Of a DNA stretch of 64,000 bases, positions 1 through 64,000 are shown piece after piece. The notes under the pieces were generated by a model. That model did no database searches. It was not told the origin of the DNA and saw only the letters and a list, made by a program, of their open reading frames with translations. This stretch comes from Diprion similis (lineage: Eukaryota; Arthropoda; Insecta; Hymenoptera; Diprionidae). The translations under genes were made by a program, and so were the position numbers. Location of the stretch: the NCBI RefSeq assembly GCF_021155765.1, contig NC_060116.1, forward strand, positions 11,346,001 through 11,410,000, read 5' to 3'. Numbering within the stretch: position 1 is the stretch's first letter; every line of letters begins with the position of its first letter.

Positions 1-3000
1 GCAATCGACGTGTGTTTACGTAGTTTCAATTTCCGTTTGATAACTCAGGGGGGAAAGAACTTTCCCTGCGACCCTGACTCGCGTATATAATGTCTCGTAT
101 ATGGCATATATATATATATATATGGTATGTATAACCCGATATCCTCGCGTGACGTTTCTCGATTAACCTTCTATGTTATATATTGTAGTTTCATACATAT
201 GTATAAGCCGTAGTACGCACGTGAATGAGTAAATGATGCGGTTCTGGCTATAAGGTACGCACCGATGTAGAAGTTCCGCTGGATTTTATAGATATCGCAA
301 AAGTGTGTGTTTGAAATTATACTCGAGATTTGAAGAAATTCATTTTTGTACACGTATATATAATATGCATGTTAGTATCACATTTTTTCAGTCTACATAA
401 TATATTTCCATTTGAATATTTTTTTTCAATCGCAATAAATAACAGCGCCAGTTTGATTAAATATTTCATTGATCGTATATAAATATATATGTTATAGTGA
501 ATGAAGAATTTGTTTTATTCGGTCAAACTTTTTTCCGGGTGTTTAACATCCCCGTGGGTGTATCCTATAATGATAAAGTGACGCGTGGGTGTCCATCGAT
601 TACCCCACGCTCTCAGACTTTCGGGGGTAATTTAACCCTTCACAGCTGCTGCTGCAGAACGAACCGCGAGTAGAATCCAAAGCCGTGCGGGGATAATTAG
701 AGCCTCAGGGATGGTCACGGACTTCGGTTTCTCTGACGGTCGAAATTCATCCAAATAACCTTGCAACCAACCTATTGTATGTATAATTTACTCGTAGGTA
801 CTAATAGATAGGAATATACACCTAGTATTACTATACAATTTTTGAATGGAAATGATTGCGCCATTGATCGGAAACGTCAGCTATGCACACGTGGGTATAA
901 TAACTTTTATATATATAGAGCATTATACTGCGGACTTTTCAGACCTTCTATATCTCTGCCAATTATCCTTTATTTATAAATTGTTCGTGTATAGGTGTAC
1001 ACATGTATATATATATATATATGTAAGATGTTATATATATATATAAGTATCTCTGTACCTGTACATGGACATCATCGCTTTGTCGTGCAAAAAGTTCGAC
1101 ATATATATATATCTTTCGCATTGTGCAGAAATTGAGAAAGCATATCGTGCGCGATTACACAAGTTGTTTAAATTAGTGAAAGGCATATAAAGTAACGTAC
1201 TAAAATCTCGTTTATTACTTAAGAATCGTTTTCTGTCGTATGTAGCATCGAAATTATAAACTTTCAATCTCTCATTCGTGTTAGATATATTTAATTCAAT
1301 TATTTATAATTATTAGTCTTATACACGAGCTGCGTAAATATTTTTTCTTTTAAAAACTATCATGCATTAAAAAAAAGTACCTTACAAATGCGGTTTATCT
1401 TACAATAATATATCCCTTGCTTGGTACTAATTATGACGCTGGTACGATATGTAGATTATCATGTAGATGTAGGTATACAGAGTTTTTATCACGTTATTAT
1501 TTGTATATATACTATATGTGTATCTTAGATCTTGAATTACCGACTCATTTTAAACATACGCATCGCCGTCCCACGCGGTGATCGTTCAATAATTTTCCGC
1601 AACGCGGCGCTGATGAACGAAACTGCAATGTCGTGACTGTATTTAGGGGAGGATGGAGCACGACGGCCCCCCTTCAAAAAATGATAAATAAAAAAATTTC
1701 GATCCATTTTTCCCAGTGTATGATAAATTCGCCTGAAATAGCCTAAGTGGATTAATACTCTAAATTTACAACACTAAAAAAAAAAAAAAAAAATTCTAGT
1801 TGATAAATTAGGCAATTATTTTCTAATTATTTGAAGTTGATTTGAGAGGTGGGGCGACAAAAATTTGTCAACACCCTAAATAAGGGACACCCTAATATAC
1901 ATGTAATTTTACGGAGAACTTATTGCGAGGAGAGTTAATGGTGAATTTCATTTATCGTTATACGCCAAGTTACGGTGGAAAATACTGCACCGAATACTAT
2001 ACAGTTGGAACAACGAATCTCGCGACAGACGGAGCGAAAGCTGAAACTTGATACTAATGAGACCCCACCGGATGGCCCTGCAGAAAAGAATAAAAACAAA
2101 AGAGACGGGGTTGGTTCTTATCGTTAGTACCGCTACACTGCCAGCGTGCTTTTACGGGCTTACAATCACTCGAAAGGTTTCACCTGAGTTTGTACAGCGG
2201 AGAGTCGCCCGAGCGAAGCGTACAAGTCGGTCCCGAAAAATATGGAAAATTACTGCGGTAAAAAATGCAGGATTTCTGATAAACGTTTAAAAAGAAAAGG
2301 GAAAAAAATAATTTTTTTTTCATTGCAAGCGTCAGAGTAATTGATAAAAGAAATAAAATTTAATAGTAAATGCGGTTCAATAATGCAAAAAATGGTTTGG
2401 TAGATTCAATATATTGTTACAAAAATTTCAATCCTTGTACTTGCTTTATTCTTATCTGCAGTATTTAACTGTTGGACTGTTGGTGTTTAATTAATCAGGG
2501 TGATACTTGTACGAATGAGATTGAATTTGTATCTGGAATGAAAAGTCAAGGCGATTTAAAAACAATAAAAAAGTAAAAAATAATAAGGACGAGGTTAGTT
2601 TCGCTTGAAAATTTATAACTACAGCTGCTAAGTCGAAATGAAATTATTACTGACAATTTTAACTTGTGAGTCAACACTCGAAGCTGTTACCATGGTTTGA
2701 TATAGATCTCGAAAACTATCCTGTATAGATAAAAAAAAATGGAGTTTCTGTGGTCAGTGTTGCGTATAGATTGATTATTTCTTCTAAGATGTAACTGTAA
2801 TCAATACTGTCGGAAATCTAACGACTGTTTTCCAATCACACTTATCCACTATGCGTTTTGGATTGCGTTGATTCACGTGATGATGAATGATATCGAGATA
2901 AGCTCTGATAATGAGTCAGTTTTATGACGATCAATGTTACATGTGACAAGAATTTGAGATTGCGAGTAAGATTACACTGTCATAATTTTAATTCTACCTA

Positions 3001-6000
3001 TACTTTCAACCAAAACGAAAGTGTGATACATACTTACCTCTATAAGTGTGTATTTAAAAATCTGACGTCGTCACATTTATTTTCAAGCATTTGTCAGCTG
3101 ATTTACATACATTCGTTCCTCTTCTTTTCAGGTATTTTTTTAAAAGTTTTTTTTTTTGCTGATAATCGAAACCCTTTTTTTCTTTGTTATACTCCACCTC
3201 GTCGATCCGTCGAGGAATGAAGAACGAGAGGATTTCGCGAAAAGCACATTCGAACGTGTGAATACACCACGCACATATTTTTTTTTTCCTCCCTCTTTTC
3301 TTTTGGTAAACTCAATTTTCTACCCATAGAAGTAAATTCTATACCAATGAAGGAATCACGAACGTGTATGAAATTACTTTCCCTCGTCTGTTATTACATG
3401 TGTGTGTACACACGTTATACTATACGTGTACATAACATGTCTACAGATTTGCGTCAGTTGTATACATGTATGTACGAATCTTACTTCTTGGCCTGATTTT
3501 CCTTACAAAAATCTTATTTTCATCCTCTTACTTATAAATAAGGAAACGCCACCTCCGTCAACCCGGAAGCGACAGCTTTTTTTACACGGACAAAGCGTTC
3601 TTTGATGATGGGAGAAGAAAATTGTGTCTCGCGGCGTTTCAGACGTCTCGGAGTTCCTCGGCAATTACGCTCGTGTGCTGCAGAGATTCTTCGTTAAGCT
3701 CTGAGCAATGCCAATTGCAAGTAATAAAAATACATCAGAGATTTTTTCGACGTTTCTTGACTGTAGGAATAATTCGCTGATTAATCGCTGTAATCGAAAA
3801 AATTCGGTCTTCATCGTCCAAAATCATCCCAATCTTAGAAATTCAACCCTTTGCTCAGGAAACCTGAAACTAAAATTATTATTCTGGCTATTGATTAGCA
3901 TACTTATTCAGCGAAAAAATCTGCTTTGTGTTTTCAGTCGTCGTTATGCATTTGTATTTCCAGTTTCACGCGTGTTTAAGCCAACAAGCCAACAAGCCTC
4001 TACGAAAAACACAGATCGTCGATGCCTTTTTCTTTTTTTTCTTCGATTTGTGTATCGAACCACGCCTCCCTTGTCGTCCAATCGGAGAGTAGAAACTTTC
4101 ACTCTTGGAATTCAACGCGGTCGATCGTCGAGACCTTCAAAACCTGCACCATTCCCCTTCATTTCAATCTGCAATGTTTGAGGAAAGACTACCTACCTCA
4201 CCGCGTATAAGATCGAAAGACCGAAGAGAGTGTCCGTTTCGTTGTGGGAAACTAATTCTATTCTGCGTGTGTGGCCGGGTTCACGTCGTCTTTCTTTTCT
4301 AACTTTTGGAAATTGAAAAAGTTATATTTTACCCGCAGACTTTTCGACAATTCGCCATTCTTTTTATTGTAATTTATATTTTTCCGACAAAAGTGTGAAA
4401 TCTTACATCGAAACTTTCGCGTTACACCGCGACGCAAACTTCCAATATTGAAAGTGTGCATGGAAAACTATACTGTGAATTATCATATATTTTATGAGAA
4501 AACCTCTTCGTTCTCATACTCGTGCAGGGAAAAATATATCTTGATATTCTTCACTCAAAAGTTTAGTTCATTTTCTTTCTTTTTTTTTTTTTTTTTTTTT
4601 TTTCTTTATATCTTATTCCATTTGCAATTATCTTATTGTTAGTCCTTTGTCGCGGTGAAGGAGCTCTTTGTGAATTAATTATCTCGCGTCGAGGACGAAC
4701 ATACAGGTGCGTTGTATGTATGTTCTTTTTTTTTTCTATCTCATACTCGCGGTCCTATTTTTGACCGATCTAGACCTCGTTCGGCTCTTTGGAAGATTTA
4801 AGCCGATTTTTTAATAAAAAAATTATTTTTTAATGTATTTAATGTACACTAAAATATATAGTGTATTGAGAAAATTTATCGTTACACGTGATATATATAT
4901 ATATATATACTCCAAAGTGACTTTAGAGTTCTATTTTTAAACCGATCATTTTGTACAATATAGAAGAATATTTATTTTTTATGCGATTTTCGATACTGGC
5001 AATTGACATTTTTTATCACCCCAATTAACGAAATTCGCGCTGTGTGTTGCAATATTTGCACTTTATAAATACAGAGATAATATTACATCTGCTGCACTGT
5101 TGATATATATATTTTTGTTTTATTTTTATGTTTCTTTTAAGGTATTTCTTTCCTTTTCTTTCGTCAGTCTTTCGCTAAGATCATCAAGTATATACGCAAC
5201 ACAAACACGTATTAAACGATTCGTGGGTGTATTTCTTCTCAAACTAAATATCGCAAGCTCATTAATTTATTTTTCTTCAAACACCTCCAATGTTCACTCT
5301 CTCTTTTCGAATCGTGTATGTACAACATTGCATGCACAAACTTCTCTGTGTAGGTTATAGATTATGCGAAATCGAGAGGGGCTTGAACAGATGACGACCA
5401 CTCGATAAACTCGTGTTGCTCATTATACGTATTAATAAGCTCCAACATCATTGTATGGAGCAATTGCGTATGCGCTTCTTGTGGTGTTGTGCCAGTCCCG
5501 TCCCGTCGTCGTCGTCGTCGTCGTCGTCGTTATCGCCTATCAATTCGGACTCTCTGTTCGGTCGACGTTGCGCGTCTTCGGAGAGTACATCATCAGACTC
5601 GGTGCCAGAATGACCCGATCCAATTGATTATTGTGATTAGAGAAAGGGAAAAGATCAAATCTATTAAAAGTAAGACATGCTGTCTTGTCACGTGACTGCG
5701 GTTCAGTACGACTGGGCGAAAAGTAAACGGCGATTGAGGCAATTGGGTACTCATGTCAATGGAAATTTTCAACTTGATGTTATATCTGCGAAGGAGTAAG
5801 TATATCATAGCATGTAATGTATACATTACTATCGCGTTTATCGATCGGGAATTTTCCCACTCACTTTCAAATATGTAGCAGGGCAGCGTTTATGTTCGTT
5901 CCTATATATAACATGATTCTTGTTTTATGTTTATTTTTTAGTTATTTTCTTATTTTATTTATTTTTTTATTTTTTTCCTTCGCATCTTTCGTACTTGAAT

Positions 6001-7570
6001 TTCAATTCAAACGTTTGTACATCGGTATTATCTCACCGTCGATTTATACGCAAATAACTGCAACACCACTTTCGGTATTAAGTTCAGTTATGTTTATGTT
6101 TCCGATAAGTTCACATCTGGATTTCGGAATATTTTGTTCGCGATAAACTCCGTTTGATAGTTTAAAAAAAAATTTATTCGCGCATATTTCAATCCGCTGT
6201 ATATGAACGTTATGCTGCCCGTTTATGTATAATAAACAAACCGAGTATTTTATTTCTGTATAAGAATACGAGAGTCGGAATATAAAAAGATCAACAATCT
6301 ACGCCGTTTCTCCTTTAATAAAATTTATTTTTCAACATTTTAATTTTCTTTTATTACTTTATCTACTAACGAGTAGTATTTTTCCGTTCTACAGATAAGT
6401 TTAATCACTGTGCAGGGATTCCGGCTTTATATATATATATATATAGTACGTTTATGTATATCCTATTAACATACTTTTCTATTTGAAAATTGATCAATAT
6501 CATCAGACCATACTGTTTAATCGTTACGTTTTATCGGATTACGTATAAGTTTCATTTTCAGATATTATCGAGCAAGGACATTACAGTCTGAAAACTCACG
6601 ATGATTCTACACACACCGACATACACACACACACCATATATAATGTAAAATTGAAATTTATAATTCGCTGTACACATAATCATTTATTTTAACTTGATGC
6701 AAGAGTTTTTTTTTTTTTTTATCATTTCCCGTTATCGCTCTCAGTCATTGCATATACCTGTACCTCACCTTAAAGAGGTATCGTGCGAAGCTTAAAAATA
6801 CGGTATATACATATGCACTCCTAACTGTTGACGTCAGCCAGACTATTTATCTAGAGTTGAGTTTGCGCGGTTGAACAACATGCATTATAGATGCATAATG
6901 CCTACAGTGACTTGGATCATCTGCATTCTAACTGTTTATCCTTTATGCACCTGATTGAAATTCTTATAACCGCTAACTGATATATGACCTGCGTATTGAC
7001 CAGAATTTTCAAGTTCTTTAACTCGGATCAACTGCGATGCTCAATACTTTATTGATGTACTTCATGAATATGTGTGCCATGCATTTTTTAAAATGTATAC
7101 TTTTTGGCACGACTCTATGCAATTTATTAGGTTGACTTCTAACTCACGTAATAGAATAAGCAAGACATGATTGTAATGAATTCTACTAAATGGACCGCAT
7201 AAAGCTTCTCGCAATTACACCAAAATGTTGATTAAGTATCATGTAAAACTATGCTTATGTTATCTGATCAGTGTAAGAATTAAGACTTGAAAACTCATAA
7301 TTTCTATCCAATTTTATATATAACTGACAATGAACATTTATACCCTAAACTTTTGAATTATTCATTTCCGGTCATCTTGTTTTTATGTAAAGTATGTGAC
7401 ATCACAGTTTGCAGATTTTTATAAAAGAAAGGTGAGAATATTATCAAGTTTCAGTTTTTTGACCATCTTAATACATGAGCACATTACACGAGATTCCTTT
7501 CTTTTTCGTAATATTATCTATGATGCAGACGACAGCCGTAATTTAATGGGGAATGCTTACTTTGTTACAG
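1..7570. other. AT-rich noncoding DNA, probably an upstream intron of SNX27
   Basis: I find no exon that I can support here on either strand. The SNX27 exon starting at 7571 begins in the middle of the PDZ domain with a single leftover codon base, so an upstream coding exon must exist. No reading frame in this stretch resembles the N-terminal half of the PDZ domain, so that exon is probably left of the window and this stretch is intron. Contents are simple repeats: (TA)n at 106-123, 1006-1022, 1032-1046, 4891-4909 and 6427-6445, a 24-base T run at 4580-4603 and a (CGT)n tract at 5504-5530. The short open frames are low-complexity chance frames. Confidence 0.6.
5504..5530. repeat. (CGT)n trinucleotide microsatellite
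   Basis: Nine consecutive CGT units. In one frame this reads as a serine run and in another as an arginine run, which produces two spurious short open frames. Neither has splice context or family similarity, so I treat it as a plain microsatellite in noncoding DNA. Confidence 0.85.
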
Positions 7571-10500
7571 AAATAACGTAAACGTCGAAGGAGCGACGCA
7601 CAAGCAGGTCGTGGATCTGATAAAATCTGGAGGTGATGTACTCACCCTGACAGTTATCTCCGTCACGCCCCAGGAAGCTGAGAGGTTGGAACCGATCGAG
7701 GACCTGAGGTAAGTCCTCGAATTTTTTTATAATGTTCGAAATGACAAAAATTAATATTTGGAGGTACTTCATCGCGATTTTCTATTTCGTCAACGCAATA
7801 GTGTACTGATAAGACACCAGAACGTGTTTTTGTAGGGAATCGAACGCTCTACAAAAAAGCTCTGTTATCATATTACGATAAATCTACTCTTTTAAAAGTT
7901 ATTTAAGGTCAAAAGGTATTTAAGAATCTTACATTGAAAGAGTAGATTTATCAAAAAATGATAAGAGACCGTTTTTGTACAGCATTCAATTTCCTACAGA
8001 AATACGTTCTAGTCTCATCAGTACACTAATGTATTAACAAGTTATAAAATTCCAAGGTTCAAAAAAATTTTCCCATGTTATTCAAACAGGAAATAGAAAA
8101 TCGTGATGAAGCACTTCCAAATGTTAATATAAAGAGCTAAAATTTGGACAGCATCGTTTTTTCGTCATTTCGAACAATATTTTCAACTTTAATTTTGAAA
8201 AATAATTATCGATCTTTTTCATACAATCTAGTGTACATATAATGAGTTGCAAAAAGAATTTGACAAATTCACATAAAATGAACTTTTGAGAATTTTCGGC
8301 ACCTTTATCGTATACTGTTTTTTTAGAATTCTACACAGTAGATTAGGTAAACCTTCGTTGTAAAACACCGTGATAATCATCTGCGTCACCATTTTTAGCT
8401 ACGCGTCTGTCGACTACAGCGAAAAGAGATCCCTGCCGATTAGTGTACCGGATTATCATGTCCGAGAACGCAAGCATGAACGATATGTCGTCTTCAACGT
8501 CCACATGGCAGGAAGGCATTTGTGTTCGCGGCGGTACCGGGAATTCGCAGCTCTTCACATGGCCCTCAAGAAGGAATTCATTGGATTCAATTTCCCGAAG
8601 TTACCTGGAAAATGGCCCTTTCAGTAAGTTATTCTCATATTTTACATAGTGGAAACATTTTTTCATCTCATCTTTAATACTGATTCACCATATGCGATGG
8701 TAATAATTCATAGTATTATTAACGATGTAACATTCAAAGATGTTTAAATTTATAGCAAAAACAGCACAGATACGAGACATGAAAAATTCCATGATCATTT
8801 GCTACGCTGAAACAACAGACCTCTTTGTGAACTTGACCATCTTCCATTTTTCTCGTTTCTGAATAGACACGTCAATTAGAAACGAAAACATTCTAATCAA
8901 ACGCTTTGAATGTAGGTTGAGCGAGCAGCAATTAGACGGCAGGCGCCGTGGCCTAGAACAGTATTTGGAAAAAGTATGTGCCGTTCGTGTTATCGCGGAA
9001 AGCGACGCTATGCAAGAGTTCCTGACTGATCGATTGGAGGAAGACGGTGACCAGGGTCCAGCAGTTGACCTCAAGGTACTTCTGCCTGATCGAGAGGTGG
9101 TCACAGTGACTGTGGCGAAGGCAGCTAATGCGAGGGACGTTTATGACGCTGTATGCTGCAGGGTTGGGCTCGATACAGACACAGCAAAGTACTTCTACCT
9201 CTTCGAAATAGTCGAGTACAATTTCGGTAAATAAAATTTATTTCGTCTTTACTTCATTCATATCTGCAAGTAAACCTTTTCTGAAGTTAAAAAGAGGTAC
9301 GTTTCGATAATAAAGATTATTATTTTATTGTTTGTTAACTAACTTACCATCAGATGATATTTCAAATTATGTGTTCGATTTTGCAAATTTCTTATGGTAA
9401 CTGATGTTTGTAAAGTTCATGTAAAACGGAAAGATCGACATATTTTCAGAACTCTTAATAATTCATCGAGTATTTTTATCATAATATATTCAGTAAACAA
9501 ACTAATCTTTGATTTGAAAAGACCTGAGAAAGTTAGTTTTTTCTGAGTTACCTGGATTAGTTCCCGGATTGTTCTAGTTTTGGATCATTGTTTTAGTCTA
9601 GAATCGTCTTTTTTCGCCTCCTCACGAGTTATTTGTGATTACTTTCCCAAGAGTAAAATTAAATGGAAAATCTACTTTTCATATATAAAAATGAGGAATC
9701 TTTGCTGAATTTATGATTGAAAAAACTTTATACTATTTATTACCAAATTTCAGAACGAAAACTTCAACCACATGAGCATCCGCACACTCTCTACATCCAA
9801 AACTATTCGACGGCCAGCGCAACCTGTTTGGCGATCAGAAGATGGTTATTCACACTGTCAAGACCACTCAGTGAACAGGCACTGACTTGGATATTTTGGC
9901 AGGCTGTAGACGAAGTTAACAGAGGGCATATTAGTGCTGGCGAAAGATTGTACCAGCTGAAAGCTCTACAAGATGCATCGAGGAAACACGAAGTAAGGTT
10001 TTGATTGAACCCTGAGTAGAAGGTTGAAGTTAGTGGGGGCAACGTAACGGAACACGGAAAGGAAATCATTATTTTGTAACTTGAAATAGATTTCGAAGGA
10101 GTTTTGTTTGTTACATGTTTGTACGTTTTTCTTTATTATAGTTTAGTAAATTTCAGACAAATCCAAAGTAGGAAATAACGATTTTTCCAGAAAGTGCATC
10201 GTTAATTAATGTTACGAACTTCAATCTCGTATCTGGGTTTAAATTGTAAGAGAGAAAAAATTGTACGAACTGTTTAATATCAAAATTCACCGAATGTTTA
10301 TACATCTCAAGCAACAATAATACGCAAATTATGACATTCTTAAAAATCTCGGCATTGATTATATTGTTTCAGTACCTGAAATTGGCTCGAGAATTGAATG
10401 GCTATGGCGATGTCGTATTTCCACATTGTGCGTGCGATTCGAGAAAAGAGGGACACGTGGTGGCTGCTGTAGGTGCAGCTGCGTTCAAACTGCATGCGTG

Positions 10501-10813
10501 CAAGGAAGATGGTACCCTCGAATCACAAGTTGTAGAGTTTCAATGGAGTTCAATAGCTCGCTGGGAAGTTGACGAGGAAAGCATGGCATTCTGTTTTCAG
10601 TACACAAGACCAGACAATAGACCACCCCGTTGGTTGAAAGTCTTCACGCCTTATGTGAGTTTGCACTGATAGGAATTACGAAATTTTGGAAAAGATTACA
10701 TTGTATGCATATCGTTATGTGCTTTTTTTCACCTGTTTTTACAGTATACGTTCCTTTCTGACTGCTTCGATCGAATAGCAGAAGAAGCGAAGTGGGATGA
10801 TCCCGGAGAATGA
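7571..10813 (+). CDS. SNX27: Sorting nexin 27, 3' six coding exons (5' end outside window)
   Basis: Endosomal cargo adaptor. In the known family, the PDZ domain binds cargo tails and retromer, the PX domain binds PI3P, and the FERM-like module binds NPxY-type cargo and SNX1/2-type partners, so that receptors are recycled to the plasma membrane. Exons: 7571-7708, 8399-8623, 8916-9226, 9754-9992, 10373-10654, 10745-10813 (TGA at 10811). All junctions are GT-AG and the phases join into 420 residues. Counting from the first complete codon, residues 1-33 end the PDZ domain ([16 protein letters not shown]). Residues 47-120 carry the PX domain with the lipid-binding RRYREF at 90-95 and the proline stretch [10 protein letters not shown]. 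From residue 122 the frame continues into the FERM-like part, including [22 protein letters not shown] and MAFCFQY, all closely matching vertebrate SNX27. The start codon and first part of the PDZ are missing because the gene runs off the left edge. The tail after the FERM-like part is short, ending AKWDDPGE. Identification is secure. Confidence 0.95.
7728..8183. repeat. Long imperfect inverted repeat (foldback element) in an SNX27 intron
   Basis: A left arm (about 7728-7893) and a right arm (about 7938-8183) are reverse complements over most of their length. Examples: TGTTCGAAATGAC at 7733 pairs with GTCATTTCGAACA at 8164; GCGATTTTCTATTTC at 7774 pairs with GAAATAGAAAATCGTG at 8090; AGTGTACTGAT at 7800 pairs with ATCAGTACACT at 8018; GATAAATCTACTCTT at 7877 pairs with AAGAGTAGATTTATC at 7938. 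The right arm carries an extra block of about 55 bases near 8035-8088. The loop is only about 45 bases. This resembles a MITE or foldback transposon that could fold as one hairpin in the pre-mRNA. I could not identify target-site duplications or a family. Confidence 0.75.
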
Positions 10814-11600
10814 CACAACGCCCAAGTGTAAACGTTTGGCTTTCGTTGAAATATTACTCTAACATTATCTAACGAATACCTTGGAGAAAAAAAGAAGCAA
10901 ACACCTTTGGAAGACAGGTAGATGATAGGGTAAGGTATTGAATATGCCAGCACTTCGATTTACATTGGCCTATGAAGTTTAGGCACTGTAGCAGAAACGG
11001 TAAGACTTAATTGCTAAGAAACGTCAAGTATTTGATGCTGTGTTCGAATATATTCGAAAAAAACGTCGTAGTCGACCTCACTGTCTTTCGATCTCGGGAT
11101 GTTTGTTCCAGTATAACAAAGTAGCCAATGGACGTAGTTCCACCAATATACATATATATTTCTTTGTTTCATTTCCTTCCCCATAAACGTTACGCATAAC
11201 TCGAATTATGGTAGTGTGAAAATCTAGATACATACCTCTTCCCTCGGAACGACGCAAGTATTTTAATGTTCAGAATTGTCGTTACGGGGTATAATTAATA
11301 ATAATAATAACAACAACAACAACAACAACAACAATAATAATAATAATAGTAATAGAATTGAGACAAGCGCTGAAGAACACCATTACCCATTACCGTTACC
11401 GTTATAAAGATAACAATATTAATATGAGCAACAAGCGAATGAGGGAATATATAAATGAATGAATAAATAATAAACAAATGAATACTCTTTCCTAATGAAT
11501 ACATATATATAGATATATATAAATGAATAATAATAGTAATATTATTGATGGTAATAAACAGATTTTAGATGAAAGTATGTAGCGAATGAATATATTCTAA
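10814..11600 (+). other. SNX27 3' untranslated region (extent uncertain)
   Basis: AT-rich sequence after the SNX27 stop codon. The first plausible AATAAA polyadenylation signals are at 11462-11467 and 11469-11474, which would give a 3' UTR of roughly 650-700 bases. A further AATAAA lies near 11554. The UTR end is a guess from these hexamers alone. Confidence 0.4.
11296..11349. repeat. Compound (AAT)n-(AAC)n-(AAT)n microsatellite
   Basis: About 54 bases made of AAT units, then a run of AAC units, then AAT units again. It lies in the probable SNX27 3' UTR. The apparent minus-strand protein over it is a tyrosine/cysteine homopolymer artefact. Confidence 0.9.
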
Positions 11601-13350
11601 ATTGTCGTTAATGTTTTAAAACTTTATTGATAGTTGACACAGGTTAGTGAATCTGTGTGCGACATAATAATGATCATTATCAATTATTAACTGATCACCT
11701 ACATACTAATGTTGAATGTACCTTGTAACCGTTTCGAAATACCTTACAACATGTTTGTTGAATTAGGTAGATAGGCATTAACACAATGGCCTCTTTAAAA
11801 GAAGAATATAGAATCAAATGCAACAAAAATCTGAGTTAATAAATTTTAGAAGGTAAAAGTCTACGAAAAGTATGCATTAAATTATTATTTTTTATCGCCG
11901 CGTAATGGAACCTACACCTATACATGATATGATGTCACGGGTAGTGATACTGTTGAATAGCTAATGTCTAGCTATTGCCAAGAGTATCGGTTGCAATATA
12001 AAAAATCCAAGCAACTGCAAATTGTGTTTCTTGTTTTTCCCCGTGTTGATTAGTGATTATTTAGTTGACATATACTTACACGAAAAGTTATAAACATGTT
12101 TTAACAGCATCTGCAGCTAGCTATTTCAAGTATTTTCCGAATTATTTTCAAGTAAATTATGAATTTACTAATCTGACTGTAAATAAGATTTATATAAGAA
12201 AAAAATATGCTATACGATTATCTTTATACAATAATATTATTCTTTTTTTCTTTTTACTCCTAGTTTTGGTTATAGATGATTCATGTTTGAACACTGTAAC
12301 GGATTTTTTGTTCCTTTTTTATAAAATGAGAGATGAAAAAAAAATTGAAACAATTAATAAGTAATAGTAGGATCACGTCGAATTCTGCTACGGTAAGGAA
12401 TCTTAGGTATAAAATTTACGGGCAGAGTTCTCGGAAATCCTCGTTAAATTGTATGTATGTATTAAACATGAATCAAAGTGGTATAATGACGGTGATGTAC
12501 CTACCTGAAAAATTCGAAATACTGAAAAAATTTTGTAGAAATAAGAAATTCCTTAAAAAAGAATGAATATTTAAAATACGTATGAGTAAAGTAATTATAA
12601 TATTAATATAATATTAGAAGCTGGAATAGTTGGCACATATGAAGAAGAAGAAGATTTAAATATGGTACAGAAAAATTATAATGTTGGTTATCATAACGCA
12701 AAAAACATCACCCATATTCCTGAATTATGAAAATTTCCATGGCTTTTTGTGATGTATTATTGAAAATATAATATTAGTATAATAATGATTAATTTACTCG
12801 TATAATTATAGTTAGTAAGACCATATCATTATTATTAATATCTTGTAACTTAGAGACTAGTTATTATAGTGATAATAATAATTTTCTTCGCGACATTGTC
12901 GCGCCTTAATCGAGATAAATATTTATAATACATATAAATGTATAAATATATATTCCGCTTAATGGAATGTTTGCATCGTCTTAAAAGAAAATTTCTTCTA
13001 CATATTTATAATTTACCTCATTTATTCCTTCTAAATTGTAAGGCTTTGTGGTGCTTATTGATTTACAACTTATTAAGTTTCTTACTGTACCAACCAATAT
13101 GTAAAGAACGAACAAATAAATAATTTTAAGTGATTACAAAACCGCGACGGTGTTTCACTCGTATTTTGGAAATGGTTCCATTGAGTCTATACCGCTGCTA
13201 CGCGAACTTGTTGATCTATCTTGATAACACAAATATTCCTCAGTGAATTCATTGCCCGTCTAAATGCATTATTTTAAGTTCGCGTATAATCATTCGTACT
13301 CGTGATGATGTTTCTAAAAAAAAACGTGTTTATGAGTTCAAAAAATTCGC
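11601..13350. other. AT-rich intergenic DNA
   Basis: Between the SNX27 3' end and the tRNA gene I see only AT-rich sequence with short chance frames and several AATAAA-like hexamers. No splice-compatible conserved protein fragment is visible on either strand. Confidence 0.6.
13340..13345 (-). terminator. Oligo-T RNA polymerase III terminator of tRNA-Lys
   Basis: Six consecutive T on the minus strand, 5 bases past the 3' end of the tRNA. This is the usual simple Pol III stop signal. Confidence 0.75.
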
Positions 13351-13423
13351 CGCCCGAACAGGGACTTGAACCCTGGACCCTCAGATTAAAAGTCTGATGC
13401 TCTACCGACTGAGCTATCCGGGC
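13351..13423 (-). tRNA. tRNA-Lys (anticodon UUU)
   Basis: The 73-base minus-strand sequence folds as a canonical cloverleaf. The acceptor stem GCCCGGA pairs with TTCGGGC, with one G-T pair and discriminator G. The D-arm contains the A box TAGCTCAGTCGG. The anticodon stem is TCAGA/TCTGA around the loop CTTTTAA, giving anticodon TTT. The T-arm contains the B box GGTTCAAGTCC. There is no intron and no encoded CCA. A run of six T on the minus strand (13340-13345 on the plus strand) follows within 11 bases and fits an RNA polymerase III terminator. It is a single isolated copy that appears functional. Confidence 0.97.
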
Positions 13424-16400
13424 GCTTAATATTACTGTGTACCATACGCTATTTTTTATCAAATTAAAATTCAACACTCACAGTTGCAAAGTTTCATACG
13501 CTATTTTGTATCAAAATTGAATTCAACGCACACTTTTCGCTAAAATTATGTTATCCATTGTCAATTAATCGAATGTATTGACAATGGGCTAAAACGACCA
13601 TTGTCACCTTCTTGGTTTTGCATTTTAAAGATGAATATATCGACTTATATAATAATGCTGAAAAAACGCAAATGGTATTATTATAAAATAAAAAAGAATG
13701 AAGAATTGAATCAACATTAAGAAAGCAAAACAACATCATTAAAACTTTACCCGAGTTCTACCCAGAAAATTAATATTTGCCTTGAACACACACTCCGCTC
13801 TCTCTCTCTACAGTTACGTATACGATAAACAAATGTATCAGATTATGAGCGAAACACTGATCCCTTTGTAGCAAGCACCAAAATCCTGCTTGATAAACGG
13901 TTGGTTAAAAATCCGATCATCTACTTAATCCCCTTCAGTCAGGATTATTTCAAGTTAACTGTAACAAAGGTAAAAGGGTTGATCGTCTATAGGCCAGTCT
14001 TGCGTCTACGTGCTGTTTCGGTTGTATAATTGGGGTGACTGGAAGGCCTGATTAGCAGCCCTTAAAAGTTTTAATGAATTGTTACGTGTCGTGTCTAATT
14101 CGCAATGTTTCGTTACGTGGAACATCGACAACGTTTCTTCGGAGTAACATACAATCAGTCAATTCATAAATAGTTTGTAGTTTTTACTGACATTTTCTAA
14201 AGATATTTTTCTGTTCCAGATCTTGAGACAACACAAGTAGGACAAGATCACCCTGGACTAGTCCAATGCCTCTTCTTCGTCTTGAACAAAGCGAGCGTAG
14301 AACTTCGAGAAGACAGTTTATGAAAACATAACGCTCTTCATTCCAGGGGAGTCGAACTACCAGTATAACGTAAAATTATACAAATCTCGGGCTTCTTACG
14401 ATAATTTATACACTATCTTTTCTTTGTTCTAGTATTTCGAATAAAGTTTCAAAGTTCCCGTCGAATTCGGACTCGTTTCGATCATCATATAGGCAATGGT
14501 TTGATTGCCTTCGTTGTCAACGTTGATCTGGCCAGGAATTTGACAGTGAAGACCGTTAATCGATGAGCTTCAAAGTTACACACGACGAAATGACAAGGAG
14601 AGCACATTGACGCGTGCGGCAGTCAATTCCTTCATTGCGGTGATCTGCACAGGCTGATCGGCTGTAAATGAAATACTTGTCATTCTTTTCCACCCTGATG
14701 ATCCACGATTCAAGAGCACGACGACACTATTAAACATACGTACGTACATACTCGTATGCAGAACAGAGGAGGGATCCACGTGCGAGCTGATCTGATCACC
14801 AGGACCAAAGGACCAAGGGGATTGTTGATGTAATAGGGGGCTCAGCACTGGCTAGTGGCAATATATAATCCCTCTAACTGGCAACTAACATATTTGTGAC
14901 GCTTAGGTGGTCGGTCATTGGCGTACCTTCTGATGATTCCAAGACCGTCGTTGCGAGATGGAAATTATTTTTCTCGGTACGGGAAAAAGGTGTTGAGAGA
15001 CGCCCCGTGCGTAGGTATGTAGGTATATTTTGTCACAACTTTGTTCGTACTATAAAAAATTTCTTATACCTGTAGAGGTTGGTTTGTGCGAAATTTGAAT
15101 ACGGAATTCGAATCCTCACGAATGATCAATCTTGAATTACTAATTCCTGTCGACACATCCGTAATCTGGGTATGTATATTGGATATTTAAAATGTAATAT
15201 TCGGTGTATAAAAATGGAATCTCGACTGATGTCAAAAACAAAACAAATTTACGCCGCCATGTCCGTACAATTTGATTTGTGTGCTCATGGTTTTTTTTCG
15301 GTTTTCAAGGATATATAATATTTCGAAGCATATAGGTACGCGTACTGTAACCCGCTCTCGTCATGGAAAATAAAAAATTTTACCAATAAAATTCAATGTC
15401 TGATGAAATTCTCTGGGAAAAGCGTGTTCGCTTGGCTACGCCGTTGCCGGCTGACAAAATCGTTTTCTCCCTTTACAGGGCAGCACAGAGTTGGGCTGCA
15501 TCGCTTTTTGACTCTCCCCCTCCTTGTCCCCATTCTCGAGCACCCTCCGAGTGTAACGCTGACTTTTATTACCGTGTTTGATGTTACGAATGCGTTCAAC
15601 GTTGCCTATGACCTCCCCCCTCGTCCCTGCCACCCCCCTTTAACCCCCTCGCTCGCGTATTCTATGCTATACGAGTGGTTATGCTTTTTACGCTGCATGC
15701 CTCACTTGCACGTGATCGTAGCAACGGGTTTGAGCGATCGGCCGTTTAGTTCAAAACTACAAAATTTCACCCGCGTAACAGGTTCGCAGGGGTGGTGGCG
15801 CAAGAATTGATCGGCGATTGGATGGAATTACCGTGAGTAATTAAAGAGAACAGAAGTTTAAACCTATTTCTTGAAGTATTCTGACAATGAGACATCCTTT
15901 GAAACAAACAACCGAGATTTTGCTCAATACTGTTGCTAGCTTGGTTGATTTTGTTCTGCATCATCATTGTTGTCATACACGACCACCGAATCACTCGTTT
16001 TTTACACATTGCTCGCTTACAGGTGGAGCTGTAACGAGTGGGGAACTCGGCGATATTAATTTCGGGACAAATATATGAGTATAACCGGTCTCGCTCGAGT
16101 GCAGATCAGGATTCCACAAGGCAAACCCTTACCGCATGGCACGCAGGGAAATGTATAGAAGAAAATGGGGATGCGCAGGTGTGGCCTGAGGGTAACTTAC
16201 ACAATTCAAATATTTTGTCAAAAATCGATGTAGTAACGGTTATTAATAATCGTTATCTACATGTAGTGATATGGAATTTTTTTAATTTTCGACAAGTCGA
16301 GTGAATTTCTTTGTACTTCTGCCAGGCAAGTGAAGTACATACTTTTTATTTACGTATATATATGTAGAAGTACAGAAAGACAGGTATTTGGAAATTGAAG

Positions 16401-19400
16401 AGCTAAACCACACGGGAGCAAATCTATTCAAGTGTACCTTTTTCATATTTGCAGGTTGAAAAAATACAATGAAATCCAGCGGTAATTGCAATCCGGGCAA
16501 ATTAAACGGCTTTGTCATCGCGTCCGACGGTTATGAATATGAATGCTAACTTCCTGCAAATTTTATTACGTGCCTGCAGACCACTTCTGTCCACTTTGTT
16601 AGCTTCCACTTGGTTTATCATTTGCGCATATTAAAACTGGCCCCATCGCAGATATCCAGATCCACGTTTATACATTTGTCGCGCGTTTGTCGGTTGTGGT
16701 TGGTTACATCCATCTACACGGTTCCCTGATTACACGCTATTATTTCTAAAGTATCAATTGAATCGAGCAAATACTAATTAAAAACAAGTGTTCCACCGCT
16801 ATCCTCTATTCCTGCCATTCTATGACGTTTGCGATCGTACAATGCGCCATCATCCTTCAGACAAAAAAATCGAAAACTAAAAACCTCCAGTTCCCCATTT
16901 TTTCTTACACAATGGTAAGTAGGTAAACGAACCAAACAGACGTACGTGCCTAGATTCATAAAGCCGCAAATTTTCGAGTAAGGATTCGTCAAACATAACG
17001 TTCCATAGCTGTGGGGTAAAGGCAGAGCCAGCAAAGCATTGCGGCCATGATCAAAGCATTCGGAGGGCATACCTCAGTCTTGAAATATTCCCGAATATCC
17101 GCTCCACGAACATATCTCGTATCAAACGCTCCTGCGTATTTCAAATTTCGAACGTGGGCTTCGAAAGGAAAGACTGTAGATATTTGTCCACCCAGGGGAA
17201 CGAAATACCCGGCATCAAACGTCCAGACAGGAATTTACTGTATTTTTTATTAAATATATACCGCAGAAGTGACGGTACACATGTCTCGCTGTGTTGTATA
17301 CACAAAAAGTTGTATAAATTGAACTCGCAGCAGATTCTAATTAGAGCAAACTGATAGATAAATAATAGTTTATGCCAAAAAATACTCATTCCATGACCAT
17401 GGGACGAATATATGCATACAACACTTTTTATAAAATAGTGCAAACCTTCGGTTATAAACCGCGAGCCCGTCGTCATCTTGTTATATGTTATACGAAGTAA
17501 GTAAACGTAGTAGGTACAGGTGGTATTAATTTGCAAGAGAATTTCTTGATCGTTTTAAACGGGCGGATTAACTGCTCTAATAATTAAAGCAGGCGTTCTT
17601 TAGAGGCGGAAGGGTTTGAGGAAGGGTGCTTTTACTAAGCTAGCTTCGTTAACCCGAGTCTGCAGAAAGGCTCGAAGAATTAGATCTGAGCTTTGCTTCG
17701 TTTCTCGTACGAAATTAAGACTGTCGCTAAAGGGTCGACTAAATTACTATTCAGATATTCGTTTTGTATTTGGTGAGCTACCCTCTTTTACGAACCTGCA
17801 TCTAGCCTCGCGTGTCAGGCTCCAAAATTATTTTTATTATACTTTATTACCAGCGATATACGGACTTGTACTGTAGCCGGTTTAACAACGTCAAGTTTAG
17901 CAACCTGTTCGTCAAATCAGAGCCACTTGAACCAGAAGCTGAAAGGAATCAACTGCCTCAAGTTAAACCGATAGATCGATTTAATCGAACTGTGGAAAGC
18001 GCGATAACCGAACTATCAGATTGTGGATAACATTGATCGGGTAAAAAAATAATAATTCTCGATTCACTACCGAGTTACGTTACCAGTATTAATTCTACGT
18101 AATACCAAAGTTGGATGATCCGATTTCGACCTCGATTATTCACTAGCTCAGTAGAAGCTCATAGAACTGGCAAAGCAGCGGAGGAAGAAGCTCGAATGCA
18201 GCTAGTGTCAGGGGAAGTCAGGTGAAACGTTGAAGGAAGATACAAAACCGTTCGAATCTCTCGGAGGAACAGAGACAAAGAGACGAAGCTCGTAGATTCG
18301 GAGAAATGGGAGCCGGCCGGGGTGGAAGAGGATAGAGAAAGAGGGAAGGACGCAGGTAGAACGCATCGCGTGGGGATGAGACGCCACAAAGGCAGCCCCG
18401 GCTCTTTTGATTCGCGAGCTAATTGGAATGCCACGGATTCCTGGTCGCGAAGCTGACGGTGGGGAAAATCCGGGAGAGGATGGAAGGGCGGAGCTTATCT
18501 CTTCGGGGGGGTTGCGTTGCCCACCGCGATATGAGAGCTTATTGCCAGGATTTTTACTGCGGCCAACGTGCGTGCTCTTCTGCTCCGCTCTGCTCTTCTC
18601 GTTCGTTCTCGTTCGCCGTTATTCGCTGGAGTTAAGCGCCGTTCCCCAGAATCTTTTCCACCGATTTATCGATTCGGCATTACTCGGATCTGTGATTCCC
18701 GATACCAATTTTCCGTGCTAACAAACGTTACGCAAGTTTACATTTTACCTCCCCTAAATACGGGGTAATAACGTAACGATAATTTTTGCTTACAAGTTTT
18801 CTTGTACTACTGCTTTCTATCACTTGTTTTAAACTTTCTTTAAACGTTGTGAATTAGAGGGTGATTTTTCCATCACAAATTCTATAAAAAAAAATTTATT
18901 ATTATAAATAAAGTTTCAAACATCTGCTCGATTCGTCAATAATTATTCCAAATTAATAACGAAATGAGAGTTGGGATGAATTGGAGACGATACCTACATC
19001 ATATGAATAGGTATGATGCAGAAACAAATACCACGTTAAACTAAAGACTCAAGGTTGAAAGTTTCGATGGAGTTGAGCGTTCCTATCGGCGACGAAAACC
19101 ATTAGATTTTCACTAGCTCACTGTTCCATGGGTATAAATTTTCGCGAATCTCCGGAGCTTGTACAGGCCCTCAGAGATTCTCGATGGCATCGAAACGGCT
19201 TGTTTTTCTGTCTATCGAAGAATTCCATTCAGACAAAGCTGATTTATCTCCCCTAATAAAAGAGGCCGTGACGAGCCTCACCCCGACGTCGTTCAAGCGT
19301 CCGTCCATTCGTCGGTCCGTGGCGTCCCAAACAACGCAAAAACAATTTGTATGCCTACACCTACATATTCTTCCCTCACGTCAGTCAAATTCCTGCAGGC

Positions 19401-20943
19401 CGGTTTCGTACACCTGCGCCTTGTACCCCGCATTGCTCTTCTGCAACCCCCCAGTCGCCAGGCCACCGCACCCCTTGACCCCCCTCGCCCCTTACAGCGA
19501 TTATTACCACAGCTCGCAATAAATAATACGGACCAACCCCGTTACTACCACACCGTTAATATAATAACGATATTAACTTTAATTGTACAAAGCGCCGACA
19601 GCCTCGACGCCGAGCGACAGAGTTTCTGTACGTTATTAATATTTAAACAAAAGCGAAGGGAAGAGCGTGCAGGCGGGGGTTGAGGAGGGGCACGTATATA
19701 GGGGATGGGGGAGGCGTTCCGGACCTTTTGTTTTATCCGCCATGATACTCAGTCGCCTGTGTTCTCATTTTTGATAAAAAAGCAGCCTCTCTCATTATAC
19801 AGAAAAATCAATCTTCTCCCGTCGGCGTCGTATAGTCGCGAAAAAAAACCTTTCATCGTGTTCAGCTATTCAATTTCTTCGCTTTTTTCCCATAGACTGT
19901 CCACGGTTAACAATTTGATGAATAATCGATAGTTGATATCATATACTATACCTGTAAGGTAAAAAGTGTGTTCTTCCATTCACCGAGTTTGAATTTTCAA
20001 CACTAATGGTAATAAAAATATTTGGAAATTTTGAACTTTGTTCGTAAAGTGAAAAACAAAACGCTGGGAGAACAAAAGTTTAATTAGACTACACTTTTTA
20101 TTTTCTCAATGTACTGAAGACAGTACGATTTTATTCTTTGTGATATTTTGATCCATTCATCTCCTCAAATTTATATTTACAAAAAATTTTTTATTTTCCA
20201 TATGCCATGTAAAGAAGAAACTTTATGTACGATAAAGTGCAGTGATCGGGATTTATTTTACTCTGTAAACTTCACCACTATATGTATATAACATTATTCA
20301 AGATATGCGTTATTCCTTTCAAACGACCGACTCTACACTCGTTATTCTATGCGTAAGAAGTGCATACGCTATGGTGACAATGTTTGTTGTATAAAATCAC
20401 GACGTTGCGGGCTGTTTATAAGGAAAATTTATCATACATACACATAGGAATGACAAAAAACAAAAACAGGATTAATGTATCAGTCAATCCGTGCATCGGG
20501 ACTATTGCTACTATAGATTAGTCATTAAAGTGGCAATTGGACATTTCTGTATGACCAACGCATGGTTTATCATAGAAAAGGAAAAAATATGGACGCCAAT
20601 AAACGACGATCACGATTAGTACTAGATACAAAAAATTTCGAACCAGAATTATACATATTTTTTCTTTACATTTATCATTGATTGTATCTTTCTTACTTCT
20701 TTTTTTATATTGTCGTATTTAATTTTTCAAAATCTTTCTCTAAAGTAAGCTTCAACTTGCCGACATAAAACATTACGAGACGCGGTCGATCTTTCCTATC
20801 TTATATTAGAATCGTCGTCGGAGGACTTTCGAGAATCAGCCAGACCAAGACAAGCAAGTGACTATAAATTTTTTCCAACCATCCACCATGTCTCGCACTG
20901 CTTACATATCGGCGAAACTGAAGCCGGTGACTCCCTCGTTTAA
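13424..20943. other. Gene-poor intergenic region with C-rich islands
   Basis: About 7.5 kb in which I cannot support any gene. Frames of 60-135 codons near 15400-15810, 17140-17540, 18400-18720 and 19180-19680 lack family similarity and splice logic. Local base composition shifts sharply: C-rich islands near 15490-15660 and 19430-19500 contain runs such as CACCCC and GACCCCCC and stand out from AT-rich surroundings. The second island is followed by TAAT-rich sequence (ATTAACTTTAATTG near 19573). Such islands downstream of a homeobox gene could be regulatory, but that is inference only. Confidence 0.45.
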
Positions 20944-22832
20944 TCATCGTTCGTAATAACTTTCACCGCGAAAAGGACTCCTGGCCGATTGCATCGAGTG
21001 GCGGGTCCTCTCCCTATGCGGAACAGGACAGTCCGTGTTGCTGGCTCGCCGTTGACCCGAAGTGTACGGAGCCAGCATTTCATCGGCGGTCAAATTGTTC
21101 TCGGGGTAGTCGTTGTACGCCGATGGTCGATGAGTTTGGGAGCGATGAGGTCTGCTCGTGTAAGATGGTGGTGAAGCCTCGTGAGTAGCCGGTTCGCATC
21201 CTGTCCGAAAATCGTCCAGCAAATTGTACCTCCTTGCACAATGAGGACACACTATCTGCTCTTCGGCCTCGCCGTCCTCACCTGCAGGTCAATAGGATTA
21301 CCCAGATGATGAGAATGTCCGGGAGTCCACTCGTCAACAGAAGTAACTGAAGTGGGATTGAAAAGTGCAGCCTTACCTCGTGGTCCTTTAACGGTGAACG
21401 CTCTGTACTCTTGAAGTCTGCAGTGTCCTTTCGTGGACGAACCGACTTTAGCGGTAATGGGAGCCGTCGATCCTCTACAAATGAAGCATTTTCTCGTCGT
21501 GGGATTTGACGGCTGCGCTGGCATCATCAGAGACTCAATTTCCGGCTTAGCTATTCTGTGTCTTCGGATCTGCTGATGTTGCTGGTGCTGACGATGCTGA
21601 TGCTGCGCTGGAACCAGAGGTGCGGCTACTCGGTCACGATTTCGTTCCTGGGATTTTCTCGCCGAAATCCATGGCGGGATGCCGTGATGAGTCTCCGACG
21701 TCCTTCGCGACGAAGATCTCCTCGTAGGCGTCAATGGCGGCGTACGATCTTCGTCGGTTATTGTGTCCGCAGCATCGCCGTACGACGTGTCGTTAGGAAT
21801 AATCGGCGGTTGCGGTTCCAAGCCACGAGAGTAAAACCTGGAACAATTTCAGTCTCGTGAAATTAAACGATTCAGGCACGATTCCGAGGACTGGTTTGTG
21901 AACATCTCACCTCGACTGTTTTTGATCGGGGTACATTTTTTGAACCGGACTTTGCTGATGCTGAGTTTTCCGAAAATCGCGCTGATGCTCCGTGTGACGT
22001 TGATGCTGCGTCCTGTGAGTCGGCGTTTTCTGCACAACTTTCTGTTGCACGCGATGTAATTGGGCCTGAAACGCGTCCGATTCATCGTCAACCTCGTCGT
22101 CAGCTTCCTGCTCTTCGTAGTCCTTTTCGTTGAACTCAAAGGCCTCTTCCTGATCCTCGTCGACTAAAAAAAATGTATATTGTGTACGAAATCAAATCTT
22201 TCCAGGACATCAGGAATCGTTTGTGAAAGCATCCAACGGAGTTGGTGCGCATATACAATGTAGAAATGACAAATCGTGATTACCTTCGTCGGCACCATCT
22301 TCGTCGGCATTCTCCTCGGCATAATTTAGGCCTGTTTCGCCGTACTTCGTCTCCTCGTACTCCTCGGGTTCATCCTTGTAGCACGGTTTTCGGACCACGG
22401 CAACGTTGTTCGTGGTCAACAATTTGTTCCGGGCTGTTCGCGAGCTGTGCTGAGACACCCTGTAAGTTTGATCCGAAGTGGCGACGTGCGGTAGCTTCGA
22501 CGGTACGGGGGTTTGAGTTCGATGTCTCGGTCTATAGGTGTTCGAAGCCGAGTAGCAGCCCGTCACAGGTTCCGTAGCCCCGTAGTCTTGCCTCCTGGAA
22601 GAATGACCCGTGAAAATGAAAATCCAAAAACCATCTCTACCTCGACGCACCTCTGCTCGTGACCATGCGGAACGGTATGCGTTGGTCGAGGATTGGCCTT
22701 CCAGTAGGAGTCACTGGCACCGGTTCCGTCGGCTGGTACTCTTGAGGCCCAGGGTGGCCAGTACGAAGCCGCGTGTTTTCCTCTGCGCAATTTATGCGTC
22801 GGAGAGTGTGCCTCAAGGTCAACTTGGTCCAT
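20944..22832 (-). CDS. Uncharacterised low-complexity protein with two CxxC knuckles, five exons
   Basis: I do not recognise the family. Exons on the minus strand: 22832-22651, 22594-22284, 22163-21911, 21837-21377, 21281-20944 (TGA at 20946-20944). All introns are GT-AG, short (56-120 bases), and the phases join into 514 residues. The start ATG at 22832 has a strong context (ACCATGG) and lies after an in-frame TAA at 22997-22995. Residues 1-165 are polar, about 150-200 are very acidic (Glu/Asp-rich), and about 215-245 and 327-340 are rich in Gln and His. A possible zinc site comprises CFIC at 366-369, HC at 387-388 and CPHC at 414-417, split across the last intron. The C-terminal 95 residues are Ser/Arg/Pro-rich. 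No signal peptide or membrane segment is evident. The first exon could be longer, because the open frame continues upstream of the ATG as far as the TAA. The gene ends 719 bases downstream of the Not stop codon, in the same orientation. Function unknown; a nuclear or nucleic-acid-linked role is only a guess. Confidence 0.7.
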
Positions 22833-23550
22833 GGTCGTTGATGGCACCGGTGACGGTTCCGTGTGCTCACTGATCGTGTCCAGGATTTTGAAAGGGTTGG
22901 ATACGACGGTTTTCAATCTTCTGCTCGCTATCTTGAACGAATTTAGATACGCGAAGGTATCGATTAAATGCCTGTCACCCTTCCGATTGGGAGCTTAATT
23001 GGGTTCTGAAAAGATACGAGGAATCGTACTTCTTAGTACTCTTCTCCTGTCTCCTGTACCTTATTAGATTTTTTCAACCCTCAGGACAATGGGATTTTCA
23101 TCCACTGTAGGGTGTGAACATATTTAATATGCTCGTATGAATTTGAAATTTGATATCTCTGTTTCTTCTAATACTTTATGGTGGATTTGTCAAGTGAAGA
23201 TACGTCACGAATTGTGCCAGACGTCTTCACTGTACGAACCGATGTTCGTCCGTTTGTACGTGGGCTTTTTTACGAATTTGGGTTTAAACTGTATTTACAA
23301 ATTTACCGCGAAATATCCGCTGGGCAGTTTAAGTCCGCACACTAATAATTGGCAAAAACTTTAGTCTCCTACTTTGTACACACACAATTTCCTTAGGTAC
23401 AAGCGAATCACTTGCAATTTTCCGGTCACTACAATATGTGAAATCCTAGTCACACTTTCCTTTTACAAAATATTCTCTAAGCGTCCGCCAACTTGGATCT
23501 CGTGCTTTTGCTGATTCGTTATTAAACCGAGTTCGTGAAATTTATATATT
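22833..23550. other. Spacer between the Not homeobox gene and the CxxC-protein gene
   Basis: About 720 bases containing the presumed 3' UTR of the homeobox gene and the 5' UTR of the downstream gene. A good acceptor (TTTTCAG, with exon start at 23005 on the minus strand) precedes the in-frame TAA at 22997, which suggests that the second gene has a separate upstream 5' UTR exon spliced here. I found no clear AATAAA for the homeobox gene within this gap. Confidence 0.4.
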
Positions 23551-25589
23551 CTACGTATTCGATGCACGATTATTTTCAACCTCTCCCAGAAAATTCTGCC
23601 CGAATAATCGTCTTGGACAATCTGGCTTGAAAGCGTCTTGGCAGTCGGTATTTTCGTTGCTATCCTCGACTTCCTGTTCTGGCGAGAAGTGTGAATGAAG
23701 CTCGTGAAGGCGTTGACTTTGTTGCTCGTGGTGCAGTTTCCTCCACTTTATACGTCGGTTCTGAAACCAAACCTTCACTTGCGCTTCTGTCAATTTTAAC
23801 GCGTGTGCAAGGTAAAGCCGCTCGGGTCCAACCATGTACTGTTGTCTAGCAAATTCGCCCTCCAGACGCTCCAGCTGCTCGGCCGTGAAGATGGTTCGCA
23901 CCCTTTTCAGCTTCCCACTGTTGACCGAGCTAGACCCCGAAGATCCGTTTTTCGCGGAGGTTTCCTGCCCTGGAACGTCGGAAAATATTGGAAATGAGCT
24001 TTGACAGAAACGTAATCGCGTGTCCTGAGAATGCACTTTTCGTTTGGGGATGGAAAAAAGTAAAATTGTATGACCATTTCATTCGTTAGCGTAACCACGA
24101 GTGAATTGTATCGCCCAACGTTTCAAAAACACTCGGTTATAGTACGCTGAGCTTTTTAGAAATCAGGGGTAAGAGAGCGGAATTGAATTATTATTCGACC
24201 TGTACATCCGTGGCTCCGTGCTTGTGTAGATAAACTTTACAGCTTTTAACATTTTCGTATTAATGCTGAGGTAAACTAAAATTTGTCTGATATTTTAATT
24301 TTATACAACGATGAATATACAGGCTAGTTAAACAGCGGAATGACGATAGCTCAATTAGCATTTGTTTCCGAAAAGTTTGAAAGGAGAATTTCACACCGCC
24401 GACATTGACTTTGCAAGTAACGTTCCAAACAATAACTTGTACTATTTTGAAAATGAAAACTTCCAAATATTTCTCTTCTCGTAGTCACTTAGCACTCGCT
24501 GAGTCTGCAGTGATAATAAATCGGGCACCACTCACCGATTGTGCACGTGTCAAGTGAGCTAGTGAAGCTAGTAAACCATGCGCACCATGCACCTCAGTCA
24601 AGTGCACTTTCCACGTAACGTGTACAAATAGAGACTGTGAATGATTGGACGACCAACGTACCTTGATGCCTTCTGTAGGGATGTTGCTGGCTTCGCTGCG
24701 GTTTCTCACGCTGGTTATTCCGAAGACCAAGAATGGAGTCGATCGTGAATGACTTTCCCTGTAGCTGTTGCTGCTGCTGCGAATGCTGCATCTCGGTAAT
24801 CGAGTGCTGATGAGGGAGAAGAGCCGGTAAATTTCGAGGGGTGATATCCGAGGTGAGGATATGGGAGCGACGCATTCTTTCGATCGCCATCGCCTCGAGT
24901 TCGTCCCTGGGCTGAATTTGCGAACTTCTATAGTCGGCGGGGTCGAGGAAAGAACCACCGCGAAGCCGTTCGAGAGCGAGTCCGCCGACGTGGGTGTCTC
25001 GCATTCGGTCTAGGGCGAAGTTGAAGTCCTTGATTCGATCGGGGGGGTTGCTGTACGCCTTTTGAAAGTTCATGTCTTTGCTTCTTTCCAGGGGAAAGTG
25101 GATATTCTTCGTTCTGCTGTCTCTGCTCTCCCTCGGGAAGTGGATATCCTTTATCCCGTCGAAACTGTAGATGACGTCCTTGCATTCCTTCGGTCTACTC
25201 AAGTTCTGCGTGTACTCCTTCGTCGTGTCCAGCGATGCGTCCGTGTCCTCGGACCTGTCCAACGAGTAGCTAGACAGTTCCTTGATCTTCTCAGGCTGGA
25301 AGTCAAAATCTTTCGGCTTATCCAGAGCCACGGACAGGTCCTTCGTCAGTCTCTCAGCCGCCAAACTCCCGAAGGATATTCCGTGCCGTCGACCTCCTTC
25401 CAAGGTAAAACTAAATTCCTTTGATTTATTTGGCTGTGCTGATTCTTTCGCCTTGTTCAGTGACAGGTTTAGCTCCTTGATTTTTCCGTATTCCTGAAAC
25501 GCGTGAAGTTGACTCTCCGAATTACTGCTGTTACTCCTGTCCGAAAGATCTTCGGCTGCCGAGTGCGCCGTCGGCTCAATCGCGCTCAT
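23551..25589 (-). CDS. NOTO: Not/NOTO-type homeobox transcription factor, two exons
   Basis: Sequence-specific DNA-binding transcription factor. Exons: 25589-24662 and 23969-23551, joined over a 692-base GT-AG intron with matching phase (G|GG), giving 448 residues. The homeodomain is at about 330-389: [36 protein letters not shown], then the recognition helix [27 protein letters not shown] and the overall sequence match the Not/floating-head (NOTO) class better than Emx or Vax, which share YVVG but have RTKFKR or [15 protein letters not shown] at 280-288 is an eh1 motif, known to recruit Groucho/TLE, so repression is likely. Residues 36-210 form an odd array of degenerate repeats rich in K-[DE] (see findings), and a Gln run lies at 271-277. 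The start is the first ATG (25589); the longer open frame begins at GTG and has no ATG. Vertebrate NOTO proteins are shorter, so the long N-terminal region is the unusual part. Confidence 0.88.
23970..24661 (-). other. Intron of the Not homeobox gene
   Basis: A 692-base intron with donor GTACGT at 24661 and acceptor TTCCAG at 23970. It separates the eh1-containing exon from the homeodomain exon. Both exon frames read through into it but quickly lose coding character. No other feature was seen. Confidence 0.8.
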
Positions 25590-28500
25590 TCTAACGTTTG
25601 GTTTCGCTTTTTTCACTGTACTTTAACTGCAAATTTATCACACTTGAATAATCTTTGTAAAATTTCAATGTTCTCGCACCTATGCAACTGTTCTTTCACC
25701 TAAGATCACCGCGGAACTGAACGTTTTGGAAAATCTGGCTGCAGATATCCTTGCTTAAAAGATTGGCACACATTTTCAATCTGTAGATTTTTTAACTCAC
25801 GTACAGAAAACCCTCGATCTTAGTCACATATTTCAACCCGCTATTATTCGTCAATCGAATTCCTCCTCTAAACCTCATGAAAAAACTTGAAAAACTATAA
25901 GTATAAATTGTTCAAGAAATATTTATCGCGGATAAAACTTCGCTAAAACGCTAAACCAAAGTCACAGTAGCTTGCGAAATCACTTGTAGAACTCAATGTG
26001 TGGTTTTTTTCTCTCGAATATCGCGAATAATGACGCTTGCACGGAGATCGCTTTCGTCACTGTCCGAGGCTGTGGATTTTGAGCTAATGATCCCGTACCA
26101 ACAGGGTGTTCGCCCCTTTTCCCCCAATCATCACCCCGCGTTCACCTCCGCAACCCCCAAATGGACCACGTAATCCGATGGTCAATATTTTTCCACTCTT
26201 CCCCGTAGACGCGTAACTCCGATTGGTCGGCGCACCATCCCTCGTAGCGGAAAGCCACGCCTTCAACCCCCGGGAGATGGGTCTTACTTGCGAGGAGTCA
26301 GTTAGCTTTTTGCTTCGGGAGCCCCATTAATAAGCTTGCGGTTAGGTCTTCTGTGGAACGAACCCCGCCTTGCCTCTTACCTCGGGAACAATAATGTCAT
26401 CCGCGTCTTAGACCTCCAGGTAATTAGGTCCCATTAGTTAATGATGATGAGGTTATATTACTGAGCTTTTCGCCAGTTCAGCGCCTGTTTCGCTATGGTA
26501 TTAATTTCGCAAGAGAAATCTGGCAGTGTGTATCTCTTTCAAAATTATTATAATTAAATCTGCTTTTTCGCATCACTATACTTATCTGTTGACTTTTAAT
26601 CTTAATGTTCAACGAGGGATGAAATTGCTTTTAATTCGATTTTTTCATTCTTGTTGTTACGTTTTGCCTGCTTAATCGTACATAGTACCCAATTTCTTAG
26701 AAATAAAATTCAATTTCAACCCCATAGACTTGTGCCAAACTTGCACCAGACGCGGCATCGTTGCGGCATATTCACTAACTCGGTTCTTGCAGGGTTCACC
26801 TAATTGCCCCCTGCTCATTAGCTCTTGACTGACGTGCAGGAATTTCAGTACCTCAGAAAACCACCCAAGGAGCTTTACAGCTGGGACAAGAGCTTAATTA
26901 TACCAGAGTGTGGGTTAATGGAACTTTTTCGCGATTCGAATAGTTAGACCAGCTGCAGGATGAGTCGCTCATTTAAATAGATACAGAGATTTTTTTTTAT
27001 TGTTTTTCATACCACATAGGTACTGACGTGCGAATTGTACATGCTCACAATTTTTATTTCTACCAAGTACCATGTATAAACGAGAATTTTCACGTGCATT
27101 TAATATTCATTGCTGTCATCCCTTAACTGCTAGTCTCTGCGAGTCCCTATTATGCAAAATTGCTGTGTGAAGTGAAAATTTAACCATAAATTTCAAGTTT
27201 ACGGTAATTGCGGCTTCCTTTCATTATGTCAGAAGCCAAGTTCACAAGTTCGAGTCCATTCTGGGGCAAACTTATCGTGTTCAATAAATTTGAAAACATA
27301 TTCGAAATGAAATCCTCTCTGAACGACGTGAGGACCAATCAGGGATGAATGTGATGTGCAATTTTTACACCATTCCAGCTAGCGACAGTCAGAGAAACTT
27401 GTTTAACAGGGATACGAAACGCTTTTCGCCGATGTTTCGACCCGTTTGTAACTATTTGCAATTTGCACGCTCTCGTCGAATCAGATTATTAGTCCTTAGC
27501 TGGACTGCTGTAAATTTACAACAAATGTTTAAATTAAAGCATTCAGGGTGGCGAGGGAGAGGGGAGAGGGGGGGGGGGCAAAGACGAGGTGCTGAACAGA
27601 GTATGGAAGGCAAAGATACGAGGGGCCAAGAAGGAGGAACAGAGATGATAGGGGAGGCGAAAGAATTTCTATTGAAGCCGATATCCACCCTCGTCGCCTC
27701 TTGCCTCGCGGTTCTTCCCCGTTCGAATGACTTGCGAGTCACCCTTATTACGGACCTGGATTTATTGCCCGAAATTTCTGTGAGTATTTTATCCAGATAA
27801 TTGCTTTGCTTTATAAGCGCATAGCGTAAGGTACTGGCTAACGAATAAAGAGCGACGGTATAGCTTGGCAATCGTCTTTTATTTGTCTTCCGGAATTTGG
27901 AATAAGGAAATTACCTGCCATTCCTGTCCATATAAAGAACTTGCAGACGTGACTATAAATGAGAAAGAAATACAGCCTCTACAAAAATATTTACCCTGTC
28001 CGTCAACGTTATTTATAAATACTTGCATTTTATCCGCGGTTGTGTTTGCCAGCAAAATATCGAGTATTGGAGTCCGTGTAACTTTTGCAATTCAATTGCA
28101 ATTCATTCGGATTTATGCTGCGGTTACACCACGTCGCGCGCACTTATTTCTAAGTTACCCCGCTTGCGGGGCTCTATAACCTTAGTTGAATCGCAAATCC
28201 TCACACACTCTCGCGTATGTAGGCATCTACCTTACAGCCCCTTTCAATTCCATATGCGATATTAAATCCAAGGCAATTAGCGTAGGGGAGAACCAAACGG
28301 GTGGGGAATACCGGGTTATGATTGGCCGAAGGCTACCTTAACCCAGGGGTTGGACACGCCCTCTACGTCTCAATCCATTCCTTCCCGCTTCACCCCGTAG
28401 CCCAACGCAGCTTGCCCGGGATTGTGAGCTTCATATTTGCTGCCTTCGGTTATACGGTGGTGAATGTTTTCTTTGCTATATATAAGGTTTGTCACTTTAT

Positions 28501-31244
28501 GCATGTGCTTACAGAATAAACGATTCGTTATATTTTAGTTACAGTTGCTGATTCTTTAGTTTTTAAAACATTCCTGACAAACGGAACATAAATAAATCAA
28601 TCTTTGTCCGAATTGACGTGTTTTCAACTGCACGTAATATCGGTCTAGAACTTTTTTTCCTTGCAAGCACGTTGTCTTTGGAGGAAAACTTGTGGTCAAG
28701 TAGGTTAAGCAATCTCATCCATCCGCTGCAGGGGATGAAATTTTTTTTTTTTTAATACCTATTTACGCTGTTATTTCGTCAGCTGAAAATTGTATGTAAT
28801 TCAAAGCTAATTTGAAGTAATTATATGAAGGAATAATAATTATTTTATCATAAAATGGTAATGAATCTCTGGACATGTTGGACGAACAAAACGATCGATT
28901 ATGTGCAATTACGAATGCTGAAGAACAAATATCGTTCCTGAAGTCCTGGAAAAGTTGACGTGATACAATTTTAATGAAAAACAGATATTCTATTTGAACT
29001 ACGCGGCCTTCTTACGGAAAGTATAATTTGTCAAGCCTCCAGAGAATGCGCGTGATATGTTAATTTTTTCTTTCAACACCTAACTGCAACTCATCCGGTT
29101 CATAAAAATTCATAAGAAAGAAAAATTAAGGTCCTGGAATTTTTCAATGAATTTTCCTGGAAACTCCTGAAATAGTCCTGGAATATAAGTTCGCGATTCC
29201 ACTAGACACCCTGGACTATTACCAATGAAGACGTAATATTCGAATTTACAACGTAGTACCCATGTACTTTGAGTGTATGTGGTTATATGTCGTATCCCGA
29301 CCCCGAGAGTACAAAGAGAAAGTTTTTTTTATTTTATATTTTTATAAGCTTCTCCACCGCTGTTCCAGCCCCAGCCACACTCTTCCTGTGCTCTCCGCCC
29401 TCTTATTAAGTGGAATTTTTATTACGTCCCGCTAGTGGTTGGAACGAAAACTTTTTGAAACCCGGAATTTTCGAGAAGCTGTTTCGAGGAATATTAGCAA
29501 AAAAGTTTTCCATCATTTTACTGATATCTAACCATTGCACCTGAACCTCAACTGTGTTTTGCGTTCTTAAACGGGAAACATTGAAGCGAGGATGGCTGGA
29601 ATTATTTAAATCAAAGATGAATGTATGATAAAACTAGCAACATTATTCACGCATGATCAATACCGGCCTTGCTGATCTGCGAATTTGGAAATAATATCAC
29701 CTATGATAAGGGTATTAAAATGTCCATTCACTGATGGAGTTACAGCGAAATGTAAAACAAAAAATTTCCAATCCCGATCAATGAGTGATGTATGTGAGTA
29801 ATCTATTCTAACGAAGACCAGAATCTATGAAACTGAAAGTAACGCACAATGTTTATCGTGCTGCTCACCATTTTCTCAGGAAAACATTCTCCGCCATTTT
29901 AATATCCCGTATTGACGGTTCCATTCGCTGTGTGCGCATGTTGTATCGCGCATTGCAGACACGCATTTCTCTCCCCCATTCAAGGGCGAAAGCCCTGATT
30001 TCACATTCCTCGAATGGTTCATGATTTTTCTCAATTTACCTCTGATTTTCATATCGGAGCAGGGTACACCGTCAATGTATTAATTATGCCGGAAGAACCA
30101 CCATAATTTAAAATTTAGAGTACAATTGATAAAATTTTGACAGCATTAAAGCAACCATAGCTTGTCAGATTGTGAGTTATCATAGAATCCCTTAACTTGA
30201 ATCGCGATCAACCAAAAAACTGCACCACTAGAAGCAAGCAAGGATCTTCCCAAAATATCGAACACATTTTCAGAATGATTGCATACGTTTTATCTGATAT
30301 TTCACAAGATATCATATCGTGCGCGTCCTGGAAGATATAAACAGATTATTTGATTGATTGATAGAAATCTAGAGGCGTCATCAAACTGCAATTTACAATG
30401 TATGTTCAAATTGTTAACATTTATATTGAGGAAAACAAAACCATATTGAAAGATGCAAATCAGCACTGCGAAAGTATTAAATACGTAAATTTAACGGTAA
30501 TCGCCTATCTGAAAAAATGTCTTTTTGCATTATCACTCGAAAAATGAATTTTATTTTTCGATTCTACTTCGTTGGCTCTCATTTCGCAACAATAATCAAT
30601 TACTTCTACAGAATGTAAAAACAATCTCATATATTATATCCTGAAAACGGTAACAGAACAACGACGTTTTATAAAAAAAATTCTGGTTCTTATTCACTGT
30701 ATCAAAATGGCTATCATATCATAATCGATGCTAGAGTTTTTGCCTAAGAATACTTTACTGGAAAAAAACATCTCTAAATGAGCCATTAGCAAATCTTAAA
30801 GTAATTAATTTTCGTCGATATGAGAAGTTAGCGGAAAAAATTGATCGCCCGGGCCTTTTTCCACACATGTATTTTTACATGTGAAGTGTTAGCGCGGTGA
30901 GAAAAAAAATCTGCTTTACTCACAGAGAGTTCAGGGTGTTTGAGCTACCGACCGAGTTTGGCAATGTGTCAAAATTACCGGCAGAACGTTAGTCTACATT
31001 CTATCTTACCATCATCATACCAATAGGGTTAAAACCAGGCGCAATATGGTTTGTTGTAATTGGCGCATTAAAATGAGGATACCAGCTAAACCGAATGAAA
31101 AAGCAGGATGATATTCTGAGTGAACGCATGCGTATATTTTCGTCAGCTAAACTGTCAGATTACGAATAAACTTGGACAAATCTTAATATCATCCCCTGCA
31201 TGATGATTTTTTCAAATAATTATTATGTATTGATCACATAAAAA
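25590..31244. other. Intergenic region upstream of Not and PERK (divergent gene starts)
   Basis: The Not gene (minus) and PERK (plus) point away from each other here, so this 5.6-kb stretch holds both 5' regions. I see no supported coding frame. C-rich or G-rich patches occur near 26110-26160, 27550-27580 and 28280-28400, set in otherwise AT-rich DNA. A degenerate stretch around 28930-29200 repeats the phrase TCCTGGAA several times and may be an old transposon scrap. No TATA box could be assigned with confidence. Confidence 0.45.
26418..26900. promoter_or_regulatory. Candidate homeodomain-site-rich regulatory stretch upstream of Not
   Basis: Within about 480 bases there are repeated TAAT/ATTA cores in non-simple sequence: GGTAATTAGG and CATTAGTTAATGATG near 26419-26447, CCTAATTGCC near 26800, TCATTAGC near 26815 and CTTAATTATAC near 26892. 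They lie 0.8-1.3 kb upstream of the Not start codon. TAAT cores are common by chance in AT-rich DNA, so this is only a candidate enhancer; conservation in related species would be the real test. Confidence 0.25.
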
Positions 31245-34200
31245 ATGTTTGGTGACTTAAAAATAGGAAGTTCGCTTAGATATATTCTTTTACTGTTATT
31301 AGCCTGTACTACTCTCGGTAACGATGTAAAAATCGAGCAACTAACATTTTGTGGCCAGGCATCATCTGACAAGCCATCCAGCAGGTAAAGTTTTGAATCA
31401 TCCTTCAAGATTCGTTGTACCAACAATATGTTTCTTTATTATTCTTCATTTGTTGTTTCTAACTAATGATTAACCTATGCAAAGTTGACACGATGAAATA
31501 AGTTTCATACCGTGATAGATACTCAGTGTAGGGCTAATAATCTATTCAAATTTATTATTTTTGTTTACCAACAATTTGTTTCCAGTCTTGTATTCGTCAG
31601 TACATTAGATGGCAAAATATCGGCACTCGATACGTCCCAACAAGGAAAAGCGCAATGGACCTTACAGTTGAACGACAGTCCGATGTTGTCGTCCAACATT
31701 CATCGACGAGAAGTATGAGATGAATCGATAAATAGTTACTGCTTATCTATTATATAAACTATGTGTTCAATATCTAATTAATTCTTATTTAAAGTTGAAC
31801 AACAATGGTCAATGGGTCAGATTGATTCCGTCGCTGAATGGCGGCCTGTACAAATTTGATGGTGAAAATGTCGAGGCGGTGCCGATCAATTCTGACAATC
31901 TACTACAGTCATCCTATCGATATACCGACGATTTAGTTTTTTCTGGTGGAAAGGAAACTCAATCTTATGGTAAATTGGTGATCGGCTTATTATGTTAATA
32001 CTACAAATTTTCCCACAGGATCGTTATTGAATTTTTGTGAATGATATTATTTGATTTCAATATTTGGTGTGTATTTTCGTAGGTGTATCGACTCTGACTG
32101 GGCAGATATTATACGAATGTAACATCAGCGGATGCACCAACAAAACAGATGGAAACGATCAGATCGATCAAGAAGTTCTTATTATTCAACGTTTTCAGAA
32201 GACTGTTAGAGCCATTGAACCTCGCACAGGTCACGAAAGGTAGTTGATTAATACTTTGAAATTTAGGGTAAAAATTTTTCTCACATTTAAAATAATTTAT
32301 ATGAGAAATACAGAAATGATTATGATTCGGTCACTCGGTACCAAACTATTCATTTATCTCCTACAGGGAAGTCAAAGATTGATTTTAAATGGTTTTGTCA
32401 AAATTATTGACCTTCAACAATCGGACATGCAAATTAATTGCTGTGTGATTTGTATCTCATTTAAAAATGTGTACGATTGTATTTCTATCAACAGGTGGAA
32501 TTTTAGCGTTGGACAACACATTCTGTCTCTGGTTCCTCACGAAGATCTTGACTGCCATGATGATGCACCGGCACCTTTAAAATTGGATCTTAAATTTGAA
32601 CTGAAAGTCATTGTCCCAGAAGGACGAATTTGGGCCGTTGACAAGCTACAACCAGATGCTGTATTATGGCAACATCAGGTCGGTACTAATGCTACTACAT
32701 TGAACTGGTATATAAACTCGTATATGTATAGTAAGATATTCCTAATGTGTTATTAAGTTTCTTCGAATTTAATTTCAATTTCTCAGAAATTCATTATCCT
32801 TTAATGGCTGAATTTATTTTCTTACCTCCCGACGTGTGACGATTTTGATAAATACGTGAGCCTACATTTTTTCATTTGCATGCAGTTCGATTCTCCGATT
32901 GTAAGTATATGGCAAGCAGATTACTCTACCGAATCCAGAAGTTACAACAGCTTAAAACAAGTAGATCTATTTAGTGGTTCCCAATGGGTTTGGGGAAGTG
33001 AATCTTCACTGAGTCCCAGTATCTACTTGGGAATGCATGAGAAGCAGTTATACATTCAGGAAAGCCAAGCTCTTCACAAAATGTTAGATACGTCACCAAA
33101 AAAAGTTGTACATACACCAAAGTTTCCGTGGCAACCATATCCTGCTATAAGTACGTTTTTAAAATACTTTGGAATGTTCTAATTCTTTTTTCATATTTTT
33201 GTCAACTTATCAAAATTTCAATAATTATACGTGGCCTCTCATTTACCGAACTATTTCAGGCAATGCCGTGGCTATCAAAAATATCGAAGAGCAAGAAGTA
33301 GGACAAAAAGTATCGGAATTAACAGATGAGTCGCAAACCACAGCACTATCCGTCTTGTACGCTTCTTCATACGTCAATGGGAATGGCTACTACTTATACA
33401 CAGATAACGACTTGCATTTGAAAGACAACAAACAATGCAATAATAGCACAACTCCTGATATAGTAACAGGAGGTATCGAGGAACCCTCTCTGACTGACTA
33501 CTTGAATGAAGGTGATGACACACCTGTGCGAGTGATCATAGTATCACTCTGGTATTGGTGGTAAGTTGACTCCTTATGTTATACTGTAAATTCAACTGCC
33601 AAAAGCACTTTCAAACCTTCGTTTCAGAAAGAATTTAAAAATTTATAAATATTATTTCGTATTTTATACATCAATGAAACTTGAAGTTTAAAAGAAGTGA
33701 ATACTGTTTGTGATATTAATTTATACACTCCGTGTATTACTAACTGAATGATACATTATACCGTAAGAACATTACATGTTAATCTTTTAATTCCAGGAAA
33801 GAGGTAGTCATAATATCTATAACTACTGCCGCACTTCTCAATTTTATGCTTACTCAACGGCTTCTTAATGCTACGACACCTACAAGAGATGCAATACCAC
33901 CGGTCAGTTAACGTTTATAACCATAATTGTGATAAGTTAAACATAATTAGTTTGCAAGATGTATTAGACGATACTTTATAGTGTGAGTAAGGCATTCAAA
34001 AATCACGCTGATTACAGCACTTGGTAGATATATGGTAGCACGTGTGATTTTCAATCTAAGTAAATAATTTTACGACAGACATTGAATATTACTTACCAGT
34101 TATCTTATGCAGCCGTTGATCGTGGAACGGCACATTGAAACTCAAAAAGATGATACAAAAGTCCAAACGGATGTCAGCAATGGCTTAGATTTCAAGTCAC

Positions 34201-35951
34201 GGTATCTCACAGACTTCGAGCCGATCGATTGTCTCGGAAAAGGTGGATATGGAGTTGTCTTTGAGGCAAAAAACAAAATAGATGACTGCAATTATGCCAT
34301 TAAACGGATCGCTCTACAAAACAGGTATCGTATAGCCATAAACCTTTTCATCCCGTGCATATATTATATATACAGTTATTAAGCAATAAAAACTGATTGC
34401 CTATTTTTAGCCGAGATTCTCGAGAACGGGTTATGCGTGAAGTGAAGGCATTGGCAAAACTGGATCATCACAATATCGTACGTTATTTTAATGCCTGGCT
34501 GGAATGCCCTCCAATGGGATGGCAAGAAGATCACGATCAATACTGGGTGGATAAACAAAAGTTTCCACCGTCTGAATTTTCTACAGGATTGTCTCCTGAT
34601 GCTTCGAAACCTAGTGATTCTGTGTGCATCGATGTGCCTCAGAGCAATCCTTCGTCAATTGACAGTGCTTTTGAAGCATATAAACTTGATGATCACAATG
34701 ATGACAGTGATTCTTTCATAGTGTTTGAGGGGTCAAATTCAGGCGAAAATGACGAAACTGCAAGCATAATTGACCTAACTGAGGGTGAAGATCCTAATGG
34801 AAGATCGCATTTGAGTAACGATATTAAAGTTTGTCTTCCCTGTCATACTGATGAATCTTATTCCAAATTGAGCATGTGTAATAATGAAGATATCAGAATG
34901 AACAATAGGAATGAGACGAATAAAAGTGATAGAAAGCGTTCGCTTTCATTGAGCTTAGATAATAAGGCAAAGTCAGTTAAACATAAGCCGATGAAAATGT
35001 TCCTGTACATACAAATGCAACTGTGCCAAAGACTCAGTCTTAGAGAATGGTTGAAGCAACAAGTTGAACCAAGGGATACCCAACATACTTTGAAAATATT
35101 TCGACAAATAGTGGACGCTGTTGAATATGTTCACCTCCAGGGCCTAATCCATCGAGACTTGAAGGTATTGAATTCGAATCGGATATAGAGTGACCATAGA
35201 AAAAAATTAGAAATTAGTTATGTTAGTAACTATGTTATATCTATACTTACTGTTATTTACTCATCAGTAGGTAAATTTTGTTTAAAATAACATACAATGA
35301 AAATTTTTATCATTACAGCCTTCAAATATCTTTTTTGCGTTCGATGATAAAATAAAAATCGGGGACTTCGGACTTGTGACCGCTATGACAGTGGGATGTG
35401 ATGAAGCGCGCACTCCTGACGAAGGACCAGAAACAAACAAGTTTAAAAATATTTTACACACTGCAAGAGTAGGCACTCATTTGTATATGTCTCCAGAACA
35501 AATGACTGGCCAAGCTTATGACTACAAAGTGGATATTTATTCACTGGGTATCATTCTCTATGAACTATTAGTACCATTTAAAACTGAGATGGAAAGAATT
35601 ATTGCCCTCAGAGATTTAAGAAAATCCATCTTTCCATCAGATTTTTCTTTAAGATATACTGCTGAGGTATGTACTATACTTCAACTGTCGCATGTATACT
35701 GAAATTGCAGTATCGTTATTGTACTGTTTATTGCTCAATAGTATGACCTACTGAAGATGATGCTAGACGAGGATCCGAAGAGACGACCGACAACGTTGGG
35801 TATAAAGGCACGACCACCTTTGGCAAACCTACAAACTGTTGGCTCCCTTGACGTTGACCAAGAACGTTGGCACTTTGATTTACCTCAGAAAAGCAGGCAC
35901 TCTTCAGTTACTAGTAGTTCCAGTGGGGAATCCTGGGAAAATATCAGTTGA
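31245..35951 (+). CDS. EIF2AK3: PERK / eIF2-alpha kinase 3 (PEK), complete, twelve exons
   Basis: Type I ER membrane kinase that senses unfolded proteins through its luminal domain and phosphorylates eIF2-alpha to attenuate translation. Exons: 31245-31384, 31586-31712, 31795-31969, 32083-32239, 32495-32678, 32886-33150, 33260-33560, 33797-33902, 34113-34324, 34411-35164, 35319-35666, 35742-35951 (TGA). All are GT-AG and phases join into 992 residues, somewhat shorter than the human protein (about 1,116). Residues 1-25 are a signal peptide ([19 protein letters not shown]). Residues about 26-435 are the beta-propeller-like luminal sensor ([22 protein letters not shown]). A membrane segment lies at about 440-470, with the family-typical YWWKE. 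The kinase has a glycine loop GKGGYGVVF from 527, ATP-site Lys549 in YAIKRI, HRDLKPSN with K807, DFG at 823-825 and [11 protein letters not shown] long acidic, Ser-rich insert (about 590-735) splits the N-lobe, the hallmark of PERK. All catalytic residues are present. Confidence 0.97.
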
Positions 35952-37254
35952 ATATCTGCACTGTTATAAACATTATGCCGTAAAAGAGATTTCCTGTGCT
36001 TACATAGACCTAAGGTAGGTAATTAACTCTGGTTGTTTGGACAAAGCTCACTAAGACACATGGTTTATTTATTTTTATTTTTATTTTAGTTTAATCTTAC
36101 AGTCTTATGATAGTATGAATACATTGTATGTCAAAGTATGAAATGTTCTTGTAAATCATGTACTAAAGTATCAATCACAAATGCTTGGAAAATTATCTTT
36201 CATATAAAAGTTAAAAAATATGCTATATTCTCATGCTGAAATCAAGTAAACCTGATCTCGGCATAATTTATATGGTCATTTCAGAATCAATCGATCATAT
36301 ATGCAGATCTTTAATAAACAATGTAAACTGTATAAATATAATTAATCGAAAACGAATATCTTTTTGAAACGAATAAGAAGCTAATATTCGATTTTTTTTC
36401 AAATATTTATCCTTTTATGGGGAAGCTGGTTTTAATTGATTTATTATATTTTTCTTGATCAAACAAATGATAAACACGGTATTTGATTCTTTGCGAACTG
36501 GTAAAGAACGCTTATTATTTAAAGAACACTACCATCACTGTGGTCATGTGGTTCATTTTGAAACGAAGATACAATGATACATCTCAATATAAAAGCCTTG
36601 CAGGATTATTCACTATCAAAACAGAGCCGAGGTGCTGTCACTCAGTCTGTAAACCTGCAATTTAATTAAATGATTTATTTTACGATTATTTCAGATTTTT
36701 AACTGACTCTCTTAGCTCCTTTTCTTAAGAACAGGAGAAATGGAAAACTAAGTCATCCAATGAACAATCCTCTTATTTTTCCCATTATTATCAATGCATG
36801 ATTTGTGCAATATATTAATTCAGTAAATTACTGCACTTACATTCCTAATGTTACTTATGGCTTAAGTAGATTTATAATATGTTTGATCAGGTATCTGCTG
36901 AATATATAATGGGAAAAACGTATTTGTTTTGGCACAAATAGTGGGAGCAATATTTTAATAATGTAGGTACTGCCATCACATATACGTTATTTCTCCTTTA
37001 TTTAATTATAAATAAATGAACTTTACATTTCATATTTGAAGCATTTACGATTTTCTACCTTTCCTTGTATGTAAGTAGAGACTATACAATATCGTATTCT
37101 TATTACTCTTGAATGCTGCACCACTATTTATACTCTTTGGAAGTAGGTATCTAGGTTCAGATATTGCTCGTAGATGTTTATTGGTGCCTCAATGATTACA
37201 TGCAATGTACTTTTGTTAATACTTATAATTTTTCGTTCGTAAACGATGATCCTT
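35952..37254. other. PERK 3' UTR and AT-rich spacer
   Basis: AT-rich sequence after the PERK stop codon. A canonical AATAAA at 36313-36318 lies about 360 bases after the stop and is the best candidate polyadenylation signal. The rest, up to the retrotransposon fragment, shows no supported gene. Confidence 0.5.
36313..36318 (+). promoter_or_regulatory. Candidate polyadenylation signal of PERK
   Basis: AATAAA hexamer in the plus strand about 360 bases past the stop codon. No transcript end was available to confirm its use. Confidence 0.4.
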
Positions 37255-37710
37255 GTGGGTGATCCCCGCGTAAGTGATATGCCAATACCACACACAGCAA
37301 CACCATGTTTTCACAGTACGCAGACGATGTGCTCATCACACACGGATCAACCCGTCAAATACTGAAAACGCAGTGGCTTGCGATGGAAAGCAGGGAAAAC
37401 AGTGGTGATGAACCTGAGGAAACTAAGAACCCCACCGCAAATTGATGATGGTCGACGGCGTAGAAGTTCAGTACAGTGACAGCATTGGACAGCTTCAAAT
37501 ATCTTGGGGTCCACGGCACGAAAACGAACAGTCTCACACTCCACACATCCAAAGCCATAGAGAAATTCAAACAAGTCAAGGGGATTCTTCAACCATTGTC
37601 TGGCTGAAACAGTCAAGCATGCATCAACACCAAGGGGAACTTGAAACGATTAAATGTCGCCTACAAAGGCGTACTTAAAGAAGCCGGGGAATTCGATCGA
37701 TAGACAACAA
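37255..37710 (+). mobile_element. Decayed jockey-like non-LTR retrotransposon fragment (reverse transcriptase part)
   Basis: Fragments of a reverse transcriptase are readable in several frames. At about 37276-37310 the frame reads DMPIPHTATP, which matches the region just before the catalytic motif in jockey-type elements. After a frameshift, FSQYADDVLITHGS (from about 37308) carries the YADD catalytic motif. After further frame changes, SFKYLGVH (from 37491) is followed by a stretch ending in VKGILQPLSG and a stop, then RLNVAYKGVLK. This order (YADD, then FKYLGV, then the basic YKG region) fits the jockey/R1 group. Frameshifts and stops show it is inactive. The 5' and 3' ends of the element are not visible; sequence to about 38040 may include more of it. 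Confidence 0.75.
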
Positions 37711-38174
37711 CGACAACGCTGTGCAAGATGCTGGACGAACCACACTTCTTCACCAGACAAAAAGAACTTTGCAAGAACCTCCTCAGCAAACTAACCACAG
37801 GTCAGGAGGGTTGCCCAAGGAATAACATCAAATACGAGGGGCTGGCGATCCGACTCCAAAGTTCCCGCCAACGATACAGAAATGTGCTGTTCGTGGATAC
37901 CACGGTATCAAGACTGCCTCACTGTACGATGAGCCCCATTTTCATCTCACAATCACCCAACGATATTTGCCTGAGACCGAGCCATAAGGAGAGTAAACTC
38001 TCAGTGAAACAAAGAATAAATAAAAATGGAAATATTTAAGTATGCACAGAGATACGTACGTTTTTTTAAGGTCGGACCTCATCCATAACACATACTCATA
38101 CGAAAAATGTAATAGCCAATAAAAAGAATGAATAAACACGAAAGTGAACTGAACACCCTGAAACAATAAAGGTA
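37711..38174. other. Junction between retrotransposon remnant and satellite array
   Basis: Sequence of unclear origin between the recognisable reverse-transcriptase remnant and the first satellite-like sequence. A frame of 103 codons at 37728-38039 has no family similarity that I recognise and no start context worth trusting; it may be the 3' end of the retrotransposon or unrelated DNA. Confidence 0.4.
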
Positions 38175-38824
38175 GAATTCGACAGAATTTTACATGCTTG
38201 GCAATACCTTTTGTTCCATTGCTCGCAGCTTTAGCGTAAGGCTTAGCCTTGCTTTTTTCGTGATTTTCAGAGGCGAAAATTTTCCGTCTCGAAATCGTTT
38301 GACCCTTTTTGGATTGATTGGACGCCCGGAAACTCAGGTAATACAGCGAAAAGGGCGTAGGGCCAACAGGAGAGAAACAACGACGCAACGGTCAGCAAAA
38401 AAAAAGTGAAGGAGATACATCTTGCGTTTTTTGGCTGCAAGTTTTGATTCGTTGGTCGCAGCGTATTGGGACTGCGCATAATCGATTCCTCTCGCGACAT
38501 TACGTCGGAATAGTGCCTCAAAGAATTAATTGTAGCACTTTCCAGAATCGCCGAAATTTTCGCCAAAAATCCAAAGGGGTTAGCCTTAGTTTTTTTTCGA
38601 TTTTCGGAGCCGAAAATTTTTCGTCTCGAGATCGATTAGGATGACCCTTTCTAGAGTAAATCGACCACCAGAAACTCATAAAACACATGAAAAAGAGCGT
38701 AGGACCATCAGCAGAGAAATGACGGTGAAAATCTGCAGTTTTTCGGCTGTAACTTTACAGGTGTTGCTCGCAGCGCATTGGGACTGCGATCAATCGATTT
38801 CTCTCGCAAAATTACGTCGGAATA
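38175..38824. repeat. Diverged edge monomers of the 304-bp satellite
   Basis: Two degenerate copies precede the homogeneous array. The first is recognisable from about 38175 (GGCTTAGCCTTGCTTTTTTCG at 38239 corresponds to the monomer phrase GGGTTAGCCTTGGATTTT). The second starts with GTGCCTCAAAGAATTAATTG at 38513 and is 312 bases long instead of 304. Many substitutions and small indels separate them from the consensus, as is usual at satellite borders, where homogenisation by unequal exchange is weak. Confidence 0.9.
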
Positions 38825-41800
38825 GTGCCCTCAAAAATTAATTGCAGCACTTTTCAAAGTCGTCGAAATTTTCACCAAAAATGCAAAGGGGTTAGCCTTG
38901 GATTTTTTTTGGCCGAAAAATCTTTTGTTCCGGAATCGATTTGTATGACCATCTCTAGAGTAATTCGACCCCCAGGAACTCAGAAAACACATGAAAAAGA
39001 GCGTAGGACCATCAGCAGAGAAATGACGGTGAAAATCTGCAGTTTTTCGGCTGTAACTTTACAGGTGTTGCTCGCAGCGCATTGGGACTGCGATCAATCG
39101 ATTTCTCTCGCAAAATTACGTCGGAATAGTGCCCTCAAAAATTAATTGCAGCACTTTTCAAAGTCGTCGAAATTTTCACCAAAAATGCAAAGGGGTTAGC
39201 CTTGGATTTTTTTTGGCCGAAAAATCTTTTGTTCCGGAATCGATTTGTATGACCATCTCTAGAGTAATTCGACCCCCAGGAACTCAGAAAACACATGAAA
39301 AAGAGCGTAGGACCATCAGCAGAGAAATGACGGTGAAAATCTGCAGTTTTTCGGCTGTAACTTTACAGGTGTTGCTCGCAGCGCATTGGGACTGCGATCA
39401 ATCGATTTCTCTCGCAAAATTACGTCGGAATAGTGCCCTCAAAAATTAATTGCAGCACTTTTCAAAGTCGTCGAAATTTTCACCAAAAATGCAAAGGGGT
39501 TAGCCTTGGATTTTTTTTGGCCGAAAAATCTTTTGTTCCGGAATCGATTTGTATGACCATCTCTAGAGTAATTCGACCCCCAGGAACTCAGAAAACACAT
39601 GAAAAAGAGCGTAGGACCATCAGCAGAGAAATGACGGTGAAACTCTGCAGTTTTTCGGCTGTAACTTTACAGGTGTTGCTCGCAGCGCATTGGGACTGCG
39701 ATCAATCGATTTCTCTCGCAAAATTACGTCGGAATAGTGCCCTCAAAAATTAATTGCAGCACTTTTCAAAGTCGTCGAAATTTTCACCAAAAATGCAAAG
39801 GGGTTAGCCTTGGATTTTTTTTGGCCGAAAAATCTTTTGTTCCGGAATCGATTTGTATGACCATCTCTAGAGTAATTCGACCCCCAGGAACTCAGAAAAC
39901 ACATGAAAAAGAGCGTAGGACCATCAGCAGAGAAATGACGGTGAAAATCTGCAGTTTTTCGGCTGTAACTTTACAGGTGTTGCTCGCAGCGCATTGGGAC
40001 TGCGATCAATCGATTTCTCTCGCAAAATTACGTCGGAATAGTGCCCTCAAAAATTAATTGCAGCACTTTTCAAAGTCGTCGAAATTTTCACCAAAAATGC
40101 AAAGGGGTTAGCCTTGGATTTTTTTTGGCCGAAAAATCTTTTGTTCCGGAATCGATTTGTATGACCATCTCTAGAGTAATTCGACCCCCAGGAACTCAGA
40201 AAACACATGAAAAAGAGCGTAGGACCATCAGCAGAGAAATGACGGTGAAACTCTGCAGTTTTTCGGCTGTAACTTTACAGGTGTTGCTCGCAGCGCATTG
40301 GGACTGCGATCAATCGATTTCTCTCGCAAAATTACGTCGGAATAGTGCCCTCAAAAATTAATTGCAGCACTTTTCAAAGTCGTCGAAATTTTCACCAAAA
40401 ATGCAAAGGGGTTAGCCTTGGATTTTTTTTGGCCGAAAAATCTTTTGTTCCGGAATCGATTTGTATGACCATCTCTAGAGTAATTCGACCCCCAGGAACT
40501 CAGAAAACACATGAAAAAGAGCGTAGGACCATCAGCAGAGAAATGACGGTGAAAATCTGCAGTTTTTCGGCTGTAACTTTACAGGTGTTGCTCGCAGCGC
40601 ATTGGGACTGCGATCAATCGATTTCTCTCGCAAAATTACGTCGGAATAGTGCCCTCAAAAATTAATTGCAGCACTTTTCAAAGTCGTCGAAATTTTCACC
40701 AAAAATGCAAAGGGGTTAGCCTTGGATTTTTTTTGGCCGAAAAATCTTTTGTTCCGGAATCGATTTGTATGACCATCTCTAGAGTAATTCGACCCCCAGG
40801 AACTCAGAAAACACATGAAAAAGAGCGTAGGACCATCAGCAGAGAAATGACGGTGAAAATCTGCAGTTTTTCGGCTGTAACTTTACAGGTGTTGCTCGCA
40901 GCGCATTGGGACTGCGATCAATCGATTTCTCTCGCAAAATTACGTCGGAATAGTGCCCTCAAAAATTAATTGCAGCACTTTTCAAAGTCGTCGAAATTTT
41001 CACCAAAAATGCAAAGGGGTTAGCCTTGGATTTTTTTTGGCCGAAAAATCTTTTGTTCCGGAATCGATTTGTATGACCATCTCTAGAGTAATTCGACCCC
41101 CAGGAACTCAGAAAACACATGAAAAAGAGCGTAGGACCATCAGCAGAGAAATGACGGTGAAAATCTGCAGTTTTTCGGCTGTAACTTTACAGGTGTTGCT
41201 CGCAGCGCATTGGGACTGCGATCAATCGATTTCTCTCGCAAAATTACGTCGGAATAGTGCCCTCAAAAATTAATTGCAGCACTTTTCAAAGTCGTCAAAA
41301 TTTTCACCAAAAATGCAAAGGGGTTAGCCTTGGATTTTTTTTGGCCGAAAAATCTTTTGTTCCGGAATCGATTTGTATGACCATCTCTAGAGTAATTCGA
41401 CCCCCAGGAACTCAGAAAACACATGAAAAAGAGCGTAGGACCATCAGCAGAGAAATGACGGTGAAAATCTGCAGTTTTTCGGCTGTAACTTTACAGGTGT
41501 TGCTCGCAGCGCATTGGGACTGCGATCAATCGATTTCTCTCGCAAAATTACGTCGGAATAGTGCCCTCAAAAATTAATTGCAGCACTTTTCAAAGTCGTC
41601 GAAATTTTCACCAAAAATGCAAAGGGGTTAGCCTTGGATTTTTTTTGGCCGAAAAATCTTTTGTTCCGGAATCGATTTGTATGACCATCTCTAGAGTAAT
41701 TCGACCCCCAGGAACTCAGAAAACACATGAAAAAGAGCGTAGGACCATCAGCAGAGAAATGACGGTGAAACTCTGCAGTTTTTCGGCTGTAACTTTACAG

Positions 41801-44800
41801 GTGTTGCTCGCAGCGCATTGGGACTGCGATCAATCGATTTCTCTCGCAAAATTACGTCGGAATAGTGCCCTCAAAAATTAATTGCAGCACTTTTCAAAGT
41901 CGTCGAAATTTTCACCAAAAATGCAAAGGGGTTAGCCTTGGATTTTTTTTGGCCGAAAAATCTTTTGTTCCGGAATCGATTTGTATGACCATCTCTAGAG
42001 TAATTCGACCCCCAGGAACTCAGAAAACACATGAAAAAGAGCGTAGGACCATCAGCAGAGAAATGACGGTGAAAATCTGCAGTTTTTCGGCTGTAACTTT
42101 ACAGGTGTTGCTCGCAGCGCATTGGGACTGCGATCAATCGATTTCTCTCGCAAAATTACGTCGGAATAGTGCCCTCAAAAATTAATTGCAGCACTTTTCA
42201 AAGTCGTCGAAATTTTCACCAAAAATGCAAAGGGGTTAGCCTTGGATTTTTTTTGGCCGAAAAATCTTTTGTTCCGGAATCGATTTGTATGACCATCTCT
42301 AGAGTAATTCGACCCCCAGGAACTCAGAAAACACATGAAAAAGAGCGTAGGACCATCAGCAGAGAAATGACGGTGAAAATCTGCAGTTTTTCGGCTGTAA
42401 CTTTACAGGTGTTGCTCGCAGCGCATTGGGACTGCGATCAATCGATTTCTCTCGCAAAATTACGTCGGAATAGTGCCCTCAAAAATTAATTGCAGCACTT
42501 TTCAAAGTCGTCGAAATTTTCACCAAAAATGCAAAGGGGTTAGCCTTGGATTTTTTTTGGCCGAAAAATCTTTTGTTCCGGAATCGATTTGTATGACCAT
42601 CTCTAGAGTAATTCGACCCCCAGGAACTCAGAAAACACATGAAAAAGAGCGTAGGACCATCAGCAGAGAAATGACGGTGAAAATCTGCAGTTTTTCAGCT
42701 GTAACTTTACAGGTGTTGCTCGCAGCGCATTGGGACTGCGATCAATCGATTTCTCTCGCAAAATTACGTCGGAATAGTGCCCTCAAAAATTAATTGCAGC
42801 ACTTTTCAAAGTCGTCGAAATTTTCACCAAAAATGCAAAGGGGTTAGCCTTGGATTTTTTTTGGCCGAAAAATCTTTTGTTCCGGAATCGATTTGTATGA
42901 CCATCTCTAGAGTAATTCGACCCCCAGGAACTCAGAAAACACATGAAAAAGAGCGTAGGACCATCAGCAGAGAAATGACGGTGAAAATCTGCAGTTTTTC
43001 GGCTGTAACTTTACAGGTGTTGCTCGCAGCGCATTGGGACTGCGATCAATCGATTTCTCTCGCAAAATTACGTCGGAATAGTGCCCTCAAAAATTAATTG
43101 CAGCACTTTTCAAAGTCGTCGAAATTTTCACCAAAAATGCAAAGGGGTTAGCCTTGGATTTTTTTTGGCCGAAAAATCTTTTGTTCCGGAATCGATTTGT
43201 ATGACCATCTCTAGAGTAATTCGACCCCCAGGAACTCAGAAAACACATGAAAAAGAGCGTAGGACCATCAGCAGAGAAATGACGGTGAAAATCTGCAGTT
43301 TTTCGGCTGTAACTTTACAGGTGTTGCTCGCAGCGCATTGGGACTGCGATCAATCGATTTCTCTCGCAAAATTACGTCGGAATAGTGCCCTCAAAAATTA
43401 ATTGCAGCACTTTTCAAAGTCGTCGAAATTTTCACCAAAAATGCAAAGGGGTTAGCCTTGGATTTTTTTTGGCCGAAAAATCTTTTGTTCCGGAATCGAT
43501 TTGTATGACCATCTCTAGAGTAATTCGACCCCCAGGAACTCAGAAAACACATGAAAAAGAGCGTAGGACCATCAGCAGAGAAATGACGGTGAAAATCTGC
43601 AGTTTTTCGGCTGTAACTTTACAGGTGTTGCTCGCAGCGCATTGGGACTGCGATCAATCGATTTCTCTCGCAAAATTACGTCGGAATAGTGCCCTCAAAA
43701 ATTAATTGCAGCACTTTTCAAAGTCGTCGAAATTTTCACCAAAAATGCAAAGGGGTTAGCCTTGGATTTTTTTTGGCCGAAAAATCTTTTGTTCCGGAAT
43801 CGATTTGTATGACCATCTCTAGAGTAATTCGACCCCCAGGAACTCAGAAAACACATGAAAAAGAGCGTAGGACCATCAGCAGAGAAATGACGGTGAAACT
43901 CTGCAGTTTTTCGGCTGTAACTTTACAGGTGTTGCTCGCAGCGCATTGGGACTGCGATCAATCGATTTCTCTCGCAAAATTACGTCGGAATAGTGCCCTC
44001 AAAAATTAATTGCAGCACTTTTCAAAGTCGTCGAAATTTTCACCAAAAATGCAAAGAGGTTAGCCTTGGATTTTTTTTGGCCGAAAAATCTTTTGTTCCG
44101 GAATCGATTTGTATGACCATCTCTAGAGTAATTCGACCCCCAGGAACTCAGAAAACACATGAAAAAGAGCGTAGGACCATCAGCAGAGAAATGACGGTGA
44201 AAATCTGCAGTTTTTCGGCTGTAACTTTACAGGTGTTGCTCGCAGCGCATTGGGACTGCGATCAATCGATTTCTCTCGCAAAATCACGTCGGAATAGTGC
44301 CCTCAAAAATTAATTGCAGCACTTTTCAAAGTCGTCGAAATTTTCACCAAAAATGCAAAGGGGTTAGCCTTGGATTTTTTTTGGCCGAAAAATCTTTTGT
44401 TCCGGAATCGATTTGTATGACCATCTCTAGAGTAATTCGACCCCCAGGAACTCAGAAAACACATGAAAAAGAGCGTAGGACCATCAGCAGAGAAATGACG
44501 GTGAAAATCTGCAGTTTTTCGGCTGTAACTTTACAGGTGTTGCTCGCAGCGAATTCGGACTGCGATCAATCGATTTCTCTCGCAAAATTACGTCGGAATA
44601 GTGCCCTCAAAAATTAATTGCAGCACTTTTCAAAGTCGTCGAAATTTTCACCAAAAATGCAAAGGGGTTAGCCTTGGATTTTTTTTGGCCGAAAAATCTT
44701 TTGTTCCGGAATCGATTTGTATGACCATCTCTAGAGTAATTCGACCCCCAGGAACTCAGAAAACACATGAAAAAGAGCGTAGGACCATCAGCAGAGAAAT

Positions 44801-44904
44801 GACGGTGAAAATCTGCAGTTTTTCGGCTGTAACTTTACAGGTGTTGCTCGCAGCGCATTGGGACTGCGATCAATCGATTTCTCTCGCAAAATTACGTCGG
44901 AATA
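38825..44904. repeat. Homogeneous monomer zone without clear higher-order structure
   Basis: Twenty consecutive 304-base monomers that are almost identical. The few variants are scattered: a C for A change (GAAACTCTGC instead of GAAAATCTGC) in the monomers starting at 39433, 40041, 41561 and 43689; GTCGTCAAAA in the one at 41257; GCAAAGAGG and AAAATCACG in the one at 43993; and GCGAATTCGG in the one at 44297. No regular long-range period is evident among these, in contrast to the zone to the right. Confidence 0.8.
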
Positions 44905-47900
44905 GTGCCCTCAAAAATTAATTGCAGCACTTTTCAAAGTCGTCGAAATTTTCACCAAAAATGCAAAGGGGTTAGCCTTGGATTTTTTTTTGCCCAAATA
45001 TCTTTTGTTCCGGAATCGATTTGTATGACCATCTCTAGAGTAATTCGACCCCCAGGAACTCAGAAAACACATGAAAAAGAGCGTAGGACCATCAGCAGAG
45101 AAATGACGGTGAAAATCTGCAGTTTTTCGGCTGTAACTTTACAGGTGTTGCTCGCAGCGCATTGGGACTGCGATCAATCGATTTCTCTCGCAAAATTACG
45201 TCGGAATAGTGCCCTCAAAAATTAATTGCAGCACTTTTCAAAGTCGTCGAAATTTTCACCAAAAATGCAAAGGGGTTAGCCTTGGATTTTTTTTGGCCGA
45301 AAAATCTTTTGTTCCGGAATCGATTTGTATGACCATCTCTAGAGTAATTCGACCCCCAGGAACTCAGAAAACACATGAAAAAGAGCGTAGGACCATCAGC
45401 AGAGAAATGACGGTGAAAATCTGCAGTTTTTCGGCTGTAACTTTACAGGTGTTGCTCGCAGCGCATTGGGACTGCGATCAATCGATTTCTCTCGCAAAAT
45501 TACGTCGAAATAGTGCCCTTAAAAATTAATTGCAGCACTTTTCAAAGTCGTCGAAATTTTCACCAAAAATGCAAAGGGGTTAGCCTTGGATTTTTTTTGG
45601 CCGAAAAATCTTTTGTTCCGGAATCGATTTGTATGACCATCTCCAGAGTAATTCGACCCCCAGGAACTCAGAAAACACATGAAAAAGAGCGTAGGACCAT
45701 CAGCAGAGAAATGACGGTGAAAATCTGCAGTTTTTCGGCTGTAACTTTACAGGTGTTGCTCGCAGCGCATTGGGACTGCGATCAATCGATTTCTCTCGCA
45801 AAATTACGTCGGAATAGTGCCCTCAAAAATTAATTGCAGCACTTTTCAAAGTCGTCGAAATTTTCACCAAAAATGCAAAGGGGTTAGCCTTGGATTTTTT
45901 TTGGCCGAAAAATCTTTTGTTCCGGAATCGATTTGTATGACCATCTCTAGAGTAATTCGACCCCCAGGAACTCAGAAAACACATGAAAAAGAGCGTAGGA
46001 CCATCAGCAGAGAAATGACGGTGAAAATCTGCAGTTTTTCGGCTGTAACTTTACAGGTGTTGCTCGCAGCGCATTGGGACTGCGATCAATCGATTTCTCT
46101 CGCAAAATTACGTCGGAATAGTGCCCTCAAAAATTAATTGCAGCACTTTTCAAAGTCGTCAAAATTTTCACCAAAAATGCAAAGGGGTTAGCCTTGGATT
46201 TTTTTTGGCCGAAAAATCCTTTGTTCCGGAATCGATTTGTATGACCATCTCTAGAGTAATTCGACCCCCAGGAACTCAGAAAACACATGAAAAAGAGCGT
46301 AGGACCATCAGCAGAGAAATGACGGCGAAAATCTGCAGTTTTTCGGCTGTAACTTTACAGGTGTTGCTCGCAGCGCATTGGGACTGCGATCAATCGATTT
46401 CTCTCGCAAAATTACGTCGGAATAGTGCCCTCAAAAATTAATTGCAGCACTTTTCAAAGTCGTCGAAATTTTCACCAAAAATGCAAAGGGGTTAGCATTG
46501 GATTTTTTTTGGCCGAAAAATCTTTTGTTCCGGAATCGATTTGTATGACCATCTCTAGAGTAATTCGACCCCCAGGAACTCAGAAAACACACGAAAAAGA
46601 GCGTAGGACCATCAGCAGAGAAATGACGGTGAAAATCTGCAGTTTTTCGGCTGTAACTTTACAGGTGTTGCTCGCAGCGCATTGGGACTGCGATCTATCG
46701 ATTTCTCTCGCAAAATTACGTCGGAATAGTGCCCTCAAAAATTAATTGCAGCACTTTTCAAAGTCGTCGAAATTTTCACCAAAAATGCAAAGGGGTTAGC
46801 CTTGGATTTTTTTTGGCCGAAAAATCTTTTGTTCCGGAATCGATTTGTATGACCATCTCTAGAGTAATTCGACCCCCAGGAACTCAGAAAACACATGAAA
46901 AAGAGCGTAGGACCATCAGCAGAGAAATGACGGTGAAAATCTGCAGTTTTTCGGCTGTAACTTTACAGGTGTTGCTCGCAGCGCATTGGGACTGCGATCA
47001 ATCGATTTCTCTCGCAAAATTACGTCGGAATAGTGCCCTCAAAAATTAATTGCAGCACTTTTCAAAGTCGTCGAAATTTTCACCAAAAATGCAAAGGGGT
47101 TAGCCTTGGATTTTTTTTGGCCGAAAAATCTTTTGTTCCGGAATCGATTTGTATGACCATCTCTAGAGTAATTCGACCCCCAGGAACTCAGAAAACACAT
47201 GAAAAAGAGCGTAGGACCATCAGCAGAGAAATGACGGTGAAAATCTGCAGTTTTTCGGCTGTAACTTTACAGGTGTTGCTCGCAGCGCATTGGGACTGCG
47301 ATCAATCGATTTCTCTCGCAAAATTACGTCGGAATAGTGCCCTCAAAAATTAATTGCAGCACTTTTCAAAGTCGTCGAAATTTTCACCAAAAATGCAAAG
47401 GGGTTAGCCTTGGATTTTTTTTGGCCGAAAAATCTTTTGTTCCGGAATCGATTTGTATGACCATCTCTAGAGTAATTCGACCCCCAGGAACTCAGAAAAC
47501 ACATGAAAAAGAGCGTAGGACCATCAGCAGAGAAATGACGGTGAAAATCTGCAGTTTTTCGGCTGTAACTTTACAGGTGTTGCTCGCAGCGCATTGGGAC
47601 TGCGATCAATCGATTTCTCTCGCAAAATTACGTCGGAATAGTGCCCTCAAAAATTAATTGCAGCACTTTTCAAAGTCGTCGAAATTTTCACCAAAAATGC
47701 AAAGGGGTTAGCCTTGGATTTTTTTTGGCCGAAAAATCTTTTGTTCCGGAATCGATTTGTATGACCATCTCTAGAGTAATTCGACCCCCAGGAACTCAGA
47801 AAACACATGAAAAAGAGCGTTGGACCATCAGCAGAGAAATGACGGTGAAAATCTGCAGTTTTTCGGCTGTAACTTTACAGGTGTTGCTCGCAGCGCATTG

Positions 47901-50900
47901 GGACTGCGATCAATCGATTTCTCTCGCAAAATTACGTCGGAATAGTGCCCTCAAAAATTAATTGCAGCACTTTTCAAAGTCGTCGAAATTTTCACCAAAA
48001 ATGCAAAGGGGTTAGCCTTGGATTTTTTTTGGCCGAAAAATCTTTTGTTCCGGAATCGATTTGTATGACCATCTCTAGAGTAATTCGACCCCCAGGAACT
48101 CAGAAAACACATGAAAAAGAGCGTAGGACCATCAGCAAAGAAATGACGGTGAAACTCTGCAGTTTTTCGGCTGTAACTTTACAGGTGTTGCTCGCAGCGC
48201 ATTGGGACTGCAATCAATCGATTTCTCTCGCAAAATTACGTCGGAATAGTGCCCTCAAAAATTAATTGCAGCACTTTTCAAAGTCGTCGAAATTTTCACC
48301 AAAAATGCAAAGGGGTTAGCCTTGGATTTTTTTTGGCCGAAAAATCTTTTGTTCCGGAATCGATTTGTATGACCATCTCTAGAGTAATTCGACCCCCAGG
48401 AACTCAGAAAACACATGAAAAAGAGCGTAGGACCATCAGCAGAGAAATGACGGTGAAAATCTGCAGTTTTTCGGCTGTAACTTTACAGGTGTTGCTTGCA
48501 GCGAATTCGGACTGCGATCAATCGATTTCTCTTGCAAAATTACGTCGGAATAGTGCCCTCAAAAATTAATTGCAGCACTTTTCAAAGTCGTCGAAATTTT
48601 CACCAAAAATGCAAAGGGGTTAGCCTTGGATTTTTTTTGGCCGAAAAATCTTTTGTTCCGGAATCGATTTGTATGACCATCTCTAGAGTAATTCGACCCC
48701 CAGGAACTCAGAAAACACATGAAAAAGAGCGTAGGACCATCAGCAGAGAAATGACGGTGAAAATCTGCAGTTTTTCGGCTGTAACTTTACAGGTGTTGCT
48801 CGCAGCGCATTGGGACTGCGATCAATCGATTTCTCTCGCAAAATTACGTCGAAATAGTGCCCTTAAAAATTAATTGCAGCACTTTTCAAAGTCGTCGAAA
48901 TTTTCACCAAAAATGCAAAGGGGTTAGCCTTGGATTTTTTTTGGCCGAAAAATCTTTTGTTCCGGAATCGATTTGTATGACCATCTCCAGAGTAATTCGA
49001 CCCCCAGGAACTCAGAAAACACATGAAAAAGAGCGTAGGACCATCAGCAGAGAAATGACGGTGAAAATCTGCAGTTTTTCGGCTGTAACTTTACAGGTGT
49101 TGCTCGCAGCGCATTGGGACTGCGATCAATCGATTTCTCTCGCAAAATTACGTCGGAATAGTGCCCTCAAAAATTAATTGCAGCACTTTTCAAAGTCGTC
49201 GAAATTTTCACCAAAAATGCAAAGGGGTTAGCCTTGGATTTTTTTTGGCCGAAAAATCTTTTGTTCCGGAATCGATTTGTATGACCATCTCTAGAGTAAT
49301 TCGACCCCCAGGAACTCAGAAAACACATGAAAAAGAGCGTAGGACCATCAGCAGAGAAATGACGGTGAAAATCTGCAGTTTTTCGGCTGTAACTTTACAG
49401 GTGTTGCTCGCAGCGCATTGGGACTGCGATCAATCGATTTCTCTCGCAAAATTACGTCGGAATAGTGCCCTCAAAAATTAATTGCAGCACTTTTCAAAGT
49501 CGTCAAAATTTTCACCAAAAATGCAAAGGGGTTAGCCTTGGATTTTTTTTGGCCGAAAAATCTTTTGTTCCGGAATCGATTTGTATGACCATCTCTAGAG
49601 TAATTCGACCCCCAGGAACTCAGAAAACACATGAAAAAGAGCGTAGGACCATCAGCAGAGAAATGACGGCGAAAATCTGCAGTTTTTCGGCTGTAACTTT
49701 ACAGGTGTTGCTCGCAGCGCATTGGGACTGCGATCAATCGATTTCTCTCGCAAAATTACGTCGGAATAGTGCCCTCAAAAATTAATTGCAGCACTTTTCA
49801 AAGTCGTCGAAATTTTCACCAAAAATGCAAAGGGGTTAGCATTGGATTTTTTTTGGCCGAAAAATCTTTTGTTCCGGAATCGATTTGTATGACCATCTCT
49901 AGAGTAATTCGACCCCCAGGAACTCAGAAAACACACGAAAAAGAGCGTAGGACCATCAGCAGAGAAATGACGGTGAAAATCTGCAGTTTTTCGGCTGTAA
50001 CTTTACAGGTGTTGCTCGCAGCGCATTGGGACTGCGATCTATCGATTTCTCTCGCAAAATTACGTCGGAATAGTGCCCTCAAAAATTAATTGCAGCACTT
50101 TTCAAAGTCGTCGAAATTTTCACCAAAAATGCAAAGGGGTTAGCCTTGGATTTTTTTTGGCCGAAAAATCTTTTGTTCCGGAATCGATTTGTATGACCAT
50201 CTCTAGAGTAATTCGACCCCCAGGAACTCAGAAAACACATGAAAAAGAGCGTAGGACCATCAGCAGAGAAATGACGGTGAAAATCTGCAGTTTTTCGGCT
50301 GTAACTTTACAGGTGTTGCTCGCAGCGCATTGGGACTGCGATCAATCGATTTCTCTCGCAAGATTACGTCGGAATAGTGCCCTCAAAAATTAATTGCAGC
50401 ACTTTTCAAAGTCGTCGAAATTTTCACCAAAAATGCAAAGGGGTTAGCCTTGGATTTTTTTTGGCCGAAAAATCTTTTGTTCCGGAATCGATTTGTATGA
50501 CCATCTCTAGAGTAATTCGACCCCCAGGAACTCAGAAAACACATGAAAAAGAGCGTAGGACCATCAGCAGAGAAATGACGGTGAAAATCTGCAGTTTTTC
50601 GGCTGTAACTTTACAGGTGTTGCTCGCAGCGCATTGGGACTGCGATCAATCGATTTCTCTCGCAAAATTACGTCGGAATAGTGCCCTCAAAAATTAATTG
50701 CAGCACTTTTCAAAGTCGTCGAAATTTTCACCAAAAATGCAAAGGGGTTAGCCTTGGATTTTTTTTGGCCGAAAAATCTTTTGTTCCGGAATCGATTTGT
50801 ATGACCATCTCTAGAGTAATTCGACCCCCAGGAACTCAGAAAACACATGAAAAAGAGCGTAGGACCATCAGCAGAGAAATGACGGTGAAAATCTGCAGTT

Positions 50901-50984
50901 TTTCGGCTGTAACTTTACAGGTGTTGCTCGCAGCGCATTGGGACTGCGATCAATCGATTTCTCTCGCAAAATTACGTCGGAATA
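44905..50984. repeat. Higher-order repeat unit A (20 monomers, 6,080 bp)
   Basis: First full 20-monomer higher-order unit. Numbering monomers 0-19 from 44905: 0 has TTGCCCAAATATC; 2 has CGAAATAGTGCCCTT and CTCCAGAG; 4 has GTCGTCAAAA, AAATCCTTTG and GACGGCG; 5 has GTTAGCATTGG, ACACACG and GATCTATCG; 9 has GCGTTGGACC; 10 has GCAAAGAAATG, GAAACTCTG and GCAATCAATC; 11 has GCTTGCAGCGAATTCGG; 13 repeats the variant of 2; 15 and 16 repeat those of 4 and 5; 17 has GCAAGATTACG. The next unit carries the same variants at the same places. Confidence 0.9.
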
Positions 50985-53900
50985 GTGCCCTCAAAAATTA
51001 ATTGCAGCACTTTTCAAAGTCGTCGAAATTTTCACCAAAAATGCAAAGGGGTTAGCCTTGGATTTTTTTTTGCCCAAATATCTTTTGTTCCGGAATCGAT
51101 TTGTATGACCATCTCTAGAGTAATTCGACCCCCAGGAACTCAGAAAACACATGAAAAAGAGCGTAGGACCATCAGCAGAGAAATGACGGTGAAAATCTGC
51201 AGTTTTTCGGCTGTAACTTTACAGGTGTTGCTCGCAGCGCATTGGGACTGCGATCAATCGATTTCTCTCGCAAAATTACGTCGGAATAGTGCCCTCAAAA
51301 ATTAATTGCAGCACTTTTCAAAGTCGTCGAAATTTTCACCAAAAATGCAAAGGGGTTAGCCTTGGATTTTTTTTGGCCGAAAAATCTTTTGTTCCGGAAT
51401 CGATTTGTATGACCATCTCTAGAGTAATTCGACCCCCAGGAACTCAGAAAACACATGAAAAAGAGCGTAGGACCATCAGCAGAGAAATGACGGTGAAAAT
51501 CTGCAGTTTTTCGGCTGTAACTTTACAGGTGTTGCTCGCAGCGCATTGGGACTGCGATCAATCGATTTCTCTCGCAAAATTACGTCGAAATAGTGCCCTT
51601 AAAAATTAATTGCAGCACTTTTCAAAGTCGTCGAAATTTTCACCAAAAATGCAAAGGGGTTAGCCTTGGATTTTTTTTGGCCGAAAAATCTTTTGTTCCG
51701 GAATCGATTTGTATGACCATCTCCAGAGTAATTCGACCCCCAGGAACTCAGAAAACACATGAAAAAGAGCGTAGGACCATCAGCAGAGAAATGACGGTGA
51801 AAATCTGCAGTTTTTCGGCTGTAACTTTACAGGTGTTGCTCGCAGCGCATTGGGACTGCGATCAATCGATTTCTCTCGCAAAATTACGTCGGAATAGTGC
51901 CCTCAAAAATTAATTGCAGCACTTTTCAAAGTCGTCGAAATTTTCACCAAAAATGCAAAGGGGTTAGCCTTGGATTTTTTTTGGCCGAAAAATCTTTTGT
52001 TCCGGAATCGATTTGTATGACCATCTCTAGAGTAATTCGACCCCCAGGAACTCAGAAAACACATGAAAAAGAGCGTAGGACCATCAGCAGAGAAATGACG
52101 GTGAAAATCTGCAGTTTTTCGGCTGTAACTTTACAGGTGTTGCTCGCAGCGCATTGGGACTGCGATCAATCGATTTCTCTCGCAAAATTACGTCGGAATA
52201 GTGCCCTCAAAAATTAATTGCAGCACTTTTCAAAGTCGTCAAAATTTTCACCAAAAATGCAAAGGGGTTAGCCTTGGATTTTTTTTGGCCGAAAAATCCT
52301 TTGTTCCGGAATCGATTTGTATGACCATCTCTAGAGTAATTCGACCCCCAGGAACTCAGAAAACACATGAAAAAGAGCGTAGGACCATCAGCAGAGAAAT
52401 GACGGCGAAAATCTGCAGTTTTTCGGCTGTAACTTTACAGGTGTTGCTCGCAGCGCATTGGGACTGCGATCAATCGATTTCTCTCGCAAAATTACGTCGG
52501 AATAGTGCCCTCAAAAATTAATTGCAGCACTTTTCAAAGTCGTCGAAATTTTCACCAAAAATGCAAAGGGGTTAGCATTGGATTTTTTTTGGCCGAAAAA
52601 TCTTTTGTTCCGGAATCGATTTGTATGACCATCTCTAGAGTAATTCGACCCCCAGGAACTCAGAAAACACACGAAAAAGAGCGTAGGACCATCAGCAGAG
52701 AAATGACGGTGAAAATCTGCAGTTTTTCGGCTGTAACTTTACAGGTGTTGCTCGCAGCGCATTGGGACTGCGATCTATCGATTTCTCTCGCAAAATTACG
52801 TCGGAATAGTGCCCTCAAAAATTAATTGCAGCACTTTTCAAAGTCGTCGAAATTTTCACCAAAAATGCAAAGGGGTTAGCCTTGGATTTTTTTTGGCCGA
52901 AAAATCTTTTGTTCCGGAATCGATTTGTATGACCATCTCTAGAGTAATTCGACCCCCAGGAACTCAGAAAACACATGAAAAAGAGCGTAGGACCATCAGC
53001 AGAGAAATGACGGTGAAAATCTGCAGTTTTTCGGCTGTAACTTTACAGGTGTTGCTCGCAGCGCATTGGGACTGCGATCAATCGATTTCTCTCGCAAAAT
53101 TACGTCGGAATAGTGCCCTCAAAAATTAATTGCAGCACTTTTCAAAGTCGTCGAAATTTTCACCAAAAATGCAAAGGGGTTAGCCTTGGATTTTTTTTGG
53201 CCGAAAAATCTTTTGTTCCGGAATCGATTTGTATGACCATCTCTAGAGTAATTCGACCCCCAGGAACTCAGAAAACACATGAAAAAGAGCGTAGGACCAT
53301 CAGCAGAGAAATGACGGTGAAAATCTGCAGTTTTTCGGCTGTAACTTTACAGGTGTTGCTCGCAGCGCATTGGGACTGCGATCAATCGATTTCTCTCGCA
53401 AAATTACGTCGGAATAGTGCCCTCAAAAATTAATTGCAGCACTTTTCAAAGTCGTCGAAATTTTCACCAAAAATGCAAAGGGGTTAGCCTTGGATTTTTT
53501 TTGGCCGAAAAATCTTTTGTTCCGGAATCGATTTGTATGACCATCTCTAGAGTAATTCGACCCCCAGGAACTCAGAAAACACATGAAAAAGAGCGTAGGA
53601 CCATCAGCAGAGAAATGACGGTGAAAATCTGCAGTTTTTCGGCTGTAACTTTACAGGTGTTGCTCGCAGCGCATTGGGACTGCGATCAATCGATTTCTCT
53701 CGCAAAATTACGTCGGAATAGTGCCCTCAAAAATTAATTGCAGCACTTTTCAAAGTCGTCGAAATTTTCACCAAAAATGCAAAGGGGTTAGCCTTGGATT
53801 TTTTTTGGCCGAAAAATCTTTTGTTCCGGAATCGATTTGTATGACCATCTCTAGAGTAATTCGACCCCCAGGAACTCAGAAAACACATGAAAAAGAGCGT

Positions 53901-56900
53901 TGGACCATCAGCAGAGAAATGACGGTGAAAATCTGCAGTTTTTCGGCTGTAACTTTACAGGTGTTGCTCGCAGCGCATTGGGACTGCGATCAATCGATTT
54001 CTCTCGCAAAATTACGTCGGAATAGTGCCCTCAAAAATTAATTGCAGCACTTTTCAAAGTCGTCGAAATTTTCACCAAAAATGCAAAGGGGTTAGCCTTG
54101 GATTTTTTTTGGCCGAAAAATCTTTTGTTCCGGAATCGATTTGTATGACCATCTCTAGAGTAATTCGACCCCCAGGAACTCAGAAAACACATGAAAAAGA
54201 GCGTAGGACCATCAGCAAAGAAATGACGGTGAAACTCTGCAGTTTTTCGGCTGTAACTTTACAGGTGTTGCTCGCAGCGCATTGGGACTGCAATCAATCG
54301 ATTTCTCTCGCAAAATTACGTCGGAATAGTGCCCTCAAAAATTAATTGCAGCACTTTTCAAAGTCGTCGAAATTTTCACCAAAAATGCAAAGGGGTTAGC
54401 CTTGGATTTTTTTTGGCCGAAAAATCTTTTGTTCCGGAATCGATTTGTATGACCATCTCTAGAGTAATTCGACCCCCAGGAACTCAGAAAACACATGAAA
54501 AAGAGCGTAGGACCATCAGCAGAGAAATGACGGTGAAAATCTGCAGTTTTTCGGCTGTAACTTTACAGGTGTTGCTTGCAGCGAATTCGGACTGCGATCA
54601 ATCGATTTCTCTTGCAAAATTACGTCGGAATAGTGCCCTCAAAAATTAATTGCAGCACTTTTCAAAGTCGTCGAAATTTTCACCAAAAATGCAAAGGGGT
54701 TAGCCTTGGATTTTTTTTGGCCGAAAAATCTTTTGTTCCGGAATCGATTTGTATGACCATCTCTAGAGTAATTCGACCCCCAGGAACTCAGAAAACACAT
54801 GAAAAAGAGCGTAGGACCATCAGCAGAGAAATGACGGTGAAAATCTGCAGTTTTTCGGCTGTAACTTTACAGGTGTTGCTCGCAGCGCATTGGGACTGCG
54901 ATCAATCGATTTCTCTCGCAAAATTACGTCGAAATAGTGCCCTTAAAAATTAATTGCAGCACTTTTCAAAGTCGTCGAAATTTTCACCAAAAATGCAAAG
55001 GGGTTAGCCTTGGATTTTTTTTGGCCGAAAAATCTTTTGTTCCGGAATCGATTTGTATGACCATCTCCAGAGTAATTCGACCCCCAGGAACTCAGAAAAC
55101 ACATGAAAAAGAGCGTAGGACCATCAGCAGAGAAATGACGGTGAAAATCTGCAGTTTTTCGGCTGTAACTTTACAGGTGTTGCTCGCAGCGCATTGGGAC
55201 TGCGATCAATCGATTTCTCTCGCAAAATTACGTCGGAATAGTGCCCTCAAAAATTAATTGCAGCACTTTTCAAAGTCGTCGAAATTTTCACCAAAAATGC
55301 AAAGGGGTTAGCCTTGGATTTTTTTTGGCCGAAAAATCTTTTGTTCCGGAATCGATTTGTATGACCATCTCTAGAGTAATTCGACCCCCAGGAACTCAGA
55401 AAACACATGAAAAAGAGCGTAGGACCATCAGCAGAGAAATGACGGTGAAAATCTGCAGTTTTTCGGCTGTAACTTTACAGGTGTTGCTCGCAGCGCATTG
55501 GGACTGCGATCAATCGATTTCTCTCGCAAAATTACGTCGGAATAGTGCCCTCAAAAATTAATTGCAGCACTTTTCAAAGTCGTCAAAATTTTCACCAAAA
55601 ATGCAAAGGGGTTAGCCTTGGATTTTTTTTGGCCGAAAAATCTTTTGTTCCGGAATCGATTTGTATGACCATCTCTAGAGTAATTCGACCCCCAGGAACT
55701 CAGAAAACACATGAAAAAGAGCGTAGGACCATCAGCAGAGAAATGACGGCGAAAATCTGCAGTTTTTCGGCTGTAACTTTACAGGTGTTGCTCGCAGCGC
55801 ATTGGGACTGCGATCAATCGATTTCTCTCGCAAAATTACGTCGGAATAGTGCCCTCAAAAATTAATTGCAGCACTTTTCAAAGTCGTCGAAATTTTCACC
55901 AAAAATGCAAAGGGGTTAGCATTGGATTTTTTTTGGCCGAAAAATCTTTTGTTCCGGAATCGATTTGTATGACCATCTCTAGAGTAATTCGACCCCCAGG
56001 AACTCAGAAAACACACGAAAAAGAGCGTAGGACCATCAGCAGAGAAATGACGGTGAAAATCTGCAGTTTTTCGGCTGTAACTTTACAGGTGTTGCTCGCA
56101 GCGCATTGGGACTGCGATCTATCGATTTCTCTCGCAAAATTACGTCGGAATAGTGCCCTCAAAAATTAATTGCAGCACTTTTCAAAGTCGTCGAAATTTT
56201 CACCAAAAATGCAAAGGGGTTAGCCTTGGATTTTTTTTGGCCGAAAAATCTTTTGTTCCGGAATCGATTTGTATGACCATCTCTAGAGTAATTCGACCCC
56301 CAGGAACTCAGAAAACACATGAAAAAGAGCGTAGGACCATCAGCAGAGAAATGACGGTGAAAATCTGCAGTTTTTCGGCTGTAACTTTACAGGTGTTGCT
56401 CGCAGCGCATTGGGACTGCGATCAATCGATTTCTCTCGCAAGATTACGTCGGAATAGTGCCCTCAAAAATTAATTGCAGCACTTTTCAAAGTCGTCGAAA
56501 TTTTCACCAAAAATGCAAAGGGGTTAGCCTTGGATTTTTTTTGGCCGAAAAATCTTTTGTTCCGGAATCGATTTGTATGACCATCTCTAGAGTAATTCGA
56601 CCCCCAGGAACTCAGAAAACACATGAAAAAGAGCGTAGGACCATCAGCAGAGAAATGACGGTGAAAATCTGCAGTTTTTCGGCTGTAACTTTACAGGTGT
56701 TGCTCGCAGCGCATTGGGACTGCGATCAATCGATTTCTCTCGCAAAATTACGTCGGAATAGTGCCCTCAAAAATTAATTGCAGCACTTTTCAAAGTCGTC
56801 GAAATTTTCACCAAAAATGCAAAGGGGTTAGCCTTGGATTTTTTTTGGCCGAAAAATCTTTTGTTCCGGAATCGATTTGTATGACCATCTCTAGAGTAAT

Positions 56901-57064
56901 TCGACCCCCAGGAACTCAGAAAACACATGAAAAAGAGCGTAGGACCATCAGCAGAGAAATGACGGTGAAAATCTGCAGTTTTTCGGCTGTAACTTTACAG
57001 GTGTTGCTCGCAGCGCATTGGGACTGCGATCAATCGATTTCTCTCGCAAAATTACGTCGGAATA
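50985..57064. repeat. Higher-order repeat unit B (20 monomers, 6,080 bp)
   Basis: Second full unit. Every diagnostic variant listed for unit A recurs exactly 6,080 bases later, including the rare AAATCCTTTG in monomer 4 (absent from the related monomer 15). This shows that the whole 20-mer was copied as a block rather than variants arising repeatedly. Confidence 0.9.
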
Positions 57065-60000
57065 GTGCCCTCAAAAATTAATTGCAGCACTTTTCAAAGT
57101 CGTCGAAATTTTCACCAAAAATGCAAAGGGGTTAGCCTTGGATTTTTTTTGGCCGAAAAATCTTTTGTTCCGGAATCGATTTGTATGACCAACTCTAGAG
57201 TAATTCGACCCCCAGGAACTCAGAAAACACATGAAAAAGAGCGTAGGACCATCAGCAGAGAAATGACGGTGAAAATCTGCAGTTTTTCGGCTGTAACTTT
57301 ACAGGTGTTGCTCGCAGCGCATTGGGACTGCGATCAATCGATTTCTCTCGCAAAATTACGTCGGAATAGTGCCCTTAAAAATTAATTGCAGCACTTTTCA
57401 AAGTCGTCGAAATTTTCACCAAAAATGCAAAGGGGTTAGCCTTGGATTTTTTTTGGCCGAAAAATCTTTTGTTCCGGAATCGATTTGTATGACCATCTCT
57501 AGAGTAATTCGACCCCCAGGAACTCAGAAAACACATGAAAAAGAGCGTAGGACCATCAGCAGAGAAATGACGGTGAAAATCTGCAGTTTTTCGGCTGTAA
57601 CTTTACAGGTGTTGCTCGCAGCGCATTGGGACTGCGATCAATCGATTTCTCTCGCAAAATTACGTCGGAATAGTGCCCTCAAAAATTAATTGCAGCACTT
57701 TTCAAAGTCGTCGAAATTTTCACCAAAAATGCAAAGGGGTTAGCATTGGATTTTTTTTGGCCGAAAAATCTTTTGTTCCGGAATCGATTTGTATGACCAT
57801 CTCTAGAGTAATTCGACCCCCAGGAACTCAGAAAACACATGAAAAAGAGCGTAGGACCATCAGCAGAGAAATGACGGTGAAAATCTGCAGTTTTTCGGCT
57901 GTAACTTTACAGGTGTTGCTCGCAGCGCATTGGGACTGCGATCAATCGATTTCTCTCGCAAAATTACGTCGGAATAGTGCCCTCAAAAATTAATTGCAGC
58001 ACTTTTCAAAGTCGTCGAAATTTTCACCAAAAATGCAAAGGGGTTAGCCTTGGATTTTTTTTGGCCGAAAAATCTTTTGTTCCGGAATCGATTTGTATGA
58101 CCATCTCTAGAGTAATTCGACCCCCAGGAACTCAGAAAACACACGAAAAAGAGCGTAGGACCATCAGCAGAGAAATGACGGTGAAAATCTGCAGTTTTTC
58201 GGCTGTAACTTTACAGGTGTTGCTCGCAGCGCATTGGGACTGCGATCTATCGATTTCTCTCGCAAAATTACGTCGGAATAGTGCCCTCAAAAATTAATTG
58301 CAGCACTTTTCAAAGTCGTCGAAATTTTCACCAAAAATGCAAAGGGGTTAGCCTTGGATTTTTTTTGGCCGAAAAATCTTTTGTTCCGGAATCGATTTGT
58401 ATGACCATCTCTAGAGTAATTCGACCCCCAGGAACTCAGAAAACACACGAAAAAGAGCGTAGGACCATCAGCAGAGAAATGACGGTGAAAATCTGCAGTT
58501 TTTCGGCTGTAACTTTACAGGTGTTGCTCGCAGCGCATTGGGACTGCGATAAATCGATTTCTCTCGCAAAATTACGTCGGAATAGTGCCCTCAAAAATTA
58601 ATTGCAGCACTTTTCAAAGTCGTCGAAATTTTCACCAAAAATGCAAAGGGGTTAGCCTTGGATTTTTTTTGGCTGAAAAATCTTTTGTTCCGGAATCGAT
58701 TTGTATGACCATCTCTAGAGTAATTCGACCCCCAGGAACTCAGAAAACACATGAAAAAGAGCGTAGGACCATCAGCAGAGAAATGACGGTGAAAATCTGC
58801 AGTTTTTCGGCTGTAACTTTACAGGTGTTGCTCGCAGCGCATTGGGACTGCGATCAATCGATTTCTCTCGCAAAATTACGTCGGAATAGTGCCCTCAAAA
58901 ATTAATTGCAGCACTTTTCAAAGTCGTCGAAATTTTCACCAAAAATGCAAAGGGGTTAGCCTTGGATTTTTTTTGGCCGAAAAATCTTTTGTTCCGGAAT
59001 CGATTTGTATGACCAACTCTAGAGTAATTCGACCCCCAGGAACTCAGAAAACACATGAAAAAGAGCGTAGGACCATCAGCAGAGAAATGACGGTGAAAAT
59101 CTGCAGTTTTTCGGCTGTAACTTTACAGGTGTTGCTCGCAGCGCATTGGGACTGCGATCAATCGATTTCTCTCGCAAAATTACGTCGGAATAGTGCCCTC
59201 AAAAATTAATTGCAGCACTTTTCAAAGTCGTCGAAATTTTCACCAAAAATGCAAAGGGGTTAGCCTTGGATTTTTTTTGGCCGAAAAATCTTTTGTTCCG
59301 GAATCGATTTGTATGACCATCTCTAGAGTAATTCGACCCCCAGGAACTCAGAAAACACATGAAAAAGAGCGTAGGACCATCAGCAGAGAAATGACGGTGA
59401 AAATCTGCAGTTTTTCGGCTGTAACTTTACAGGTGTTGCTCGCAGCGCATTGGGACTGCGATCAATCGATTTCTCTCGCAAAATTACGTCGGAATAGTGC
59501 CCTCAAAAATTAATTGCAGCACTTTTCAAAGTCGTCGAAATTTTCACCAAAAATGCAAAGGGGTTAGCCTTGGATTTTTTTTGGCCGAAAAATCTTTTGT
59601 TCCGGAATCGATTTGTATGACCATCTCTAGAGTAATTCGACCCCCAGGAACTCAGAAAACACATGAAAAAGAGCGTAGGACCATCAGCAGAGAAATGACG
59701 GTGAAAATCTGCAGTTTTTCGGCTGTAACTTTACAGGTGTTGCTCGCAGCGCATTGGGACTGCGATCAATCGATTTCTCTCGCAAAATTACGTCGGAATA
59801 GTGCCCTCAAAAATTAATTGCAGCACTTTTCAAAGTCGTCGAAATTTTCACCAAAAATGCAAAGGGGTTAGCCTTGGATTTTTTTTGGCCGAAAAATCTT
59901 TTGTTCCGGAATCGATTTGTATGACCATCTCTAGAGTAATTCGACCCCCAGGAACTCAGAAAACACATGAAAAAGAGCGTTGGACCATCAGCAGAGAAAT

Positions 60001-63000
60001 GACGGTGAAAATCTGCAGTTTTTCGGCTGTAACTTTACAGGTGTTGCTCGCAGCGCATTGGGACTGCGATCAATCGATTTCTCTCGCAAAATTACGTCGG
60101 AATAGTGCCCTCAAAAATTAATTGCAGCACTTTTCAAAGTCGTCGAAATTTTCACCAAAAATGCAAAGGGGTTAGCCTTGGATTTTTTTTGGCCGAAAAA
60201 TCTTTTGTTCCGGAATCGATTTGTATGACCATCTCTAGAGTAATTCGACCCCCAGGAACTCAGAAAACACATGAAAAAGAGCGTAGGACCATCAGCAGAG
60301 AAATGACGGTGAAACTCTGCAGTTTTTCGGCTGTAACTTTACAGGTGTTGCTCGCAGCGCATTGGGACTGCAATCAATCGATTTCTCTCGCAAAATTACG
60401 TCGGAATAGTGCCCTCAAAAATTAATTGCAGCACTTTTCAAAGTCGTCGAAATTTTCACCAAAAATGCAAAGGGGTTAGCCTTGGATTTTTTTTGGCCGA
60501 AAAATCTTTTGTTCCGGAATCGATTTGTATGACCATCTCTAGAGTAATTCGACCCCCAGGAACTCAGAAAACACATGAAAAAGAGCGTAGGACCATCAGC
60601 AGAGAAATGACGGTGAAAATCTGCAGTTTTTCGGCTGTAACTTTACAGGTGTTGCTTGCAGCGAATTCGGACTGCGATCAATCGATTTCTCTTGCAAAAT
60701 TACGTCGGAATAGTGCCCTCAAAAATTAATTGCAGCACTTTTCAAAGTCGTCGAAATTTTCACCAAAAATGCAAAGGGGTTAGCCTTGGATTTTTTTTGG
60801 CCGAAAAATCTTTTGTTCCGGAATCGATTTGTATGACCATCTCTAGAGTAATTCGACCCCCAGGAACTCAGAAAACACATGAAAAAGAGCGTAGGACCAT
60901 CAGCAGAGAAATGACGGTGAAAATCTGCAGTTTTTCGGCTGTAACTTTACAGGTGTTGCTCGCAGCGCATTGGGACTGCGATCAATCGATTTCTCTCGCA
61001 AAATTACGTCGAAATAGTGCCCTTAAAAATTAATTGCAGCACTTTTCAAAGTCGTCGAAATTTTCACCAAAAATGCAAAGGGGTTAGCCTTGGATTTTTT
61101 TTGGCCGAAAAATCTTTTGTTCCGGAATCGATTTGTATGACCATCTCCAGAGTAATTCGACCCCCAGGAACTCAGAAAACACATGAAAAAGAGCGTAGGA
61201 CCATCAGCAGAGAAATGACGGTGAAAATCTGCAGTTTTTCGGCTGTAACTTTACAGGTGTTGCTCGCAGCGCATTGGGACTGCGATCAATCGATTTCTCT
61301 CGCAAAATTACGTCGGAATAGTGCCCTCAAAAATTAATTGCAGCACTTTTCAAAGTCGTCGAAATTTTCACCAAAAATGCAAAGGGGTTAGCCTTGGATT
61401 TTTTTTGGCCGAAAAATCTTTTGTTCCGGAATCGATTTGTATGACCATCTCTAGAGTAATTCGACCCCCAGGAACTCAGAAAACACATGAAAAAGAGCGT
61501 AGGACCATCAGCAGAGAAATGACGGTGAAAATCTGCAGTTTTTCGGCTGTAACTTTACAGGTGTTGCTCGCAGCGCATTGGGACTGCGATCAATCGATTT
61601 CTCTCGCAAAATTACGTCGGAATAGTGCCCTCAAAAATTAATTGCAGCACTTTTCAAAGTCGTCAAAATTTTCACCAAAAATGCAAAGGGGTTAGCCTTG
61701 GATTTTTTTTGGCCGAAAAATCTTTTGTTCCGGAATCGATTTGTATGACCATCTCTAGAGTAATTCGACCCCCAGGAACTCAGAAAACACATGAAAAAGA
61801 GCGTAGGACCATCAGCAGAGAAATGACGGCGAAAATCTGCAGTTTTTCGGCTGTAACTTTACAGGTGTTGCTCGCAGCGCATTGGGACTGCGATCAATCG
61901 ATTTCTCTCGCAAAATTACGTCGGAATAGTGCCCTCAAAAATTAATTGCAGCACTTTTCAAAGTCGTCGAAATTTTCACCAAAAATGCAAAGGGGTTAGC
62001 ATTGGATTTTTTTTGGCCGAAAAATCTTTTGTTCCGGAATCGATTTGTATGACCATCTCTAGAGTAATTCGACCCCCAGGAACTCAGAAAACACACGAAA
62101 AAGAGCGTAGGACCATCAGCAGAGAAATGACGGTGAAAATCTGCAGTTTTTCGGCTGTAACTTTACAGGTGTTGCTCGCAGCGCATTGGGACTGCGATCT
62201 ATCGATTTCTCTCGCAAAATTACGTCGGAATAGTGCCCTCAAAAATTAATTGCAGCACTTTTCAAAGTCGTCGAAATTTTCACCAAAAATGCAAAGGGGT
62301 TAGCCTTGGATTTTTTTTGGCCGAAAAATCTTTTGTTCCGGAATCGATTTGTATGACCATCTCTAGAGTAATTCGACCCCCAGGAACTCAGAAAACACAT
62401 GAAAAAGAGCGTAGGACCATCAGCAGAGAAATGACGGTGAAAATCTGCAGTTTTTCGGCTGTAACTTTACAGGTGTTGCTCGCAGCGCATTGGGACTGCG
62501 ATCAATCGATTTCTCTCGCAAAATTACGTCGGAATAGTGCCCTCAAAAATTAATTGCAGCACTTTTCAAAGTCGTCGAAATTTTCACCAAAAATGCAAAG
62601 GGGTTAGCCTTGGATTTTTTTTGGCCGAAAAATCTTTTGTTCCGGAATCGATTTGTATGACCATCTCTAGAGTAATTCGACCCCCAGGAACTCAGAAAAC
62701 ACATGAAAAAGAGCGTAGGACCATCAGCAGAGAAATGACGGTGAAAATCTGCAGTTTTTCGGCTGTAACTTTACAGGTGTTGCTCGCAGCGCATTGGGAC
62801 TGCGATCAATCGATTTCTCTCGCAAAATTACGTCGGAATAGTGCCCTCAAAAATTAATTGCAGCACTTTTCAAAGTCGTCGAAATTTTCACCAAAAATGC
62901 AAAGGGGTTAGCCTTGGATTTTTTTTGGCCGAAAAATCTTTTGTTCCGGAATCGATTTGTATGACCAACTCTAGAGTAATTCGACCCCCAGGAACTCAGA

Positions 63001-63144
63001 AAACACATGAAAAAGAGCGTAGGACCATCAGCAGAGAAATGACGGTGAAAATCTGCAGTTTTTCGGCTGTAACTTTACAGGTGTTGCTCGCAGCGCATTG
63101 GGACTGCGATCAATCGATTTCTCTCGCAAAATTACGTCGGAATA
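57065..63144. repeat. Partly rearranged higher-order repeat unit C
   Basis: Third period. Monomers 9-16 (59801-62232) carry the variants of units A and B at the expected 6,080-base offset, apart from loss of the GCAAAGAAATG change in monomer 10. Monomers 0-8 differ: 0 and 6 have GACCAACTCTAG, 1 has GTGCCCTTAAAA without the linked CTCCAG change, 2 has GTTAGCATTGG, 3 has ACACACG with GATCTATCG, and 4 has ACACACG with GATAAATCG. Monomer 17 lacks GCAAGATTACG. From monomer 19 (62841) onward the variants match monomers 0, 2 and 3 of this unit at a 19-monomer offset (5,776 bases). Confidence 0.8.
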
Positions 63145-64000
63145 GTGCCCTCAAAAATTAATTGCAGCACTTTTCAAAGTCGTCGAAATTTTCACCAAAA
63201 ATGCAAAGGGGTTAGCCTTGGATTTTTTTTGGCCGAAAAATCTTTTGTTCCGGAATCGATTTGTATGACCATCTCTAAAGTAATTCGACCCCCAGGAACT
63301 CAGAAAACACATGAAAAAGAGCGTAGGACCATCAGCAGAGAAATGACGGTGAAAATCTGCAGTTTTTCGGCTGTAACTTTACAGGTGTTGCTCGCAGCGC
63401 ATTGGGACTGCGATCAATCGATTTCTCTCGCAAAATTACGTCGGAATAGTGCCCTCAAAAATTAATTGCAGCACTTTTCAAAGTCGTCGAAATTTTCACC
63501 AAAAATGCAAAGGGGTTAGCATTGGATTTTTTTTGGCCGAAAAATCTTTTGTTCCGGAATCGATTTGTATGACCATCTCTAGAGTAATTCGACCCCCAGG
63601 AACTCAGAAAACACATGAAAAAGAGCGTAGGACCATCAGCAGAGAAATGACGGTGAAAATCTGCAGTTTTTCGGCTGTAACTTTACAGGTGTTGCTCGCA
63701 GCGCATTGGGACTGCGATCAATCGATTTCTCTCGCAAAATTACGTCGGAATAGTGCCCTCAAAAATTAATTGCAGCACTTTTCAAAGTCGTCGAAATTTT
63801 CACCAAAAATGCAAAGGGGTTAGCCTTGGATTTTTTTTGGCCGAAAAATCTTTTGTTCCGGAATCGATTTGTATGACCATCTCTAGAGTAATTCGACCCC
63901 CAGGAACTCAGAAAACACACGAAAAAGAGCGTAGGACCATCAGCAGAGAAATGACGGTGAAAATCTGCAGTTTTTCGGCTGTAACTTTACAGGTGTTGCT

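What the first reader, a model, noticed from the sequence alone, without database searches (positions are those of the whole stretch)
44905..63144. 20-monomer higher-order repeat with exact 6,080-bp period
Marker variants recur at 20 x 304 bases: GCGTTGGACC at 47817, 53897 and 59977; the GCGAATTCGG/CTTGCA monomer at 48249, 54329 and 60409; the TTGCCCAAATATC monomer at 44905 and 50985. Units A and B agree in every variant I checked. Multi-monomer higher-order structure is best described for primate alpha satellite; a 20-mer in a probable insect is unusual.
Basis: seen in the sequence. Interest (0 to 1): 0.85.

Follow-up and report, generated by a model that had tools for sequence, protein, structure and literature searches.

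The report
Young 20-copy block repeat in satellite
A tandem array of near-identical 304-base repeats in a probable insect chromosome holds a block of 20 repeats that was copied side by side, a real but local and recent duplication of the kind that ordinary recombination makes in satellite DNA.

Summary
A 46-kb array (window 38,680 to about 84,962, past the window's right edge) holds 152 monomers of 304 bp in perfect register, 99.4% alike. Monomers 21-40 and 41-60 are identical, 20 of 20, and 44,557-51,070 matches the sequence 6,080 bp downstream without a mismatch. Variant sharing at lag 20 far exceeds shuffled order (49; mean 5.3, maximum 17 in 2000 shuffles). A third, partial, diverged copy (monomers 68-78) keeps lag 20 the best lag when unit A is deleted, so the A/B identity alone does not make it.

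The 20-mer covers about a third of the array. Monomers within a unit differ by 0.93%, not the 20-40% of alpha satellite. Its marker 33-mer occurs three times in the genome, all here. A sister array on C3 has its own 16-mer (15 of 16 monomers repeated exactly). The family was seen at 41 places on 10 contigs, some near genes or contig ends, so it does not look centromere-specific. Best reading: recent segmental duplication by unequal exchange. Higher-order repeats are already reported in beetles and grasshoppers.

The parts
38680..64000 (+). Tandem satellite array, 304-bp monomers in perfect register; continues past the window to about window-equivalent 84,962 (C12:11,430,962); 152 in-register monomers in all
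   Evidence: TRF 84 copies, 99% matches inside the window; 152 core hits all 304 apart; left exact start 38,680; monomer table
38240..38679 (+). Degenerate older monomer sequence at the left border (38,240-38,448 about 74% to the 342-bp type; then a 312-type-like copy)
   Evidence: blastn of consensus monomers against flanks; alignment row edgeL
38755..44834 (+). Monomers 1-20: near-consensus domain, 0-2 substitutions each, no variant shared at lag 20
44835..50914 (+). Higher-order unit A: monomers 21-40 (12 distinct monomer types, inner lag-11 echo 23-27 / 34-38)
50915..56994 (+). Higher-order unit B: monomers 41-60, identical to A in 20 of 20
56995..59122 (+). Monomers 61-67: in the place of the first part of a third unit but with different variants (21 differences from 41-47)
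59123..62466 (+). Partial third copy C: monomers 68-78 in register with 48-58 (one difference, in monomer 71)
34397..35702 (+). Two kinase-domain open frames of a PERK/eIF2alpha-kinase-like gene (that name is recalled, from no call), ending about 3 kb left of the array
   Evidence: Pfam PF00069

Best explanation
This is a non-coding satellite array in a chromosome arm, kept near-uniform by repeated unequal exchange (or replication slippage) between its copies. One recent event copied a block of about 20 monomers (6,080 bp) in tandem, giving units A and B. An earlier event of the same register left the partial third copy, and a shorter block copied earlier left the inner lag-11 echo. The 20-mer is thus a by-product of how large the exchanged block happened to be; no function of the number 20 is needed. 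Shown: the block identity, the lag statistics, the diverged third copy, privacy of the marker to this array, and a 16-mer in a sister array. Inferred: the mechanism (unequal sister exchange rather than rolling-circle reinsertion), the order and recent date of events, and the lack of function.
For: Exact 6,514-bp match at lag 6,080. Lag-20 excess, surviving removal of unit A. A second lag, 11, in the same array: 20 shared variants against a shuffle mean of 5.7 and maximum of 17, 0 of 2000; it rests on the echo inside the units. The unit's marker 33-mer occurs 3 times in the 269-Mb genome, all in this array, as expected if made in place. The C3 array: monomers 2-16 equal 18-32, 15 of 15; 4,869 bases compared at lag 4,864 with 7 mismatches, all in the first monomer. 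A plain neutral simulation of mutation plus duplication and deletion of blocks of up to 20 monomers gave an exact tandem block of 15 or more monomers in 16 of 25, 7 of 24 and 10 of 20 kept runs at three mutation rates; blocks up to 10 in 1 of 75; single monomers or blocks up to 3 in 0 of 150. Longest stop-free stretch in the array 130 residues, so no long coding frame.
Against: No reads were available. The simulation was crude: its nearest setting has 3.8 pairwise differences where the array has 1.9; 6 of 75 runs with blocks up to 20 and 73 of 75 with blocks up to 40 shrank below 60 monomers and were dropped. Apparent lags of 2 (monomers 86-97) and 4 (104-121) are visible in the table but do not exceed the best of the shuffles (5 against 5, 4 against 5). 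Best-lag tests in the other arrays are mixed: C3 at lag 16, 0 of 2000 (a test capped at lag 15 had not been significant, 417 of 1000), C12b lag 14, 1 of 1000, c2a lag 3, 7 of 1000, c2b lag 18, 20 of 1000.
Confidence: 0.82

Rival explanations
1. Assembly artefact: the assembler duplicated one 6,080-bp stretch, so A and B are the same DNA.
For: A and B are identical over 6,514 bp; no reads could be checked.
Against: With unit A deleted the lag-20 signal is still the best of the lags tested, 0 of 2000 shuffles reaching it, because of the diverged third copy; a second array has its own 16-mer. The assembly is contiguous (269 Mb in 60 contigs) with TTAGG repeats at the very start of C1.
Confidence: 0.1
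2. Centromeric higher-order array, working like primate alpha satellite.
For: A long homogeneous array with a multimonomer unit; mid-contig position (C12 11.4 of 17.8 Mb).
Against: The family was seen at 41 places (15 of them by one hit only) on 10 contigs, up to 10 on one contig, near contig ends as well as inside; kinase open frames end about 3 kb away; no match to the CENP-B box (motif recalled) within 2 mismatches in the 6 monomer sequences scanned; monomers of a unit are not strongly diverged.
Confidence: 0.04
3. Rolling-circle amplification of a 6-kb extrachromosomal circle of 20 monomers, reinserted in the array.
For: Would give exact tandem units in register, as seen.
Against: Only two full units, and the third copy is partial and diverged; an exchange within the array explains this with fewer steps. 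Sequence alone cannot separate them.
Confidence: 0.1

Closest known systems
Primate alpha-satellite higher-order repeats, including 'cascading' HORs (PMC11157248, PMC6718397, PMC8122249; passages seen)
   Same: Block of n monomers repeated in tandem at near identity; repeated monomer types inside a unit (cascading).
   Different: Monomers within a unit here differ by 0.93%, not 20-40%; about 2.5 copies where human chromosome 21 has 4 to 23 copies of its 20-33-mers (PMC6718397); no evidence of centromere function.
Higher-order repeats in Tribolium castaneum (Vlahovic et al. 2017, not held; seen only as cited in PMC5844308, PMC7598501 and PMC6718397)
   Same: Insect; HORs reported in tandem families of heterochromatin or euchromatin.
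   Different: Different monomers; the beetle's TCAST-containing HORs mix heterogeneous monomers with other elements, according to the passage in PMC7598501.
Satellites spread through euchromatin (TCAST families, Drosophila 1.688, locust satellites; PMC5844308 and PMC10048060 passages)
   Same: One satellite family at many places along chromosome arms, close to genes.
   Different: Here the three arrays read in full are about 30-46 kb with 95-99% pairwise identity; TCAST copies in euchromatin are preferentially single repeats (PMC5844308).

Membership tests
Satellite DNA array | Long head-to-tail non-coding repeats of fixed length | tested here: met
   152 monomers of 304 bp without indel; longest stop-free stretch in six frames 130 residues in 46,283 bp
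Higher-order repeat (operational) | Excess similarity at a multiple n of the monomer over other lags and over shuffled order | tested here: met
   Lag 20: 49 shared variants; next best is lag 11 with 20; 0 of 2000 shuffles reach 49 at any lag
Higher-order repeat (alpha-satellite type) | Monomers within a unit strongly diverged (about 20-40%), units nearly identical | tested here: not met
   Intra-unit mean 0.93%, 12 distinct types among 20; A and B identical; the 20-40% figure is from PMC6718397
Higher-order repeat (alpha-satellite type) | Unit spread over the whole array | tested here: not met
   Two full units and one partial among 152 monomers
Centromeric satellite | Confined to one main site per chromosome | tested here: not met
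   2 to 10 places on each of the 10 contigs where it was seen (from capped listings)
Centromeric satellite | Bound by CENP-A / kinetochore | not testable with these tools
   No chromatin data held

The most novel reading that the evidence does not exclude
One satellite family forms dozens of arrays along the chromosome arms of this genome, in three length classes (342, 312 and 304 bp), and each array grows its own private higher-order period (20 here, 16 on C3, perhaps 14 and 18 in two others). That would be a natural set of replicate experiments on how higher-order repeats arise without any centromere.
Probability: 0.5. Interest if true: 0.5.

Novelty: new member of a known kind. Interest (0 to 1): 0.35.

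Why it matters
Higher-order repeats are often discussed as a feature of centromeres. Here a large-unit one has formed in a small array within about 3 kb of kinase open frames, with possible precursor steps still readable: an inner lag-11 echo, a partial diverged third unit, then an exact 20-mer duplication. If the other arrays of the family behave alike, the birth and size of higher-order units could be measured across many independent arrays of one genome.

Tried and rejected
Centromere reading: set aside because the family was seen at 41 places on 10 contigs. A 152-bp (nucleosome-size) half-monomer: best inner lag of the monomer is 152, but at 32.2% identity against 31.9% at lag 142, so not claimed. 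Monomer secondary structure as DNA: z = -1.68, 7 of 100 shuffles fold as well, nothing claimed. Rfam at gathering scores: only a tRNA at 13,351-13,423, minus strand. Identity of the organism: the Apis_Csd family search found nothing, but its 14 control genomes also gave nothing, so it says nothing; the odorant-receptor family search did not complete. The organism is therefore not named; TTAGG telomere repeats fit an insect. Literature: 8 searches were answered; in their listings I recognised no paper on this 304/312/342-bp family, but the organism is unknown and only open-licence papers are held. Also opened and not used as evidence: PMC5024525 (abstract and outline), PMC13081366 and PMC13251583 (passages). 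Vlahovic et al. 2017 and the 2024 T. castaneum long-read paper are not held.

Full report
Check of the observation. The window lies in contig C12 (11,346,001-11,410,000) of an unnamed 269-Mb, 60-contig genome. TRF finds one long array, 38,451 to the window end, period 304, 99% matches. The next 100 kb show that the array ends at about window-equivalent 84,962; all 152 core hits are exactly 304 apart, and the monomer table gives 152 monomers with 0-7 substitutions against the majority monomer and no indels. Mean pairwise identity is 99.4% and 56 of 152 equal the majority monomer.

Strength. Counting variants shared between monomers i and i+lag, lag 20 gives 49; the next best, lag 11, gives 20. 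Shuffling the monomer order 2000 times gives a mean of 5.33 and a maximum of 17 at lag 20, and a maximum of 20 at any lag. Bases 44,557-51,070 equal those 6,080 bp downstream without a mismatch; monomers 21-40 equal 41-60 in 20 of 20. A third stretch, 61-80, differs from 41-60 by 24 bases, of which 21 lie in monomers 61-67; monomers 68-78 differ in one base.

Assembly artefact? Reads could not be examined. So the register is carried by at least two non-identical copies, B and C.

Extent. The 20-mer is not the plan of the whole array. Of the 49 shared variants, 0 start in monomers 1-20, 29 in 21-40, 15 in 41-60 and 5 in 61-132. Monomers 86-97 alternate (lag 2: 5 shared, best shuffle 5), 104-121 show lag 4 (4 shared, best shuffle 5), and 85-151 together show lag 2 first (9 shared, best shuffle 10): visible in the table but not beyond chance. 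Unit A holds a lag-11 echo (23-27 against 34-38); within unit A alone it equals the best shuffle (8 and 8), but over the array lag 11 has 20 shared variants against a mean of 5.7 and a maximum of 17 in 2000 shuffles of that lag. Monomers inside unit A differ by 0.93% on average and comprise 12 types.

Relatives in the genome. The exact 44-base core occurs 1879 times (1089 + 790). Pairs of a 16-base core exactly 304 apart: 1527 (981 + 546). Other arrays read: C2 10.48-10.52 Mb (122 core hits, 342 bp) and C2 12.14-12.17 Mb (91 core hits, 342 bp), and 10-kb parts of C12 4.47 Mb (312 bp, opposite strand) and C3 10.14 Mb (304 bp). Their alignment shows 342, 312 (a 30-bp gap) and 304 (a further 8-bp gap) as length classes; the copy at the left border here lacks only the 30 bp, like the 312 type. 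From the capped listings of six pattern searches (first 100 places each) I clustered 41 places more than 100 kb apart on 10 contigs; 15 of the 41 rest on one hit and may be solitary monomers; contigs not listed may also hold arrays. Some are near contig ends (C1 0.12 Mb, C2 22.56 of 22.78 Mb, C3 0.14 Mb).

Other arrays have their own lags. C3: lag 16, 28 shared variants in 32 monomers, 0 of 2000 shuffles; monomers 2-16 equal 18-32; 4,869 bases compared, 7 mismatches, all in the first monomer. A previous test of the same array was capped at lag 15 and was not significant (417 of 1000). C12b: lag 14, 1 of 1000; c2a: lag 3, 7 of 1000; c2b: lag 18, 20 of 1000. The marker 33-mer of this 20-mer is found three times in the genome, all in this array.

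Surroundings. Left: a PX/FERM sorting-nexin-like open frame (8,863-9,234), a homeodomain open frame (23,551-24,078, minus strand), kinase open frames (34,397-35,702); 4 of 8 frames scanned had no Pfam match; the gene name PERK is recalled. Right: a 1,771-residue open frame about 23 kb beyond the array end with no Pfam match. Degenerate monomer sequence lies at the left border (about 74%) and about 0.6 kb beyond the right end (66-70%), as expected of older, unhomogenised edges.

Mechanism. Blocks of monomers are exchanged out of register between sister chromatids or homologues. Edges escape homogenisation; the centre is repeatedly copied. One such event of 20 monomers gives A and B; a previous one in the same register and a shorter one (lag 11) seem still visible. 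A crude simulation with blocks of up to 20 monomers produced exact blocks of 15 or more monomers in 16 of 25, 7 of 24 and 10 of 20 kept runs; blocks up to 10 in 1 of 75; single monomers or blocks up to 3 in 0 of 150; with blocks up to 40 only 2 of 75 runs were kept, both with such a block. It did not match the observed diversity (3.8 or more pairwise differences against 1.9). Zero differences in 6,080 bp imply a young event; with a recalled insect mutation rate near 3e-9 per site and generation, the upper bound is some 80,000 generations unless conversion keeps the units alike (inference).

Comparison. Passages of PMC6718397 give 20-40% divergence inside alpha-satellite units and a few percent between them, and list 20-33-mers on human chromosome 21; PMC11157248 names 'cascading' units with repeated monomer types, which the lag-11 echo resembles. 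PMC5844308 states that higher-order repeats were detected in T. castaneum tandem families of heterochromatin or euchromatin; PMC8122249 mentions dimers and trimers in Chrysolina; PMC10048060 cites a Pyrgomorpha grasshopper study on higher-order repeats (title seen in its reference list). So the phenomenon in insects is known; an exact 20-mer of 99%-alike monomers in an arm array is a new instance as far as these searches show.

Verdict. Observation confirmed, with coordinate slips; the alpha-satellite comparison fails in two defining features tested; ordinary mechanism most likely; moderate interest because of the many parallel arrays.

Noticed in passing
G000 contigs C1-C4, C6-C10, C12: The satellite family was seen at 41 places, interstitial and near contig ends, on both strands; 342-, 312- and 304-bp classes among the arrays read.
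   Followed up: partly
L034 (C3:10,136,001-10,146,000): 16-monomer higher-order repeat (4,864 bp), 15 of 16 monomers repeated exactly, in a sister array.
   Followed up: partly
window 13349-13424: tRNA-Lys (TTT) gene on the minus strand (ARAGORN and Rfam).
   Followed up: no
L013:3752-9067 (minus strand): Open frame of 1,771 residues with many short internal repeats, no Pfam match.
   Followed up: no
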